DNA of 64,000 bases from a virus, in the IMG/VR virus record IMGVR_UViG_3300017917_001008, positions 1-64,000 of that record, one strand, 5' to 3'. Within the stretch, counting starts at the first letter, position 1. Every line of letters begins with the position of its first letter. A program made the position numbers and the translations under genes. Shown piece by piece: positions 1-64,000 of the stretch. Below the pieces are notes generated by a model. It saw nothing but the letters and a program-made list of their open reading frames with translations, did not search any database and was not told the DNA's origin.

Positions 1-930
1 ACGGCATACGGTACTTATCAGTATTCTAGCTGTGGTGTATACTGTTTAGACGGTGACACCCTGGTTACCATGGCAGACGGGTCTACTAAAAAGATCTCTG
101 AGATAAAACAAGGAGATATGGTTTCTTCTAGAGACGTAGAGGGTATGCCGGATGAATCTCCAAACAAAGAACATCTTACCGTACAGCTCAGCTCTCTTAA
201 CTACACAGTAAGCACAGCGGTAGTAAGAGCTACTATGGCTACTACTGCAGAAGCTTACTTTAACATTAATAACGGGCTGCTGCTAGCTACCGATGCCCAC
301 GAACACTTTGTACTAAGAGAAGGTGTGTGGAGAATCATCCTGACGGTTAACTTACGGTTAGGTGATATCTTCTTAAAAGAAGACGGCAGCCTGGAACCTA
401 TTACATCTATAGAGTTAGTAAACGAGTCTAAGGACTTTTACAACATAGACGTAGAGAACCTGGATATGTATGTGGCTAACGGAATAGTTACCCACAACTC
501 AAAAGGTACTACCAATCCTTGTAACACTTACTACTGGTATGCTGACGGAAGCTGTGGAGTTTACTATGTTGACCAGGGATATACGCCTTCTGCTTGTGGA
601 TGTTCTACTGATGTAACTATCAATTGGTACTTCCCTTACTACTTTACATGTTATCAGTCTGGTACATTTAGTGCTGCTGCTAGTGCTGTTGTAAATACCA
701 CTGTAACGGTAGATATTCAGTGGTATGGAGATCTGGGTGGTGTTGTTTATGGAACTGTACAAATATATAGTGGCACTGCATGTAACACCACTAGTGTTTA
801 CACCTATGGATCTGTGTATTGTGGTGGTGAAAACATTAGTTACAGTCAGGCTCAAATTAGTCCTTCTAGTTCTGGTGGTCAAAACTTTGTGTTGGGAACT
901 TATGGATCTTCTGGATTCTCACCTTGTTAA
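1..930 (+). CDS. Tail/appendage protein with embedded Hint (mini-intein) domain, 5' partial
   Basis: The reading frame is open from the first base, so the start lies outside the window; the ATG at 70 lies inside the Hint domain and is not the true start. Reading from base 1 there is a short N-terminal flank ending in CGVY, a Hint/intein domain (codons 15-166), then a C-terminal part rich in Cys, Tyr, Ser and Thr that ends FSPC. That composition resembles the other Cys-rich appendage genes downstream, so a surface-exposed virion role is inferred from content and position. If the domain splices, the flanks would be joined between Tyr and Ser. The extein family is not recognised. Confidence 0.8.
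   Translation, partial: TAYGTYQYSSCGVYCLDGDTLVTMADGSTKKISEIKQGDMVSSRDVEGMPDESPNKEHLTVQLSSLNYTVSTAVVRATMATTAEAYFNINNGLLLATDAHEHFVLREGVWRIILTVNLRLGDIFLKEDGSLEPITSIELVNESKDFYNIDVENLDMYVANGIVTHNSKGTTNPCNTYYWYADGSCGVYYVDQGYTPSACGCSTDVTINWYFPYYFTCYQSGTFSAAASAVVNTTVTVDIQWYGDLGGVVYGTVQIYSGTACNTTSVYTYGSVYCGGENISYSQAQISPSSSGGQNFVLGTYGSSGFSPC
43..498 (+). other. Mini-intein / bacterial intein-like (Hint) domain, 152 residues
   Basis: The domain begins with Cys in CLDGDTLVTMADG, a typical splicing block A with the following KISEIKQGDMV. A block-B-like TDAHEHF follows around codons 92-98. It ends with block F/G FYNIDVENLDMYVANG then IVTHN, followed directly by Ser as the +1 residue. At 152 residues there is no room for a homing endonuclease, so it is a mini-intein or a BIL domain. 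All residues expected for splicing (Cys1, block-B His, terminal His-Asn, +1 Ser) are present. Whether it splices or only cleaves cannot be told from sequence. Confidence 0.85.
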
Positions 931-949
931 AACTTATTAATTTTGTAAT

Positions 950-1177
950 ATGATAAACTACTATGTAAGACCTGACGGTGCTCACGTTAAGGTGAACACT
1001 GAAACCAAAGAAGTAACCCTAGCATTAAGTATTCCTGTACAGAAGACTTTGTCTTATATAAACAATCCGGAATACTATGATCGTATGGTCCTTGACCTGG
1101 ATAAATGGCCAGTTTCAGATGAAGCTGCTTTTACAGCTGCTTTTAATGCAATCAAGGTAGTTCTTTTAGGGGAGTAA
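950..1177 (+). CDS. Small phage protein of unknown function (75 aa)
   Basis: It starts at ATG 950, 19 bases after the previous stop, and ends in TAA. The protein begins MINYYVRPDGAHVKVN, reads as two short beta strands followed by a charged helix, and has no Cys, signal peptide or membrane segment. It sits between a tail protein and a coiled-coil-like protein in the appendage cluster. I do not recognise a family. A TAATTTTG sequence (938-945) immediately before the start resembles the Bacteroidota -7 box, but it is only 4 bases from the ATG, so it would give an almost leaderless transcript. Confidence 0.7.
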   Translation: MINYYVRPDGAHVKVNTETKEVTLALSIPVQKTLSYINNPEYYDRMVLDLDKWPVSDEAAFTAAFNAIKVVLLGE

Positions 1178-1190
1178 AACTTATCCACAT

Positions 1191-1228
1191 ATTGTAGAGT
1201 TATATTAGTTCTACATATATTTGTAGAA
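1191..1228 (+). promoter_or_regulatory. Promoter-like element with TTCTACA/TGTAGAA palindrome
   Basis: TATATTTG at 1216-1223 matches the Bacteroidota -7 consensus TAnnTTTG exactly. ATTG at 1191-1194 is a near match to the -33 TTTG, and 21 bases separate them. The -7 box lies inside an inverted repeat, TTCTACA (1209-1215) and TGTAGAA (1222-1228) with a 6-base spacer. The gene at 1249 follows. The promoter role is inferred from the consensus; the palindrome could bind a regulator. Confidence 0.6.
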
Positions 1229-1248
1229 GTTTAAACTGACAATATCCC

Positions 1249-1767
1249 ATGGAAAAAATCACACTTAAGTTGTTTGAGTTTTACAACCTGGAAGCAGAAC
1301 TCAATGGACTCAGAAATCAACAGACTGGTGAGGTGATCTCAGCCGGTCTTCTCCAGGAGAAATTATCCCTCGTAACCAAGTACTGGCTCTCTGACCTGGC
1401 TAAAAAGGTAGCTTCTGAAAAAGCTACTGTAGAAGAGCTGAAGAATGACCTGATCAAGAAGCACGGTGTAGAAGATGAAAAGGGTGGTGTATCCATTCCT
1501 ATGGTTATTGACGACCTGGATGCTGATGGTAACCCAATCGTGGACAAGGATTCAGAAGGTAACGAGATTACCCGTAAGAAGCTCAACCCCAAGTTCCAGG
1601 AGTTTGAGAAGGAGTTTAATGACTTGCTTCAAACTGAAAAAGAACTGGAATACAAGGCTATTAACCTCTCAGATTTTGAGAAGGTGGAGACCACTGAGAA
1701 CTATTCTACGTTCTTTAAACTGGTAAAAGTGGATGCCGAGGTAGTACCTATGGCACCTGTAAAATAA
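1249..1767 (+). CDS. Putative coiled-coil virion-module protein (172 aa)
   Basis: Starts at ATG 1249 after the promoter-like element and ends in TAA before a good terminator, so it may be a single-gene transcription unit. The sequence is strongly helical and charged: residues 1-75 and 110-150 look like coiled coil (for example EFEKEFNDLLQTEKELEYKA). They are separated by an acidic segment, VIDDLDADGNPIVDKDSEGN. There is no Cys, unlike the neighbouring appendage genes. The function is unknown. Its own promoter and terminator suggest that it is expressed at a different level from its neighbours; a scaffold, chaperone or assembly factor is possible but unproven. Confidence 0.75.
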   Translation: MEKITLKLFEFYNLEAELNGLRNQQTGEVISAGLLQEKLSLVTKYWLSDLAKKVASEKATVEELKNDLIKKHGVEDEKGGVSIPMVIDDLDADGNPIVDKDSEGNEITRKKLNPKFQEFEKEFNDLLQTEKELEYKAINLSDFEKVETTENYSTFFKLVKVDAEVVPMAPVK

Positions 1768-1791
1768 CCCAACCAGCCCATTTATAGGTAG

Positions 1792-1820
1792 ACCACTCCT
1801 GGAAACAGGGGTGGTTTTTT
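1792..1820 (+). terminator. Rho-independent terminator after the 172-aa gene
   Basis: Stem ACCACTCC (1792-1799) pairs with GGGGTGGT (1808-1815) with one G-T wobble and an 8-base loop, followed by six T (1815-1820). Confidence 0.8.
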
Positions 1821-1822
1821 GT

Positions 1823-1862
1823 TTTGGCAAGTTCTACAAAATTCAGTATATTATATTGTAGA
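1823..1862 (+). promoter_or_regulatory. Promoter-like region with TCTACAA / TTGTAGA inverted repeat
   Basis: TTCTACA (1832-1838) and TGTAGA (1857-1862) form a spaced inverted repeat. TTTG at 1823-1826 and the AT-rich TTATATTG (1851-1858) loosely resemble -33 and -7 elements, but the spacing (24) and the -7 match are weak. It lies just after a terminator and 27 bases before the next gene, so a new transcription start is likely here. Confidence 0.4.
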
Positions 1863-1889
1863 CTATCTAAAACTTAAACTCTTCATTTT

Positions 1890-2405
1890 ATGGCTTTACG
1901 TATTTTGTCACAAATAGGTACTGATCAAGGTATTACATCAGAAGCCTATCTCCGTATCTCAGATTACAACCTGAGCAAAAACGGTTGTTCTGCTAACTTC
2001 CGTCTTCAACTTTTTATGAGTGAGGCTGATGCTAAACCTGTCCTAAAGACAATGCCTTACAATCCTGCTAACCCAGAAGCTAAATGTCAGCTGATTGGTG
2101 ATAATCTATTTCACTCTTTCCAAAAGGAGATTGAAATTGATACTACTTGCGTACGCATGGTGCCTACACAAGTTCAGAAGGAAGAAACTATTATCATTAA
2201 AGATCCTGTTACAGGAGAAGAAACTACTACCACTCAGACTATCACTGTAACGGAGATGGTACAGGAAGAGTATCCTTGTAAGCAGAAAACCTTTGTGTGT
2301 GATTTAGCACCTGTAGAAGGTGTAGACATCTTTGCTTATGGATATGGTATCCTGAAGGAAAAGATGATCAGCATCTTTGGTGCTGAGAATGTGGTTGATT
2401 GCTAA
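1890..2405 (+). CDS. Appendage-cluster protein of unknown function (171 aa)
   Basis: Starts at ATG 1890, preceded by AAAACTTAAACTC, a leader motif also seen before other genes of this cluster. The protein looks beta-rich, with a strand pattern like a phage baseplate or fibre accessory protein (residues 18-65 and 90-160). It has several Cys, a repetitive stretch VTGEETTTTQTITVTEMV near residues 110-127, and ends VVDC. No family is recognised. It is followed within 22 bases by a Cys-rich fibre-like gene, so it is probably part of the same tail-appendage operon. Confidence 0.7.
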   Translation: MALRILSQIGTDQGITSEAYLRISDYNLSKNGCSANFRLQLFMSEADAKPVLKTMPYNPANPEAKCQLIGDNLFHSFQKEIEIDTTCVRMVPTQVQKEETIIIKDPVTGEETTTTQTITVTEMVQEEYPCKQKTFVCDLAPVEGVDIFAYGYGILKEKMISIFGAENVVDC

Positions 2406-2426
2406 CCTATTGATATCCAATAACCT

Positions 2427-3680
2427 ATGTTGCCTGTAAAATCTAATACTGTTGAGCAGGGTTGCTCTCCGGTTTCGTCAAATTGCGTAATATGGCAGGG
2501 GCCTAATATTCCCTGCATTAATCTTTGCACTGGTGACACCGTATCTGACGTAGTCTACAAGATGGCCCAAGACTTGTGCACTATTAAAACTGCATATGAT
2601 CTTAAGGACGTAGACCTATCCTGCCTGGTCACTTTTTGCACCTCTGTTAATCCTGCTCCTACTACCAAAACTCTGCCAGCAGTATTGGATTTTATTGTCA
2701 AGAAGGTATGTTGCATTAACACCCGTGTCACAGCTTTAGAAGCTGGTGGTGGGGGTGGTGGAACGTCTACCTATACAGAGCCTACGTTGAATTTACCAAC
2801 GTGCCTGCAATATACTGATCCAACTACTGGTCAAACGGTAACCCAGCTGATCCATAATCAGTATACATTGAGACTGGGTAACCAGTTCTGTACTTTGAAG
2901 GCCACTGTGGATAACCACACCAGCCAGATCAGTACTATTAACACCACTCTGAATACACATACCCAGCAGATCACAGCTTTGCAAAATGCAGCCGGTCCAT
3001 CTGTTACTCCGGTGTGTGTACTTCCTGCCGTATCTACGCCTGTAGGTACAGTGCTTACAGCCCTGGAAACCCAGTATTGCCAGCTTAGAACCCAAGTGGG
3101 TAGCTCTGCTCAATTGACAGCAGCTATTGCCCAACAGTGTTCTAATCTTGGTGCTCTACCTGCCCTTAGCCAGGCTGGCAACATGAACAGTATTACAGGT
3201 TGGAATAACACATTAACCAATCTTGCACAGTCTTTCCAGAACCTTTGGATCACTGTATGTGACATGAGAAATGCCATCAATGATCTTAAGAAATGTTGTG
3301 GTGATGTAGACTGCTCTCAGTTTGTATTAGACTTCACTGTAGGTACTAATAACGACCGCACCCAGGTGACGCTTTTCTTTGCAGGTAAGACAGTTATCCC
3401 AACAGGATATGCAAACTGTACCGCCCAGGGATCTAAGGTGACTATTAAAGATTCAGCAGGTAAAGAATACACTGGTTACCTGGATCTGGTTGCTGCTCAA
3501 ACTGATGTGGATGGTGTAACATTTGTAGTGACCGGTGCCAACCTTAATCCTTCATTAAACTACACTGTAACAGTTGAAGGCTGTGTTGTAAAAGATGGTA
3601 AGACATGTTCTAAGACAGTTAACAAAACTGCACAGGTACCATGTCCAACTATTATCATTCAGTCAGCAACTATTGGATAA
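2427..3680 (+). CDS. Cys-rich tail fibre-like protein with GPNxP N-terminal domain (417 aa)
   Basis: The N-terminus (about residues 15-50) contains NCVIWQGPNIPCINLCTGDT followed by a short helix. The protein at 6293 has an equivalent block, so this is likely a shared attachment or assembly domain. A second helical part (80-105) ends in a glycine run, EAGGGGGG. The middle (120-290) has repeats of the type LRLGNQFCTLKATVDNHTSQ and LETQYCQLRTQV, a trimeric fibre-like helical pattern. The C-terminal part (300-405) is a beta-rich FN3-like domain with paired Cys. Start preceded by TAACCTATG. A structural fibre role is inferred from composition and neighbourhood. Confidence 0.75.
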   Translation: MLPVKSNTVEQGCSPVSSNCVIWQGPNIPCINLCTGDTVSDVVYKMAQDLCTIKTAYDLKDVDLSCLVTFCTSVNPAPTTKTLPAVLDFIVKKVCCINTRVTALEAGGGGGGTSTYTEPTLNLPTCLQYTDPTTGQTVTQLIHNQYTLRLGNQFCTLKATVDNHTSQISTINTTLNTHTQQITALQNAAGPSVTPVCVLPAVSTPVGTVLTALETQYCQLRTQVGSSAQLTAAIAQQCSNLGALPALSQAGNMNSITGWNNTLTNLAQSFQNLWITVCDMRNAINDLKKCCGDVDCSQFVLDFTVGTNNDRTQVTLFFAGKTVIPTGYANCTAQGSKVTIKDSAGKEYTGYLDLVAAQTDVDGVTFVVTGANLNPSLNYTVTVEGCVVKDGKTCSKTVNKTAQVPCPTIIIQSATIG

Positions 3681-3686
3681 AAATGT

Positions 3687-6275
3687 ATGGCAAGTTTTAC
3701 AGTAACGTGGAGTTCAGGGGGAGGAGTATACAAACAAGAGTTATTCCTTAAGCCTAAGTACAGCGGAAGCTGGTCTATGGTGGCCAGCCTGAACGGAACT
3801 GTAAACACATATACATTGCAAGGTCTTCAAGAGAATATCATCTACCTGTTTAAGGTTAAATCCTATTGTAATACAGGTACACCCAGTGAACTTAGTCCGA
3901 TAGAGTTTATAAAGTTTAGTTGTCCTACGTTAACAGCAACAGGTGCTTGTGGAGGTGTAATAAACTTTTCTTTTCCTCAATCTGGCGGAGACGTTGATCT
4001 TTATGATGTAGTTCTTTATAATAGTCTTGGAGTGCAGCTTAGCACCCAGTCTGTTTCTCCTGCAGCTACTATAACAGGTAGTTTTACAGGATTGTCTGCA
4101 AGCACTACGTATAAGTTAAGAGTAGTGCCAAAGGCAGATACTCATTTAAAATCAGATTGTACCCAGGTAAGTACCACTACACTGCCACCGGCACCCACTG
4201 TAACAACTCATCCGCAATCTATAGCTGTTTGTGATGATGGACCAAACAGTACTATTACACTTACAGCAGGATTCAATAACGGAACAACATATTCCTGGTA
4301 TAGAAACGGAGTGCTGATTACCAATGGTGGTAATTATTCCGGTGCCACTACTACCAGTTTAACAATATCAAATGCAGGATCCATTCTTGGAACATTTACC
4401 TGCAAAACTGTGAATGTTTGTGGAGAAGTGACAACCAACGGGGCTGTCATTACACCGCTTGCAGATACCAGTATTTCCACACAGCCTTCTGTAATCCCAA
4501 CTTGTGTAACAGATCCGGTTACGCTTTCTGTAACAGCTGGAGGCGTAAGTCTCACTTATCAATGGGAAAAGAGTACAGATGGTGGATCTGCTTATAGTGA
4601 TATTAGCGGGGCTACGAGTTCCACTTATACAGTGGCTGCCGGTACTGCCGTAGATGGTGACAGATATAGAGTGAAGGTAAACTCAACATGTGGACCTTTG
4701 ATCACATCATCTGCAGCGGTTGTAGACACTGTAGTTACGCCTGTAATAGACACACACCCTGTTAACCAGGAAGCTTGTGCAGGTGTTAATGTCACATTCA
4801 CTGTAGCTTACACTGCGGAAGATCCGACAGTAACAATCTGGCAGCAATATGTAGCTGGAATCTGGACTGATATATCCGGAGCCACAACAATAAGTTACAC
4901 TACCAATGTTCTAGGAACATACCGGTTTAAGGTGGCTAATGCTTGTGGAACAGTATATTCAAATTCAGCAACATTAACAGAAGGCCAGCTTTCTATTACA
5001 TCACACCCAAGTAGCCAGACTATTTGTGAAAATGGTACAGCTACATTTACGGTGGCAGCCAGCGGGGCAGGGTTGAGTTTTCAATGGCAGCAGTTAATAT
5101 CAGGAACCTGGACAAACATTTCCGGTGCCACTTCTGCAACACTCACTCTTACATCTGTACCGTTGTCAAGTAATGGAAAACAATACAGAGCATCTGTAAC
5201 AGGGGATTGTGGTACAGTGATCAGTAGTCCTGCTACCCTCACTGTAAACGATAGTTCTCCAATCTGGGTGAATAGAGACATTAGTCTTCACTGGGTTTGT
5301 GTTGGTGTGGATAAGCACTATCAGCAGATAGATACAAACACATGTTCTGTAACGTATAACCAGACACAGACAGGAAGTCTTTACGAGGCTAACAGTGTAG
5401 ATTGTGGTTATGATCCTCCGAGCTGTAATCCTCCGGCAGTTCAGTCAGCATCTATTACATATATAGATCCTTGTAATTGTCCTCCGGGGTATGTAGCATC
5501 ACCTGACTTATCAGAGTGTGTACAGGAAATAGAAACAGCAGCCACACCTCCTACAGCAAGTACGTTTGACAGAACACTTGTAGCTAAAACATTAGGAGCT
5601 TATACTAGTTTCCAGACAGCTGTTTTGACAGGTGGGTTTGATCCGGCAACAGGTGTACCAACAGGGGGAGTGGTAACAAACACCTCAGCCTGGTGGAAAA
5701 ACACTACCGGAAACTTAGTAGACGGACCAATGAACAGATGTGCTGTATGGACAAACCTGACAGCATCCAATCAGAGAATAGGTTTTTCTATCTGTCTGAA
5801 TACAACCCAGGATAAGACGTATTTGGTAGGTGTGGGTTGTGACAACTTTGCTTCTATAAAGGTGAATGGAACCACTGTACTAACACAAAGCCCTTCAGCT
5901 TTAGGACAGTATTGGGCTGCTAACCCTTCCAATCTTACACAGCCTTTTAACGTATGGCATATCTATCCAATATTTATACCTGCCGGAAATAACGTAATAG
6001 AAGTGAGTGGAAATAACGTGTCATCGGTAGCTGCAGTGGGTGTGGAGATATATGACGGAACTGCTGCACAAATACTAGCAGCTCAGTCTTATGCAGAACT
6101 TGGACAGCGTTTGGTGTTCTCTACAAAAGATATAGTGGGTACACAGGTGTTAAGTGGAACAGATGGTGTTGGATACACTTGTCCAGATAATACATATGTA
6201 ATTAAAAGCTGTGGTTTAACAACCCCGGTTTGCTATAAAGTGACCACTACAACCTGCTCTGCTGCTTTACCCTAA
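3687..6275 (+). CDS. Large Ig/FN3-like tail adhesin (862 aa)
   Basis: Domain order by eye: two FN3-like domains (about 1-80 and 85-170), then four Ig-like domains (about 173-258, 260-348, 355-430, 438-520). Each Ig domain starts near HPQS, QPSV, HPVN or HPSS with a Cys, has a central Trp (YSWYRNG, YQWEKS, TIWQQY, FQWQQL) and ends with a Cys-Gly, as in Ig folds. A Cys-rich part follows (520-611) with an EGF-like CNCPPGYVASPDLSEC. The C-terminal 250 residues are beta-rich and resemble a carbohydrate-binding module (VKVNGTTVL, NVIEVSGNN). It is likely a virion appendage that contacts host surface glycans; the binding role is inferred. The start overlaps a competing ATG at 3683 in another frame that does not stay open. 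Confidence 0.85.
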   Translation: MASFTVTWSSGGGVYKQELFLKPKYSGSWSMVASLNGTVNTYTLQGLQENIIYLFKVKSYCNTGTPSELSPIEFIKFSCPTLTATGACGGVINFSFPQSGGDVDLYDVVLYNSLGVQLSTQSVSPAATITGSFTGLSASTTYKLRVVPKADTHLKSDCTQVSTTTLPPAPTVTTHPQSIAVCDDGPNSTITLTAGFNNGTTYSWYRNGVLITNGGNYSGATTTSLTISNAGSILGTFTCKTVNVCGEVTTNGAVITPLADTSISTQPSVIPTCVTDPVTLSVTAGGVSLTYQWEKSTDGGSAYSDISGATSSTYTVAAGTAVDGDRYRVKVNSTCGPLITSSAAVVDTVVTPVIDTHPVNQEACAGVNVTFTVAYTAEDPTVTIWQQYVAGIWTDISGATTISYTTNVLGTYRFKVANACGTVYSNSATLTEGQLSITSHPSSQTICENGTATFTVAASGAGLSFQWQQLISGTWTNISGATSATLTLTSVPLSSNGKQYRASVTGDCGTVISSPATLTVNDSSPIWVNRDISLHWVCVGVDKHYQQIDTNTCSVTYNQTQTGSLYEANSVDCGYDPPSCNPPAVQSASITYIDPCNCPPGYVASPDLSECVQEIETAATPPTASTFDRTLVAKTLGAYTSFQTAVLTGGFDPATGVPTGGVVTNTSAWWKNTTGNLVDGPMNRCAVWTNLTASNQRIGFSICLNTTQDKTYLVGVGCDNFASIKVNGTTVLTQSPSALGQYWAANPSNLTQPFNVWHIYPIFIPAGNNVIEVSGNNVSSVAAVGVEIYDGTAAQILAAQSYAELGQRLVFSTKDIVGTQVLSGTDGVGYTCPDNTYVIKSCGLTTPVCYKVTTTTCSAALP

Positions 6276-6292
6276 TAGTTAAAACTTAAAAT

Positions 6293-6922
6293 ATGTCTTG
6301 TAACAACTGTAACCCTTGTAATGATTGCCCTCCTCAGGTGAGCTATACACTTCCTCCATGTGTTGGAGGTGAACCTTGTGAAGAATTATCACAGGTTGAC
6401 TGTGTAAGCTTTGTAGGGCCTAATCTTCCAGCATTGGGTGTAACCAATAATGACAGACTGGTAACTATCCTTACCAAGCTACATAAAGTACTTAATGGTG
6501 TAATTACTCCTGCAGTACCTATAGCTACATACACGGCAACCAATACAGGGACCGGAGCTAATATTCCACCTTTGGTTGTGACCTATCTTGGACTGGGTCC
6601 GGTTGTAAAAACTGGTGGTACTGGATCAGGAACTACTATTACCGTGGGATCTACCAGTGGTTTACAAGTGGGTATGACTGTTGAGGTGACATCAGGAACC
6701 GGAGCTTTTGCTGCCAATACCACTATTACAGCCATCCCTTCAGCCACTACATTCACAGTGTCTGCTGCTCCTACAACAGCACTTGTAAGTGGGGCTATAG
6801 TGACAGCCACTGGTAAAGAACACCAGATCTTCACCATTAACGTATTACCTAATGCACCGCAAACCTTTAAAGCTTTTGCAGCATCTCCTGTAAAACTTTC
6901 TGGTACCGGTACTATTTTATAA
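6293..6922 (+). CDS. Cys-rich tail fibre-like protein sharing the GPNxP domain (209 aa)
   Basis: The first 25 residues are very Cys-rich (CNNCNPCNDCPP). Residues 38-70 contain CVSFVGPNLPALGVTNNDRL plus a helix ending KVLNG, matching the N-terminal domain of the protein at 2427. The rest is Thr/Gly/Val-rich beta structure with a repeat-like TTITVGSTSGLQVGMTVEVT, similar to short phage fibre domains. The leader TTAAAACTTAAAAT precedes ATG 6293. It is probably a small fibre or fibre-tip protein that attaches through the same domain as the 417-aa protein. Confidence 0.75.
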   Translation: MSCNNCNPCNDCPPQVSYTLPPCVGGEPCEELSQVDCVSFVGPNLPALGVTNNDRLVTILTKLHKVLNGVITPAVPIATYTATNTGTGANIPPLVVTYLGLGPVVKTGGTGSGTTITVGSTSGLQVGMTVEVTSGTGAFAANTTITAIPSATTFTVSAAPTTALVSGAIVTATGKEHQIFTINVLPNAPQTFKAFAASPVKLSGTGTIL

Positions 6923-6939
6923 AAACCAAAACTTAAGTC

Positions 6940-7392
6940 ATGGCCGTATTACCACCTAATGAGTATCCTTGTTCTAGTTACAAGACAATCACTATTATTC
7001 TACAGGCTCCTGATGTAGCTCCTGCAAATGGGTATTCAGTGAGATGGAGAGTGGTGGGGTCCACTATTTGGAACGACTATCCTGTACAGTATGGAACTAC
7101 TATTTCCGTAATAGGTGTACCTGCTTGTTACAATATAGAAGTGGGTATTAAAGCCAATTGTGATGGCGGAGCTGGTACAGAGGTATTCACCCTGGTGCAG
7201 GGAACCAATTCCAACTGTTACGTATATACACTTAATGATAATACCATCTACTCATATACACCTTGTGGAGCTGATACTCCTGTAAGTATAGAAATGAACT
7301 CTTTAATGACCGGAGCTTCCAGACAAGTGTGTGCAAGAGAAGGTACTATTACAGGAGGTGGATTTACTCAGTCTGTTCTATGTACAGGATAA
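6940..7392 (+). CDS. FN3-like appendage protein (150 aa)
   Basis: Residues 10-80 read as one FN3-like domain: KTITIILQAPD, SVRWRVVGSTIWNDYPV, then CYNIEVGIKANC. The C-terminal part has further Cys pairs (NSNCYVYTL, YTPCG, RQVCARE). The leader CAAAACTTAAGTC precedes ATG 6940. No signal peptide or membrane segment. It is a likely small decoration or fibre component; the exact role is unknown. Confidence 0.75.
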   Translation: MAVLPPNEYPCSSYKTITIILQAPDVAPANGYSVRWRVVGSTIWNDYPVQYGTTISVIGVPACYNIEVGIKANCDGGAGTEVFTLVQGTNSNCYVYTLNDNTIYSYTPCGADTPVSIEMNSLMTGASRQVCAREGTITGGGFTQSVLCTG

Positions 7393-7402
7393 AATTTAAG
7401 AT

Positions 7403-8206
7403 ATGCCATATACACTCACTGTAAACTTTACACTTGCCAATCCTGATCCTGGTTCTTACCGGGTTAAGTTTTGGCCTACAGCTAACCCTGCTAATGTTAC
7501 TACCCGACTGGTGAGTAACTCTCCTTTCCAGGAGTCTAATCTTCCAGGCTGTGCTTATACAGGTACAGTGGAAGCATCATGTGGTGGTGGTCAATATTCA
7601 TCAGCACAAAGCTTTTCTGTAGTGTGTCCAACGGTTTACTACTATTACGCAATAAGTAAGTTTGATTGTGCCAATAACTGTGCACAGGTGGGTGGCTCAG
7701 GCAGTCTGGTGGGTAGATCTACCACACAGCTTTCTACTACCAGCGGTGTTTATTACAAGGTGGGTGGTTTTACATACCAGGTGGTAAATGAAATTTTACC
7801 TGCTCCTTCTACATTTGATGTGGATTTGAACACTGCCACTACATCTGATATCAGTTGTACTACAGCTTGTGGAAACACTCCTTCTCCTTCTAGTTTCACT
7901 ATAACTAACATGACAAGTAATGTTGTTAGTTTGACAGATTTTAATCCTGCATGGTTTACCATTGATACGGGTACACCTAGTAATTTAAGTGCCGGAGCTT
8001 CAGCTGCAGGTACTCATAGTGGTTACACTGGAAACTGGAGCATCACTGTAGGAAGTAATATTAACGGATGTTTGGTACTCAGAAAAAATGAAGGGGAGCT
8101 TATCACTAGCATTGCCATCACTAATGCGGGTATCTACACTTTCCAAAACTTATCAATTCTAAGTACTGATGAAGTGGTGCTTGAGATTACTAACTCTTGC
8201 CCATAA
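7403..8206 (+). CDS. FN3-like appendage protein, last gene of the tail-fibre cluster (267 aa)
   Basis: The N-terminal domain (1-75) is FN3-like: LTVNFTLANPDPGSYRVKFW and paired Cys in LPGCAYTGTVEASC. This matches the style of the 150-aa neighbour, only 10 bases upstream. Residues 80-150 hold a Cys-rich Tyr/Ser segment (VYYYYAISKFDCANNCAQVG). Residues 165-267 form a separate beta domain ending EVVLEITNSCP. A strong terminator follows, closing the appendage operon. A host-contact or structural role is inferred from location. Confidence 0.75.
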   Translation: MPYTLTVNFTLANPDPGSYRVKFWPTANPANVTTRLVSNSPFQESNLPGCAYTGTVEASCGGGQYSSAQSFSVVCPTVYYYYAISKFDCANNCAQVGGSGSLVGRSTTQLSTTSGVYYKVGGFTYQVVNEILPAPSTFDVDLNTATTSDISCTTACGNTPSPSSFTITNMTSNVVSLTDFNPAWFTIDTGTPSNLSAGASAAGTHSGYTGNWSITVGSNINGCLVLRKNEGELITSIAITNAGIYTFQNLSILSTDEVVLEITNSCP

Positions 8207-8254
8207 AATATATTAAAAGTCAGCGGTTTTGTTGGTTTCCGATCTGACATAACA

Positions 8255-8290
8255 AAGCCCCTTCATTTCTATGCGGGGGCTTAATTTTTT
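8255..8290 (+). terminator. Rho-independent terminator closing the tail-fibre cluster
   Basis: AAGCCCC (8255-8261) pairs perfectly with GGGGCTT (8276-8282); a run AATTTTTT follows (8283-8290). Confidence 0.88.
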
Positions 8291-8318
8291 ATAAACTGTT
8301 TATAAAAGGTGTACAAGT

Positions 8319-8335
8319 TGTAGAATAGTTCTACA
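8319..8335 (+). promoter_or_regulatory. TGTAGAA-TAG-TTCTACA palindrome upstream of the phosphoesterase gene
   Basis: Perfect 7-3-7 inverted repeat in the 173-base gap between the terminator and the gene at 8380. The preceding TACAAGTTG is only a loose match to the -7 consensus. The same half-sites occur in other promoter regions here, so an operator or promoter role is inferred. The rest of this gap holds a short ATAAA/TTTAT repeat (8291-8303) and no gene. Confidence 0.5.
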
Positions 8336-8379
8336 CATTAAAGTTTAGCTTTATACACCATATACTAATCCTCACCCTT

Positions 8380-9693
8380 ATGAACCTAATCTCACAGGTA
8401 TATGGCTCACTCAAGTGGAAGAAAACTGATGAGTGGTGTGCTACAAAACTAGGTATTTCTTTGCAAAAATACCAGGAAATCAAGAAACAAATTCTACAAA
8501 CTAAAGAGCTTCTTAGCCGGGAGCTGGATAATTCTGTAGTGGATATTGCTGGCAAGCGGATGCTTGACCTGATTGGAGAGGAGCAGATAAAGAACGAGTA
8601 TATATCAGACCTGGAAGACAGGCTGATGGAAGTGATCCAGCAGAATAAAGAGAAGGTGATTGAGTTTAAAGAAGACCTGGATGCTGGCACCGCTGAGATT
8701 AAAGGTGTGGCATTTGCAGAACCCAAGAGTCCGGAGGAGATCATCCGTATTCTAAAGATAGATACAGCTAAGTGGAAGCTATCCACGTATTGGAATAAAG
8801 AACATAACGGATACTGGCTGGTATCCGCTATGGTGAGCCAGGTGAAACCTGAGCCCCAGGACTTCCTGAAAGAGACCATAGAAAACTTTAAGCCTGCCTA
8901 CACTCCGGTAAAGGAAGTGCACATTAACCAGAAGTTTGAGAACGCAAGTGTGGCCGTTCTTTCTGTACAAGACTTACACTTTGGTAAAGAAGGAAACACC
9001 GGTGTTGTAGAAGACTTTAAAAAAGCCATAACTAACCTTACCCTTAGAGCATACATGAGCCACCGGCTGGATAAGATCATCTATGTCTTTGGTGGAGATC
9101 TGCTCAACATGGACACGTTCCAGGGACAGACCACCAAGGGCACTCCGGTGGATAATGACATGAGAGCCCAGGATGCATACAACCAGGCATTTGATGCTCT
9201 GTATTGGTCAGTGAATTATCTTAAGCAGTTCTGTGAAACTTTAGAAGTGGTATACCTCCCTGGTAACCATGACCGTCTTTCTTCCTATCACCTGGCACAC
9301 GCTCTTTCTAAGTGTTTCCAGGATCCTAATATTCTATTTGACGTAGCTTATGCTGAACGTAAGGTGAAAACCTTTGGTCACAACTTCTTTGGTTTTGAAC
9401 ACGGTGACGTGACCAAAAAGTGGACACCGCTGGTATATGCTACAGAGTTCCCAATAGACTGGGGATCTACACAATACAGAACCTGTTACACAGGTCACTT
9501 CCATTCTAAGAAGACCACCGAGTATGTAACGGACAACGAGATCCACGGGTTTGCCATCAAGCATCTACCCAGTCTTTCCAAGAGTGATTACTGGCACTAC
9601 CACAATAAGTTCACAGGTGCTAAGCGTCAGGCAGTTATGGAGATCCATGGCTGGGCAGAAGGCAAGATCTCTGAGTTTACATACAATGCGTAA
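8380..9693 (+). CDS. Calcineurin-like metallophosphoesterase (437 aa)
   Basis: Residues 195-380 carry the full set of metal-binding motifs: D198-x-H200 in QDLHFGK, GGD 238-240, GNHD 295-298, H341 in EHGD and GHFH 372-375. This is the two-metal phosphoesterase fold of the Mre11/SbcD and calcineurin superfamily. The first 190 residues are helical; residues 1-50 look like a helix-turn-helix (WCATKLGISLQKYQEIKKQI) and could bind nucleic acid. It is the first gene after the tail-fibre terminator, at the head of the ring/muzzle/cargo gene run. Being expressed with virion genes suggests a role in DNA end processing, packaging or a packaged enzyme; the substrate is unknown. Confidence 0.85.
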   Translation: MNLISQVYGSLKWKKTDEWCATKLGISLQKYQEIKKQILQTKELLSRELDNSVVDIAGKRMLDLIGEEQIKNEYISDLEDRLMEVIQQNKEKVIEFKEDLDAGTAEIKGVAFAEPKSPEEIIRILKIDTAKWKLSTYWNKEHNGYWLVSAMVSQVKPEPQDFLKETIENFKPAYTPVKEVHINQKFENASVAVLSVQDLHFGKEGNTGVVEDFKKAITNLTLRAYMSHRLDKIIYVFGGDLLNMDTFQGQTTKGTPVDNDMRAQDAYNQAFDALYWSVNYLKQFCETLEVVYLPGNHDRLSSYHLAHALSKCFQDPNILFDVAYAERKVKTFGHNFFGFEHGDVTKKWTPLVYATEFPIDWGSTQYRTCYTGHFHSKKTTEYVTDNEIHGFAIKHLPSLSKSDYWHYHNKFTGAKRQAVMEIHGWAEGKISEFTYNA

Positions 9694-9695
9694 AC

Positions 9696-9750
9696 TCTAC
9701 AAGTTTAGTTTTAAACTCTCATTGTTTTTCAGTAAATTATTAATGTAGAA
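9696..9750 (+). promoter_or_regulatory. Intergenic inverted repeats before the 195-aa gene
   Basis: Contains TCTACAA (9696-9702), an AGTTTA-GTTT-TAAACT palindrome (9702-9717) and TGTAGAA (9744-9750), all elements repeated in other gaps. TATTAATG (9738-9745) is a partial -7 match. An internal late promoter is plausible. Confidence 0.4.
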
Positions 9751-9753
9751 CTT

Positions 9754-10341
9754 GTGGCCACACCCTATAAAAAACCAGACCTAAACGCTCCCAGGTACAG
9801 ACCTAAGAAACTGAATCTTACCAATAACCAGGTGTATGAACAGTTTATTACGGATCACCCCAAGTTTAAAGGATTGACAGTTTCTCAGTTTAAAGAAGTG
9901 ATCAAAACTTTTAACGGTAAGATATGGGAAACGGTGATTGCAAACAGGGACGGTGTAGAACTGCCCGAACAGCTTGGGTATATTTTTATAGGTACATGCC
10001 CTCGTAAACATGGAGACAACCCGGACAGGGTGAAGTCTATACAATACGGGGTGAAGGTTCAGAACCAGAACTGGGAGTCTGACCAGTATGTAGCCAAAAT
10101 CTTCTATACAAACTTTGAAACTAAATACCGGTTTAAACACCACGAGATGTGGGGCTTTTCCGGTGTACGTGACTTTAAGAGAACAGTAGCTAAGACATAC
10201 CCGCAAGAGTGGAAGAAGTATGTACAGGTGGATAACCTGGTAAAAGTGAGCCTGTTATTCAGAAAGCAGAAGTTCAAAGACTTTAAAAAACAAGAGACTG
10301 CTCAGCTCCTGGAGGAGTATGATGAGTTTAATCTAGACTAA
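9754..10341 (+). CDS. Putative virion/assembly protein of unknown function (195 aa)
   Basis: GTG start at 9754, 60 bases after the previous gene; no in-frame ATG offers a better N-terminus and MATPYKKPDLNAPRYRPKKL is basic and plausible. The protein is highly basic with many Phe, Tyr and Lys. It has a helical N-terminal region (NQVYEQFITDHPKFKGLTVS) and a central beta part (LGYIFIGTCPRKHG). Position immediately before the ring/adaptor genes suggests a conserved assembly role, possibly nucleic-acid binding given the charge. No family is recognised with confidence. Confidence 0.75.
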   Translation: MATPYKKPDLNAPRYRPKKLNLTNNQVYEQFITDHPKFKGLTVSQFKEVIKTFNGKIWETVIANRDGVELPEQLGYIFIGTCPRKHGDNPDRVKSIQYGVKVQNQNWESDQYVAKIFYTNFETKYRFKHHEMWGFSGVRDFKRTVAKTYPQEWKKYVQVDNLVKVSLLFRKQKFKDFKKQETAQLLEEYDEFNLD

Positions 10342-10344
10342 CCT

Positions 10345-11016
10345 ATGAAGACCACTATTGGAGATGTCATCTCAAGAATCCGTTCCCAGGTGAAGGCAGT
10401 GAGGCAAGATGCTTTACTGACTGACCGGGTTATTTATTCTTTTGTAAACAAGCACGCCAAGTGGTTAATGAAGCGTGAGGACTCCCGTAATAAGCTCATG
10501 GCTTTTTCCGGGGTGATCCAAACACTTGACCTGGTTGAACTGATAGAAGTGGATAAGGTGGAAGCTTGTTGTACAGGAATAAAATCTGATTGTACTATCA
10601 AACGTACAGAAAAGAAGATGCCCATATTCATGCAAGGATACTGGGGACCGCTCATCCGTACTGTGTCTTCTCTTGACGGCTCTGAAGAACTGCAACCCAC
10701 TACACCTAGTCAGTATGTGGCAATGTCTAAGAGTAAAAACTTCAAGTATAACAAGACTAAATACTACTGGTACCTGGATGACTACATCTACTTCCCCAAT
10801 CTTGAATGGGAAGCTGTACGTATAGAGGGAATCTTTGAAGATGATATTTCAGACTTCACCTGTGAAGAAGACAGCTGCATGGTGCGTTCTGACCAGAGTT
10901 TTAATGTACCAGACTATCTGCTTGGTGAAATAGAATCCCAGGTGTTTAAAGACCTGGCGGGAATGTACCAGATGCCAACAGATCTACCTAATGATAAACA
11001 AAGTGCCAGCCGTTAA
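10345..11016 (+). CDS. Putative tail ring / head-tail adaptor protein (223 aa)
   Basis: The N-terminus, TIGDVISRIRSQVKAVRQDA then LTDRVIYSFVNKHAKWLMKR, is a long helical hairpin of the type found in P22 gp4-like tail-accessory and ring proteins. The rest is beta-rich with acidic CTGIKSDC and FTCEEDSCMV segments. Two bases separate it from the gene before and it starts with the TAACCTATG context. Location between the portal-proximal module (outside) and the muzzle gene matches the ring proteins of crAss-like phages; assignment to a specific ring is not possible by eye. Confidence 0.65.
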   Translation: MKTTIGDVISRIRSQVKAVRQDALLTDRVIYSFVNKHAKWLMKREDSRNKLMAFSGVIQTLDLVELIEVDKVEACCTGIKSDCTIKRTEKKMPIFMQGYWGPLIRTVSSLDGSEELQPTTPSQYVAMSKSKNFKYNKTKYYWYLDDYIYFPNLEWEAVRIEGIFEDDISDFTCEEDSCMVRSDQSFNVPDYLLGEIESQVFKDLAGMYQMPTDLPNDKQSASR

Positions 11017-11022
11017 TAACCT

Positions 11023-11889
11023 ATGAAAACTGAACCAAAATACAGGACGTTTGATGAGCTGCTTAACGAGGTGGCTACAGACTTTGTTCAATATAACAAT
11101 GAGGGTATGATTGAACCTGGCCAACTTATTAAGGTGGCTCAGCGTGTTAATTATGATCTCGGCTTGCGTATTCATGGTACAAAGGAAAAGATACTGGATA
11201 TAGAGAAATCCAAGACCAGACTTCCGGATGACTTCTATGTACTTAACTATGCGTTTTTGTGTGGTAAGTATACTGTCAACCAGCCTATTTTATCAGGACG
11301 TCAAACAGAAAACATTATTCTTTCTTCTGATCTGTGTAAGAAATGTGGTGCTCCGGATCCTGAGTGCACTTGTGAAAAGACTTACACTGTAGAATGTAAA
11401 ACAGGAGAAAATATTTATGTACAGGTGGTAGAGAAACGTGGTCTTGAAACCAAGACTTATGAAACATTTGACCGTGTGCATATCAGTTCATCCACTGGTA
11501 AAAAAGATGCCCTGGATAACAGCGGTCGTAACGGATACATCAAGAATGGTTTTATCTACACAGACTTTGCTCAAGGTAAGCTGTACATTTCTTACCAGGG
11601 TGCTTTAGAAGATGAAGACGGTAATCTACTTGTACTGGATCATCCAATGATCAATGAGTATTATGAGTATGCCATTAAACAACGCATACTTGAAAACCTA
11701 TATATGAATGGGGAAGATGTAGCCCAGAAGATGCAGCTGGTTGAACAGCGTCTGCGTGCTGCTCGTAATAATGCTCTCACTATTGTTAACACTCCAGACT
11801 TTGCTGAAATGAAGCAGCTCTGGGAAACCAACCGTAAAGCAATGTATGGAAAATACTATTCAATGTTCAAGTCAGAGTACGGCTGGTAA
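11023..11889 (+). CDS. Putative tail ring / tubular protein with Cys cluster (288 aa)
   Basis: Helical N-terminus (FDELLNEVATDFVQYNNEG) and the sentence-like KSKTRLPDDFYVLNYAFLCG are typical of P22-gp4/T7-gp11-like tail proteins, where LPDDF follows the first helices. A compact Cys cluster, CKKCGAPDPECTCEK (about residues 105-119), could bind zinc or be disulphide-linked. The C-terminal 90 residues are a long helix (AQKMQLVEQRLRAARNNALT). Context TAATAACCTATG. It is the second of two adjacent ring/adaptor candidates. Confidence 0.65.
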   Translation: MKTEPKYRTFDELLNEVATDFVQYNNEGMIEPGQLIKVAQRVNYDLGLRIHGTKEKILDIEKSKTRLPDDFYVLNYAFLCGKYTVNQPILSGRQTENIILSSDLCKKCGAPDPECTCEKTYTVECKTGENIYVQVVEKRGLETKTYETFDRVHISSSTGKKDALDNSGRNGYIKNGFIYTDFAQGKLYISYQGALEDEDGNLLVLDHPMINEYYEYAIKQRILENLYMNGEDVAQKMQLVEQRLRAARNNALTIVNTPDFAEMKQLWETNRKAMYGKYYSMFKSEYGW

Positions 11890-11893
11890 ACCG

Positions 11894-12256
11894 GTGAAGG
11901 TTCAGACTACCGTCCAGCTGCCCATGTACAATTGCAAGATTGTAATGAGCGTGGTGGACAATGTACGTCAGGAAACAGTTAAGCTGTATAAGAAATATAA
12001 GATTAAAGAAGAGATGGATGATGATGAGCTGGAAGGTGTACTGGTAATGCCTAGCATAGAAGTGTATTATCTGATGGTGAGTCACCAGTTTTTGACCCAT
12101 AACACAATAGCTCATGAGATCTTCCATGCTGCTGTAAGAATTACGGAACACAGGGGGATTACAGATGAAGAAGCTCAAGCCTGGCTTGCTGGACATCTCA
12201 CCGGACAACTGTACAAATTTTTAGACAAGAAGAAGCTTACTATAAAACATGGCTGA
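11894..12256 (+). CDS. Small HExxH metalloprotease-like protein
   Basis: HEIFH (residues 74-78 from this start) sits in NTIAHEIFHAAVRITEHRG, followed by DEEAQAWLAGHLTGQLYKF, where a Glu could be the third zinc ligand. This is the minimal zincin pattern of small phage HExxH proteins. I chose GTG 11894 because VKVQTTVQLPMYNCKIVMSV is a clean beta-strand start just after the previous stop; ATG 11846 would overlap that gene by 44 bases and ATG 11924 is a third option. It overlaps the muzzle gene start by 8 bases and ends in TGA. It might mature virion proteins; the substrate is unknown. Confidence 0.75.
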   Translation: MKVQTTVQLPMYNCKIVMSVVDNVRQETVKLYKKYKIKEEMDDDELEGVLVMPSIEVYYLMVSHQFLTHNTIAHEIFHAAVRITEHRGITDEEAQAWLAGHLTGQLYKFLDKKKLTIKHG

Positions 12257-15200
12257 ACAACAACAAAATCCGGGTGCTGTAAGTAATTCCTTTACTAAAG
12301 GAATGGCAAAGGACTACAATGACACCTTTATTGGAGAGGGGTTGTGGAGTCATGCCCGTAATGCTGTTAACAATTCTCATGATGGCCAGGTGGGGGTGAT
12401 TGGTAATGAACCAGCTAACCTACACTGTGTTACACTTCCTTATACACTTATTGGTGCTGTACTTCTTACAGATGATCGTTGGGCTATATTTACTACCAAT
12501 GACGTAGACTCAGAGATAGGCATCTTTGATGAATCTCAGTGTACGTATACAAAGGTGGTTAATGATAAGTGTCTTAATTTCAAAAGAACCCATCTTATTT
12601 CTGGTATCAGCCGCAGACGTTATGACTGTGAACGTCCTGTATATTGGGTGGATGGTTTAAACCCAGACAGGTTTATTGACCTGGATAATCCTCCTTTTAA
12701 ATACACCGAGAAGATAGTTGATGGTTGTATACAGAGAACCTTTACAAACGAGCTGGATTGTGAGCGTCTGCGTTTAGCATCTTATATCAAGCATCCTTGC
12801 CTGCAACTTGTAAAAGGAAAGGTGGCCGGAAGTTTACTGAATGGTTCCTACCAGGTAGCTATTGCTTACACGATCAACGGATCAAGGGTAAGTGACTACA
12901 TTGGTTTATCTGAAGTGCAGTCTGTATTTACGCACGAGAATAATAACTCATCTCTGGAGCTTAAGATTACAGAGATAGACAAGACATTTGACACCTTTGA
13001 CCTGGTTCTTCTTGCCAGGGTGAATGAGCAGACCTTTGCTCGTAAGATTGGAGAATATTCCACAGCTCAGGGAACTATCTATATAGACAGGATAGACTTT
13101 GAATCTCCCACTATTCCTATACAGAATATTGTTTTCCGTAGTGAACCTATTGAGAAAAGTGATGCCATCTACTCTGTAAATGATTATGCATTACGTGTAG
13201 GTACTCATAGCAAGTTTAAGTTCAACTACCAGAAACAGGCCAATGAGATTGTAGCCAAGTGGGCTGCAGTTCAGTATCCTTCTAACTATTATGTAAAGGG
13301 TGGAAATAACACCGGATACTTAAGAGATGAGCAGTATCCTTTCTTTATACGTTTTGTATACAACACTGGTGAACGTTCTGAGTCCTATCATATTCCAGGT
13401 AGACCTGCAGTGGCATCTGAACTAATAGATGTTGCAGGCGGGGATGCTTTTGAAACAGCTGATGGTATCCAGGTAAAACGCTGGCAGGTGGAAAATACAG
13501 CTTCTGTAACATCCACTACGGTATCAACACTACCTGATGGAGGTAGAGTGATAGCCAGTGGTCAGATGGGGTACTGGGAATCTACAGAACTATATCCTCC
13601 GGATAAACCTAACATCTGGGGTAATCTCTGCGGTAAGCCTATACGTCATCATAAATTCCCGGATGTAACTATCCAGGGAGGTAGTGTAGTGAATCACTTT
13701 AACAGTGATGGAACTAACATTGTCATTCTAGGTGTACAGTTTGAGAACATTACAGCTCCGTTAGATAACAATGGAAACCCTATTGCTTCTATAGTGGGGT
13801 ATGAGATCCTTAGGGGATCACGTCAGGGACAAAAGTCCATTCTGGCTAAGGGTATGTTTAACAACATGCGTGAGTATGATATTCCTGGTAACACCACCCT
13901 TAAAGGACTTTACCAGAACTATCCTTACAATGACCTGAGTCCTGATCATTATCTTTCTACAAGAAGAAGACTAAGCGGATCCGGTGTAGTAAATGTAGAT
14001 CAAAGTAACTCTCCTAAACTAACAGGATTTAAACGTAATATATTTTCTTTCCATAGTCCAGAGGTAACCTTTACCAATCCATTCTTAAACATGGATGAGG
14101 TGAAGATCTATGAAGAAGTTCATGGTACTTCCAGGGGACAGTTTGAAATTCCTTTCAGACACCCGAGATTTAAAGTGGCTAGTAACATAGTGGACATTAT
14201 CACTAAGGTTTCTAGTGCAATGAGTGCTGTAGCAAAGGTGGGTAAGGGCGTGAAGATAGCAGCTACAGAAGATGTACCTATTGAACTGTCCTATGGTCCT
14301 ATTGGTAAGCCTCCTGCGTTCCCTTCTGCAGCCGGTGGTAACGTATCTGGTACCATCATGACCATTGCAGCCTGGGCTAAGTATGCTGTTGATCTTGCCC
14401 TGTGGGTAAATGAAGTGGCCACTGTTGTAGCACTGGCTAAAGCTATTGCAGATGTAGAAAGAGAAAAGCTTTATGAGATTTTCAGAATACTGATTCCTAA
14501 ACGTCAGTACGCTGCACAGTTTAACTCACATGGTTTTTATAACCAGTTTAGAGTTTCTACAGCTGGTAACCGTAGAAGAAAGGTTGTGGATGCAGGATAT
14601 GTTTCCGGATCCAACATTCAATATTTTAACAATAAGTACCAGGTAAATAATATACATAGAAGTAGTGGTTTAGTAATAGAGGTGGGTGCTGATATTGCAG
14701 ATCCCACTATAGTAGATAACAGCCGTACAACTATTGGAGAAAGTGGAAAAGGATTATATGATCCATTTGATAGAACCATATCATCTCACTATGGTGGATT
14801 GAAAATAACTTTTCCATCCCAGTATGGACAGTTGGATACTATCAAACAGATTCCTATTTCCTACTGTACATTACCACTCACTCCGGATAAAACCAAGAAG
14901 TTTTCTACCGGTGTATTGTTTGGTGGAGACATCTACATCAACCGTTTTACAGAAAAGAACTCTATGTTCTTCTTTACAAACTGGTTAATGGGTGAGCCGG
15001 ATGAGTATGAGTTTGATTACACTGAATACATCAATGTTCCCTACCCAAGATTCTGGATACACAACACACAATATCATAGTGAGTTCTTATCTGTACCTAG
15101 TCAGTTTAGGGCACTGGATGCAAATGACGGACTAAATCTTTTCAGTGTTAAGAAAGGATACTTCTATTTATTTAACTCAGGTGTGCGTGACTTCTTTGTA

Positions 15201-16823
15201 GAGAGTGAGATTAATTTGGCATTCCGTGATTGGGAAGATGATTTTTCAAGACGTCACTACGATCCGGAGCGTTACACAGATCTGAATATGATGTTCCGTT
15301 CTGATATCATCAAGAGCGGAAACTACTATAAGTATGACTACTCTTTAAGTGTAGCTAAATTATTTAACTCCCAGATCACCTGGGGTGAATTACTGCCCAG
15401 GGATTACGATCCACTGGTTGCAGCCAGCTGTTACACCTATCGTCCTAATAGGGTGATCTATTCTTTACAGCAGCAGGATAACTCTAAGGATGATAACTGG
15501 AGAGTATACCTGTCTAATAACTACCGTGACTTCCCTAATAAGGTGACAGTCATAAAGTCTATTAACGCCACCGGTGCATTGTTCATGATGAAAGACCGTA
15601 GCCCAAGATTATTCATGGGTGAGGAGCAGCTAAAGATGGACGGAACAGGGGCAGTGATCACTATAGGTGACGGTAACCTGTTTAACCAAAATGGTCAGCT
15701 TAGGGAGATTGTCAATGCAGACAGATCTTATGAATATGGATCTTGCCAGAGCAGATTTGGTCATTTAGGAAACGTCTATGGTGTTTTCTGGGTTAGCCAG
15801 GATCAGGGTAAGATTTTCCAATATGCCGGACAGATCAATGAGATCAGCCGGGATGGTATGAAATACTGGTTTGCTAAATACCTGCCAAGTGAACTCTTGA
15901 AGGTGTACCCGGATTATCCTCTATATGATAATCCTGTAGCCGGTGTTGGTGTACAGATGACCTATGATAATACCAATGAGATCATCTATGTAACCAAGAG
16001 AGACTTTAAGCCAAAGATGAAAGACCTGGCCTATGATAGTGGCGGGTTCTATAAGCTTATCAATGGTGTAAAGACTTATTATCCATTTACAGATAGCAAT
16101 GCTTGGGAGAATGCCAGCTGGACAATGAGCTATGATCCAAAGAGTAAAACCTGGATCAGTTTTCATGACTGGAAACCTACGTTCCTGATTCCTGGTAAGA
16201 ATCACTTCATGAGTGTAAACAACACTTCTATATGGAAGCATAACTCACGTTGTGATCTGTTCTGTAACTTCTATGGTGTAGATTATCCATTTGAGGTGGA
16301 GTTTATTTCCGCTACCGGTCAGCAGGTAACCTCTCTTAGAAACGTAGAGTATTTATTAGAGGCATATAGATATTATAATTCCTGTGCGGATAAGTTCCAT
16401 ATCCTGGATCAGAACTTTGACCAGGCTATGGTTTATAACTCAGAGCAGGTGTCTGGACTCCTGGAGCTAAACTTAAAGGATAAGTCCAATCCGCTCACCA
16501 TGTTAAACTTCCCGCAGGTAGGCCCGCAATCTATTAAGATACAGTTCTCTAAAGAAGAACAGAAGTATAGATTCAACCAGTTCTGGGATATTACTAAAGA
16601 CCGTGGTGAATTTAACGGTACATCTATACCAATGATGGTAACCAGTCCAAACGGATATGAATGGCAGATTAACCCTCAATACGTAAACTATCAGAAACCT
16701 CCATTGGAACGTAAGAAGTTCCGTCATAACGTAAACCGTGTGTTATTACGTAGACTGAAAAGTGGAGATGTCAAACTGTTATTTAAACTATCTAATCAGA
16801 AACTTCTTCAATCTCCTAGATAA
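12249..16823 (+). CDS. Muzzle-type tail protein (crAss-like), 1524 aa
   Basis: The protein starts with FTKGMAKDYNDTFIGEGLWS and continues with repeated beta-strand blocks such as WAIFTTNDVDSEIGIF and RPVYWVDGLNPDRFIDL. This pattern is typical of the large protein that closes the tail barrel in crAss-like phages. About residues 648-741 form a hydrophobic helical region (IMTIAAWAKYAVDLALWVNE) that could act as a plug or membrane-contacting element. It lies directly after ring proteins and before cargo genes, the crAss-like order. It overlaps both neighbours (8 bases upstream, TAATG downstream), implying translational coupling. Identification rests on size, order and sequence style, not on a database search. 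Confidence 0.7.
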   Translation: MAEQQQNPGAVSNSFTKGMAKDYNDTFIGEGLWSHARNAVNNSHDGQVGVIGNEPANLHCVTLPYTLIGAVLLTDDRWAIFTTNDVDSEIGIFDESQCTYTKVVNDKCLNFKRTHLISGISRRRYDCERPVYWVDGLNPDRFIDLDNPPFKYTEKIVDGCIQRTFTNELDCERLRLASYIKHPCLQLVKGKVAGSLLNGSYQVAIAYTINGSRVSDYIGLSEVQSVFTHENNNSSLELKITEIDKTFDTFDLVLLARVNEQTFARKIGEYSTAQGTIYIDRIDFESPTIPIQNIVFRSEPIEKSDAIYSVNDYALRVGTHSKFKFNYQKQANEIVAKWAAVQYPSNYYVKGGNNTGYLRDEQYPFFIRFVYNTGERSESYHIPGRPAVASELIDVAGGDAFETADGIQVKRWQVENTASVTSTTVSTLPDGGRVIASGQMGYWESTELYPPDKPNIWGNLCGKPIRHHKFPDVTIQGGSVVNHFNSDGTNIVILGVQFENITAPLDNNGNPIASIVGYEILRGSRQGQKSILAKGMFNNMREYDIPGNTTLKGLYQNYPYNDLSPDHYLSTRRRLSGSGVVNVDQSNSPKLTGFKRNIFSFHSPEVTFTNPFLNMDEVKIYEEVHGTSRGQFEIPFRHPRFKVASNIVDIITKVSSAMSAVAKVGKGVKIAATEDVPIELSYGPIGKPPAFPSAAGGNVSGTIMTIAAWAKYAVDLALWVNEVATVVALAKAIADVEREKLYEIFRILIPKRQYAAQFNSHGFYNQFRVSTAGNRRRKVVDAGYVSGSNIQYFNNKYQVNNIHRSSGLVIEVGADIADPTIVDNSRTTIGESGKGLYDPFDRTISSHYGGLKITFPSQYGQLDTIKQIPISYCTLPLTPDKTKKFSTGVLFGGDIYINRFTEKNSMFFFTNWLMGEPDEYEFDYTEYINVPYPRFWIHNTQYHSEFLSVPSQFRALDANDGLNLFSVKKGYFYLFNSGVRDFFVESEINLAFRDWEDDFSRRHYDPERYTDLNMMFRSDIIKSGNYYKYDYSLSVAKLFNSQITWGELLPRDYDPLVAASCYTYRPNRVIYSLQQQDNSKDDNWRVYLSNNYRDFPNKVTVIKSINATGALFMMKDRSPRLFMGEEQLKMDGTGAVITIGDGNLFNQNGQLREIVNADRSYEYGSCQSRFGHLGNVYGVFWVSQDQGKIFQYAGQINEISRDGMKYWFAKYLPSELLKVYPDYPLYDNPVAGVGVQMTYDNTNEIIYVTKRDFKPKMKDLAYDSGGFYKLINGVKTYYPFTDSNAWENASWTMSYDPKSKTWISFHDWKPTFLIPGKNHFMSVNNTSIWKHNSRCDLFCNFYGVDYPFEVEFISATGQQVTSLRNVEYLLEAYRYYNSCADKFHILDQNFDQAMVYNSEQVSGLLELNLKDKSNPLTMLNFPQVGPQSIKIQFSKEEQKYRFNQFWDITKDRGEFNGTSIPMMVTSPNGYEWQINPQYVNYQKPPLERKKFRHNVNRVLLRRLKSGDVKLLFKLSNQKLLQSPR

Positions 16824-19315
16824 TGACGCACAACGGAAAACTACTTACGCAGATTATGAACAACCTTGATAAACCAAGGAAGGTTCGTACACCTAAAAAT
16901 CAGTGGCAGACCCCTGGTCAGGTTACAGATATCAACTCACGCTTCATCACAATGCAGGGGGTAGGGTTTGATGCTATTGGTATTTCTCCGGATGGTACAC
17001 AGCAGTATATGAAACGTGGTGGAAACTATGTATTTCCTACAGGCCCTGTAACAGAAATTCCTTTACTGGGTAAGGCAAGAATGGGAGGGCAGCTTCCAAA
17101 GTTTCAACCAGGTGGTGAAGAAGCAGATGGAGGTGGTACCAAGTCTAAGTGTGGTATTACAAGAGCTTATGCTAAAGAAGATATTGCTATAGCAAAAGAG
17201 AATGCTAAAGAATACAGACTGGCAGATAAAGAGATTGCTAGAGAAAAGAAAGAACTTGCTAAATATCATAGTGACCAATATAAGAACTACATCAACCCTT
17301 ATGTTGACCAGTATGAAGAGAAGATGGATCGTAAAGCACGTCAGCAGTTTGATAGTGATTTTACTGCTTTTCAGCAAGCTAATCCAAACTTGTTTGTACA
17401 AGATGACACAGGGCTCACTCCTCAGCAGAAGTATGCAGTGGCAATGAAGATGTACAGTAGATCTAAGTATGCAGCTAAAGTTCCTGAGGCTGTTTATGGT
17501 GCTCCGTTTAACAAACGTTTTAATATAGATCCTAATAAAGTAACTCCTCAACAAGTTATGGAAAGTATAAACAGTTATGGCTGGCAGCCTTATTTAGACT
17601 GGTGGCAGAGTGGTAAGCAAGTAATGCAAGAATATGGTGGAGAGATGATCCGTAGAGCTGATGGCTCATATTCTCGTAGAGGACTATGGGATAATATACG
17701 TGCCAACCGTGGATCCGGAAAAAAGCCTACTAAAGAAATGCTAGAACAAGAACGCAAAATAAAAGCTAAAGAAATGAAAAACGGTGGAACCAACAACCCT
17801 GGCTTCCAGGCTTTGCCTGATTATGTTCAGGCTAAGATTTTATCTAACATGGGATTTGGTGGCCCAGCTATTCCTTTTTCTCCGGAGTTTTATAACCAGT
17901 TAGAAAAAGAGTATAACCAGTTTTACAATCCAAAGGTTCCAAATCGTCCACATAGTGATGATGGGTATGATGATTTTTACAGTCATAAAACTGCTGGTTT
18001 ACCTAAGGTTCAAACTTCTATGGGACCAGGCTGGGTAATAAGAAATGAAGATGTAGAGCAGTTTGTAGAAGGAGAGAAGGGGTTACCTATGCCTAAACGT
18101 GTAGAGAAGAAAAAGGGAACTAAAACTTTTGTAGATGATTACAAGACTATGAATGATAGCCCGCTGAAACAACAGTATGGTGATATGATCAGAAATATTG
18201 TAATGGATAGATTTCGTTCTAAAGCTCCTGTAGAACAGGCAATGGGAATGTTTCAAGATGGTGGTGAACCAGATGGATCTATGGCTTTGGGTCAGATTGA
18301 TGCTGCTATTGATAAGCTGCAGAAGTTAAGAAAGTTTATCCAGCCAGAGTCAGATCTTGAACCATGGGTGAGCTCAAAGCTTACCATGATGGATCACTTC
18401 AGTGATGCTGTATCTGATTACATGACTTATAATCCTGAAGCTAAAGGTGAGATGGCCCAGATGAAAAACGGTGGTGGTATTCCTCAGCGTTACAAGAACA
18501 TGGGCTTTACCAAAGTGGGTGTTAAGAAGAATAGTACACGTCCTGGTAAAAAGTGGATGGTGTTAGCTAAGAAAGGATCTCAATATAAAGTGGTGCATGG
18601 TGGTTATGATGGGATGAAAGATTTTTCTCAGCACGGATCTGAGAAACGTAAAGACAAGTTCTGGAGCCGCATGGGTGGTAAGAACTCTGCAAAAGCTAAA
18701 GATCCATTTAGCCCACTATACTGGCACAAGAAGTTTGGTACATGGCAAGATGGTGGAGACACTAGCCAACAACCTACAGCAGAAGAAATAGTACAAGCAT
18801 ATTCTGAGTTTTCAGGAATGTCTGTAGAAGAAATAATGGGAGAGTTCCAGGGTAAGAATGAGCAAGAGCAGCAAGAGCTGTTAATGCAGATGTACCAGGA
18901 ATTAATGGAGCAACAAGAGCAGGATGAAATGCCAGAGTTTGAAGCTCCGGAAGAAGAGGAAGAAGAATACATTCAAGAGGAAACACCTGAAGAGGAAGAA
19001 GTTGCAGAAGAAGTAGAGGATGATCTAGAAGAGGAAGAAGCTGCTTATGATGTTATGTATAGAAAAGGTGGGTATATAGGATATGACGGAAAGCGTCATG
19101 TTTCTAAAACACCTACTTGGTCTGGTGTAGCTGGTTATGCCATGGGTGGATATATTCCTGAAATGGCGTATGGTGGCTACTGTTATGAGTGTGGCGGTGC
19201 TGTATATAAAAACGGGGGATCCACTGCATCTTATAACGTAGGAGCAGAGATGGAAGTCACTCCGGAGCAAGCCAGAGAACTGCAACGTTTAGGTTACAAA
19301 TTTGACATAGTATAA
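16823..19315 (+). CDS. Putative virion cargo protein with GG motifs and acidic region (830 aa)
   Basis: Regions in order: Gly-rich N-terminus (LPKFQPGGEEADGGG); charged helices (110-230) with KENAKEYRLADKEIAREKKE; a middle with MKNGGTNNPG; a compact basic domain (about 555-640) with GKKWMVLAKKGSQYKVVHGG and KDKFWSRMGGKNSAKAKDPF, a block I believe occurs in other Bacteroidota phage structural proteins; an acidic segment with long Glu runs (703-740); and a Gly/Tyr-rich end (YAMGGYIPEMAYGGYCYECG). Short motifs ending in GG recur throughout. Translationally coupled to the muzzle gene (TAATG). Probably packaged and ejected cargo; function unknown. Confidence 0.7.
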   Translation: MTHNGKLLTQIMNNLDKPRKVRTPKNQWQTPGQVTDINSRFITMQGVGFDAIGISPDGTQQYMKRGGNYVFPTGPVTEIPLLGKARMGGQLPKFQPGGEEADGGGTKSKCGITRAYAKEDIAIAKENAKEYRLADKEIAREKKELAKYHSDQYKNYINPYVDQYEEKMDRKARQQFDSDFTAFQQANPNLFVQDDTGLTPQQKYAVAMKMYSRSKYAAKVPEAVYGAPFNKRFNIDPNKVTPQQVMESINSYGWQPYLDWWQSGKQVMQEYGGEMIRRADGSYSRRGLWDNIRANRGSGKKPTKEMLEQERKIKAKEMKNGGTNNPGFQALPDYVQAKILSNMGFGGPAIPFSPEFYNQLEKEYNQFYNPKVPNRPHSDDGYDDFYSHKTAGLPKVQTSMGPGWVIRNEDVEQFVEGEKGLPMPKRVEKKKGTKTFVDDYKTMNDSPLKQQYGDMIRNIVMDRFRSKAPVEQAMGMFQDGGEPDGSMALGQIDAAIDKLQKLRKFIQPESDLEPWVSSKLTMMDHFSDAVSDYMTYNPEAKGEMAQMKNGGGIPQRYKNMGFTKVGVKKNSTRPGKKWMVLAKKGSQYKVVHGGYDGMKDFSQHGSEKRKDKFWSRMGGKNSAKAKDPFSPLYWHKKFGTWQDGGDTSQQPTAEEIVQAYSEFSGMSVEEIMGEFQGKNEQEQQELLMQMYQELMEQQEQDEMPEFEAPEEEEEEYIQEETPEEEEVAEEVEDDLEEEEAAYDVMYRKGGYIGYDGKRHVSKTPTWSGVAGYAMGGYIPEMAYGGYCYECGGAVYKNGGSTASYNVGAEMEVTPEQARELQRLGYKFDIV

Positions 19316-19319
19316 TCTT

Positions 19320-22049
19320 ATGAAAATACGTATTAAAAAAACTCCACTTCCTAAAGCCCAGTATGGTATAGAATGTCCTGAAGGATTTGTTCGGGATGAA
19401 AATGGCATCTGTGTACCAGAAGGACCTCAGAAGTTTAATGTAAATCCTCTGTTAAGTAGTCAACCTTTTAAAGAAGACCAACCTGTTAATAGTCCTCTTA
19501 ACATGCGTGCCTACTATGATCCTAATACAGGATTGATAGAAAGTCCGTTTGGTGTAGTGACACAAGAAGACACTCAGATGATTGGCTTTACTGATGACAG
19601 GGCTAAGAACTTCTTACAGCAACCTGCAAAGAAGGTGGGATTCTTTGATAAGCCTGCTGTAAAGGCAGCGTTTAATCTAAATGACGCCTTTTCTACATTG
19701 ACCACTGTAGCATTACCTATTGCTAAATACTTTGATAATAAACAGAAGATCAGGGATGCTAAGCAGAAACAGATTGAAGCTCGTTTTAATACACTCAATC
19801 CAGCTCCTAAGTTCCGTGGAAACTTTAATGACCAGGGATTGTTCAGACCTCAATTAAGAGGTGTGAATGAGGGAATGTTTGGCAATAACTTTAATGCTCC
19901 TATCATGGGTGAATATGGTGGTGAGCTTTCAACCAATAATGCTATGAAAATACGTATCACTCAGGCTCCCAAAATGGAATATGGCGGGCAGTCTAATTAT
20001 GGTTTGGATATAGGTAGAAGAAAGGTGTATACAGATATGCCTGATACCACGTCTGAAGGATCTAAAAGCTCTATGAGCCAATTATCCAATCCAGATGAAC
20101 CATATATTCTAGAAGCAGAAGGTGGTGAAACTATCTGGCGTCCAGATGGTACCCATTTTAATATTACTGGTGATAGACATCATAGTGGTGGTGAAAAGCT
20201 TACAGCTGAACAGGCTCCGGAAGGATCATTCATCTTTTCTGATACAAAGAAGATGGCTATTAAGGATCCTCAGATCCTGGCTCACTTTGGTGTGTCCTAT
20301 AAGAAAGGTGGTGTTACTCCTGCAGCTATTGCTAAGAGATTTCCTCTTAATGATTTTATGGCTCGTTTACAAGACAAGACCAGGGAGAGTGATAGTATAG
20401 GAATGAAGTCTGATGAACTGAGTGTAAAAAAGAATATGAGGTATTTGGCAGAGCTTGCTGCTGTACAGGAAGGTATGAAAGGTGAACCTATGCCAATGAT
20501 GAGTAAAGCTGTTTTAGAACAAGCTCAGATGCAGCAGGCAGCTTTTGGTGGATATGTAATGCCACAATTCCAGGGTAGCAAAGGATCTAGTCAGGTGGAT
20601 AGAACCAAGATAATGAAACGTACTTACCAACCTGAATTTAGAAAAACCGTGCTGGATCCTAAAAATCCTAAGGATTATGATATCATCTATCCTGCAGGAT
20701 TTGATGATGACATGCCTGATCTGCAAACAGAACATGATGACAAACGTGTGTTTGGTAAGAAAGACTGGACTAATCCAGAGTTAATGGCAGACTTTAGAAA
20801 AAGGTTTCCTGATTTCTTTCAAAAGAATCCTAACTGGGATCCTACTAAGCCAGGAGATACTAAAAAGTTCCAACAGTATTATAACCAGAATCATGATCCA
20901 TCCTATTTCAGTGGTGCTGGTGGATATGGTATTGATGATAAGTTTGGTCAACACACATGGAGTGCTCCGGCATGGAATAAAAAGCCAAAAGCTGTTGACC
21001 CACAATATATATGTAATGATAAAGGAGAGATTGTTCCTGTAGCTTCTGGTGGTTATAAGACTGTTGAAGAAGCTCGTCAGAACTGTCCTCAGAAGAAGAA
21101 AACCGGACCTAAGTATGTATGCGTTGACGGTAAGGTGATAGAGTCTCCAAGTGGTGTAGGTTATGATTCTGCAGAAGAAGCAGGTATCAACTGTACTTCT
21201 AACAAACAGAAAGAACCTCCATTTGAGTGGTTAGCTCCGGATAAGATGAACCTGGGATGGAAAGCCCAAAATCTTATTCCAAATATATACATGCCCACTA
21301 TGTATCAATTACCAAGAAGACAAGCTCCGTTGGCTCTTGATGATTGGTTTGCAGCAGCACAGAACAGACAAGCTGGATACAACACCGCTATGGATACAGC
21401 AGCCCGTACAAACCAGAGCCAGGCGGTAGGTTCATTCCTTGCTGGTTTGGTTGGTGCTCAGGATGCTACAGATATAGCTAGAGTGAACTCAGCTAACCTG
21501 GATCGTGCAGAACGCAGACAGATGGCTGATATGGAAGCTGATTTCAGAACTGATGTATTTAACCTGGGTCAGAGACAAGAGTATGACAAAGGAATTGCAG
21601 TGGCTCAGCAGCAGTATGATAATGCTCGTCTGCAAAGAGGTGATGCATTTGTACAGGCGTTTGCTGATGGCTGGCAGAATGCAGGAGACTTGTATGACAT
21701 TAACATGCGTGATCCATACTTCTATCGTGATCCTAGAAGCAATAAAACCATCTTTAAAGGAGCTGCAGGTAATGTATTTTCCGGAGGAGCATCTCCTGGT
21801 TACGGTACTAACGGAGCCGGTGGTCTTGAGTCATTAGGTGCTACTGCTAATTCTCTGTATAAGAAATACTATGATAGTCTTTCAGATATAAAGGATGAGA
21901 AAGAAAGATCTAGCATGGCAAAGAGTTTAGTAACAAATGCTATCAATAGTTCTCGTCAGACTAGCACTCAATCATATGATGCTAACGGTATGCCGAGATC
22001 ATCTAACAAAAGAAGTTTACGTTTTAACTACTCAGGAAACAGTGAGTAA
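19320..22049 (+). CDS. Putative virion cargo protein (909 aa) with repeated MKIRI segment
   Basis: Starts MKIRIKKTPLPKAQYG. A near copy, MKIRITQAPKMEYGG, occurs at residue 209 (nt 19944), with 14 identical bases. Residues 260-330 hold a compact domain, EAEGGETIWRPDGTHFNITG then HHSGGEKL and GSFIFSDTKKMAI, resembling a small beta fold. A pair of Cys-containing repeats (QYICNDKGEIVPVASGGYKT and KYVCVDGKVIESPSGVGYDS) occupies about 560-620. The C-terminal third is helical and polar. It follows the 830-aa gene by 4 bases. Probably ejected or inner virion cargo by position. Confidence 0.7.
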   Translation: MKIRIKKTPLPKAQYGIECPEGFVRDENGICVPEGPQKFNVNPLLSSQPFKEDQPVNSPLNMRAYYDPNTGLIESPFGVVTQEDTQMIGFTDDRAKNFLQQPAKKVGFFDKPAVKAAFNLNDAFSTLTTVALPIAKYFDNKQKIRDAKQKQIEARFNTLNPAPKFRGNFNDQGLFRPQLRGVNEGMFGNNFNAPIMGEYGGELSTNNAMKIRITQAPKMEYGGQSNYGLDIGRRKVYTDMPDTTSEGSKSSMSQLSNPDEPYILEAEGGETIWRPDGTHFNITGDRHHSGGEKLTAEQAPEGSFIFSDTKKMAIKDPQILAHFGVSYKKGGVTPAAIAKRFPLNDFMARLQDKTRESDSIGMKSDELSVKKNMRYLAELAAVQEGMKGEPMPMMSKAVLEQAQMQQAAFGGYVMPQFQGSKGSSQVDRTKIMKRTYQPEFRKTVLDPKNPKDYDIIYPAGFDDDMPDLQTEHDDKRVFGKKDWTNPELMADFRKRFPDFFQKNPNWDPTKPGDTKKFQQYYNQNHDPSYFSGAGGYGIDDKFGQHTWSAPAWNKKPKAVDPQYICNDKGEIVPVASGGYKTVEEARQNCPQKKKTGPKYVCVDGKVIESPSGVGYDSAEEAGINCTSNKQKEPPFEWLAPDKMNLGWKAQNLIPNIYMPTMYQLPRRQAPLALDDWFAAAQNRQAGYNTAMDTAARTNQSQAVGSFLAGLVGAQDATDIARVNSANLDRAERRQMADMEADFRTDVFNLGQRQEYDKGIAVAQQQYDNARLQRGDAFVQAFADGWQNAGDLYDINMRDPYFYRDPRSNKTIFKGAAGNVFSGGASPGYGTNGAGGLESLGATANSLYKKYYDSLSDIKDEKERSSMAKSLVTNAINSSRQTSTQSYDANGMPRSSNKRSLRFNYSGNSE

Positions 22050-22055
22050 ACCTGT

Positions 22056-22101
22056 TAAGTTTAGTTTTAAACTTAGGAGATTTTAGTTTATATTATATAT
22101 G
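22056..22101 (+). promoter_or_regulatory. Palindrome plus promoter-like element before the 495-aa cargo gene
   Basis: TAAGTTTA (22056-22063), GTTT, TAAACTTA (22068-22075) is a perfect 8-4-8 palindrome also found, slightly shorter, at 9702-9717. TATATATG (22094-22101) matches the -7 consensus TAnnTTTG except for one base, ten bases before ATG 22111. An internal late promoter is inferred. Confidence 0.45.
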
Positions 22102-22110
22102 TAGTATCCT

Positions 22111-23598
22111 ATGGCAACATTTATACCTGGCATTACAGATGCAATACCATCAAGGCTGAATTTCAAACCGGATTGGAACCGGGTTGAGAGAGGTCTTATG
22201 CTCAGAAGTGCAGCATATCAGGAAGGAGCACGTCAAGTGAAATCTCTCTATGATTCTGTATTCCAGTCCCCCATGCTCAGAGATGGAAACATTCAGAGAC
22301 GTGATGCCTATTTAAAACAGATATCAGAAGGGTTGAAAAATGTAAGTGCCCTGGATCTATCTATTCTTTCCAATCAGCAGAGTGCTATGCAGCTGTTTGA
22401 TCCTTTGCAGAATGATAAGGCCATCATGAAAGACATTGTATGGACTAAAGGTTATCTGCAGGCGTCTAATGAAGCTGAGCGTTTACGTACATCTTCTGAT
22501 CCAACACAAAGACGTCAATACTGGGACACCGGTATGAAGTATTTACAATACCAGGCTGAAGATTTTGCCAAGGCTGATGACGACACTGCGTTGTCTATGA
22601 GTAAGGCTAAATATGTACCTAACGTGGATCTTGTATCTCTTGCAGATAAGATGTACAAAGACATGGGTATTAGTGTACAGGAAGATGTCATCAATGGTGG
22701 TTACATCTGGACTAAAAAGAATGGTGATATAGCGGTTCCTCTTACACAAAGTATGGTGAATAACCTGTTTAGTCAGGATCCTGCTGTACAGGACATGTTA
22801 AGAGTGAAGGCTGTTGTTATGCGTAAAGACTTTATCAAGCAGAATGCTGCCAAATACGGAAGTGAGGAAGCTGCTGAAAAAGTGTACATCAATGATATTC
22901 TAAAGACCGTTGGTGTAAAACAACAGGAACAAGTTGCAAAGGATTCAGATGAGGTGAAAGACTTAAGGGCTCGTAAAGAGTCATGGAATAAAGTGATTAC
23001 GGAAAGAGGTATTATACCAGGTAGTGATGAGCACAAGAGATATTTAGAGGACATTGGTAAGCTGGAAGCTGCTGAGTCTGCTGCAAAGAATAGCAGAGAC
23101 CAGGCAGCTATTTTCACTACCATGAACCCGGATGATAATAATGATTTAAGGGCTGCCGCTGATCAGGCTGTTGTAATGGCCAACTATATAGCAGAAACCA
23201 ACCGTGTAGCTACGTTACTTGCTTATAAGAATACAAGCGTATCTGCTAAAACGGATCCTGTGTATATGGCTAAACTGAACAGTCAGCTAAGTCTGAACCG
23301 TTCTTTAGTGTTAGAGAACGTACGTCAGATGAATAAGATAGCATTTATGGATGAGCAACTTAAACGTGGTATCACTCCTGGTGCCAAAGGTGGAAAGACT
23401 GATCCTAAGAAAGCAGAAAATAATGCTACCAATAATCTATGGGGTCCATATGTAAACCCCGGTGCTACTAACAGTACAACCAATCCTTGGAATTTTAATA
23501 TAACACCAGGATCTAATACGGGTGCGTCTAACAGTGGTGGACAAACTGCATCTGACCCTGTGCGTTCAGAAACCTTGGATCTTCTTAACGGTCAGTAA
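22111..23598 (+). CDS. Putative virion cargo protein (495 aa)
   Basis: Almost entirely helical and polar. The N-terminus ITDAIPSRLNFKPDWNRVER and the segment SILSNQQSAMQLFDPLQNDK followed by a helix look like an inner-virion or ejection protein. Coiled coil is likely at 270-310 (VKDLRARKESWNKVITERG). The C-terminus is Asn/Thr/Gly-rich and disordered (TPGSNTGASNSGGQ). No catalytic motif is seen. It starts with the context TAGTATCCTATG after a promoter-like region and is followed in 14 bases by the next cargo gene. Confidence 0.7.
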   Translation: MATFIPGITDAIPSRLNFKPDWNRVERGLMLRSAAYQEGARQVKSLYDSVFQSPMLRDGNIQRRDAYLKQISEGLKNVSALDLSILSNQQSAMQLFDPLQNDKAIMKDIVWTKGYLQASNEAERLRTSSDPTQRRQYWDTGMKYLQYQAEDFAKADDDTALSMSKAKYVPNVDLVSLADKMYKDMGISVQEDVINGGYIWTKKNGDIAVPLTQSMVNNLFSQDPAVQDMLRVKAVVMRKDFIKQNAAKYGSEEAAEKVYINDILKTVGVKQQEQVAKDSDEVKDLRARKESWNKVITERGIIPGSDEHKRYLEDIGKLEAAESAAKNSRDQAAIFTTMNPDDNNDLRAAADQAVVMANYIAETNRVATLLAYKNTSVSAKTDPVYMAKLNSQLSLNRSLVLENVRQMNKIAFMDEQLKRGITPGAKGGKTDPKKAENNATNNLWGPYVNPGATNSTTNPWNFNITPGSNTGASNSGGQTASDPVRSETLDLLNGQ

Positions 23599-23612
23599 TA
23601 ATCAAAGATATT

Positions 23613-25385
23613 TTGATGGAAACTATGCAAAATTTTGAACAGACAGAACAACAAGGACCACCAGCTGGGTTAACCAATCCAGGCGGGACCGTTGTTGATA
23701 AGAAGAAACCTGTCTATGATGTTAATAGAGGATTTGTGCAGGAGAGAGCTGGTTTATATACTAAGAATCTAACAGATTTTGTACAAACAGCTTTTCAAGT
23801 TTCTAACACTCTTCCTAAGGTAAATGGTAAAACTATACAGAGTATAGACCAGTTGCCAGCTTTGATTGAGAAGCATGGTGATGATTTATATAAACAAGCT
23901 AAATCTGTCCTTAGTAATCCGGATCTTACTGATGAAGACGCTGAACGTCTTGTAGTAAGACAAAAACTGGTTGATGATTCTTTTGGTCAGCTTGCTCAGG
24001 CTAACAAAGTCATTAATGAGGACATGCTTAATTCTGCTAAAACTTTAGAAACCAAAACTAAAAACAGAGAAAAAGGTAAATCAGACGGTTATTATACTAT
24101 ACTCTTTACGTCAGATGGAAGACTTAAGGGTAAGACACAAGCCGAAAAAGATTTACAAGCTGCAAAGCAGAAATATATTGCAGAAGGTATGAAAGCCTGG
24201 AGAGAAGCTAATCCTCCGCCACAGAACGCTCCGTTATTTTGGCAGCGTACAGATATGCCTAACCCAATGGCCGGTAAGGTGGTGAAAGATCCTGTTACTG
24301 GGAAAATGGTACAGCTGGATCCTAGACCTAAAATGATTAATAGTCAAGAGGGTTATGCTGCAGCAGAAGCCATGCAGTTGGAAATTCTAAACAATAAGTT
24401 TAGAGATTGGAATTATGATAAGGCTTATAAAGAAGTTACAACTGAGTATAACGATAACACTAAGACTAGAAAGATCCAAGCTGCACAGGAAAACATATTT
24501 AAAGATAATGCGGGTGGTGCTAAGACAGTGATGCAAAAAGCTGAGTTTAGATTTGATATAGATAGAGCACTTACAGATGACATGAAAGACAGAAACCCTG
24601 ATCTGGTAAATGCTATAGAGTTTTTAGAAACGGTGTCAGCAGGAGATGCTAGTATACGTTTTGCTCAAGGGACACTTAGCAGTAATACTGCAGCGGTGCC
24701 AAAAGAGTCAGATGAAGCTTCTATGAAAATGTTACAGGTAGCTTTAGAACAATTTAAAGTGGGGATGCTTGATCAGAACCGTAAAAAGGGTGCTGACAAC
24801 CGTTTTGCCGGTAGCATATCTTTTGTTCCTTTAGCAGGTGGTGATGAGAAATACCATGCCTATCATATTAAGTTTAACCAGGGATTTTTTAAAGATCATT
24901 TAGGTACTGAAAAGAATCCGGGGGTAGCTAGAAACTCAGAAGGTATAAACCACAAGTTTATTACAGATGGTATTACGGTGTTCGTACCTAAAGAAGCAAG
25001 TCAGAAACTTACTATAGGAAGAGAATCTACAAAAGGAACTAGGATTAGTCCTGTGGAAAGCATGATTGCTCTAAGTCCTGATAATTCTTTTAGCAGGAAA
25101 ATAGATGATGGAATGGAATATAAGATTACACTGGATAAAAAGACAGGTAAGTATATACTGAGTGGAAATGCTGTTTTGTATAACCCGTCTACTGCTAAGA
25201 TGGATACTTTAAACATAAACGATTTAGGATTTCAAAGTAGCTATGACCTAACTGTGGACATAGATGAAATAGAGAAAAAACTATTTCTTTTAGGTCTTGA
25301 TAGGTTAAAAATAAATCGTGCAAGAAGAAGAGAACATACTGCTATACAGGGTGTAAAGAATCCTCAACAACTATCTGGACAATAA
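23613..25385 (+). CDS. Putative virion cargo protein (590 aa)
   Basis: The N-terminal 25 residues are Gln/Pro-rich and disordered; residues 40-200 are helical and charged (KTLETKTKNREKGKSDGYYT). Residues 330-590 contain beta-rich stretches (RFAGSISFVPLAGGDEKYHA, EYKITLDKKTGKYILSGNAV) suggesting a folded C-terminal domain. No enzymatic motif found. Its start at 23613 has an alternative Met four codons in (METMQNF). One base separates it from the 1735-aa gene, so the two are certainly cotranscribed. The role is inferred from position. Confidence 0.68.
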   Translation: MMETMQNFEQTEQQGPPAGLTNPGGTVVDKKKPVYDVNRGFVQERAGLYTKNLTDFVQTAFQVSNTLPKVNGKTIQSIDQLPALIEKHGDDLYKQAKSVLSNPDLTDEDAERLVVRQKLVDDSFGQLAQANKVINEDMLNSAKTLETKTKNREKGKSDGYYTILFTSDGRLKGKTQAEKDLQAAKQKYIAEGMKAWREANPPPQNAPLFWQRTDMPNPMAGKVVKDPVTGKMVQLDPRPKMINSQEGYAAAEAMQLEILNNKFRDWNYDKAYKEVTTEYNDNTKTRKIQAAQENIFKDNAGGAKTVMQKAEFRFDIDRALTDDMKDRNPDLVNAIEFLETVSAGDASIRFAQGTLSSNTAAVPKESDEASMKMLQVALEQFKVGMLDQNRKKGADNRFAGSISFVPLAGGDEKYHAYHIKFNQGFFKDHLGTEKNPGVARNSEGINHKFITDGITVFVPKEASQKLTIGRESTKGTRISPVESMIALSPDNSFSRKIDDGMEYKITLDKKTGKYILSGNAVLYNPSTAKMDTLNINDLGFQSSYDLTVDIDEIEKKLFLLGLDRLKINRARRREHTAIQGVKNPQQLSGQ

Positions 25386-25386
25386 T

Positions 25387-28300
25387 ATGGCAGAAGAAAT
25401 GGTAAATATGATTAGTGCTGAAGCATTAGATACTCAGGCTGCTCAAGCAGAAAGTCTTGATAATGGTTTAGATCTAGAGTTTGCTTCTACTGATGCATTA
25501 GATGCAATGGGTGCATTTAATCTGGAGCAGTTAGATAAAGAACCTGCATCTGCTGGTGACCCTCCAGGTAAACCCAAGCCTCGTACAATGCAAGACCTAA
25601 AAAGAGATTATGATAAGGATTTGCAGAACTGGAAACAGATTACCAGATATGGTATTCCCATGGCTGCTGATCAGACTCGTAATAAGTTCCAAGCAGCCAG
25701 GGTGGTAGAATTTGATGCTAGGAAGTTTAACGTAGATAGATATTTAGGTTATGGTAAAAGCACATTTGACAAGGTGGGCTTTTCTCCGTTTGTAGATAAC
25801 GAGAAGAACTTTAATCAGAACACTACTATATGGCAGGACTATGGTAGGATGATGAGCGTGTTTGGACCGCTGGTTTACCAGGGTGCTGTGTCAAGTTACC
25901 GTTCTCTTGCTGATACTTTTGGTTCTGATAGACCTGTCTTTTCTTCAGATGATGAAACTGCAAGTGAATACGCCAGGTTGAACAATATCGGTATGTCTAC
26001 AAAAGGGGGGCCTTTAGGTTTTGCAAACAACCTTACCCTTAGTATGGCCTACACAGTAGGTACAGCATTAAGTGTTGTAGCAGAAGAAGCTTTACTTTTT
26101 GGACTCACTGTAGCAACTGAGGGTGCATTTGGTGGAGCTGCTGCCGCACGTACTGCTTTTAATATTGGCAGGCTGGGTAATGCTATTAAAAGAGGATTCC
26201 AAACAGAGCATGTTGCTAACATTCTTAAAGGAAGCACCCAACTGGTTAAGTCCCTGTCTAAGGTGGGGGATGCTAAAGATTTCTACACTGCAGTGAGAAC
26301 TGGCGGTACCACTTTTGCTAAAGGTACATTCCAGTATTTAAACCCTTTTTCCCGTACAGCTGATGATATATACGATCTCTACAGAGGTAGTGCCAGCGTA
26401 CGTAACATGAGTAATTTAGCCAAGGCTAAACAAACATTTGGATCTTTCTATAGAGATGTAAGAGATAACAACTTTGCTTTATCAGAATCCAAGCTTGAGG
26501 GGGGTAGTGCTAAGATTGATGCTATTCAAAGGCTCACTGATGAGTATGAGAAAAAGAACGGTAAGGCTCCGGAAGGAGATGACTTGGCTCGTATCTATGA
26601 TCAGGCTGAAGATATAGGAAGAGGCGTCACTGCCGTAAACTTCCCGGTTATATTTTTAACCAACCGTGTAGTGCTTGACGGACTGTTTAAGTTCCGTGGT
26701 TTTAAAACTCTTGAGCAAGCTGGAGAGTTGTCAACCAAAGGTATAGGATTTAAGAAAGGCGTAGGTTTTTATGATAACCTGGCAGATGGCTGGCTGAAGA
26801 GTTCAGTAAATACACTTAAGAACCCTAAAGCATATATCGGTAAAGGTGTTAACTACTTTAGAAGGAATCTCATGGAAGGTGTGCAGGAAAACCTGCAGAA
26901 CGTCACTTCTGAAGCTGTGGCTAACTACTATGACGGAGTTTATAAAGATGCTACGCTTGGTGGATTTGACTACGCTGCTGGTCATGCTTGGGATGCCATC
27001 AAGAAAGAAATGAGTTCCGGTCAAGGACTTGAAACCTTTGCATCAGGTTTTCTAATGGGAGGGCTGATGGGAAAGGCTCAGAACCTATTCTTAAAAGACG
27101 TTCCACAGGTTTACTACTGGACTAAGGATAAGATTGCAGGTACTAACAAACTGCAGGAGTATAAGCTGAATAAACAAAGGACCCGCCAGGATGCTATTAA
27201 CGGTTTGAATGAACTGTATAAGAACCCTCTAAAGTATTTCAGCAGCCGTAATGAAAGTGCTGTGGTTCAGAAACACACATCTGATGTAATGAACCTGGCA
27301 GAGGAAAACGGAGACGCTAAGACTTTCCAGGATGCAAAAGACCTGAAGACCTTTGATAATATCTTTACAGCATTAGATAACGGTACTTATGATACACTGC
27401 TTGAACAGTTCAAGGAGCTTAAGAAATTAAGTAATGATGAGCTGGCTAACTTCTTAGGTGTTGATAAAGCAGATCCTAAGATGATGAATAAGCTGGATGA
27501 GGTGGTTACCCGTGCTGCACAGATCAAAGAGCGTTATGATGTTGTAAACGACCGGTTCAAGAATCCGTTCTCTCCTAAGAACTTTAAGTTCGGTACAGAA
27601 GAGTTTACTAAGGAAGCTATTGCTTTCAGAGCATTTGAAGCTGCTAAGAAATCAGCTGTTATTTCCCAGTACGGTTTTGACCGTGCCCTGGAAAGAATGA
27701 ACGGTTTATACCAGGATCTAAGTAGCAACCGTCCTATTAGGAAAGCTTCCGGTAGTGACATCACTGTACTTACAGATCTAAACACACTGGACAATGAGAT
27801 CAATCTCCTGGATAAGGAAGTGAAATCTTATGCCGGTGTAACAGATAAAGACCAGAAGAAGCTAGCTGAGCAGAAGAAAGAGAAGCTGGATCTTTTAATG
27901 GACTACAGGGATAAGCTACGTACCTATAGAGAAAGAATGGGTGAGAATGAGAGAGATGAGAATGGTCAGATTATTATCAGTTTTAATGACGCAGCTGAAC
28001 CTTTAAAAAATAGTTATAAAGCATATCTCCGTTACCTTGGTAAAGTTGCTGATGACTACATGTTTGATGACAAGATAGACGAGTCATTTAACAAGGTGCT
28101 TGACTACTATAGTTTGGATAGTGATGCTAAAAATTATAGTAAGGTGGTAAACAACCTGATGGATCCATTGAATCTGTACAGGCATTCACAGATGATTGCG
28201 GCTAATTTTACCAAGCTGTTCCAAAACAGGGAGATAGATGCTGAGGAAAGAATTGCCAGAAGCCAACGCTTAGTTGAGCTTAATCAGCTTCTGTTGGCTT

Positions 28301-30594
28301 TCACTGCCAACGGCATCATGCTGGATCCCCAGGAACTACAGGAGTTCGTTAGAACCGGTAAAAAGCCCACCACATTTATAGATCCTAACACCCTTCAGAA
28401 TATACCGGAGTCTTCTCCAAAGTATGCTATTGCTCAAGGACTGCTGGAAAGAGATGATGAGATTAAGGATCCTCCTAAACCAGAAGCAGCCCCTACTGCT
28501 GAAGAACCAGTTGCTCCTACTACTACCACTACTGCCCCTACAAGTGCAGAATCTGCTCCGGCTGCTACAACAACAGCTGCCCCTACAGAATTAAATCTTG
28601 AAGCTGAGCTACAAGTAAAACTGGAAGATGCTTACAACCAGTATGTAGAAGAGACTGGATCAGAGATTTCTTTTGAGGAGTTTGTAAAGACTACAAGAAG
28701 GGCCCGTAACATTATAAAGGATTTTAGAAGAGGCAAGCCAGCTGAGGCTGCACCAGCCCCTGCTACTACAGCAGCTACAGTAACACCTACCACTCCTTAT
28801 GGTACACCAACTGGTGAGCCTATTACAACAGCTACAGAAGCTGCTAAAGCTGATATAGAAAGAAGAAGACAAGAAGAATTAAATAACATACTTGGAGATG
28901 TAATAAAATTAGAAGAAGCAGATACTAAACAAAAAGCAACTCAAGCAATTGCGGATGCTACAAGAGAAGTGGGAAACAAGGCTTTAGATAAAGCTGGAAT
29001 TATTATTGGAGAAGTTCAATGGGGTAAAAACATTATTGATGTAGCTAAAAGATTAGCTTTTAAAATAAGAGAAATACAAAAACCTGCTGTAGATAGAATC
29101 AATGCTAAATATGATGCAGAACTAGCTGCTTTAGAAGGAGCTAAACCTGCAGAAGCTGCAGCTCCTGTAGCTGAGGAAGCACCTTTAGACTTGACACCGG
29201 GGTTAATTAAAGTGTTTACAGAAGAAAAGGATAAGAAGATAGGAGAGTTACTTCCTGTCTATGGGCAAGCCCTGGCTTCTAAAGATCGTACAGAAGATGA
29301 GTCTGCTGTATTGGCTGATCCTGTTAAATGGTTGGAAGAGCAGATAGAGAACGCTGAGGAGAATCTACAGAGAGATGAAGAGCGTTTAAAAACTTTAACT
29401 GAAGACGCCAAACCTGAGGTTGGAGAAGTATTTGTTACCGGAACTACATTAGGTCTAACTAATATTTACGGGACTGCTCCTAAAAACTTTATTGATAAAA
29501 GATCAACTCCTCAACGAGCTGCTTTAGAAAGGAACAAGAGTAAAGTGTTTGATGAAGAAGAAGCAGGAGGTAAGAAAGTATTCAGTATAGTGGATTGGTC
29601 AGTGGTGGACAACGTGGGTAGACCAGGATACGTTGCCACTTCTATAGCGTTTGATAAAGACTCTACTATAACATTGGATGATGTAAAGGCTGATTTAGAA
29701 GCTGCACATGCACAAACTATGTCCGGTGTAGATCAGTTTGGTAAGATAAGTGAAGTTAAGATTCAACAAGCTTTAAAAGGAGCGTCTGTTAAGATCTCTA
29801 AAAACGAGAAAGCTGATCAAGTTAAGACTCGTATGGAGTCTGCAAAAGTTAGAATACAGAAGAGTAAGGCCAACCTTAAAAAGGTTAAGGCTGTAATGGA
29901 TGAGTTTAATGATAACATATCCAGGATCACTGGTAAACCTGTTGAACAAACTCAACCCGTTGAAAGAACAGAGCCGGTTACAGAAGCCGCTCCGGTGGTA
30001 GTGTCTACAGAAAAGACAGGTACACAAAAAGCCCAGGAGCTGGTTGATTCTATCACTTCTCTTAAGGATGTTCCTGATCTGTCTAAAGCAGACAGTAAGC
30101 CAGTCACTATTGATCTGATTGAACTCATCTCTACCGGCCAGGCTAAGGCCAAAGATGTGGTGGCTATGATTGCTGCTAAGCGTAAAGAACTTCTACAGAA
30201 TATATCAACAAAAGATCTACAAAAAGGTGATATGGTTACATTTGTAGATGGTAGAAAAGGTTTTGTAAAGTCTATCAACAAGAAGACAGTTACGTTTAAG
30301 ATGGTTGGTTCCGAGAAAGGAGCTACAGAGCTTATAGACCAAAGCAAACTACCAGGTCTTATCACCAGTTTAGAATCAGGAAAAGCCCTCTCTATGGAAC
30401 CCACTCCGGAAATAGAAATTACCCCTCAGGAAGAAACAGAAGTTAAGGCGTCACAAGATGCTTTAGCGTCCTTCACAGAAAACTCTGCTGCTGTAAAAGA
30501 AGCAGGAGAAAAAGCTGCCAAAGCTGCTGGTACAGATAACCAGGAAAACCTCAACAATCTCTTTAAGAACATTGGATGTAAAACAGGAAAGTAA
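25387..30594 (+). CDS. Giant virion protein (1735 aa) preceding the RNA polymerase gene
   Basis: First of three giant genes. Residues 208-258 are hydrophobic and Ala/Gly-rich (MAYTVGTALSVVAEEALLFG), and FASGFLMGGLMGKAQN near 550 is a second amphipathic stretch. Both could insert into a membrane during ejection. Much of 600-960 is charged helix. Two Ala/Pro/Thr linkers (about 1035-1065 and 1120-1145) separate further helical parts. About 1609-1640 is a small KOW/SH3-like strand set, KGDMVTFVDGRKGFVKSINK. In crAss-like phages large proteins at this locus are packaged in the virion. The stop overlaps the polymerase start (TAATG). Confidence 0.7.
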   Translation: MAEEMVNMISAEALDTQAAQAESLDNGLDLEFASTDALDAMGAFNLEQLDKEPASAGDPPGKPKPRTMQDLKRDYDKDLQNWKQITRYGIPMAADQTRNKFQAARVVEFDARKFNVDRYLGYGKSTFDKVGFSPFVDNEKNFNQNTTIWQDYGRMMSVFGPLVYQGAVSSYRSLADTFGSDRPVFSSDDETASEYARLNNIGMSTKGGPLGFANNLTLSMAYTVGTALSVVAEEALLFGLTVATEGAFGGAAAARTAFNIGRLGNAIKRGFQTEHVANILKGSTQLVKSLSKVGDAKDFYTAVRTGGTTFAKGTFQYLNPFSRTADDIYDLYRGSASVRNMSNLAKAKQTFGSFYRDVRDNNFALSESKLEGGSAKIDAIQRLTDEYEKKNGKAPEGDDLARIYDQAEDIGRGVTAVNFPVIFLTNRVVLDGLFKFRGFKTLEQAGELSTKGIGFKKGVGFYDNLADGWLKSSVNTLKNPKAYIGKGVNYFRRNLMEGVQENLQNVTSEAVANYYDGVYKDATLGGFDYAAGHAWDAIKKEMSSGQGLETFASGFLMGGLMGKAQNLFLKDVPQVYYWTKDKIAGTNKLQEYKLNKQRTRQDAINGLNELYKNPLKYFSSRNESAVVQKHTSDVMNLAEENGDAKTFQDAKDLKTFDNIFTALDNGTYDTLLEQFKELKKLSNDELANFLGVDKADPKMMNKLDEVVTRAAQIKERYDVVNDRFKNPFSPKNFKFGTEEFTKEAIAFRAFEAAKKSAVISQYGFDRALERMNGLYQDLSSNRPIRKASGSDITVLTDLNTLDNEINLLDKEVKSYAGVTDKDQKKLAEQKKEKLDLLMDYRDKLRTYRERMGENERDENGQIIISFNDAAEPLKNSYKAYLRYLGKVADDYMFDDKIDESFNKVLDYYSLDSDAKNYSKVVNNLMDPLNLYRHSQMIAANFTKLFQNREIDAEERIARSQRLVELNQLLLAFTANGIMLDPQELQEFVRTGKKPTTFIDPNTLQNIPESSPKYAIAQGLLERDDEIKDPPKPEAAPTAEEPVAPTTTTTAPTSAESAPAATTTAAPTELNLEAELQVKLEDAYNQYVEETGSEISFEEFVKTTRRARNIIKDFRRGKPAEAAPAPATTAATVTPTTPYGTPTGEPITTATEAAKADIERRRQEELNNILGDVIKLEEADTKQKATQAIADATREVGNKALDKAGIIIGEVQWGKNIIDVAKRLAFKIREIQKPAVDRINAKYDAELAALEGAKPAEAAAPVAEEAPLDLTPGLIKVFTEEKDKKIGELLPVYGQALASKDRTEDESAVLADPVKWLEEQIENAEENLQRDEERLKTLTEDAKPEVGEVFVTGTTLGLTNIYGTAPKNFIDKRSTPQRAALERNKSKVFDEEEAGGKKVFSIVDWSVVDNVGRPGYVATSIAFDKDSTITLDDVKADLEAAHAQTMSGVDQFGKISEVKIQQALKGASVKISKNEKADQVKTRMESAKVRIQKSKANLKKVKAVMDEFNDNISRITGKPVEQTQPVERTEPVTEAAPVVVSTEKTGTQKAQELVDSITSLKDVPDLSKADSKPVTIDLIELISTGQAKAKDVVAMIAAKRKELLQNISTKDLQKGDMVTFVDGRKGFVKSINKKTVTFKMVGSEKGATELIDQSKLPGLITSLESGKALSMEPTPEIEITPQEETEVKASQDALASFTENSAAVKEAGEKAAKAAGTDNQENLNNLFKNIGCKTGK

Positions 30595-33500
30595 TGGCTT
30601 GTAGATTAACAGAAGATCAAATATCAGCTTTATTTGGAGCTATTCACGGAGAAGTGATTGCTTCTAAGAACCGTGATGATAAGTTTAATGCGGCACAGGC
30701 TATTCGTGCTTTATATCAAAGGCTGCTGGATGCTGGAGCTGAGCAGGTAAATGCTATGGACTATGTACAACATATACCAAGCATGTTGCAGCTTAGCTAT
30801 GCTATGTTTGCAGACTCTAAGGCTCACATGAGAGCCAGTGGTGTGAACCTGTCTGAACTGGATCAGCTAGATGCAGACTTCACTGCAGATATTAAAAACG
30901 TGGCTAAGTTCCTGGGTGTAGACCAAGGCACAGCTGATGTTGTACAAGAGATCATTGAAGAGTCTAATCCCTCTACAGGGGTTATTCCCACAGATAACTA
31001 TACACAGATAGAAGAGGGTGATATTGCTAAGAAGAAACCCTACTTTGATTCAGAGATAAGCTTTGTAGCAGCTCCTGAAACAGCTCTTGCTGTATTCAAC
31101 CAGGAAGCCCAGGACTATAATGGTGTACAGGCTAAGCAGAACATACAAGACCCGGATCCTGTTAAGAAGGTGTATTACACCGTAGTGAGAAAGCTGAATG
31201 ACCTGATGACCGGCAGCAACCGCCAGACAGCAGATAAAGTGAAGCTTGGTGATGTAGAGGGTGTGTTCTTAAGACTAGTACCCGCTTCTATGATTGCCAT
31301 GGAAGATCTGCAGGAAGCTGACAGACTTTACTATTCTACAGATGATGATCCCCGTATTCCTTTTTCCAAGACCTCTAAAACAAAGATGGAACTTAGAGAG
31401 AAAGGAGATGATGTATACTTAGTCTATACAGACAAAGATGGTAACATACTTTATTTCAATGAAGAGGGTACACCTGTAGGAAAGGAAAATGGTGGTATGG
31501 TGGCTTACGGTAAGCTCCGTAGACCATACACTCCTAAGACTACCAATGAGGCTAAGGGTCAGGTGGCCGGTCGTAAAATGGTAGGAAGAGTACAGACTCC
31601 TCAAGACCTGGTGAGAAAAGGACTGGGTACACTGGAAGAAGTTACTAAAGAGCGTGATGAGGAAATAGAGATCCTTGAGAAGTCTCGTGAGTTTGTTTCC
31701 AAGAATCGTGACGAGGTGGTGTTATTCTCTGTAACCCCTGGTAGAAATGGTTATGTAACAGAAGACTTTTCCAAGCCTAACCCAATCAGTTCTATAGATC
31801 TCACAGATGGATTTAAACCTTATTTAAACAGCCAGGAAACTGGTGTATTGATTAAGGGCGGGGTGTATTTTAATGTCCCTGGCTACGAGTTCCCATTACT
31901 GATTCGTAGACCAAAGTTTGGCAATGTACCAAACCTGTCAGGCAACCTGGCAGATATTGTGTTTGACTCAGATCTTTCTAACAAAGAAAAGATAGATGTA
32001 TTAAGACAGTTTACCTACTCTGGAGACACTAAGATATTCCAGGGTAATGACGGCAAGCTTTATGTAAAGCAGATGGATCAAACTATGGAAGTCACTGCAG
32101 ATAATAAGCAGGCTTTCATTGATAATCTAAACGGCCAAACTGTTAACATCAATAAGGACCTGATGCATAGAACCTTTAACATGCCAGTGAACCTGGATGG
32201 TAAAGTGACCCTGCAGCAGGAGCGTTATAATAACTTCCTGGCTAATAACTTCTATACCTTCCTGGCTAAGAATGACCAGAATAAGATTGTCAGCCTGAAT
32301 GCGTATAACGTAATATTTCCTACAGAGGCAGCACAGGACAAGATCTTTGGTAAAGCAAAAGCAGCATCTAACGAGCAAACCTCTTCTTTAGAGCAAGCTA
32401 CACCCACTGATGTTACCAAGGATGAGTTTAAAGAATTACTAGACCGTACAGACTTCAGTTTAAAGAAGTCTACATTACTAAGCAGTAAGGCCACTGACGA
32501 ACAGATTGCCGCTGCAGAGAAATGGTATAACAGCTCTCCGCTTTCTAAAGTGGTACCATTCCAGGTGATGTTTAACATTGTAAACTCAAATGCATTAGCA
32601 GAGTTTACCACTGCAGGTATCACCCTGTGGAGCGGATCTAACTTTACAGATCTCTATCACGAGGGATGGCATGCTTTCACCCAGATGTTCCTGACCAAGG
32701 ATCAGAAGAAAGAGTTGTACAATGAAGCCCGTAAACTCACCGGTACCTTCACTACAGTGAGCGGTGCTAAGGTGAAGTTCAGTGCAGCTACAGATATGCA
32801 GCTGGAAGAATTCATGGCTGAAGACTTTAGAAAGTATGTACTGTCTGACCGTAAGAATATAATCAATGGCCGTCCGGTACGTAATACTATTTTCAGGAAG
32901 ATCTTTAATTTCCTGAAGGTTGTATTCAGTAGCTATTCGTTAAAAGATATTGCTGCTGATCGTACAGCAGTGGCTAATATCCAGAGCCTGTATGACCAGC
33001 TGTTCATTGGAGAGATCCATGACTACAAGCCTTCCTTAAGAAACGTACAGTTTGGAATATTAAACAAGGGCGTAGAGGCTTTGGATGTCAAATCTAAAGA
33101 CACGCTCACTTACCAGGATTCTATGACCCTGGTAGAAACTATTGACTCTTTAATAGCCTCCACTATGGTAGGTTATGGTAGGAGTGTAGCTGGTATATTT
33201 ACTAACCCAGAACTCCTGGGCCCATTATACAAGAGAGTTAACACCAAGCTTGCTGAGCTTAGAGAAACCCTGGTTGCAGATCCAGAAAAAGCTAACAGCG
33301 TAAAGCTGATAGACTTTGCCCTGACTAACTGGGGTGATTTTAGTAAGGTGGCTAAGGGTGAAGAATCCACTGGTGTACTGGCATTCCATAAAAAGCGTAG
33401 TGCATATTTTACGTTTGATGATAAGATGGCCGAGATGGACGCTTATGATCAGAGTGTAAATGAAGATGCTGAAGAAGTTAAAGATGCAGATAATAATCTG

Positions 33501-36500
33501 GCTAAGTCTGAACAGCAGCTTCGTGAAGAGTTTGGATCCAACCCATTTGAACGTAAAGGAAACGAGCACTCTGTAAGAGAGCTTGCTTCTAACGAGGTGG
33601 TGTATTTGATTAAGAGCTTACCGCAAGTAGATAAAAACGGAAAGGTGGTAACCAATGCATTGGGTGTTCCTAAGCTGGTTGACTTCAACCGCACCTGGGG
33701 TATTGTGATTAACACCGTAGCCGGTTCTAATACTACTTCCCAGATGTATGCCAAGCTTCTGGATGCAGCTACACGTTTTCCAGAGCTTAGAGCTTTGGTA
33801 GAACGCCTGGGTAATCCATTAGACCATACAGAAACTAAGGACTGGCCGTTCATGAAGATGTGGATTTCATTCTTTAGAGACTTCTCTGTGTATAGAATTC
33901 CTATCAAAGAAGGTCGTTTAGTAGACGGGCCTGGTGGGTTTAAGTTTGAGTTTACAGAAGTGGATCCTCAGTTTAAACAAGTGCACCGTGCTTTCCAGGC
34001 TCAGTTTGAATCACTGGGTAGCAGTCCTTATATTACAAAGACTCCAACCGGTAATAAGCTAAACATAGAGAAGATTTTAAAGGACTTCCCTTACAGTTCC
34101 ATCTTTGCTAAAGACAAGGTGATCATTGATGAAGATAAAGCCATGGAGTTTCTAAAAGCCATTGGTTTCTATCTGACAGATAACAGAGAGATCCGTAAAG
34201 CCATCCGGGATAATTATGAAGCTGTGGCTTATATACACGGTCTTCCATACATGAAGAATCCAGGCGGATTGTTAAGACTGGCTGATAAGAAGGTGGATGT
34301 GTTCAATCCTATTGACGCCCTGTGGAAGATTGGTAGTGAAAACACCAACGTACAGAAGATCCTCACTATAGAAGCTAAGCATAGCGGTAAGTTCAGTAAT
34401 AACGCTGTTACTAACGTTAACGGTGATATTGTTTATGACCTGTCATTAAACAACACAATCACCAGGCTGTTGAATGATCTTAATGATCCTTCTAAGGATT
34501 ACACTATGACCCAGGAGCAGCACCTGCAGCATCTGAACTTCCAGAGAAATCCTTTTGCTAAGTATTCCATCTGGATGAAGTCAATGTTCAGTATTCCTAC
34601 AGGAAAGCTGGTTGACTTGTCTAATGAGAATAAAAGAATATCTCAGGATGTAAAATTTGGTGGTGGTTTTGTCTCTATGAACCTGGTAAACCTTGATGGT
34701 GTTAAGAGTGTACTGGCAAGAGATAATGCCGGTCAGTTGGTACAAAGCGGTATTAAAACAACCAGCCTGGATCCTGCATCTAAGTTCATCTTTGATTTGC
34801 ACACTATGCTACTCACCGGTACTATGGAGCTGCCAAGGCATGCTTCTAAGTCCAGTGCATATGGTGTAAGTGTATCCAAGGTGGACACTTCATATAACGA
34901 GAATGCTAAGCATCTATACATCAGCCCCGGTCATTTTGGTAAAAACGGTAAGGGTACAGAATACTCTGTAGAACTTCTATTGCCAAAGATTGCAGCTGAG
35001 ATGGAGCGTATAGCAATGGTTAACCAGGGATTGGTTCCAAGTATTCCGGGATTCAACGAGCGTGGTAAAGATTTCACCATGTTTGATGACATCTTAAGTG
35101 ATACTACTAAAGAAGAGCTTAAGAGATTAGCAGATACAGAGGATTCCCTGTCTGTGATTCAGGATCCTGCCATTAAGCAGAAGATCACTGCAGATGTCAG
35201 GAACTATCTCAATCAGCTCTTTAAAGAAAACATGGAGCTGTATAAGTCTTTAGACTTTATGTCTGATGACTTGTTATTAAACTCCAGGAGCGGTAAGACT
35301 GATATCAAAGCCTTGATTGCTAAGGATACACTAGAGGTGGTAGGTGAAGATAGAACAGACTACCTGAAAGAGGTGGCTGTTAAAGCTTTCACCGTTAACT
35401 CTCTGATTCATAACATGGAAGCTATTTCCGTTTTGTACGGAGACCTTGCTATGTATAACCACTTAAAAGAAGAATACCATAAGCGTAATGCTTCTATAGG
35501 TTCTACAGGTAGGATCTTTGCCAGTGACGGAGCTACCAATAAGTTCATTGAGAACCTGGGTAGAGGATATGCTAGATCCATTGGAGCCAGGGATAAAGGG
35601 TTTGATGGTACACTAGACACTGCTATCTTTAAAGATAACGAGGTGCCTTCTGTTTATTATGATGAGTACCTGGAGGCTCTTACTAAGAAGTACGGAGCTG
35701 ATAAGGCAAAGAAGATCCTGAAGCCTTATAAGAAGATGAATGAGGGTGACGCCCAGGGTTGGATTACATTTGATAGCTATCGTATCTTATCTATCCTGGA
35801 AGGTGCCTGGTCAGAAAAGCAGAATGAGCTTTACAATAAGATTATTAGAAATGAGCAGGTAGATCCTGCAGAGATCACCGAGTTCTTCCCAACTAAGAAG
35901 TTCCAGTATGCCGGTCCTCTAAAGACAGAGAAGCTTCACATACAGGCTTTCCATAAGTTCTCTTTGGTACCACTTATTCCAAGCTTGGTGAAGGGCACTA
36001 ACATGCAGACCCTTCATGACAACCTGGTAAAGCAGGGTAAAGACTACGCTCTGTTTGAGTCAGGATCTAAGCTGGCTACCATTACGGCTAACGGTAAACC
36101 AGATTCTCTGTATGAGAATGATGATTACAACACCCGTGTAGTTAAACCATGGAACGAGGGTGACCCTGCCTATACATCTAACGTTGTCTTTATACAATAC
36201 TTAAAAGACCAGGTGGACATCCAATCTACTTGGAAAAACAAAACTGTCTTCTCTACACAGCTTCGTAAGCTGATCATCAATGACGTATTCAAACAAGGTT
36301 TGGGTATTGGAGAGTTTGACGGACTGGTTAAAGAGTTTGAAGGTTTATTAGATGACCTGCAGGAATATAAAAAGAAAGAGCTTTTACAACAAGCCGGCTG
36401 GACAGAGAATGAGTCTGGAGAATTATCCGGAAGCACTCGTGAACTGCTGGAGTTTGTCATGAGAGAGATGGAGCGTCTTGAGCTTCCTGAACATGACGTA

Positions 36501-39500
36501 GACTTTGTAAGAGATAGTCTTAATGATGGTACGTTCACAGACTTAAGCTTCTCACTCAATGCTGAGAAGATTGAAAAGATGCTGAACAACATTGTTGTAA
36601 AGCGTCTGGTAAAACAAAAGATGAACGGTGAGCAGCTGGTGCAGTTGTCTGGTGCCGGTTTTGAATCTGCCGGTTCACGTTTTACCAATGCAACAGAAGA
36701 GGAAATTAAGAAGTACCGTGGTACTAATAACTTACCTACCTATCGTCCTGGTGCAGGAAAAGATGGTAAGACCACTGCCATGAAGGTGAAGATAGCTATA
36801 AAAGGAGACTATTACAAGCTTCTTAATCTTAAGCACAATGACGGTAAGAAGATCGGTACCCGTGAGCGTCTGAACGAGATGATCAAAGATGACAAGTGGT
36901 TAGACAAAGGGGACAACCGTAAGATGATCACTATGGTGGGTGTGCGTATTCCTGTACAAGGTTTAAACTCTATGGAGTTTATGGAGATCTATGAGTTCCT
37001 GCCTGAAGAAGCCGGATCTGTGATCATCCCGCCTGCAGAGATCGTAGCCAAGTCTGGTTCTGACTTTGATATTGATAAGCTCACTATATTCCAACCTCAT
37101 ATTGGTATTAGGATTAACCGTAATACTACCAAGTCTAAGCTGAAAGAACTGGCTAAGAAGTATCCTGACCTGGACTTCAGCTTGGATAATGTAAACACCA
37201 TCCTGGATGCATCTGAAAATGACTTCAGTGTGTACATGCCTACCGAGCAGGAGATGAAGGTGTATAAAGTGCTGGTACAGGAAGCATCTGATGAATTACC
37301 CACTTACATAAAAGGTAAGGGTATGAAGTCTACAGAGAACCAGATCATTGAGAAGATCCGTACCATCCTGGAGCACCCAGATAACTTTGATGCCCTTATA
37401 CGTCCTAACGACACTGACCTGGTAAAAGGTGTGGCTGATGAACTGGCTGAACTAAACATCCAGGGGTATGATCCGTTTGCTGTAAAGACCGGTAATACCC
37501 GTACTAGTATCAAGGGTGGTAAAGAAAGCAAGGTGATTTCTCCAACCCGTGCTTTAGAACCTAGGTATAATCTTTACAAGCATGAGTCTAACAACATTGG
37601 TAAGAAGACTCTTGGTATCGGTGCTGTAGACAACGCCTACTCTTCTATATTCAAGAGAGTAGGGGCTCGTCTTGAAAAGAACTACACCCACTACAAGAAA
37701 GAAGACGGAAGGTTTGTATATGATAAGAGTGGAAACATAGTTAAGCAGATCCGTCCTATAAACATTAGGATGAAGCATAATACCATTAAAGAGAACGGCA
37801 CTGAATACATTTCTCTTTCTGATATTGAAACCGTAACCATGGATAAGGTGAGTGACCTTATAGGCCAGCTCATGAATGGTTGGGTGGATATTGAGAAAGA
37901 CGCCTGGATCTTTAACATCAACGGAAACTCCATTGCTGGCCCGGTGTTATTGTTCTTACTGGAAACCGGTGTAGACTTCAAAACAGCAGCTTATTTCGTA
38001 TCCCAGCCTTTAGTGGTGCAGTATGTGAAAGAGATGTACATGAGTGACTCTCCGTTCTATCCTGCAGTTAATCCTGGAGCTGAAACTGAAAAAGGCCTGA
38101 AGCGTCATAAGATACGCCAGAAGTTTTTTGAAGATCTGAAAATAGCTCCGTTAAAACCTACTAAGTTTTTTGGTCCGGTGTTATCTAATGATATTCTATA
38201 CAAGGCTATCAATGATTATAACGCTAATAAGGAATACACAGTAGAGAGTCTGCGTGAGGTGATTAAGAACAAGGACGTAAAGAGTAAAGATGCCATTGCG
38301 GGTCTGTTACACTTTATGGAACTGGAAGACCTGGGTAAACAGCTCACTAACATCAAGCTCACTGTAAACGTAGACACGGCTCCATCTAAGAGTCTGTTTG
38401 CTGCCAACCAGCGTATAGATAAGATTGAGGATCTGGAGTATGTTGACTCTGTACCTAAATCTGTTATTAATAAGATCTTATATGATTCTCCTATCCGCTC
38501 CTTCCTGGTGCAGAAGTTCCAGCTGGGTATATTAAAACCGCTGATGAAACTAAGAGGAGATAGCCAGATCAATAACTTCTTATTGGACGTCATGAAGGGT
38601 GCAAACTACCCTTCTGCGTTTAACACACCAGAGAAGTTTGTAGCTGCTTTCCATAATGACCTACCGCTGTACTTGTTACAGAACCATCTTAAGGGATTGG
38701 ATATCAACTCCTTAACTGAGTATAAAGGAATGGCCGTTAAAGAAGCTATGCCTGTAAAGAATGTACAGTTACGCCAGGGTGCTTTTGTAAAAGACGGTGT
38801 GATGTACATTGACCGTGACCAGATTGCAGAAGACTTTAACACTAAGGCTTTTGCAGGAGAGGGTTATGAAAAGCAGGGACTGGCTAAGTTGGATCCTCAG
38901 ACATTCAACATGGGAGATAACTCTCAGAACTTACAGGAGTATGTTCACTTCGTATTAGAACGTGAATACTTAAGATCTGTAATCCCTGTAGGTGATGTAA
39001 CCCGTGAAGTGTATGAGCGTAAGATAGCAACACGTGCTTTAGAGCGTACGTTTAACTTCTTCCATATGCTGAAAGCTCCTGGAGAAAGTATTGCAGATAA
39101 ATTCCTGGAGATCAAAACAAAATATCCTAAGCTTTCTGAGGACTTCCTTATCATGACGGAGCTGGGGTATAACAATGATGCAGCCAAGACTGATGATGAT
39201 GGTAACGTAAAAGAGGTGAAGAACAAAAAGATGCGTACCCTAAAGCTGAAGAGTCAGCGTTTGGATACGGACTTTGCTAACGTGCTTCATGAAAACCTGT
39301 TACGTCTGGCAGATCCTATGACTATAAAGGTGGAAGATCCTAATGCAAACAGGGAGATCAGCCAGTTCTTTACACGCATGATCGTAGCAGAGTATCTCCG
39401 TGCTGGTATTACCAGGAGCGGTGAGAACCTGGCTAAGATATTACCGGTGAATACACTGCGTCAACTGATGGCAGAACCATTACAGGAGTTTTCTAAGAAG

Positions 39501-40175
39501 AGTAATAAGAACCAGGTGTTGAATCAGTATTACACCCAGTTTAAGAAAAAGTGGGATAATGAAAACTCAAGCTCTCGTTTGAAGTTCCGTAACTATCTCA
39601 CTACGTTTGATATCAAGGGAACCAAGTCTGTTTCTCTGAATAATCCTTCAGAGATTATAGACGGAGCTGAGCTGAATAAAAATGCCCAGGGTCTATATGT
39701 CTATCCAAAAATAGCTGGGTCTGCCAGTGCAAAAAATATTGTTAAGAATCATAATAACATTATATTTGCCTACCCCAATATAAGTGATAGTAAGGCTATT
39801 AAGACCACGTTTGATGCTGCTAGTAATTCGGTGAGTTTCCCAATCACTACAGACGGTAAGACTCCACTTTCAGACGAGAACTTTGAAGAGAATGTTAGAT
39901 TGATAGATGATGCCATCACTTCTATAGAAACACAGTTTGAGCTTGGTAACGAGGTGGCTTTCCCTGAAGAAGGTTTCAACATGCTAGATGGGAAAGATCT
40001 ATTGCTTAATGCTCCCCGCACTAAGAGTTACATGGCCCAGGAGCTGTACAAACGCCTTGCTTACATCATGCCAGGTATGCACAATGAGAAAGCTATACGC
40101 TCTCAGGTTCAGGCAAACCAGGAAATTACAGATGAGATGGTAGAGGAGTTCATGAAAAAATGCTTTGGAAACTAA
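30594..40175 (+). CDS. Virion RNA polymerase of crAss-like type with HExxH domain (3193 aa)
   Basis: Residues 2157-2161 are DFDID in AKSGSDFDIDKLTIFQ. This corresponds to the DxDxD catalytic motif of the single-chain, two-barrel RNA polymerases of crAss-like phages (studied in Cellulophaga phage phi14:2), where the Asp residues hold catalytic magnesium. Upstream, VKQKMNGEQLVQLSGAGF (about 2005-2022) fits the first barrel with its basic residue. In the N-terminal third HEGWH (689-693) in DLYHEGWHAFTQMF, with EEFMAEDFRKYV about 45 residues later, is a zincin-like metalloprotease signature. In the studied relative the polymerase is injected with the DNA and transcribes early genes; the same is inferred here. 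It is unusually long because of added N- and C-terminal regions. Confidence 0.88.
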   Translation: MACRLTEDQISALFGAIHGEVIASKNRDDKFNAAQAIRALYQRLLDAGAEQVNAMDYVQHIPSMLQLSYAMFADSKAHMRASGVNLSELDQLDADFTADIKNVAKFLGVDQGTADVVQEIIEESNPSTGVIPTDNYTQIEEGDIAKKKPYFDSEISFVAAPETALAVFNQEAQDYNGVQAKQNIQDPDPVKKVYYTVVRKLNDLMTGSNRQTADKVKLGDVEGVFLRLVPASMIAMEDLQEADRLYYSTDDDPRIPFSKTSKTKMELREKGDDVYLVYTDKDGNILYFNEEGTPVGKENGGMVAYGKLRRPYTPKTTNEAKGQVAGRKMVGRVQTPQDLVRKGLGTLEEVTKERDEEIEILEKSREFVSKNRDEVVLFSVTPGRNGYVTEDFSKPNPISSIDLTDGFKPYLNSQETGVLIKGGVYFNVPGYEFPLLIRRPKFGNVPNLSGNLADIVFDSDLSNKEKIDVLRQFTYSGDTKIFQGNDGKLYVKQMDQTMEVTADNKQAFIDNLNGQTVNINKDLMHRTFNMPVNLDGKVTLQQERYNNFLANNFYTFLAKNDQNKIVSLNAYNVIFPTEAAQDKIFGKAKAASNEQTSSLEQATPTDVTKDEFKELLDRTDFSLKKSTLLSSKATDEQIAAAEKWYNSSPLSKVVPFQVMFNIVNSNALAEFTTAGITLWSGSNFTDLYHEGWHAFTQMFLTKDQKKELYNEARKLTGTFTTVSGAKVKFSAATDMQLEEFMAEDFRKYVLSDRKNIINGRPVRNTIFRKIFNFLKVVFSSYSLKDIAADRTAVANIQSLYDQLFIGEIHDYKPSLRNVQFGILNKGVEALDVKSKDTLTYQDSMTLVETIDSLIASTMVGYGRSVAGIFTNPELLGPLYKRVNTKLAELRETLVADPEKANSVKLIDFALTNWGDFSKVAKGEESTGVLAFHKKRSAYFTFDDKMAEMDAYDQSVNEDAEEVKDADNNLAKSEQQLREEFGSNPFERKGNEHSVRELASNEVVYLIKSLPQVDKNGKVVTNALGVPKLVDFNRTWGIVINTVAGSNTTSQMYAKLLDAATRFPELRALVERLGNPLDHTETKDWPFMKMWISFFRDFSVYRIPIKEGRLVDGPGGFKFEFTEVDPQFKQVHRAFQAQFESLGSSPYITKTPTGNKLNIEKILKDFPYSSIFAKDKVIIDEDKAMEFLKAIGFYLTDNREIRKAIRDNYEAVAYIHGLPYMKNPGGLLRLADKKVDVFNPIDALWKIGSENTNVQKILTIEAKHSGKFSNNAVTNVNGDIVYDLSLNNTITRLLNDLNDPSKDYTMTQEQHLQHLNFQRNPFAKYSIWMKSMFSIPTGKLVDLSNENKRISQDVKFGGGFVSMNLVNLDGVKSVLARDNAGQLVQSGIKTTSLDPASKFIFDLHTMLLTGTMELPRHASKSSAYGVSVSKVDTSYNENAKHLYISPGHFGKNGKGTEYSVELLLPKIAAEMERIAMVNQGLVPSIPGFNERGKDFTMFDDILSDTTKEELKRLADTEDSLSVIQDPAIKQKITADVRNYLNQLFKENMELYKSLDFMSDDLLLNSRSGKTDIKALIAKDTLEVVGEDRTDYLKEVAVKAFTVNSLIHNMEAISVLYGDLAMYNHLKEEYHKRNASIGSTGRIFASDGATNKFIENLGRGYARSIGARDKGFDGTLDTAIFKDNEVPSVYYDEYLEALTKKYGADKAKKILKPYKKMNEGDAQGWITFDSYRILSILEGAWSEKQNELYNKIIRNEQVDPAEITEFFPTKKFQYAGPLKTEKLHIQAFHKFSLVPLIPSLVKGTNMQTLHDNLVKQGKDYALFESGSKLATITANGKPDSLYENDDYNTRVVKPWNEGDPAYTSNVVFIQYLKDQVDIQSTWKNKTVFSTQLRKLIINDVFKQGLGIGEFDGLVKEFEGLLDDLQEYKKKELLQQAGWTENESGELSGSTRELLEFVMREMERLELPEHDVDFVRDSLNDGTFTDLSFSLNAEKIEKMLNNIVVKRLVKQKMNGEQLVQLSGAGFESAGSRFTNATEEEIKKYRGTNNLPTYRPGAGKDGKTTAMKVKIAIKGDYYKLLNLKHNDGKKIGTRERLNEMIKDDKWLDKGDNRKMITMVGVRIPVQGLNSMEFMEIYEFLPEEAGSVIIPPAEIVAKSGSDFDIDKLTIFQPHIGIRINRNTTKSKLKELAKKYPDLDFSLDNVNTILDASENDFSVYMPTEQEMKVYKVLVQEASDELPTYIKGKGMKSTENQIIEKIRTILEHPDNFDALIRPNDTDLVKGVADELAELNIQGYDPFAVKTGNTRTSIKGGKESKVISPTRALEPRYNLYKHESNNIGKKTLGIGAVDNAYSSIFKRVGARLEKNYTHYKKEDGRFVYDKSGNIVKQIRPINIRMKHNTIKENGTEYISLSDIETVTMDKVSDLIGQLMNGWVDIEKDAWIFNINGNSIAGPVLLFLLETGVDFKTAAYFVSQPLVVQYVKEMYMSDSPFYPAVNPGAETEKGLKRHKIRQKFFEDLKIAPLKPTKFFGPVLSNDILYKAINDYNANKEYTVESLREVIKNKDVKSKDAIAGLLHFMELEDLGKQLTNIKLTVNVDTAPSKSLFAANQRIDKIEDLEYVDSVPKSVINKILYDSPIRSFLVQKFQLGILKPLMKLRGDSQINNFLLDVMKGANYPSAFNTPEKFVAAFHNDLPLYLLQNHLKGLDINSLTEYKGMAVKEAMPVKNVQLRQGAFVKDGVMYIDRDQIAEDFNTKAFAGEGYEKQGLAKLDPQTFNMGDNSQNLQEYVHFVLEREYLRSVIPVGDVTREVYERKIATRALERTFNFFHMLKAPGESIADKFLEIKTKYPKLSEDFLIMTELGYNNDAAKTDDDGNVKEVKNKKMRTLKLKSQRLDTDFANVLHENLLRLADPMTIKVEDPNANREISQFFTRMIVAEYLRAGITRSGENLAKILPVNTLRQLMAEPLQEFSKKSNKNQVLNQYYTQFKKKWDNENSSSRLKFRNYLTTFDIKGTKSVSLNNPSEIIDGAELNKNAQGLYVYPKIAGSASAKNIVKNHNNIIFAYPNISDSKAIKTTFDAASNSVSFPITTDGKTPLSDENFEENVRLIDDAITSIETQFELGNEVAFPEEGFNMLDGKDLLLNAPRTKSYMAQELYKRLAYIMPGMHNEKAIRSQVQANQEITDEMVEEFMKKCFGN

Positions 40176-40190
40176 TTATAATCATACCCT

Positions 40191-43100
40191 ATGTTAGCGT
40201 GCCCTAATAAAAACACTAAAGATTGGCAAGACCTTGTTGACCAGTTAGGAGAGAAGGAAGCTTTCAGAGCCTACCTCACTATTGGTGACGGAACTATTCC
40301 TACAGCCCAGCAATACGTACAGTATAGCAGGCAGGCTAGTGAGGAAAAAGGAGAGATTGGTGTTAACAAGCAACAGCTGTTGATGCTTCTTGGCCCCACC
40401 ATGTATAACAAGCCGCTTGCACAGGTGGCTGTAAAAGAGTTGTTACAGAATTCATTTGATGCTATTAAAGCCATGCACAACATGCGTGGTAAAACTGTAA
40501 CTACTACACCTGCTGTAGACAAGTCTGCTCTGATCCGTGAGTTTAACCAGGTGCAGAGTCAGATTAAAGCTGAATCAGCTAAGGTTACTTTTGACAGTGA
40601 AGGAGATGTGCTTACAGGTGATCCTTTTGTAGTGAGCAAGCTGGTAGACAGACGTGCTGCTTTACAGGAGCAGATTGCCAACTTTGATCAGAACCAGAAA
40701 GCTAACGCTACTACTAAGACTGGTTACGAAGGGCCGCTGGGTAATATTAAGTTTACCATTAACTATGACGACCGTACCATCTCTATACAGGATGATGGTA
40801 TTGGTATGACGCCTGATATTGTCAAGAAGGCGTTTCTCTCTATTGGTGGTACCAATAAAGAAGGACTATCTACAGGTGAGCGTTCCGGTGGATTTGGTCT
40901 GGCCAAAGTGCAGTTCTTATTGGGTAGTGAGTACGTAGAAGTGTCTACAGTGAGAGATGGTACAAGAACCTCTATTAAGGCTACCAACCTAGAGCTTTAT
41001 AATGATGACTTTACTATCCGTACAGAGCCTACCAACGAACCTAACGGTACGTTTGTAAAGGTGAAGATACCAGAAACCTACACTACACCAGAAGGAACTG
41101 TTCGTACCATTGACTTCCCTGGATCTTGGTCATCTGATCCAATAGAGCGTTTTGATATTTTAAACCAGCCCCTGATTGGTAATCTAAATGTCTCTGCAGA
41201 TGTAGTGAAGAACGGTAGGACAACTAATAAGGTGTTGCCAATAGGTAAGAACATCTCTAAGGAATTATTACCTCCATTACTTTCTAATGTAAAGTTTGCC
41301 TGGGGTGAAGCTGAAGTGTACGTAGGAGAGAACAAAACAGAGTCTCCTAGACATAGAATACTTTCATCTGGATTATACCAGTTTAGTAAACGTATAGAGA
41401 TTGCAAACTGGGAACCCATTCCTTATGATATTGTAATCAATATTAAACCGTCTGTAAGTTCTACAGCGGAGCAGTATCCATTTAACAACCAGCGTGAGGA
41501 TTTCAAGAATACGGTTTCTAAAGATGTAGATAGCCTATACGCCTATTTAAGAAAGTACGCCAGGGGAGAAGCTGAGAAAGATTTAGTGGATGTATTCCAG
41601 AATATCAAGTCTTTACCTAAAACTGACCCTAACAAGATACTCACTCCTGAAGAGAGAGCTAAACTCTATGAAGAAGTAGAAAACACCATAGCTGAATCTA
41701 AACGCTTACGTGAGCAGTATGGCAGTCAGCTTAACCAGCCACGTCAGACTACAAGACTGGTGATCAGCCAGGGATCTGTAACGGATGAAGAGACTGGTGC
41801 ACAAGTGGAAGTGGAGAAAGAGAAAAGCTATGAGTCTACATTTAAGGCTGATAAAGAGATTGAGTTAGGTAAGTCTGTAGACACATCTGCATTTAAAGAG
41901 AACGAACCCCAGTTTCATAATAACACTAACGTAGACTATTTGTCTATGCCCGGAGCTATAGAGTTCTTTAGTGACTTTGGTACTGTAGTGTATGAGATGG
42001 TAAGGTTTGCCGGTAGGGAGTTAGGCCACCGTTACAGCAAGCTTACAGGACAAGAAGGTAAGTTTTTTGCAGGTGTATCCATTGATAAAACCTACGGTGG
42101 CGTGCATGTCCGTAAAGTGATAGATGCCATCTTCATTAACCCGCTTTCTTTTGACATCTCCAGTGTAGAAGAAGCTGCAGGTTTGATGACCCACATCATT
42201 ATACATGAGATTAACCACACTACAGAGTCAGGTGAAGGAGCCAACTTTACCACTGCTCTGGCTAAGCTATATGGTAAGATATATGAGACCGGTAAGTATG
42301 GCTACTTTGAGGGGTTGGTTAGATCTGTATATCGTAAACATTTTGATACCTTTGTAAAACTAAAATCAGAATATGACAAGTCCACTACAAGAAATCTTGC
42401 AGCTTCGTTTGAAGGAAACGAACTCAATAGAGGCAGTGAAGGGAACCTTCAAGGGAATGCTTCAGCTGTACGAGCAGGAGAACAGACCTCTGGCAGAGAT
42501 CAACGAGATCAGGAAGATCTTAGCGGATCTAGACAAGAAGACCGCACAGGAGACGTTATAATCAGTCAGCTTAACAATCCACAGACAAGTGTACCTACAC
42601 TTCCTCCTGTGGAAGCCCAAAGAGCTGAGATAGGTCAAAACATAGTGCGTGCCATTGCAGACACGCTTGCTGCTAACTTAGGTGTTTCCTACACCTTAGT
42701 CACTCCTGAAGAAGCAGCTCAGCTAACAGCTAATTCCCGTAATCCATGGAAAGGTGAGAAAGCTTTCTTCTACAATGGCCAGGTGTATTTCCTGGACGGA
42801 GGCTTTACAACAGACTCTGTACTACACGAGTTTTCACATCCACTGGTAGCAGCTATTGCTGTACAGAATCCTACGTTATTTAAGAATCTTTATGAGCAGC
42901 TGGAATCCACACCAGAAGGTAAGGCTGTAATAGCTGAAGTGGAAGCTTTGTATCCGGAGTTTAAACCTACAGATACCAAGTTCCGTGAAGAGGCTTTAGT
43001 AAGAGCTATGACCGCTAAAGCTATCAACCAGATCAAGGGACAGAAACCTTCTACAGGGTTTAATGATGTGATCAACAAGATGTTGTTTGCCATTAAGCAA

Positions 43101-46100
43101 ATGTTCCGTAAGCTGTTTGGTTCTTCTATAAAGATTGAAAAACTTTCTGAGAATACTTCTTTAGAGCAGCTTGCTGAGATGCTCCGTGGTGAGAAGTTTG
43201 ATATTTCTACAGAGGTGGTTACCCAGGAAGACTACGCCCAGTATGTTCGTGACATTTCTAACTTTATGTCTGAGCTGGATGCTGTAGAATATTCTGGTAT
43301 TTCTACATCTGTAAAGCGTTTTTATGATGTAGTGACCAACCACATCAGACGTATTAAAGATAACAAGAACTACAGTGAGGCCCGTAAGTTCCTAGTAGAT
43401 GAGACCGGTCGTGGTCAGTTACAGGAACTGAAGTCAACCCTTTCTAACTCTGAGATAGACGAGAAGCTTAGTGAGATCTTTGACGAGGTGACCCTGCAGG
43501 CTAAAACCATGCAGAGTTTTGTACACTCAACGCTCCGTTTACAGAAACTGAGTGATAGCATTTTAAAGCATGTACGTGAGCTGGCTAAGCAGGGAGACTC
43601 TAAAGAGGTGATCGGTAACATCTTCTACTATGACCTTCTTGTACGTAACTGGAATAAGTATATTAACGAAACCATTGATCGTCTCTCAGATGCCGGCCTA
43701 AGTCCAAACACAGAGTTTGGCAGAGTGATTGCCGGTATACAGAATACAGTGGCTCAGACTGAAAGGATGATAGATAAGATCTATGCAGACAAGGTGGATG
43801 ACGTCATCTTTGATACACTGCAACCTCTTGCAGAAAGCATTGATAACTACTTTGGTGACTGGATAGCTGGTCTTGAAAAGAAGAACGCTTCTGCACAGAA
43901 GATAGCTGATGTTCAGAAGAAGTGGGATGAAATGAAACTTACTAAGCAGAAGATCAAAGATCTGATCAGTGGTAAGCTGGGTGATACAAATATGTACTCT
44001 GCCTTCCTGGAAGCATACACCAACTCTCCAGATCCTGTAGTGGGTGGTTTTGCCATGTTCTTGAAGAACGCCTACAATGATGTAGACGCCCAGGCTCAGC
44101 GTAACATGAATGATTTTGTACGTGACCTGGAGCCATTGTTAATAGCTGCCGGTTACAGCCGTATGGATTATGCCGGATTAATGGAAAAGCTTGTCACTGT
44201 AGAGAAAGTTCCATTTATAGATGAGAAAGGAAACTTTGCCACTAAAGAGGTGTTTTCTTTTAAGGACAAGTTTAATGATTATAATACAGAGGCTTCCCAG
44301 TTAAGGTTTGAATATGACCAGGCTGTATCTGAAGGAGACCAGGCCCTGGCAGACCAGAAGCTCCGTGACCTGCGTAAACTACGTAGGGATTATTTCCACC
44401 AGGAATATGTACCTGAATACTACGAGCGTGAGAAGATCTATGATTCAGAAATGGGTCGTGAAGCTTACAGACGTAAGCAGATGCTTCTTAATGAGATTAA
44501 AGAACTTGACGCCCAGAGTTATGATGATGACGCCCTGGATTACATTGCTGATCAGAAGAAGATCCTGTGGAGAGAATACTCTCAGCTGGCTTCTTTAACA
44601 GATCTGAATGGTGATCCTAAGACAGGTCGTGAACTGGAACTGGCTAAGATTGAAAAGGAATACCGCAAGGCTTCCCGTGAGTTCTTTGAATGGGTTCCTA
44701 TACAGGGTTTATTTGAGTCTAACTTAAGACGTTTTGAACAGAGTCTGGTGGATGAGGGTATTGATATCACCTCAGATGAGTTTAAAGAAAAACGTAATAA
44801 GTGGATTAAGAACAATACCGTTATTGCTTACACCCCAGAATTCTACGAGGAGCGTAACCAGGTGCTGGAAGATCTTAGAGATCTGATGAGCGGCCTGAGT
44901 GAAGACGTACGTAAATCTATTGACTCTACAGAGGAAATGGAAGCTATGCTTGATATAGCCACCGGCTTCCGTGACCAGGATGGTCAGGTGATCGGTACAG
45001 ATATTTCCGAGAAGAGTAAGAACAAGGTGAGAGAATACCAGAAAGCCATACTTGCCAAGCGTGATTCTATGGCTGGCTTTAGTGGTCTTACCAGGGATGA
45101 AATGGATGAGCTCACTGAGATCTTCCAGAAGATGACGGCTAAGATAAAGATCACACAGGCAGAGCGTGACCGTGTAGACGAACTGATGGAGAAGAAAAAC
45201 TCCATGGGTGTAGATAAGTTTACCAAGGCCGAGATGCAATCTCTATATGCTCAGCTGGCAGAACTTCAGAGTAAGGAAGCCACTGATTACTATGTAGACA
45301 TTGTAAATAACTATCTGTCTAAGATAGGTGAGCCGTTGATTGATAACGACACAGCTATTAATCTTTTAGATCCTGTAATGTATGTGGAGCTGTTTAAGAA
45401 GTCTCCAGAGTTTGAGAAATGGTTTAAAGAAAACCATATACAGAAAGAGGTGTTTGACAGAGCATCCGGGGATACTAAAATAGTTTACGAGCGTCTGTTC
45501 ATCTGGAACCGCACCCGTCCTAACAACCCTGATCACTACGAGAAGATTAAACTCTCTGATGGTGAAGAGATTTTAGGTAAGCCTAATCTGTCTTATTTCT
45601 ACCGTTCTGTAAAGAAAGAGTATCGTACCAAGCGTGAGGTGGGTAAGACCATAGACAACCGTGGTAACTGGTTACCTAAGTCTTTAGAAGACGGAGCTGT
45701 GGATGATAAATACTACAACCAGGATTATGAAAAACTCCGTAGAGAAGACCCTGCAGCGTTTGCTGTACTGGAGAAGATGAAGGAATATCACCTGAAGTTC
45801 CAGGAAGGTTTTGCCCGTGAGAGTAAGTTATACCTGCAGATCCCACGCTACCGTAAACCTTCTTTAGAATCTCTTAAAGATGGTAAGTTCAAGAACAAGT
45901 GGCATGAGTGGACCACTCGTGTAAAACAGTTCTTTGCTAAAGCTCCGGATGATGTACAGGATGGATTAAACTTCAAGCCTGAACAGCTCATCTATACAGA
46001 CATGTTTGACGAGGAGATCAATAAGGTTCCTATCACCGGTCTCTATGCATTAGATACCGATCAGGTGAGTATGAACATTGCAGATAACATGTTGCGTTAT

Positions 46101-47756
46101 ATGCATTCAGGTTTAAAACAAAAGAAGCTGATTGAGCTTAACCCTATGGCCCAGGCTCTGAAGAAAGCGGTGGGCAGTCCGGATAGTGCCATCAAGGACA
46201 TGACTAAGATTAACAAGTGGCAGTATGTAAACACCGGTGTTAAATCCTACCTGTCTAAGAAAGGAGAGAACGTACGAGCTAAGGCTATTGCCAATCTATA
46301 CGAGCGGGAGTTTGAAGGAAAGACCCAAGCAGGTTGGTTAGCCAATGCTGCTGGTGTACAGAAATTTGTACATGGATTATTAAAGCTTTCCAGCTTTGGA
46401 TTATTCTCCTTTAACGTACTTCCTTCTGCCATTAAGAACAGGCAGTCAGCTATTATCCAGTTGCAGATTGAAGCCAGTGGTGGTAGATTCCTAAACTGGA
46501 ACAGCTACCTGCGTGGTAAACCACGTGCTGTGTCTATGCTTGGTGCATACTCAGCTCAGCTGTATAAAACTGGTAACCGCTCTTTAGATGTGCAGCTCCT
46601 GCAGATCTTTGATCCTACCCAGGAGATATTAAACACTACGTTTGGAGACGGATCCGCCACCGATATGGGTGGTCAGTTTGGTAGATCTGTAGCCAGTGAT
46701 GCTGCAAGTCTTGGATTCTTTATGGCACCACGTAAGTGGCTGGAAATTGAGTCTGCAATAGAACTCTTTAGTGGTATGATGCACCACGTTAAAGTGGAGC
46801 AGATCATCAATGGAGAGAAGAATGAGATCCCTTATATAAACGCCTTTGAAATAGTTAACGGCCAGATAGAACTTAAAGCCGGTATTGATAAAGAGTGGGC
46901 ACCTGGCGGTAAGAAGTTCAATGAGTTTAAGAACAGGGTACATGAACTGGGTAACCGTCTGAACGGTACCTATGCTAAGATGGACCAGCCTGAGGCTCAG
47001 CGTTATTTTGTATTCAGAATAGCTGCATTCTTAAAACGCTTCTTTACATCCATGTTGATGAACCGTGTAGGAGCAACCCGTCCTAGTGCAGCTCTGGGTA
47101 CAGTGAGCACCGGATACTACCGTTCTGTTTTACAGGTGGCCAGGGACTTCCTCAGATATGGTATCAAAAACTACCAGTGGTTAAGTGAAGAACAGAAGAT
47201 CAACCTTCTAAAGTTTGCATCAGATATGGCTCACCAGATGGCGTTGTTATTCATCCTGAACGTAATGTTTGGATATGACGAGTCTGATGAAGACCGTTTT
47301 GAAAAGATGAGAAAACGCAGTGGAGCCTTGGGTGATGATGACTTCAACCTTTCCGGTTGGTTAACAAACCACGGACTGGTAGCTACACTGGGTACACTAA
47401 CCGAGGTGGAAACTTTTGGATCCTGGAGTCCTGTAGTGGTGGGAGCGGATGGTGATCTGGATATGGCAATCCTGGGTCGTAACTGGAAGCAGTTGAAGAA
47501 CACTTCTAAGATGATCATGGATCCTAGAACACTGTACGGAACTACTATAGAGAAGCAACTTAACTTCTTAAACCACTTAAGCCAGTATTTGGATGAGGAT
47601 CCAGCAGGATTTTACAAGAGAGATGTTGGACCGTATTGGTTCCAGAAGGAGGAGTCTCCTAAGTTTATCAATGATGCGGCATCCATCTTAGGCTTTACCG
47701 GATCACAGATAGATCCAGTAAAAGCCTTAAAAGGGATGGAGTTTGGTCGTAAGTAA
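40191..47756 (+). CDS. Giant virion protein: GHKL ATPase plus two HExxH domains (2521 aa)
   Basis: Residues 70-330 show the Bergerat (GHKL) ATP-binding fold: N box VKELLQNSFDAIKA with E83, N87, D90; G1 box DDGIGM (201-206); G2 box GGFGLAK (233-239). HEINH (672-676) in THIIIHEINHTTESGEG and HEFSH (879-883) in VLHEFSHPLVAAIA with EEALVRAM downstream are two separate metalloprotease-like motifs. They are joined by a low-complexity linker (about 728-790). The remaining 1500 residues are mostly helical and charged, ending in a region with amphipathic segments (LLKLSSFGLFSFNVLPSAIK). It is the last gene of the late block, downstream of the virion RNA polymerase. Ejection into the host is inferred; substrates are unknown. 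Confidence 0.82.
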   Translation: MLACPNKNTKDWQDLVDQLGEKEAFRAYLTIGDGTIPTAQQYVQYSRQASEEKGEIGVNKQQLLMLLGPTMYNKPLAQVAVKELLQNSFDAIKAMHNMRGKTVTTTPAVDKSALIREFNQVQSQIKAESAKVTFDSEGDVLTGDPFVVSKLVDRRAALQEQIANFDQNQKANATTKTGYEGPLGNIKFTINYDDRTISIQDDGIGMTPDIVKKAFLSIGGTNKEGLSTGERSGGFGLAKVQFLLGSEYVEVSTVRDGTRTSIKATNLELYNDDFTIRTEPTNEPNGTFVKVKIPETYTTPEGTVRTIDFPGSWSSDPIERFDILNQPLIGNLNVSADVVKNGRTTNKVLPIGKNISKELLPPLLSNVKFAWGEAEVYVGENKTESPRHRILSSGLYQFSKRIEIANWEPIPYDIVINIKPSVSSTAEQYPFNNQREDFKNTVSKDVDSLYAYLRKYARGEAEKDLVDVFQNIKSLPKTDPNKILTPEERAKLYEEVENTIAESKRLREQYGSQLNQPRQTTRLVISQGSVTDEETGAQVEVEKEKSYESTFKADKEIELGKSVDTSAFKENEPQFHNNTNVDYLSMPGAIEFFSDFGTVVYEMVRFAGRELGHRYSKLTGQEGKFFAGVSIDKTYGGVHVRKVIDAIFINPLSFDISSVEEAAGLMTHIIIHEINHTTESGEGANFTTALAKLYGKIYETGKYGYFEGLVRSVYRKHFDTFVKLKSEYDKSTTRNLAASFEGNELNRGSEGNLQGNASAVRAGEQTSGRDQRDQEDLSGSRQEDRTGDVIISQLNNPQTSVPTLPPVEAQRAEIGQNIVRAIADTLAANLGVSYTLVTPEEAAQLTANSRNPWKGEKAFFYNGQVYFLDGGFTTDSVLHEFSHPLVAAIAVQNPTLFKNLYEQLESTPEGKAVIAEVEALYPEFKPTDTKFREEALVRAMTAKAINQIKGQKPSTGFNDVINKMLFAIKQMFRKLFGSSIKIEKLSENTSLEQLAEMLRGEKFDISTEVVTQEDYAQYVRDISNFMSELDAVEYSGISTSVKRFYDVVTNHIRRIKDNKNYSEARKFLVDETGRGQLQELKSTLSNSEIDEKLSEIFDEVTLQAKTMQSFVHSTLRLQKLSDSILKHVRELAKQGDSKEVIGNIFYYDLLVRNWNKYINETIDRLSDAGLSPNTEFGRVIAGIQNTVAQTERMIDKIYADKVDDVIFDTLQPLAESIDNYFGDWIAGLEKKNASAQKIADVQKKWDEMKLTKQKIKDLISGKLGDTNMYSAFLEAYTNSPDPVVGGFAMFLKNAYNDVDAQAQRNMNDFVRDLEPLLIAAGYSRMDYAGLMEKLVTVEKVPFIDEKGNFATKEVFSFKDKFNDYNTEASQLRFEYDQAVSEGDQALADQKLRDLRKLRRDYFHQEYVPEYYEREKIYDSEMGREAYRRKQMLLNEIKELDAQSYDDDALDYIADQKKILWREYSQLASLTDLNGDPKTGRELELAKIEKEYRKASREFFEWVPIQGLFESNLRRFEQSLVDEGIDITSDEFKEKRNKWIKNNTVIAYTPEFYEERNQVLEDLRDLMSGLSEDVRKSIDSTEEMEAMLDIATGFRDQDGQVIGTDISEKSKNKVREYQKAILAKRDSMAGFSGLTRDEMDELTEIFQKMTAKIKITQAERDRVDELMEKKNSMGVDKFTKAEMQSLYAQLAELQSKEATDYYVDIVNNYLSKIGEPLIDNDTAINLLDPVMYVELFKKSPEFEKWFKENHIQKEVFDRASGDTKIVYERLFIWNRTRPNNPDHYEKIKLSDGEEILGKPNLSYFYRSVKKEYRTKREVGKTIDNRGNWLPKSLEDGAVDDKYYNQDYEKLRREDPAAFAVLEKMKEYHLKFQEGFARESKLYLQIPRYRKPSLESLKDGKFKNKWHEWTTRVKQFFAKAPDDVQDGLNFKPEQLIYTDMFDEEINKVPITGLYALDTDQVSMNIADNMLRYMHSGLKQKKLIELNPMAQALKKAVGSPDSAIKDMTKINKWQYVNTGVKSYLSKKGENVRAKAIANLYEREFEGKTQAGWLANAAGVQKFVHGLLKLSSFGLFSFNVLPSAIKNRQSAIIQLQIEASGGRFLNWNSYLRGKPRAVSMLGAYSAQLYKTGNRSLDVQLLQIFDPTQEILNTTFGDGSATDMGGQFGRSVASDAASLGFFMAPRKWLEIESAIELFSGMMHHVKVEQIINGEKNEIPYINAFEIVNGQIELKAGIDKEWAPGGKKFNEFKNRVHELGNRLNGTYAKMDQPEAQRYFVFRIAAFLKRFFTSMLMNRVGATRPSAALGTVSTGYYRSVLQVARDFLRYGIKNYQWLSEEQKINLLKFASDMAHQMALLFILNVMFGYDESDEDRFEKMRKRSGALGDDDFNLSGWLTNHGLVATLGTLTEVETFGSWSPVVVGADGDLDMAILGRNWKQLKNTSKMIMDPRTLYGTTIEKQLNFLNHLSQYLDEDPAGFYKRDVGPYWFQKEESPKFINDAASILGFTGSQIDPVKALKGMEFGRK
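42373..42561 (+). CDS. Nested ORF in another frame inside the linker of the giant ATPase gene
   Basis: A 62-codon frame starting at ATG 42373 and ending TAA lies within the 2521-aa gene. It encodes an ordinary-looking helical protein (SPLQEILQLRLKETNSIEAV, LAEINEIRKILADLDKK). The host gene's own frame here gives a low-complexity string (GSEGNLQGNASAVRAGEQTS). Codons in the nested frame (AAG, GAG, CTG, ATC) resemble the rest of the genome better than the main frame does. It may be a real overlapping gene or a relic of a shifted frame; function unknown. Confidence 0.35.
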   Translation: MTSPLQEILQLRLKETNSIEAVKGTFKGMLQLYEQENRPLAEINEIRKILADLDKKTAQETL

Positions 47757-47764
47757 TATTACTT
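47751..47764. terminator. Palindrome at the convergent gene junction
   Basis: AAGTAATATTACTT is a perfect 14-base palindrome that contains the plus-strand stop codon, with TTT following on the plus strand. Two blocks of genes converge here with only two bases between them. It is short for a terminator, so a transcription-ending role is possible but weakly supported. Confidence 0.3.
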
Positions 47765-47932
47765 TTTAGGTAGAGTGAACCAGGTGAAATCTAGTGTGAT
47801 GAATATCAAACCTAGACGTAGCCTGGTAAAATCTATCCAGGTCTCTGGTTTAATTTCCATTTCTCCTTGGTCTAATATTACCCCAGCTACTACTTCTGAG
47901 CCACTTATCAATACTATCTTAAATTGGAACAT
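47759..47932 (-). CDS. Small protein of unknown function at the end of the early block (57 aa)
   Basis: I chose ATG 47932, two bases after the cREC gene stop; an upstream Met at 47989 would overlap that gene and gives an unlikely basic N-terminus. The protein is MFQFKIVLISGSEVVAGVIL, then a polar middle and an aromatic end LIFITLDFTWFTLPKK. It is probably a small beta-sandwich or Sm-like fold rather than a membrane protein, but this is a guess. It is the final gene of the minus-strand block. Confidence 0.6.
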   Translation of the reverse strand: MFQFKIVLISGSEVVAGVILDQGEMEIKPETWIDFTRLRLGLIFITLDFTWFTLPKK

Positions 47933-47934
47933 GG

Positions 47935-48369
47935 TTATTTCTTTTCTACGGTGAAGGGATGTTTCATCATAAAGCAGTCTTCTGGCCAACCCATGTGCCG
48001 CTTAAATCCATTGATAAAACTTTGTATATTACTAGCCCCAACAGGGTTGTGACTATGTACACTGCAAGCATTGAGCTTGAGGTTATTCTGCTCTATGTAC
48101 TTGGCTAACCACTGGGCACAATGCAGGCCCGTTTTCTCTACATAGTTTTCGTACTCCGGAATCTGGTGACCCTTCTCTAACATCTGGTCAAAGTAGTCAT
48201 CCATGTGTTCCTTGGCCAGGTCATGGTCAAAGGAGATGAGATCAGGTATACCCTCGTTTAGAATATACTGTACAAACTCATCAAAGTTTCTCACTACGTC
48301 CCATTCCTGATACCCAGGAATCGTAGCAGTGGGTGTACGAACATCATCCAAATAGAGTGCTTTTTTCAT
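47935..48369 (-). CDS. Cyclic-phosphate-processing receiver-like (cREC) domain protein (144 aa)
   Basis: Single domain: LYLDDVRTP near the N-terminus, VVRNFDEF, PDLISFDHDLAKEHM with the acidic FDHDL, and a C-terminal CSVHSHNPVGASNIQSFING. This fits the receiver-like cREC family, named for predicted processing of cyclic phosphates and often found near RNA or nucleotide repair enzymes. It lies at the end of the nucleotide-metabolism run and overlaps the previous gene by 4 bases. The catalytic activity in phages is predicted, not shown. Confidence 0.75.
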   Translation of the reverse strand: MKKALYLDDVRTPTATIPGYQEWDVVRNFDEFVQYILNEGIPDLISFDHDLAKEHMDDYFDQMLEKGHQIPEYENYVEKTGLHCAQWLAKYIEQNNLKLNACSVHSHNPVGASNIQSFINGFKRHMGWPEDCFMMKHPFTVEKK

Positions 48370-48752
48370 ATGGGTAATGGAGTTTCTAATAATTCTATAC
48401 GTCTTTTAAGTTCCTCGTTTTGTATCTGCAGGTTCCGAATTTGTATCATACACTGTTCAGATACATTAGACAGGCATTTTAATGCGGTGACTATTTCTGG
48501 AAAATAAGTGTTTGATCCCTGGCTTACTAATACCTCATTATCTATAAGAACATCAACTTTGATGTTAATACCTGCTGGTAAATATCCGCTGTGGATACCA
48601 AGCTTTTGAGTCAGGTTATAATCATATTCATGGTTTATTCCAGCGTCTATACCAATTTTTAGATTATCAGCTAACCAAGCTTTCATTTCATCATGAAGGA
48701 AGAACCTGGGTTTCTCCCCCGGCTTGTGGTCCTTCAGTATTTGGTCTATCAT
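48366..48752 (-). CDS. Unknown protein with C-terminal coiled coil (128 aa)
   Basis: Residues 24-95 are mixed alpha/beta (AWLADNLKIGIDAGINHEYD, NIKVDVLIDNEVLVSQG). The end (100-125) is a short coiled coil, QIRNLQIQNEELKRRIELL. From ATG 48752 it overlaps the DUF5522 gene by 62 bases; ATG 48686 (MKAWLADN) would start just after that gene's stop and is an alternative. No family recognised. Confidence 0.6.
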   Translation of the reverse strand: MIDQILKDHKPGEKPRFFLHDEMKAWLADNLKIGIDAGINHEYDYNLTQKLGIHSGYLPAGINIKVDVLIDNEVLVSQGSNTYFPEIVTALKCLSNVSEQCMIQIRNLQIQNEELKRRIELLETPLPI

Positions 48753-48906
48753 TTTCTAGGATTGTGGTTCCTTTAACAGGAGGTTTCAGATAGGGACAAT
48801 GGAGACAACCGTTTCCACAGCAGTAACCACGTTTAATGTGATAGGCTGCCGTGAAAACTATGCGTCCATTATCTGTATAGTAGTCCTCTTCACTAAGCTT
48901 TTTCAT
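48691..48906 (-). CDS. DUF5522-like Cys-rich protein (71 aa)
   Basis: I start at ATG 48906 (MKKLSEEDYYTDNGRIVFTA), which overlaps the ThyX stop by 14 bases; the longer frame from 48981 would lie in ThyX. The core GRIVFTAAYHIKRGYCCGNGC followed by LHCPY is the hallmark of DUF5522, a small protein common in Bacteroidota, with four Cys in CCGNGCLHC that could bind zinc or iron. After it come about 25 less conserved residues. Function unknown. Confidence 0.72.
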   Translation of the reverse strand: MKKLSEEDYYTDNGRIVFTAAYHIKRGYCCGNGCLHCPYLKPPVKGTTILENDRPNTEGPQAGGETQVLPS

Positions 48907-49555
48907 ATCCAAATGCCAATAGAGAATGTTCAAACGGATTACCCGGAATATTCTGTACCTGCTCCAGCATCTGCTGAGCAATGTGACGGATCTCTACTTG
49001 TGCATGTTCATCATTACGGAGCTTCTGAAAATGCATAAAGCTTCTGAAGTTGAACTGTACATCAGCTGTAATCTGAGAGTTATATGTCTTAAAGAACCTG
49101 GCGGATTCTTTAGCTCGTTTACGTCCCAGGATTGGGGTAAGCTCTTCTAGACATTTATGGTAAGCTGCATCAGCTGCTTGAGTATGATACTCCAGCTGAT
49201 TAACCCACTTTTCCAAAACTTTATCGGGTCCTTGTGTTTCATGACCCATACTCCAGTCTACTGGGATATAGAACTTATCTTCTTTAAGCTCTTTATACCT
49301 GGCTGATTCTGCGTTTACTGATACACCTACACGGTGTTTGATCAGATGTATATGAGATGCTATATCTGTTGTGACTAAGAAATGCAGGGTGCTTTTCTCA
49401 AACGGAGTGTGGTGACCTTCAAACGCCAGCATCTTTAACAGAGCTGGTACACGGTCTTTTTTCTGATCATAGTCTCTACTGGTACTGGTCCACGCAGACA
49501 TGGCGTGCTCCTTATCTCCTCCGTACCAGCCTAATAATTCTACAGTATTATTCAT
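48893..49555 (-). CDS. thyX: Flavin-dependent thymidylate synthase ThyX (220 aa)
   Basis: Makes dTMP from dUMP using FAD, NADPH and methylene-tetrahydrofolate. The ThyX motif is present at residues 73-87 as KHRVGVSVNAESARY, with Lys instead of the usual first Arg of RHRxxSxxxxSxRY. The C-terminal LRNDEHAQVEIRHIAQQ matches the dUMP/FAD-binding helix of the family. Length 220 is normal. It overlaps the HAD gene by 8 bases and ends in TAG. With the kinase upstream it supplies thymidine nucleotides for phage replication. Confidence 0.95.
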   Translation of the reverse strand: MNNTVELLGWYGGDKEHAMSAWTSTSRDYDQKKDRVPALLKMLAFEGHHTPFEKSTLHFLVTTDIASHIHLIKHRVGVSVNAESARYKELKEDKFYIPVDWSMGHETQGPDKVLEKWVNQLEYHTQAADAAYHKCLEELTPILGRKRAKESARFFKTYNSQITADVQFNFRSFMHFQKLRNDEHAQVEIRHIAQQMLEQVQNIPGNPFEHSLLAFGYEKA

Positions 49556-49940
49556 TGTTGGTTTCTTTTAGTAAGCGTTCACACTCAGCTTTCCACATAT
49601 TGTGGTCTACCATGATGATAGGTACGTTACATTCATTCACGCTAGCAAATGTTTTCTCTTCATAGTTATCATCCAGGTGCCAAACAAACTCAGTTCCTTT
49701 CAGATAGGTATGCTTCCACTGCATGCAGGTAAATCTTACTTTCCAGCGTGGAATACCTAAGTCGTCTATCACTTCCCATAGATCATCTATAGTGGGATTA
49801 AGACCATATTTGTGTTTATGGTTTTCATCCCAACGGGTTGTAGTAACCCAGATATCATGTCCTTGAGCCATTAGCTCACGTGCAAAGTCTTGCACCGGTT
49901 TTTCTGACAGCGTACCGTCAAAGTCAAAGGATACTTTCAT
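49548..49940 (-). CDS. HAD-family phosphatase-like protein (130 aa)
   Basis: Motif I FDFDGTL (nucleophile D6 and D8), motif II TTTR, and a motif-III-like HLDDNYEE are present, so it is a small HAD hydrolase lacking a large cap domain. Such phage proteins are often thought to be nucleotidases. Immediately upstream of thyX with overlap, so a role in nucleotide pools is plausible; the substrate is not determinable from sequence. Confidence 0.85.
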   Translation of the reverse strand: MKVSFDFDGTLSEKPVQDFARELMAQGHDIWVTTTRWDENHKHKYGLNPTIDDLWEVIDDLGIPRWKVRFTCMQWKHTYLKGTEFVWHLDDNYEEKTFASVNECNVPIIMVDHNMWKAECERLLKETNNE

Positions 49941-49941
49941 A

Positions 49942-50040
49942 TTAATTAAATAGGGTTTTGAGGATCCAGGACCACAAGTAATAACTTGTTATCATTACAG
50001 CTGACCATGTAATGATGAAGGCCCAGTTAAGTTTTTTCAT
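49942..50040 (-). CDS. Predicted 32-residue membrane peptide
   Basis: ATG at 50040 to TAA at 49942. The peptide is MKKLNWAFIITWSAVMIT then SYYLWSWILKTLFN: two Lys, a hydrophobic span of about 20 residues with four Trp, and a short tail, the profile of a one-pass inner-membrane miniprotein. It overlaps the upstream gene's end by 14 bases and stops one base before the HAD gene start, so it fills the gap exactly. Function unknown; a holin-like or membrane-modifying role is possible but unsupported. Confidence 0.5.
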   Translation of the reverse strand: MKKLNWAFIITWSAVMITSYYLWSWILKTLFN

Positions 50041-50311
50041 CTAATAGGATTTTTCTGTTACAGTAGTCTATCTTCTCCTGGTCACCTTCTTTAATAGCAG
50101 ATAACCGGGGTGCTATCTCTTTTTTCAGTATTTCTGAAAACACTCTGCCTCGTTTAGCACAGGCATGTTGTATAACACTTGCTGAAACACCAAGCTTAGC
50201 AGCAGCTTTCTTGTAGCTGTCAAATACAGCAATCAGCTGCTGCTTAGTCGGGTCGTAAATCTTAACACAGGTATTGTCTCCAATTTGGTTTACACTAACT
50301 ATTTTCAACAT
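50027..50311 (-). CDS. Small HTH-like protein (94 aa)
   Basis: Residues 30-55 (FDSYKKAAAKLGVSASVIQH) match the NUMOD1-type helix-turn-helix in which a phage or homing-endonuclease-associated domain binds DNA; the rest is basic. It follows a promoter-like region with an AGAACTT palindrome, so it could be the protein that binds that site, though this is only an inference. The start is ATG 50311. Confidence 0.65.
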   Translation of the reverse strand: MLKIVSVNQIGDNTCVKIYDPTKQQLIAVFDSYKKAAAKLGVSASVIQHACAKRGRVFSEILKKEIAPRLSAIKEGDQEKIDYCNRKILLDEKT

Positions 50312-50338
50312 ACGGATAGGGTAGGAATGTAAAATTAG

Positions 50339-50365
50339 AGAACTTCTGTAAGTTCTACAAATTAA
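50339..50365 (-). promoter_or_regulatory. Promoter-like element with AGAACTT/AAGTTCT palindrome
   Basis: On the minus strand TTAATTTGTAGAA (50365-50353) includes TTAATTTG, one base off the -7 consensus TAnnTTTG. It runs straight into a perfect palindrome AGAACTT-N4-AAGTTCT (50339-50356). It precedes the HTH-like gene starting at 50311. The same palindrome occurs at 57878-57896. Confidence 0.55.
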
Positions 50366-50583
50366 TCTATAGTCACATTACTTTCACTTGCCAGCTGGTA
50401 TAGTTTATCACGTGCTTCTTGTAGAGCATCATGAGCTTCTTGGGTAAGCTTTTCATTATACTTCAGCTGTGCACGCAGGTGCTGGTCTATATTCCAGAGT
50501 ACATGTTTGTAGTCAGATCCATGTACTGCCATTTCAAAATCCACCTGGTCTTCAGGCAGGTTAAACTCAAGAATTGCTTTCAT
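50362..50583 (-). CDS. Small phage protein of unknown function (73 aa)
   Basis: Reads MKAILEFNLPEDQVDFEMAV, then a helix KHVLWNIDQHLRAQLKYNEK. This pattern, with a beta strand MKAxLEFxLPE followed by two helices, is common in small phage proteins. No known activity. It overlaps the upstream zinc-ribbon gene by 17 bases. Confidence 0.75.
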   Translation of the reverse strand: MKAILEFNLPEDQVDFEMAVHGSDYKHVLWNIDQHLRAQLKYNEKLTQEAHDALQEARDKLYQLASESNVTID

Positions 50584-50812
50584 AGTAGTACTGTCTTATT
50601 TTGGCACCCAGTTCCATGTCATTGGGTGTGTCCTCAATCATGTACACCGGAACCATAATACACTCTACAGGAGAGTTCTTAAACTTTTTTTCCAGGCCGT
50701 AACAGTTTTTACAGAGCTGTCCGGCTCCTTCCACATAACCAACACGTTGGTCAACATGGGTGGTTTCATCGTACGGAGTTTCAGATCCGCACATAATACA
50801 ACGGTCTTTCAT
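50567..50812 (-). CDS. Small zinc-ribbon-like protein (81 aa)
   Basis: Two Cys pairs, CIMCGSETPYDE near the start and LCKNCYG about 30 residues later, make a likely four-Cys zinc ribbon. The rest is polar with no further motif. It begins one base after the previous stop. Role unknown; such small ribbons often contact host transcription or nucleic acids. Confidence 0.72.
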   Translation of the reverse strand: MKDRCIMCGSETPYDETTHVDQRVGYVEGAGQLCKNCYGLEKKFKNSPVECIMVPVYMIEDTPNDMELGAKIRQYYYESNS

Positions 50813-50813
50813 G

Positions 50814-51038
50814 TCATTCGGATTCTGTAGTTAAATTAAACTGGTCACCAATAACTCGGATGGTTTTACCAAGCATTTTAGCCAGGTTCTTTACAGCTTC
50901 TGGATCAAGTGAGTTAAGCCACTCATCCTGCTTTTCTTCAGGACAGTCTTCAAAACAGGTGGGTTGTCTGCTTTCTTCATCTTCAAACTTGTGGAAGATG
51001 TAAATACCACTAAGGCTTCTTCTGTTTACTTTTTCCAT
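50814..51038 (-). CDS. Small acidic protein of unknown function (74 aa)
   Basis: Starts MEKVNRRSLSGIYIFHKFED and continues with an acidic helical part, PEEKQDEWLNSLDPEAVKNL. It contains two Cys close together (PTCFEDCPEE). The start overlaps the previous gene by 29 bases, typical of this compact block. No family recognised. Confidence 0.65.
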   Translation of the reverse strand: MEKVNRRSLSGIYIFHKFEDEESRQPTCFEDCPEEKQDEWLNSLDPEAVKNLAKMLGKTIRVIGDQFNLTTESE

Positions 51039-51210
51039 TTTGCTTATCTAAGATTTTTGGTTTAGGTAAGTTCCAGTGATACTCACATTTACCGTCTTCT
51101 ACAGGAGGAGTTGAGAAGTATGTCTGGTATTCTGAAGGAGTGGCCCAGTACCTGTAACAGTTTTCTGCCAGTGGACAGCCAGTCCCTTTGCACATAGTAA
51201 TATCTGGCAT
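51010..51210 (-). CDS. Small Cys-containing protein, phage type (66 aa)
   Basis: The sequence ITMCKGTGCPLAENCYRYWA followed by FSTPPVEDGKCEYHW has four Cys and aromatic residues in a pattern I recognise from many small Bacteroidota phage proteins, probably a zinc-binding fold. The tail is Lys-rich. It ends in TAG. The function is not known. Confidence 0.75.
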   Translation of the reverse strand: MPDITMCKGTGCPLAENCYRYWATPSEYQTYFSTPPVEDGKCEYHWNLPKPKILDKQNGKSKQKKP

Positions 51211-51212
51211 AG

Positions 51213-51905
51213 TTAGATAGTTAATATGTTACCATATGATGTCAGCCCTTTGTCAAACCGTCCGTCCCATACGCAGGCTGCGTTAGAGAATACAGTGGGC
51301 GTCAGGCTGTAGTGAGATACACCTTGGTTAGTATCTACACCATCCATATTGTGGATGTGACCAAAGCATACCAGCTTCAGCTGATCTCTCATTTTCCAGC
51401 AGCGTTTCATAAGAGCACTGCAGCCACACATCTCAAGCTTACCGTCACGGTCAAAGCTTAGATCACGTACGCCTTTGGGTGGCCCGTGTACAATCAGTAC
51501 ATCAGTGTCCTCTGGTATAGTATCCCATACACGGTTAATCTTCTCTCTGGCTTTCATAAATGCCCAGTTACCAAATCGTGGCGTGTGAGGTGATCCCCAA
51601 AACTTAACACCGTCTATAATGGTAGCTGTATTCTCCAGATATATAATGCCGGCTGCTGCAAAATCACCAGGGGTAACATTACGGAGCTCAATTGAAGTGT
51701 CATGGTTACCTGCTACATAGATTTTGTGCTTTACAGGTACATCCTTGTACCAGTCTATAAACGCTCTCACTTCAGGTTCATTCCACATAGTGCTGTAGTA
51801 GTTAGAACAGTCCCCACTGTGCACCACTACATCTATATCTTTGAACCTTTCCATAGGAAAGTCTTTATGGAATCCATGAGTGTCGGAAATATGCAAGAGT
51901 TTCAT
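51213..51905 (-). CDS. Calcineurin-like metallophosphoesterase (230 aa)
   Basis: Motifs in order: D8-x-H10 in ISDTHGF, HSGDCSN, AGNHDTS, VHGPPKG and FGHIHNM, the complete two-metal phosphoesterase set. Its short length with no extra domain resembles stand-alone phage phosphatases of the YfcE/MJ0912 style. Unlike the 437-aa phosphoesterase in the late block it lacks an N-terminal HTH region. The start ATGA overlaps the stop of the small gene upstream. The substrate is unknown. Confidence 0.9.
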   Translation of the reverse strand: MKLLHISDTHGFHKDFPMERFKDIDVVVHSGDCSNYYSTMWNEPEVRAFIDWYKDVPVKHKIYVAGNHDTSIELRNVTPGDFAAAGIIYLENTATIIDGVKFWGSPHTPRFGNWAFMKAREKINRVWDTIPEDTDVLIVHGPPKGVRDLSFDRDGKLEMCGCSALMKRCWKMRDQLKLVCFGHIHNMDGVDTNQGVSHYSLTPTVFSNAACVWDGRFDKGLTSYGNILTI

Positions 51906-52063
51906 TTGTCTTCTAGCTTGTTTATGTTCTGAACTACAGCATCACACAGACTTGTCATCAGATTTTCATAGTCTGTTTGGTCCATGGTTTGTTCAAGACC
52001 ATACCCTTCAACTATAGATAGCAGGTCTTCTTGGATTTGTTCACGTACTTCTTGAATTGTCAT
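51902..52063 (-). CDS. Small helical protein (53 aa)
   Basis: I start at ATG 52063 (MTIQEVREQIQEDLLSIVEG), four bases after the radical-SAM-like gene stop; the longer frame from 52111 would overlap that gene. The product is a single helical protein ending INKLEDK, with TGA overlapping the phosphoesterase ATG. Unknown function. Confidence 0.65.
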   Translation of the reverse strand: MTIQEVREQIQEDLLSIVEGYGLEQTMDQTDYENLMTSLCDAVVQNINKLEDK

Positions 52064-52067
52064 AGTA

Positions 52068-52925
52068 TTAAAATATGTACCGGATACCACTCGGATTAAA
52101 GTATTCTGCATACAGGTTGGTAAAGTCCTGTATCATTTGTTTCTTAAGCTGCCACTTGTAACGGATGTTATCTGCAGCATACTGGGAGTCTTTCTTCTCC
52201 TGGATGTCTGGACGCCATAACAGATGCCGCACCGGTTGCTCATTACGCTCATGCTGCAGTTGATTATGGGTTAAGAAGATGCATTCTGACCGGGTCTCTA
52301 TACCGTGAGATTTAATCTCATGAAACAGTTTTCGGTATTCATCCAGCCAACCTGCTGTATAAATGATAGGAGAGAAGTTAATATGAACCTCCATCTGTTC
52401 CTGCAGACGAGGGATCTGCTCAATACGTGTACGTATCAGATCTGTGTTTGGTTCCAATACATCAGAGTATTTCTGAGGCATCAGGCTGACACGGATCCGG
52501 TGCTTATCTGGTACCAGGCAGTAGCGTTCTGGATAGAACATGCTTGGATACTTAGTGGCAAACGTACTCTTGGCCATAGAATCTTTGTATGAGAAATAGT
52601 CAAAGACCTCTTGCCAGTTGTAGTGTTTAGTCATTAATGGAACGTCTGTACTACACCCAATATCTATTACGTAGTACTTCTCATCACACTGGTTAGGTGT
52701 TTTAGGCCAGGGTTGCCTGCCTACCCACTCATTGATAGAGTGGAGGATCTCCGTAGTATTTAGATTTATATACACCTTGTCATGGTTGTACCTGCCTACA
52801 TAGCAGTAGGATTTCATACAGCCACCAAGGCACCCGTAGATGAAGTTGGGACTCACTGCGTCCGAACTTCTTCCATTTTCCCGGGTAATAAGTGTTTTAG
52901 TATTCTGAGGAATCATCTTCTTCAT
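52068..52925 (-). CDS. Radical-SAM-like protein (285 aa)
   Basis: Three Cys in YGCLGGCMKSYCYVGR (C32, C36, C41) form CxxxCxxxxC, close to but not the canonical CxxxCxxC of radical SAM enzymes. Later segments resemble the spore photoproduct lyase branch: YYVIDIGCSTDVPL, HRIRVSLMPQ, VHINFSPIIYTAGWLDEY. If it binds a 4Fe-4S cluster it could generate 5'-deoxyadenosyl radicals for nucleic acid repair or modification. It overlaps the dNMP kinase gene by 29 bases. The activity is uncertain because of the changed Cys spacing. Confidence 0.7.
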   Translation of the reverse strand: MKKMIPQNTKTLITRENGRSSDAVSPNFIYGCLGGCMKSYCYVGRYNHDKVYINLNTTEILHSINEWVGRQPWPKTPNQCDEKYYVIDIGCSTDVPLMTKHYNWQEVFDYFSYKDSMAKSTFATKYPSMFYPERYCLVPDKHRIRVSLMPQKYSDVLEPNTDLIRTRIEQIPRLQEQMEVHINFSPIIYTAGWLDEYRKLFHEIKSHGIETRSECIFLTHNQLQHERNEQPVRHLLWRPDIQEKKDSQYAADNIRYKWQLKKQMIQDFTNLYAEYFNPSGIRYIF

Positions 52926-53760
52926 TATCTAATATGTTGGCTTGTAAAAGAACTTCTTTGACCATGCCGGCTAAGTCTTCTATACTACCATCATTGGTGA
53001 TTACATAGTCAAAATCATAATGATCCAGACCCACCTCACTTGGATGATCGTTGGTTGGCTTAACACCCGGTCTGTTAACACGGATGATAATACCACCTGC
53101 TTTCTTAATAGCTTCTGCTTCATTCTCAAAGCGGGTGTCTGTAATGATCCAGTCTGGATATACAGGATGACCTGGTAACTGACGTAGATCAAGGTATGAT
53201 CCGTCTGATAGTACATATGACTGGTCTGTAATAGGTACATACTCACTCATGAGGGCATTCACCCATACGTTAGTGTGTAGTCCTGTGCGGAGACCTTCCG
53301 TACCAAGCTTTTGTAAGAAGTCTCGTACACTTGTTTGTTGCATATCAACTACATATTCCATTCTGAATACACCATACGCATTAATTAAATGTGGTATATC
53401 AGCTTCAGCTTCTTCTTTGGAACTATACCTTCCTTTTTTAAACATAAGTTTACCATTACTGATAACTGATATAGTCCAGAAATCCCATTCAGGACCTAGA
53501 TTAGTCTTCTTGAACTCCTGGTCTTCAAATTTTTCCATTGGAATACCGGTGAGCATAGACGCCACCTCTTTTAATTTACCTGCCCACTTCTTGATTTCCC
53601 AGTCAGTGGTATCCACAAGCCAGTCTTTATAGCTTGGGTAGTCTTCAATGACATCCTGTAAAGTGACATGTTCTGTCTCTGGTGCGTGTAAGAACTGTAT
53701 GATCTTACCTACCAAGTCTTTCCCGGAGCCTGCATAACCTGATATTGCTATTAATGCCAT
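52897..53760 (-). CDS. Deoxynucleoside monophosphate kinase-like protein (287 aa)
   Basis: P-loop ISGYAGSGKD (G8 to D15) at the start, then helices, then PDWIITDTRFENEAEAIKKA and IIRVNRPG. These match the phage dNMP kinase family (T4 gp1 type), in which the GSGKD loop binds ATP and the DxRF segment is near the phosphate site. It would convert dNMPs to dNDPs for phage DNA synthesis. Length is slightly above that of T4 gp1. A tiny ORF with a P-loop-like start immediately precedes it. Confidence 0.8.
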   Translation of the reverse strand: MALIAISGYAGSGKDLVGKIIQFLHAPETEHVTLQDVIEDYPSYKDWLVDTTDWEIKKWAGKLKEVASMLTGIPMEKFEDQEFKKTNLGPEWDFWTISVISNGKLMFKKGRYSSKEEAEADIPHLINAYGVFRMEYVVDMQQTSVRDFLQKLGTEGLRTGLHTNVWVNALMSEYVPITDQSYVLSDGSYLDLRQLPGHPVYPDWIITDTRFENEAEAIKKAGGIIIRVNRPGVKPTNDHPSEVGLDHYDFDYVITNDGSIEDLAGMVKEVLLQANILDNEEDDSSEY

Positions 53761-53761
53761 A

Positions 53762-53857
53762 TTATTTGAGTTTGGTTTTTACTCGGTTATTAGTTTTACC
53801 AGTGTAGCTTACAGACTGCATACAGGAGCCTGCATAGCCGTTAATACCGATTATCAT
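53762..53857 (-). CDS. 31-codon mini-ORF resembling the start of the dNMP kinase
   Basis: ATG 53857 to TAA 53762, one base before the kinase start. The peptide is MIIGINGYAGSCMQSVSY followed by TGKTNNRVKTKLK. GINGYAGSC resembles the kinase's AISGYAGSG, and 12 bases (TATGCAGGCTCC) are identical. It looks like a truncated copy of the kinase's 5' end or a small expressed peptide. The P-loop Lys is lost at the equivalent position. Confidence 0.45.
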   Translation of the reverse strand: MIIGINGYAGSCMQSVSYTGKTNNRVKTKLK

Positions 53858-53860
53858 AGT

Positions 53861-54208
53861 TTATTGATTGTTTATTTCTGGAAAAGGAAGACCGTCTGCC
53901 TTCCACGATTCTGCTTCTTGTTTAGTTCTTACAAGTCCTTGAGTGGATTTAATACGTTGTAAGTAACTCCTCTGTATAGTTTTAGCTGCTACAGGTGCAC
54001 TACTGGTTAAATGATACCCGTTACAAAATTTACATCGGTAGTATCTACATTGTTCTGCTTTCTTTCCTCTGCGTTTATACCGTCTTTTAGTATGAGAGTC
54101 ATGCATTTTACCTTTAGCCTTCAGTCTGATCATTGCTTCTTTAGCTGCACCTGGTGAGGGAAACCGGGTTTTACCGGTTGCACTGCACTTACTCAGGTTC
54201 AGGTCCAT
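53861..54208 (-). CDS. Small basic Cys-containing protein (115 aa)
   Basis: Residues 1-30 start LNLSKCSATGKTRFPSPGAA, a basic middle (HTKRRYKRRGKKAEQCRYYR) leads to CKFCNGYHLTSSAP. The CxxC plus GYHLTS segment is a recurrent small phage zinc-binding motif, and the high charge suggests nucleic acid binding. The C-terminal 40 residues are helical. It overlaps the gene upstream by 20 bases. Function unknown. Confidence 0.72.
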   Translation of the reverse strand: MDLNLSKCSATGKTRFPSPGAAKEAMIRLKAKGKMHDSHTKRRYKRRGKKAEQCRYYRCKFCNGYHLTSSAPVAAKTIQRSYLQRIKSTQGLVRTKQEAESWKADGLPFPEINNQ

Positions 54209-54539
54209 ACTTATCTATTAAGTGTTTGTCAATGATTTCTGTGACTTCTTCCATGTCCTCTTTCTTCAGAGAGAAGAGCTGCTCCGTTAGTACCATGATG
54301 TATACCAGATCCACCTGATCCAGGTTTTTCTTTACAGCAAGTACTTGTTGGCTATCTCCTAACAGGTCACAAACCTGATTGATAGCTGCCCTTGTTTTAG
54401 CAAGAGCCTGACCGATTGCATACTTTTGTTTTTGTGATGTAGCTGCTTTGGCATAGTCCAATCTCACTTCTATGCACTTAAGATGTTGCATGAGATTCAT
54501 GAACAACTCACCAACTGTGTCTCTGTGTAATTCTGCCAT
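54189..54539 (-). CDS. Helical protein of unknown function (116 aa)
   Basis: Entirely helical by composition: ELFMNLMQHLKCIEVRLDYA, AIGQALAKTRAAINQVCDLL, LVYIMVLTEQLFSLKK. No catalytic motif. It starts ATG 54539 downstream of a hairpin that closes the DUF932 gene. Unknown role in the early block. Confidence 0.7.
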   Translation of the reverse strand: MAELHRDTVGELFMNLMQHLKCIEVRLDYAKAATSQKQKYAIGQALAKTRAAINQVCDLLGDSQQVLAVKKNLDQVDLVYIMVLTEQLFSLKKEDMEEVTEIIDKHLIDKYGPEPE

Positions 54540-54554
54540 AGGATAAGAATTATA

Positions 54555-54577
54555 GGAGGGGAGTGTTAATCCCCTCC
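54555..54577 (-). terminator. Hairpin after the DUF932 gene
   Basis: GGAGGGG (54555-54561) pairs perfectly with CCCCTCC (54571-54577), 9-base loop, directly after the DUF932 stop. On the minus strand it is followed by TATAATTCTTAT, a weak T tract, so termination may be partial. Confidence 0.55.
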
Positions 54578-54586
54578 CTGTTGGTT

Positions 54587-55402
54587 TTATAGAAACATAA
54601 CCCCGTAGTTACCTACAGGCTCTTCAACTAATTCTGGTTCAGGAACTGTTACCGGTGCCTGTACAGCAGGAGCTGGTACAGACTGAAGCTGTCCAAACTC
54701 ATCTATAAAGAACCGGTGTAACACTTCATGGTCTTGTAAGAAAGACTGTGGGTGTGATTCCTTAAGAGCTACCGTTACATTGTTGTACATAGCCCATGCA
54801 CTGTCAGGATCTGCATTGTAATTGAAAGACGGTTTGTCCATCTCACGTTTTACAATGCCCACCTGGGTCAGTGTCAGGATCTCCTGTTCTGCAAAGAGGC
54901 GTCCCAGTATGGTGCCTTTTTGTTTGGGAGATAATATGACATTCTTAAGTAGTTCTTTATCCTGTACAAGCGTACTGAAGTATTCCTTTGCACTACCAAT
55001 CTGGTCTTTGATACTGTTCACTGCTTCATATAGAGCAGATCCTGTGTGCTTACGTACGTAGCTTGCCATGTCTCCACTCACTACACCGTTCATGCATACA
55101 AATACATGACCGCCAATAGCACACTTAAACCGCATGCTCTTGTTGTAGGAGTTGCTCCAGGCAAACATCAGTCCCATATCAGGATCGTTACCATAGTCTA
55201 AATGATAAACGCCCTGTGCTACCTGTCCGTCAAATGTACACTTGTACAGCTCGTTCTTTACATTGAAGCCTGCTGCTGTTAATTCTTTCCTGGTCTCGTC
55301 TATAATGTCCCCATGGGGAATAACTGTATATGTCTTCCCATGCTGGGGAAGAGGTGTTTGTCTGATATGCTCTTCTGTGACAAACGTTGTCTTTACTGGC
55401 AT
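54587..55402 (-). CDS. DUF932 phage protein (271 aa)
   Basis: The core GLMFAWSNSYNKSMRFKCAI followed by GGHVFVCMNGVVSGD is diagnostic of DUF932, a family frequent in phages and plasmids. A helical region follows (ALYEAVNSIKDQIGSAKEYF) and the C-terminus is Pro/Val-rich. The family's function is unsettled, with some links to DNA replication or recombination. Lies directly downstream of the DNA polymerase gene (10 bases), so probably cotranscribed with it. Confidence 0.85.
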   Translation of the reverse strand: MPVKTTFVTEEHIRQTPLPQHGKTYTVIPHGDIIDETRKELTAAGFNVKNELYKCTFDGQVAQGVYHLDYGNDPDMGLMFAWSNSYNKSMRFKCAIGGHVFVCMNGVVSGDMASYVRKHTGSALYEAVNSIKDQIGSAKEYFSTLVQDKELLKNVILSPKQKGTILGRLFAEQEILTLTQVGIVKREMDKPSFNYNADPDSAWAMYNNVTVALKESHPQSFLQDHEVLHRFFIDEFGQLQSVPAPAVQAPVTVPEPELVEEPVGNYGVMFL

Positions 55403-55412
55403 ATTTTAATGT

Positions 55413-57353
55413 TTAAAAAAGTGATAACTGTGTAAATGAGTTGGGCTTTACCTTCTCAATACCTTCTATCTGTTTGTAGATCTCTTCCAGGTAGTACGTA
55501 TAATTAATGTCATAACTATCCGTACTATCCGCTGGGTTTATACGGTTGACTACTGTCTGCAGCCACTGGCCTGATTCCACCTGGATCTCACGTCCGTCTG
55601 GATGACACTTAACTATCTTGGCTCCGTTGTTAGATATGTAATACCTTACAATCTTCTGCAGCTTATTGATGGTTAACTCACCCTGGTTGATAAAACGTTC
55701 TTCATAGTACCAGCCTCCTTTAGATTTAACACCGGCACAATAGTCCATCATGTCTGTGTTGTCTCTTAAGAAGTCTTCCGGCATAACGCCATTAACAAAG
55801 TAGGCGTAGATGGCTTTGGGAATGATCAGGAAGCTTTTGTTCTTATGGAACGTAGCCACCTTCTTTTTGTATAGATCTTCCCACTCAAACGCACCCTTGC
55901 ACTTAACCTTGTTGTCTTTGTTGATAGCTATGTAGTTGTTTACATCCCGGATGATCATCTTCTTATACTGGTCATGTTCCAGGCTTAGCTGTGTAAGCTT
56001 TTCCCATTCTGCACACACCTGCAGATAAGTCTGTTCCGCACTTGCAGGAATCATCATCTCCAGACCATCTGTGTTTTGCATCAGCGGTATACCTTCTGGT
56101 ATAGCAAGACTTAACATCTCGTATAACATGCTTAGTAACAGCTGACCGTTTACAGTGATCTGCATGGTCATCTTTGGATCGTACAGGAAACTATTTTCAT
56201 CACCTGTTAAACCGTATGTACTGTTCAGAATAATCTTGTACACGTAGTTCTTAGGATCTGACTTAGGAATCTTCTTACGCTCCTCAAAGAACCATTCATA
56301 CAGGTCAAGGAACTCTTTCTTCGGCAGATGTTCTGGTGCAAACCCGTTCTTGATAGCCAGGTTGGGATAGAAACTAGTCACGTCTGAAGTCATAATGATC
56401 CAGCCGGGTTTAGCTTCATATACGCCTGCAGCCTTAGCTCCGTGGATACCACCCAGTCCGTAGTCAGTCTGTACACCTTTATAAGTGACAGAGTGTTTAA
56501 ACTTGTCTTTAGTGGATGTAATTACTGTCTTACGGAAAAAGTCTAACACGCCCTGGAATTCAGGCGTCTGGAACTTGACATAATCCAGGATACAGTCACC
56601 CAGAACAATATGCGTACGTGGTGTACGAAGTTGTTTCAGGGTGGATTTTTCTATACCCGTCTTCTTTTCCAGGAAATACAGAAACAGCTCCTTGGATATT
56701 CTAGGCTCAGAGGCACTATACAGGTCTATACCATACTCTTTGGTTAGCACCTGTCTTAGTTTGATCTGCTCCTTGGAATGCTCCAGGATCTGCTTGGTAG
56801 ACAGTACGTCATTGAAACAGTACTTAACTACCATGTTGAGTTGGTTACTATCTGTAACCGGCTGGTAGTGAGGATGGGGCATCTCTTCAACGTTCTCCCA
56901 GTCCATAGCATACTGAACCCACTTAAGAGAGGAACTCTTGGCTTTGTTATCCCAATGGTTCATCTTAAACAGATCTATCTGGCGGATAGACATCTTGAAC
57001 GGTGGGTATTCCAGGAACTCTCCTTTGTTCTTTTTGGAGATGACTTCCTGTGCATACTTGTAGAGGTTATCTGCTACATCTGCACCCTGCATTTTCAATA
57101 ATGCCTGTCTGTGTTTCAGTATGTGTTCTGTGATCTGGGCGTCAAACTCCAGCCCGTTATAGGAAATGTGCCACTGCTTAAGCTGCTTGCAGTCCATTAG
57201 AAACTTTACTAACTCCGGCAGGTCATTCTGCTGGTCGTTGACTACAAAAACTTTTCTAATGCTGTCATCTTTGTAATGGATAAAACACGCAACAAACGTG
57301 TTGCAGATTGTTTCATAGTCCATTACCCAATGGGTGGCTTGTTGATTGTTCAT
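55413..57353 (-). CDS. Family B DNA polymerase (646 aa)
   Basis: Exonuclease motifs: D12-Y-E14 near the start, YNGLEFD, and YCFNDVLST. Polymerase motif A DVTSFYPNL (D324), motif B KIILNSTYG (K373 to G381), motif C QNTDGLEM (D429). This is a compact family B polymerase of a size between phi29-type and cellular enzymes. Motif C reads NTD rather than DTD, so one of the two usual acidic residues is Asn. It would copy the phage genome; PolB occurs in some crAss-like lineages and PolA in others. Terminator and palindromic promoter-like DNA lie upstream. Confidence 0.9.
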   Translation of the reverse strand: MNNQQATHWVMDYETICNTFVACFIHYKDDSIRKVFVVNDQQNDLPELVKFLMDCKQLKQWHISYNGLEFDAQITEHILKHRQALLKMQGADVADNLYKYAQEVISKKNKGEFLEYPPFKMSIRQIDLFKMNHWDNKAKSSSLKWVQYAMDWENVEEMPHPHYQPVTDSNQLNMVVKYCFNDVLSTKQILEHSKEQIKLRQVLTKEYGIDLYSASEPRISKELFLYFLEKKTGIEKSTLKQLRTPRTHIVLGDCILDYVKFQTPEFQGVLDFFRKTVITSTKDKFKHSVTYKGVQTDYGLGGIHGAKAAGVYEAKPGWIIMTSDVTSFYPNLAIKNGFAPEHLPKKEFLDLYEWFFEERKKIPKSDPKNYVYKIILNSTYGLTGDENSFLYDPKMTMQITVNGQLLLSMLYEMLSLAIPEGIPLMQNTDGLEMMIPASAEQTYLQVCAEWEKLTQLSLEHDQYKKMIIRDVNNYIAINKDNKVKCKGAFEWEDLYKKKVATFHKNKSFLIIPKAIYAYFVNGVMPEDFLRDNTDMMDYCAGVKSKGGWYYEERFINQGELTINKLQKIVRYYISNNGAKIVKCHPDGREIQVESGQWLQTVVNRINPADSTDSYDINYTYYLEEIYKQIEGIEKVKPNSFTQLSLF

Positions 57354-57402
57354 AGTGGTAGGTTTGTTCAGTTCAGCTGTCCCCCCTTTACAGACTTAAG
57401 CC

Positions 57403-57427
57403 AAAAAAAGGCAGATGTTACTCTGCC
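57403..57427 (-). terminator. Rho-independent terminator after the 131-aa gene
   Basis: On the minus strand GGCAGA pairs with TCTGCC (57410-57415 and 57422-57427), loop of 6, followed by seven T (57403-57409). Confidence 0.82.
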
Positions 57428-57451
57428 CTCTTTGCTTTTATAGGAATTGGA

Positions 57452-57847
57452 TTATACGGGGCTGATTATGTTAGCAACAGGTTCAGCTTTCAGATAATCA
57501 TCCAGGTTAAAACTGTCTGCATTAACAGCCAGCATGTTAACCACCTGCTTGATTTCATCTGCATTCTCCAGGTAATACTCATAGTATGTCTCCAGAGTTT
57601 TGCGTTCTTCTGCATAGTCTTTACCGTTGTCACGCTTACCAACCTTCAGACGCTGTACGTCACCTAGATCGTTAAGCTTGGCCACCATATGCATGCTCTG
57701 TTTCTTTTCCTTACCGATCAGGGCAAGTACTTTAGAGTCCAGATCAAATATGGCTTCATTGTATGGACTATCAGGTGTAACTGGTATCATCTTAAAGGTC
57801 TTCTTCTGACCCCAGCTGCCAGTAATCAGCATCATTGATTTTGTCAT
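57452..57847 (-). CDS. Replication-block protein of unknown function (131 aa)
   Basis: Starts MTKSMMLITGSWGQKKTFKM, then beta-rich and charged segments (SKVLALIGKEKKQSMHMVAK), with a helical acidic C-terminal half (YEYYLENADEIKQVVNMLAV). It has its own promoter-like region (57869-57901) and its own terminator, so it can be expressed alone. No family recognised; it may bind nucleic acid, judging by the basic central part. Confidence 0.7.
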   Translation of the reverse strand: MTKSMMLITGSWGQKKTFKMIPVTPDSPYNEAIFDLDSKVLALIGKEKKQSMHMVAKLNDLGDVQRLKVGKRDNGKDYAEERKTLETYYEYYLENADEIKQVVNMLAVNADSFNLDDYLKAEPVANIISPV

Positions 57848-57868
57848 GGGTATTGGTAATTAGGTCTA

Positions 57869-57901
57869 CAAATTTAAAGAACTTTTTTTAAGTTCTCCAA
57901 A
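57869..57901 (-). promoter_or_regulatory. Bacteroidota-type promoter with AGAACTT/AAGTTCT operator-like palindrome
   Basis: On the minus strand TTTG (57901-57898) and TAAATTTG (57876-57869) match the -33 and -7 consensus with a 21-base spacer, the expected range. The spacer holds a perfect palindrome AGAACTT-N5-AAGTTCT (57878-57896). A protein bound there would block polymerase, so a repressible promoter is inferred. It overlaps the last codons of the upstream gene. Confidence 0.65.
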
Positions 57902-58431
57902 TGTTCTACAGGAATTTTTAGAGTTTCTTTTTCCAGGTCACATGGATCACAGAGTTCACCTACCTCTTTGAGGAGCTGAACATCTACATTTAAGATTCGG
58001 GCATAGGTGTCAAAATACTTTTCCGGATAGAGGTAGGACTCCATATACTTGATTTCTGTACTACCTTCTCCGTAGTATTGCCTGATGGCTTTCTTCAGAG
58101 GGTTGGTAAACTTTGAATACTTACCCATTATGAAATTGAACCAATCTGCCTGGTATCCAGAGTAGTCAAACAGGTAGATGTTATAATCCTGTATGGTTAC
58201 TATACTGGAGAATAGTGGATTAGAAAGTAGCATCTGCTGTTCAAAGCTTTTGAAACCTTCTGAATCATCATCTTTAAATGTGCACGCCAGCTTCATATCC
58301 TCCGGACCTACCAGCCCGTCAAGGGCTATGTAGGTACCAGAAGGTGAATGATGAGAGGTGCGTTTAATACCTAACGCTGGGTAGAGGAAAGACCGGGACT
58401 TTTGAAAATACTTAGTGTAAATGCTATCCAT
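57874..58431 (-). CDS. Replication-block protein of unknown function (185 aa)
   Basis: A compact mixed protein: SFLYPALGIKRTSHHSPSGT at the start, a central beta region (SSIVTIQDYNIYLFDYSGYQ) and a helical C-terminus (LKIPVEHLENLKKVL). Its last codons lie inside the palindromic promoter of the next gene. It lies between the exonuclease and the polymerase genes. I have a general recollection of similar proteins in crAss-like genomes but no function. Confidence 0.7.
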   Translation of the reverse strand: MDSIYTKYFQKSRSFLYPALGIKRTSHHSPSGTYIALDGLVGPEDMKLACTFKDDDSEGFKSFEQQMLLSNPLFSSIVTIQDYNIYLFDYSGYQADWFNFIMGKYSKFTNPLKKAIRQYYGEGSTEIKYMESYLYPEKYFDTYARILNVDVQLLKEVGELCDPCDLEKETLKIPVEHLENLKKVL

Positions 58432-58443
58432 TATGTATTGCTC

Positions 58444-59475
58444 TTATAGAGCTACAAGTCCCTTTGCAAACGTGTAAGGAAGCTCGTAACTCCGGTGTGT
58501 GTAATGCCAATCTGCTATTTCCAGGCTTTCTTTAAACTTGTCAAACCAGGTGTTCAGAGTGGCCTCTGTCACCGGGAAAGCATACGTTTGGAAAGCTTTG
58601 TCTATCACCACAAAGTGGAATTTATACGAGTATCCCTCGTTTTCTATAAGGTGTTGATAACTCTTAAGAATCATGCTGGTATACACTACGGCCTGAAGCC
58701 AGTAGTTATAGTAGTCTACGGACTCTGAGAAGTCTTTTAGATCTTTGGACGTGGTCTTAACATCGTTGATAAATATGGTCTTCTGATCATGATCTATCAC
58801 TACGTTGTCAATGAAACCCTTTAGGCCAAATGGTCTGCCGGCTATATCCATTTCCATGTACAGCTCGTGGAAAACTTCCCTGTTATCAAACTCTGTTACG
58901 TTTAAACCTAGCAGGTTAACGATCTGCTCGTTGGTCTTAATAAGCTCTACAGCATCTTTACAGAATTTGTAGGTCTCCTCATCTATAAGGGTTTTATCTC
59001 CCTTGCTTCTAAGGAAATACCAGTAGACAAATACATCCTGGGTAAGCACCTTATCCAGACGCTGCTGGTCAGTCTTCAGGTTCTGATGGTAGTTCATGTC
59101 TTTCATGACATCCAGGATGGCATCCTTGAACTCATCAATCTCTTCCCGGGTGTCACCGCTACGCTTAAGTTCTTTATAGTGGGCAAAGACACGGTCTGCC
59201 ACTGTACGCAGGTTACCGGTTGGTAAGTTATTAGGGCAGATGACAAAGTTATCATTGAACCTTTCTTCATCCAGCAACAGAGCATGGATCACCTTTCCCT
59301 GTACCAGGTGGCTGTCTACTCTTTCTTCTTTCATACCCAGAACATACATCTGGTAAAACACTGCAGGGTTCCATAGTAGTTTATTTAAGCTACTATAGCT
59401 GAAGTAGAACTTCTTGCTGTAAAAGTCTTTCTGTAAATGCTCTATACTCTCTTGCATTAATGCTTCTAATTCCAT
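58444..59475 (-). CDS. PD-(D/E)XK exonuclease, RecB/lambda-exo-like (343 aa)
   Basis: GKVIHALLLDEERF (60-73) is the family's N-terminal helix motif. The nuclease core is D223 in GLKGFIDNVV, D238-x-K240 in INDVKTT, then Q261 and Y265 in YWLQAVVY, the QxxxY of RecB-type nucleases. It would resect double-stranded DNA ends, working with the Sak4-like ATPase and the SSB-like protein in recombination-dependent replication or repair. Length is a little longer than phage lambda Exo. Starts ATG 59475. Confidence 0.85.
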   Translation of the reverse strand: MELEALMQESIEHLQKDFYSKKFYFSYSSLNKLLWNPAVFYQMYVLGMKEERVDSHLVQGKVIHALLLDEERFNDNFVICPNNLPTGNLRTVADRVFAHYKELKRSGDTREEIDEFKDAILDVMKDMNYHQNLKTDQQRLDKVLTQDVFVYWYFLRSKGDKTLIDEETYKFCKDAVELIKTNEQIVNLLGLNVTEFDNREVFHELYMEMDIAGRPFGLKGFIDNVVIDHDQKTIFINDVKTTSKDLKDFSESVDYYNYWLQAVVYTSMILKSYQHLIENEGYSYKFHFVVIDKAFQTYAFPVTEATLNTWFDKFKESLEIADWHYTHRSYELPYTFAKGLVAL

Positions 59476-59481
59476 GGGATA

Positions 59482-59667
59482 TTATTTTTGAGGCCAGTAA
59501 CCATTTTTCCTCATGAACTTGTCAATACGTTCACGGGTTTCTCTACATAAAGTCATTGCTTCTACATATTCCAGGAACTTAACCAGCTCATCTATTTCTA
59601 TATGACGCTGTTTTAGTTCTTCATACGGGTCATTAAGCACTGGGCTTGTTGCTACTTGATTTTCCAT
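59482..59667 (-). CDS. Small helical protein (61 aa)
   Basis: I prefer ATG 59667 (MENQVATSPVLNDPYEELKQ); the frame extends to an ATG at 59733 but that lies deeper in the HNH gene. The product is a helix pair, HIEIDELVKFLEYVEAMTLC and RETRERIDKFMRKNGYWPQK. It still overlaps the HNH gene by 35 bases. No known function. Confidence 0.6.
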   Translation of the reverse strand: MENQVATSPVLNDPYEELKQRHIEIDELVKFLEYVEAMTLCRETRERIDKFMRKNGYWPQK

Positions 59668-60052
59668 TTTTTTCTGCTTTAGTCTTTTTATCATGACAAG
59701 TCTCACATAAGACTTGCAATCCGTCCACTTCACAGAACAGACGTTCTACAAAACCGGGGAGGTCTTGGGCACAATTAAGAGAACCAGCGGGGGTGATATG
59801 ATCTACGTTAATTAGTTTCTCTGGAAACCAACCATTACATAAGGCACACTGATATTCAAACTTCTGGCGTTTGTTAGATCCTTTATAGGTACGACGTGCT
59901 TTCTGTTTACAGAGTGCTATGGGTTTCCACCAACGTGATTTTTGCCTGAGTGCACTACGGAGAAAACTCCAGTAGGCTGATTCAGTCATGGTTCCTGCAT
60001 TACGAGTCTTGGGTACTCTTGGTTTCTTAGGGGATGTGGTTTTCCTGGGCAT
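59633..60052 (-). CDS. HNH endonuclease (139 aa)
   Basis: HNH core: C69-x2-C72 in CALCNGWF, VDHITPAG (D84, H85), N93, and C116-x2-C119-H120 in LCETCHDKKT, giving a zinc-supported beta-beta-alpha-metal site. The N-terminus is very basic (MPRKTTSPKKPRVPKTRN). It could be a free-standing homing endonuclease or a phage DNA-processing nuclease; it sits between the exonuclease and primase genes. Directly preceded by a palindromic promoter-like region. Confidence 0.88.
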   Translation of the reverse strand: MPRKTTSPKKPRVPKTRNAGTMTESAYWSFLRSALRQKSRWWKPIALCKQKARRTYKGSNKRQKFEYQCALCNGWFPEKLINVDHITPAGSLNCAQDLPGFVERLFCEVDGLQVLCETCHDKKTKAEKNGKSSSNKPSA

Positions 60053-60053
60053 A

Positions 60054-60104
60054 TTGTAGATTAAAGATCTACAAATCTACATATTAAATGTAGAACTACT
60101 ACAA
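60054..60104 (-). promoter_or_regulatory. Promoter-like region with two overlapping TCTACA palindromes
   Basis: On the minus strand TAGATTTG (60079-60072) matches the -7 consensus exactly, and TTG (60104-60102) lies 22 bases upstream. Two inverted repeats surround it: TCTACAT-N5-ATGTAGA (60076-60094) and TTGTAGA-N7-TCTACAA (60054-60074). The HNH gene starts at 60052. Confidence 0.6.
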
Positions 60105-60107
60105 GGT

Positions 60108-61088
60108 CTATAACTTTTTGTTGATCAGGGGGACCAACCTGTTTCTCACTTCCTTGGCTCCGTAGTCTTTAATGGAGTCTGATGGGTCTTTACTCATGGG
60201 AAGGAGCAGCAATTCTACATAGGGGTAGAGCTCTTTATATTTCTCCATGGCTTTTATACCGGCCTCGTCATTATCAAACAACACCAGGATCTTTTCATAC
60301 TTGGTTTCCCACTCATCCATAAACTCACTCTTGATCACAGAGTTTTCACTGTCCGGAGCTACGTAGTCTATAGAAAGCTTCAGGCTTTTTAGAGACATAA
60401 TATCCTTTAAAGAGGACGTGATGATCAACCATCTGTGGTCTTTGAGCTGCTCAGATCCCTGGATGTGGTCTTTCACCTTGATGAATTTCTTATCCAGAGT
60501 CTTGGGCTGGTAGATCTTGTACAGAGTACCATCTTTCTTAAAATAGCCATAGAGATAGTTACTACGGATGGTCAGCTCATGTGTGGATCCGTCTGGTTCA
60601 GTGCGTACCAGAGTGTAATATTCCAGCGGCCTGACGCAGTACTCTTCCAGCAGACGTGACCCAATGTTGAACTGAGTCCAGAAATACTGGTCTGAAGTGT
60701 TCCAGGAACGGAATATGTAACGTGATACTCTATACTTACTGGCTTGTTTAAACTGTTGAACATCATAACCTCCATTATTATGCAGGACAAAGTCATTGAA
60801 CTTCTCCACTACAAGACTGCATGCTTTGTGATAGGAGAGCTGTGTAATTTCCTTTACCAGATCTATAGCAGATCCTCCTTTGCCGGTGGAAAAATCCTTG
60901 AACTTGTACGTGTCTTTTCTTACATCGTAATATACACACATAGAAGGTGTCCGTTCCTTAGGGTTGAACAGACTCTTGATCTTTACATCCTGCCCGGTGA
61001 GCTTTTCCTTGAGCTTGCAAAAATGTTCAAATATCCAGGGGACAGGTACATCTTTGATTTCATGCACCAGGTTCTTTGTACTAAACAT
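60108..61088 (-). CDS. DnaG-like primase with TOPRIM domain (326 aa)
   Basis: The N-terminal half has IKSLFNPKERTPSMCVY and TYKFKDFSTGKGGSAIDLVK, the pattern of the primase zinc-binding region in a version lacking the Cys/His ligands. The TOPRIM part has IITSSLKDIMSL, ILVLFDNDEAGIKAMEKY and SKDPSDSIKDYG. The DND and KDPSD motifs are intact, but the usual EG Glu in the first motif is Ser here. It would make RNA primers for the polymerase. It ends with TAG. A terminator lies upstream, so it likely has its own promoter or depends on readthrough. Confidence 0.82.
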   Translation of the reverse strand: MFSTKNLVHEIKDVPVPWIFEHFCKLKEKLTGQDVKIKSLFNPKERTPSMCVYYDVRKDTYKFKDFSTGKGGSAIDLVKEITQLSYHKACSLVVEKFNDFVLHNNGGYDVQQFKQASKYRVSRYIFRSWNTSDQYFWTQFNIGSRLLEEYCVRPLEYYTLVRTEPDGSTHELTIRSNYLYGYFKKDGTLYKIYQPKTLDKKFIKVKDHIQGSEQLKDHRWLIITSSLKDIMSLKSLKLSIDYVAPDSENSVIKSEFMDEWETKYEKILVLFDNDEAGIKAMEKYKELYPYVELLLLPMSKDPSDSIKDYGAKEVRNRLVPLINKKL

Positions 61089-61100
61089 ATAATCCGTATT

Positions 61101-61133
61101 TAAAAAATAAAGGGGGAAGTAGACACAACCCCC
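61101..61133 (-). terminator. Rho-independent terminator after the SSB-like gene
   Basis: Minus-strand stem GGGGG/CCCCC (61129-61133 and 61112-61116) with a 12-base loop, followed by TTTATTTTTTA, 30 bases after the SSB-like stop. Confidence 0.78.
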
Positions 61134-61162
61134 GTATTTGATGAATATAAAGAATACCGAGA

Positions 61163-61774
61163 TTACATATCAAAGTCGTCGTTCACCGGCTCAAAGCTGC
61201 TAACAGCCTTGGTTTCCAATGCACGGTAGTGGTACTTGTTGTTTTTATCAAACTTATCCAGTTTGTTCTCGTTTACACTACAGAACCTGATCTTAGGCAG
61301 AGAAAGCTTTACAATGGTCTTGCCATTATACTCCTCTTCCTTACCGTTCAGGAACCAGTACATATCATGTCCCTTCAGGATGTCAATTGCCTGGGATACC
61401 CAGTTCTCCAAACTGTTAGCGGAAATGTTATCTACAGCGTCACGCAGTCCAAGCTCCTGTGCAATCACAATGATTTTGTACATGATCTCGTTCTTAGTGG
61501 CATTGGTTTCTGCATGCTGGTCTGTCCAGATGGTTGCTGTAACTCTTGATGACAATCCTTTGAACTTAGGTCCATCTGGATCGTTCTTGTCTATACTCCA
61601 TCCTTCAAAGTTCTCAAGCTCCGGGCCTTCTAATACCAGCTCCAGAGATTTCTTGTCTCCATTCTTGGATGTTCTAACTTGCCCGCCAAAGATGTGGGCA
61701 TACACTACGCCTGGTTGAAATGACTTCATCGGTCCATTACCAGCTTTTACTTCTTGTCCTTTTGTACTGAACAT
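61163..61774 (-). CDS. SSB-like protein (203 aa)
   Basis: Beta-rich with FQPGVVYAHIFGGQVRTSKN and KSLELVLEGPELENFEGWSI early, helical part in the middle, and an acidic tip ending VNDDFDM like the protein-docking tail of single-stranded DNA-binding proteins. Its place between the Sak4-like ATPase and the primase fits an SSB or recombination cofactor. There is no strong family match by eye, so an OB-fold SSB role is an inference. Confidence 0.55.
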   Translation of the reverse strand: MFSTKGQEVKAGNGPMKSFQPGVVYAHIFGGQVRTSKNGDKKSLELVLEGPELENFEGWSIDKNDPDGPKFKGLSSRVTATIWTDQHAETNATKNEIMYKIIVIAQELGLRDAVDNISANSLENWVSQAIDILKGHDMYWFLNGKEEEYNGKTIVKLSLPKIRFCSVNENKLDKFDKNNKYHYRALETKAVSSFEPVNDDFDM

Positions 61775-61809
61775 AGGGCTTACCTTTTAATGATTAAGTG
61801 TTTGAATGA

Positions 61810-62493
61810 TTAATTTTCATAGTCAATGATAGCTTGCCTCACAACCTGGAGATCATTGCTAATCTCAAAGTCAGGGAACATGTCTTTGGGAGACTTACAA
61901 GTGTTCTCCCCGTTGTTACGTGTTTCAAACACGTGGCGTATGTTGCCGTCTTTATCTTTCTTCACCTTACCAAATAATACAATAGAGAACAGACCTTCCA
62001 GGGTGAGCTTTTCGTCCACCATTTTACCGATGGTCTTAGCTTTAAACTTGCGTTTACCTTCCAGGTCAGTAGACTCTTCTGCATGTGTAAGGAAGAATAC
62101 CATAAGATCTTCTCTCAGGTCTTTAGGCATGCGTGCAATACGTGCCAGGTGTGCACCGATCTGGGTGAACTTCTCATACCCCTTTTCGTCTACACGGTCA
62201 AAGAACTCAAAAGAGCTCATATACTGAAAGTCATCAATGACTAAGTTCTTGATCTCTTTACGTTTCTCAGACACATACTTTACACAAGCCTCAATGTTCT
62301 GAGGGGAATTACCATAGTACATATTACCAGTGGGGTTGTCTTTACTCCAGGTAGTGTACTTCTTTTTCCAGCCTTTAAAAGGCAGGGCCTTGTTGGCTAC
62401 ATTAATGATGAATGTTTCTGCCGGATCCAGGTTTTCTATACTAGTAGACTTACCTGCACCGGATTCTGCAATTACGAGGATACCGTTTGCCAT
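61810..62493 (-). CDS. Sak4-like RecA-fold ATPase (227 aa)
   Basis: Walker A AESGAGKST (A9 to T17), Walker B VIDDFQYM, a conserved ALPFKGWKKKYTTW early and FFLTHAEES, followed by KLTLEGLFSIVLFGKV: the AAA_24/Sak4 family of phage single-strand annealing or recombination proteins. It lies with an SSB-like protein and a PD-(D/E)XK exonuclease nearby, the standard phage recombination set. Size is normal for the family. Confidence 0.8.
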   Translation of the reverse strand: MANGILVIAESGAGKSTSIENLDPAETFIINVANKALPFKGWKKKYTTWSKDNPTGNMYYGNSPQNIEACVKYVSEKRKEIKNLVIDDFQYMSSFEFFDRVDEKGYEKFTQIGAHLARIARMPKDLREDLMVFFLTHAEESTDLEGKRKFKAKTIGKMVDEKLTLEGLFSIVLFGKVKKDKDGNIRHVFETRNNGENTCKSPKDMFPDFEISNDLQVVRQAIIDYEN

Positions 62494-62498
62494 AGTTT

Positions 62499-63122
62499 TT
62501 ATGGAAGTTTAGTGAGTATTAAATCATTAAGCCAAGGCTTCAGACTTACAGGTTTACCTGTATGAATGGTGATATAGTCCCGGATGGTCATCTCTGCATA
62601 GGGAGCATCCAGGTCTATAGGAGCTTGCTGGGCTTGGGGTTTAGAAGTAAAAACAGGCTGCGGTTTAAATTCTGCTGCAGGATTCTTGGCAAAGAGCTTG
62701 TCATTGCTAAGTACTGCAGAGTCTTTAGAAATGGCCACTGCTGCTGCGTTAACCATTCTCAACTCCTCAATAGGTACAAGGAATGAACCTTTCTCGTTCA
62801 TCTCATACTCTTCTTCAAAGTTGTCGTTGCGGGCTATCCTGTAGACTTTCCGGTCATCTTCCAGTGGATCTAGATCTCTGGTGACCAGCTCAAAGAAAAA
62901 GCCTTTGTCTTTCTTAAACTCTGAGGAGAAGATACCTACCACTTTACGTCCGTGGCTGTCATAAAAAGGCATCTTCATATTAAAGTCCATGGGGGAGATG
63001 CCCAGATCTTGTATCAGTGGCATATGATATGCCCTGATCTGATCCAGCTTCATCTTCTTCCACTCTTTAGGATTAGCGTACCTGTCTATAGTCTGTTCTG
63101 GGAACATGTTTGCTTGGGACAT
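62499..63122 (-). CDS. Replication-block protein of unknown function (207 aa)
   Basis: The N-terminal 150 residues are mixed alpha/beta: PLIQDLGISPMDFNMKMPFY then KVVGIFSSEFKKDKGFFFEL. A Pro/Ala/Gln-rich linker follows, then a helical C-terminus ending LKPWLNDLILTKLP. It lies 12 bases downstream of the helicase gene and just before the Sak4-like gene, so a replication/recombination role is likely. No family recognised. Confidence 0.7.
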   Translation of the reverse strand: MSQANMFPEQTIDRYANPKEWKKMKLDQIRAYHMPLIQDLGISPMDFNMKMPFYDSHGRKVVGIFSSEFKKDKGFFFELVTRDLDPLEDDRKVYRIARNDNFEEEYEMNEKGSFLVPIEELRMVNAAAVAISKDSAVLSNDKLFAKNPAAEFKPQPVFTSKPQAQQAPIDLDAPYAEMTIRDYITIHTGKPVSLKPWLNDLILTKLP

Positions 63123-63134
63123 TGTACGTGATTT

Positions 63135-64000
63135 TTAAAGTTCGTCTCCTATGTCAGCAGATATAGGTCTGCGGGTGTTTCCACCACCGCCACTGTTAGC
63201 TGCTGCTGTCTGATTAAAAGGCACATAGCCGGAGCCACCCTGTGCTGTTTGTGGTGCTACAGTCTCTATCATTCTACCCCTGTTAAATTCTGCATTGAAG
63301 AACAGTACACTGTCATCATTGCCACCATTACGGGCTTTAAGAATGTGTAGAAAGATCTGGTTCTTGTTAGTGATCCATTTCTTGGGACCGTAGATGTTGA
63401 TGTTGGCGTTATAAGGACGGTTCACTGCTGCTACCATGTCTGAAGATTGCATCAGGGCGTCACCACCAAAGATGTCAGATGATGTAGGAAAGTTTGCCAC
63501 CTGCCCCGGATGGGTACGTGAAGCTTCTTCCATAGTACGGTTCATCTGTGTGATCATCAGAATAATAATAGGCAGTTCATTCTTTAGCTGCATCAGCATC
63601 TCTGCTGTGTTGTAAAGAACATCAAACTTGTCCTTTTCACCGGCACCCTTCTTGATCAACCACGAGTGATCAATAGTGACTACCATGGGCTTGGCACCCA
63701 TTGCTTCATAATAATACCTGATGGCTTTTTCTATGTCTGAAACAACCAAGGGTTTCTTGATCAGCATACGCTGAACACCTTGTTTTTCCAGAGCAATGGT
63801 TTCCTGCAGGTATTTCTGCATTTCTTTATAAGAGAAGTCATCTAGCTGCTTGTAAGAGCTGAGCACCTGGTTGTAATCCAGTGCCACCTCTGCCGCAAAC
63901 TGACGTGCTGCATACTGCTTGTCACCCATCTCAAACTGGAACTCCAGGATGGAAAAATCCTGATCCGGATTGTGTATACGTGACTCCCTCAGTATCTGGG
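63135..64000 (-). CDS. DnaB-like replicative helicase (SF4), 5' partial
   Basis: The frame stays open to the window edge; the Met at 63929 is internal, because the upstream codons read PDQDFSILEFQFEMGDKQYA, the conserved DnaB segment after the Walker A region. In the visible part: VVTIDHSWLI (Walker B), IIILMITQMNR (motif H3-like), GGDALMQSSDMVAAVNRP and FFNAEFNRGRM, the DnaB C-terminal ATPase pattern. The C-terminal tail is Gly/Asn-rich. Unwinds DNA at the fork with the primase and PolB. The Walker A end lies outside the window. Confidence 0.88.
   Translation of the reverse strand, partial: QILRESRIHNPDQDFSILEFQFEMGDKQYAARQFAAEVALDYNQVLSSYKQLDDFSYKEMQKYLQETIALEKQGVQRMLIKKPLVVSDIEKAIRYYYEAMGAKPMVVTIDHSWLIKKGAGEKDKFDVLYNTAEMLMQLKNELPIIILMITQMNRTMEEASRTHPGQVANFPTSSDIFGGDALMQSSDMVAAVNRPYNANINIYGPKKWITNKNQIFLHILKARNGGNDDSVLFFNAEFNRGRMIETVAPQTAQGGSGYVPFNQTAAANSGGGGNTRRPISADIGDEL

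What the first reader, a model, noticed from the sequence alone, without database searches (positions are those of the whole stretch)
40191..42850. Predicted ejected giant protein joins a GHKL ATPase to two HExxH domains
The 2521-aa protein has E83/N87/D90, DDGIGM and GGFGLAK (the Bergerat ATP-binding fold of Hsp90, MutL, gyrase and MORC proteins), then HEINH at 672 and HEFSH at 879. I know of no described phage virion protein with this combination. Sitting after the virion RNA polymerase gene suggests it enters the cell, so an ATP-driven clamp or chaperone that remodels and cleaves host or virion proteins is a possibility.
Basis: partly seen in the sequence, partly recalled or inferred. Interest (0 to 1): 0.82.

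Follow-up and report, generated by a model that had tools for sequence, protein, structure and literature searches.

The report
Swappable ATPase–protease cassette in phage cargo
A gut-phage-like (crAss-like) virus carries, inside a giant protein that its relatives pack into the virus particle, a plug-in unit made of an Hsp90-type ATP-driven clamp fused to a metal-dependent protease; the same two-part unit is traded between many otherwise different phages and has no description that we could find.

Summary
The 2521-aa ORF (40191-47756) carries an N-terminal Hsp90/gyrase-type GHKL ATPase plus its transducer domain (Foldseek: 613 PDB matches at E<=1e-3) and two HExxH domains. They are not one machine. 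HEFSH (879) is a conventional zincin fixed before a conserved ~1640-aa core, part of which is homologous to crAss001 gp49, a cargo protein detected in virions. Upstream of that zincin lies a variable slot (118-1483 aa in 59 homologs); GHKL plus HEINH (672) is one cassette in it. Searching 2.9 million viral contigs with the HEINH domain alone gave 39 loci, all with the GHKL domain just upstream, in giant polyvalent proteins of unrelated phages. Catalytic residues of both domains are invariant in 31 distinct copies. The cassette is exchanged: window vs L003 are 70-72% identical in it but 32% in the core; L004 (77% core) lacks it; the near-identical phages L126/L153 differ by swapping it for another zincin. 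Best reading: an injected, ATP-gated metalloprotease effector acting on host proteins. Its substrate is unknown. Self-processing is the main rival. New variant of a known kind (polyvalent proteins).

The parts
40191..47756 (+). Giant polyvalent-type virion cargo ORF, 2521 aa
   Evidence: homologs
40191..40301 (+). N-terminal leader (aa 1-37), shared with L004, which lacks the cassette
   Evidence: cassette boundary near GDGTIPT, DNA
40356..41069 (+). GHKL (Bergerat) ATPase domain, aa 56-293; E83/N87 N-box 40437-40451; DDGIGM 40791-40808; GGFGLAK 40887-40907; GT 41046-41051
41070..41576 (+). Transducer/middle domain (aa 294-462) with Hsp90-like catalytic-loop YPFNNQRE (R435/E436 at 41493-41498)
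   Evidence: R435, E436 31/31; Foldseek to Hsp90 N+middle and GyrB 43K; equivalence to Hsp90 R380 inferred from motif
41577..41900 (+). Linker between ATPase and zincin-1 (helix then beta elements)
41901..42395 (+). Zincin-1 (aa 571-735); HEINH at 42204-42218; candidate third ligand E682
   Evidence: H672/E673/H676 31/31; model and Foldseek
42627..43220 (+). Zincin-2 (aa 813-1010), conserved backbone peptidase; HEFSHP at 42825-42842, invariant E934 at 42990-42992
   Evidence: 51/51 invariant; DUF4932 best 1.2e-5 among members
43221..47753 (+). Conserved C-terminal core (aa 1011-2521)
   Evidence: C-side length 1615-1815 aa in 59 homologs
45906..47471 (+). Part of the core homologous to crAss001 gp49 (virion cargo), aa about 1906-2427
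   Evidence: hhalign prob 98.7, E=2.5e-16
30594..40175 (+). Upstream virion RNA polymerase homolog (DFDID motif), related to crAss001 gp50
   Evidence: tblastn E about 2e-17 to crAss001
12249..16823 (+). Muzzle/tail stabilisation protein homolog that places the phage among crAss-like phages

Best explanation
The ORF is a virion cargo ('polyvalent') protein of a crAss-like phage. It has an exchangeable payload slot between a short N-terminal leader and a conserved backbone (zincin-2 plus a gp49-like core). In this phage the payload is a GHKL-zincin cassette: an Hsp90/rIIA-type ATPase with its transducer domain, joined by a linker to a zincin protease. After ejection into the host, where ATP is available, the ATPase would close as a dimeric clamp on its target and present it to, or switch on, the tethered zincin, which cleaves a host protein, most likely one of defence or takeover. 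The anatomy, the obligate pairing of the two domains, the conservation of both active sites and the cassette exchange are shown. Packaging is inferred from homology to gp49. ATP gating, host targets and dimerisation are inferred.
For: GHKL plus transducer fold. All 39 loci found with the zincin domain alone carry GHKL upstream. Both active sites invariant in 31/31. dN/dS about 0.1 for GHKL and zincin-1, though dS is near saturation. Carriers include LPD38, LPD39, LPD5/LPD1, MutS_I, RadC, GNAT and ART-PolyVal proteins (LPD39 in L131 and ART-PolyVal in L134 are below the Pfam cut-off), i.e. polyvalent proteins proposed to be injected effectors (PMC5512222). Core homologous to virion cargo gp49. 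Accessory and horizontally exchanged: 3 of 61 crAss-like backbones; dN window/L003 0.247 in GHKL vs 0.764 in the core, while window/L002 is 0.195 vs 0.159; L126/L153 swap. Resemblance to rIIA in sequence (best E=4e-4) and fold; T4 rII is needed to grow on lambda lysogens (PMC9391042).
Against: No biochemical or proteomic data, no cultured carrier and no known substrate. In 16 of 31 carriers the cassette's zincin is the only HExxH, and in L153 a conventional zincin sits in its place, which also fits self-processing. Zincin-1 has no individually significant structural match, and its third metal ligand is uncertain in this clade (E682 where most copies have His).
Confidence: 0.5

Rival explanations
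1. The GHKL-zincin is an ATP-timed processing peptidase of the polyvalent protein itself: it cuts the giant polypeptide into active parts before packaging or after entry, doing the job that conventional zincins do in other polyvalent proteins.
For: In L153 a conventional HEILH zincin occupies the place that the GHKL-zincin takes in near-identical L126; 39/51 related backbones without the cassette have a HExxH, mostly about 200 aa before the core, against 0.4% after shuffling; 16/31 carriers have no other HExxH; processing by zincins was proposed for polyvalent proteins (PMC5512222).
Against: 15/31 carriers, the window included, have another HExxH; 12/51 related backbones have none at all; the cassette is accessory and traded between unrelated backbones, and in L009 it is a separate ORF; self-cleavage does not obviously need a full ATPase clamp.
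Confidence: 0.27
2. The GHKL part is an Hsp90-like chaperone that refolds giant cargo proteins after they pass unfolded through the tail; the zincin clears failed products.
For: Hsp90 is the closest fold; crassvirus cargo is thought to pass the tail partly unfolded (PMC10172136).
Against: 58 of 61 crAss-like backbones do without it and so does close relative L004; no Hsp90 C-terminal dimerisation domain was recognised.
Confidence: 0.1
3. A DNA-associated clamp protease: the GHKL-transducer dimer encircles DNA like GyrB or MutL, and a Wss1-like zincin strips proteins from the incoming genome.
For: GyrB/ParE 43K fragments are among the best fold matches; Wss1 tops the zincin-1 fold list.
Against: The Wss1 match is not significant (E 0.32); no DNA-binding element was tested; Hsp90-type chains rank above GyrB.
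Confidence: 0.1
4. A degenerate passenger without catalytic function.
For: The cassette is dispensable and patchily distributed.
Against: All catalytic residues 31/31; dN/dS about 0.1.
Confidence: 0.03

Closest known systems
Phage polyvalent proteins (Iyer et al. 2017, PMC5512222; Pfam LPD domains)
   Same: Giant multidomain proteins with zincin domains, phage-borne and predicted to be injected; several carriers of this cassette have LPD38/LPD39/LPD5/LPD1/ART-PolyVal hits
   Different: That paper's main text does not mention GHKL, Hsp90, HATPase or rIIA; a GHKL-zincin pair is not described; the window protein itself has no LPD hit
crAss001 gp49 virion cargo protein
   Same: Homologous C-terminal core; gene next to the virion RNA polymerase gene
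   Different: gp49 is 1349 aa, with no HExxH and no GHKL domain
Hsp90/HtpG
   Same: GHKL domain, middle domain and catalytic-loop Arg
   Different: No recognised Hsp90 C-terminal domain; fused to a zincin; far below the NCBIfam HSP90 cut-off (31 vs 455 bits)
Phage rIIA
   Same: Phage GHKL plus middle region; weak sequence and clear fold similarity
   Different: rIIA is, to our knowledge, a separate non-virion early protein paired with rIIB and without a protease
Wss1-type zincin proteases
   Same: Best-ranked, non-significant fold match of zincin-1
   Different: Different sequence family; no GHKL partner
UniProt A0A516L4L2 (viral, unnamed)
   Same: Foldseek match over the whole module, E=6.7e-35, TM 0.62
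   Different: No function or name known

Membership tests
GHKL ATPase superfamily | N-box Glu/Asn, DxGxG, glycine-rich lid, G3 Thr | tested here: met
   31/31 invariant E83, N87, D201, G205, G233, G234, G236; T287 29/31
GHKL ATPase superfamily | Bergerat fold plus transducer domain | tested here: met
   613 PDB matches at E<=1e-3
GHKL ATPase superfamily | ATP binding/hydrolysis, nucleotide-dependent dimerisation | not testable with these tools
   needs biochemistry
Hsp90 family proper | N, middle and C-terminal dimerisation domains; family score | tested here: not met
   NCBIfam PRK14083 31 bits vs cut-off 455; fold match covers N+middle
rIIA | rIIA-type GHKL protein paired with rIIB | not tested
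   rIIB was not searched; rIIA similarity weak in sequence, clear in fold
Zincin (HEINH domain) | HExxH motif | tested here: met
   31/31
Zincin (HEINH domain) | Zincin fold: N-terminal helix, beta sheet, HExxH helix, following helix | tested here: inconclusive
   Topology as expected and top matches nearly all zincins, but best E 0.32
Zincin (HEINH domain) | Third metal ligand | tested here: inconclusive
   Most copies HExxHxxxxxHGxxHN; window clade has GEGANF, E682
Zincin (HEFSH domain) | HExxH plus downstream Glu ligand | tested here: met
   H879, E880, H883, E934 51/51; fold not predicted
Polyvalent proteins | Giant multidomain architecture with zincin and exchangeable domains | tested here: met
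Polyvalent proteins | LPD-type Pfam domains | tested here: inconclusive
   Present in other carriers, none in the window protein
Crassvirales virion cargo (gp49) | Homologous core next to RNA polymerase gene | tested here: met
Crassvirales virion cargo (gp49) | Presence in virions | not testable with these tools
   Known for crAss001 gp49 only (PMC10172136)

The most novel reading that the evidence does not exclude
GHKL-zincin is a new class of ATP-gated metalloprotease: a Hsp90/gyrase-type dimeric clamp that captures a substrate and delivers it to a covalently tethered zincin, carried into cells as a swappable effector by many unrelated phages.
Probability: 0.4. Interest if true: 0.82.

Novelty: new variant of a known kind. 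Interest (0 to 1): 0.68.

Why it matters
To our knowledge energy-dependent proteolysis rests almost wholly on AAA+ motors. A conserved, mobile pairing of a GHKL clamp with a zincin would be a different way to couple ATP to protein cleavage, and it is probably packaged by phages for use in the first minutes of infection. The natural swap pair L126/L153 gives nearly identical phages with and without it, and the crAss-like backbone shows that cargo sits in a definable slot. That makes predicted phage effectors findable by reading the slot in other genomes.

Tried and rejected
One machine with two cooperating proteases: rejected, because HEFSH stays with the backbone while HEINH moves with GHKL. 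Full Hsp90: rejected (score far below cut-off, no C-terminal domain recognised). A private oddity of this phage: rejected by 31 distinct homologs. A bacterial gene recently captured: no support; 274 genomes of the class of the MAG holding L009 gave no further copy, and the only genome-contig hits were a phage-like contig (L009) and a contig end (L010). INPHARED phages and PLSDB plasmids gave no full-length module. Pfam found no domain above its cut-off in ten other payload slots, so what looked by eye like ART, nucleotidyltransferase or GNAT payloads is not claimed. Zincin-2 has no significant PDB match. PHROGs gave nothing for most neighbours in other carriers, except a portal gene next to the giant ORF in L114 and an exonuclease in L135. 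Literature: no held paper combines GHKL, metalloprotease and phage.

Full report
Observation. ORF 40191-47756 encodes 2521 aa. Pfam HATPase_c_3 matches above its cut-off (E=2.3e-6). NCBIfam's nearest models are an HSP90 family protein (9e-8, far below its family cut-off), the BbrUII/HgiDII restriction enzymes and HtpG. A profile of 31 homologs finds HtpG (4e-9) and TRAP1 (2e-8) among PDB sequences. The AlphaFold model of aa 51-745 (pLDDT 77.7, pTM 0.57) matches Hsp90 N+middle and GyrB/ParE 43K structures: best E=1.6e-11, 613 matches at E<=1e-3. The ATPase is therefore GHKL plus transducer, complete with G3 and an Hsp90-like YPFxNxRE loop whose Arg and Glu are invariant. Equating that Arg with Hsp90's catalytic Arg is inference from the motif.

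Where it sits. The record is a 75,210-base virus record. The muzzle homolog at 12249 matches Cellulophaga, Flavobacterium and other phages, several of them crAss-like, and the ORF at 30594 (DFDID motif) matches crAss001 gp50 RNA polymerase at E about 2e-17. The giant ORF directly follows it. The C-terminal core (window aa about 1906-2427) aligns with crAss001 gp49 (hhalign probability 98.7, E=2.5e-16). gp47, gp49 and gp50 were found by mass spectrometry in crAss001 virions (PMC10172136). That the window protein is packaged and ejected is thus inferred from homology; it was not observed.

A backbone with a payload slot. Searches with the RNA polymerase and the C-terminal core gave 60 distinct homologs. 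In 59 measurable ones the distance from the conserved zincin HE[FYLM]xH to the C-terminus is 1615-1815 aa (sd 53), while the N-terminal side ranges from 118 to 1483 aa (sd 330). H879, E880, H883, P884 and E934 are invariant in 51/51. So HEFSH belongs to the backbone, and what lies upstream is a variable slot. In this set only L002 and L003, plus the window, hold the GHKL domain. The close relative L004 (77% identical core) lacks aa about 38-798.

The cassette. A scan of viral contigs with the HEINH domain alone (patterns HNNTN[VF]D and [IA]EFFSDF, blind to the ATPase) gave 39 loci. In all 39 the GHKL domain lies just upstream in the same ORF, with E from 1e-59 downwards. Among 31 distinct copies E83, N87, D201, G205, G233, G234, G236, R435, E436, H672, E673 and H676 never vary. 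The carriers are giant proteins of 2000-4200 aa with Pfam polyvalent domains: InPase, LPD5, LPD1, MutS_I and RadC in L115; LPD38 in L140 and L117; LPD39 in L149 (and below cut-off in L131); GNAT and a below-cut-off ART-PolyVal in L134. In L114 a portal gene follows the giant ORF. In L009 the cassette is its own ORF upstream of a shorter homolog of the core; a run of N splits it in the assembly.

Exchange. Window and L002 differ by dN 0.195 in GHKL and 0.159 in the core. Window and L003 differ by 0.247 in GHKL but 0.764 in the core (identities 70-72% vs 32%). The cassette has therefore moved between backbones, or is far more constrained in that lineage alone; the first is simpler given L002. 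In a different phage group, L126 and L153 share 98% DNA identity over 8.4 kb and 91-93% upstream. About 880 aa holding the cassette in L126 are replaced in L153 by about 370 aa holding a different zincin, HEILH. Among 80 related backbones only L126 has the cassette; 39 of 51 complete cassette-free ones have a HExxH, mostly about 200 aa before the core, against 0.4% after shuffling, and 12 have none. Of 31 carriers 16 have only the cassette's HExxH and 15 have another.

Zincin-1. The model (pLDDT 77.5) has helix, strands, HExxH helix and further helices. The top nine PDB matches are Wss1, selecase, LTA4 hydrolase and ERAP2, all zincins, but with E from 0.3 to 1.6. Most copies have HExxHxxxxxHGxxHN, suggesting a third His ligand; the window clade has GEGANF, where E682 may serve. 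The zincin assignment is likely but not proven.

Mechanism. Shown: anatomy, pairing, conservation, mobility, dispensability. Inferred: packaging, action in the host, ATP gating, clamp dimerisation, host substrate. The best reading is an injected ATP-gated protease effector. The resemblance to rIIA (sequence E=4e-4; fold E about 1e-8) and the T4 rII role on lambda lysogens (PMC9391042) make counter-defence a reasonable target class. The L126/L153 swap keeps the self-processing rival alive at about one in four.

Known or new. Polyvalent proteins with zincins are known (PMC5512222), but that paper's main text does not mention GHKL, Hsp90, HATPase or rIIA. No held paper combines GHKL, metalloprotease and phage. 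INPHARED holds no full-length module. One unnamed UniProt viral protein matches the whole module by fold (A0A516L4L2, E=6.7e-35). I file it as a new variant of a known kind.

Limits. All carriers are metagenomic contigs. Scans return at most the best 80 loci and depend on short peptide patterns, so frequencies are rough. Synonymous sites are near saturation. Cellular AlphaFold models were not available for fold searches.

Noticed in passing
30594-40175, HEGWH at about 32658-32672: The RNA polymerase ORF also carries a HE[GA]WH zincin-like motif before its catalytic core; the pattern D[LI]YHE[GA]W was one of two that recovered 217 related loci.
   Followed up: partly
11846-12256: Small 136-aa ORF with HEIFH just upstream of the muzzle gene, a possible small metalloprotease.
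   Followed up: no
70-930: ORF resembling an intein/Hint domain (ending ...VANGIVTHNS) inside a probable virion protein; seen by eye only.
   Followed up: no
L153:3815-9601 versus L126:4528-11829: Near-identical phages that swapped about 880 aa with the GHKL-zincin cassette for about 370 aa with a conventional zincin (HEILH).
   Followed up: yes
window aa about 104-180 (40500-40730): Insert of about 75 aa between N-box and DxGxG of the GHKL domain, present in the window and L002 only.
   Followed up: no
L025, L026, L028, L085, L087, L088: Other payload slots look by eye like ART, nucleotidyltransferase or GNAT domains; Pfam found nothing in those that were scanned.
   Followed up: partly
12249-16823: The muzzle homolog's lowest E-value among known phages is Leptolyngbya phage Lbo-JY46 (E=3e-106), hinting at crAss-like virions in cyanophages.
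   Followed up: no
L009:2279-6111: Shorter, split version of the giant protein without zincin-2, directly downstream of the stand-alone cassette ORF.
   Followed up: partly
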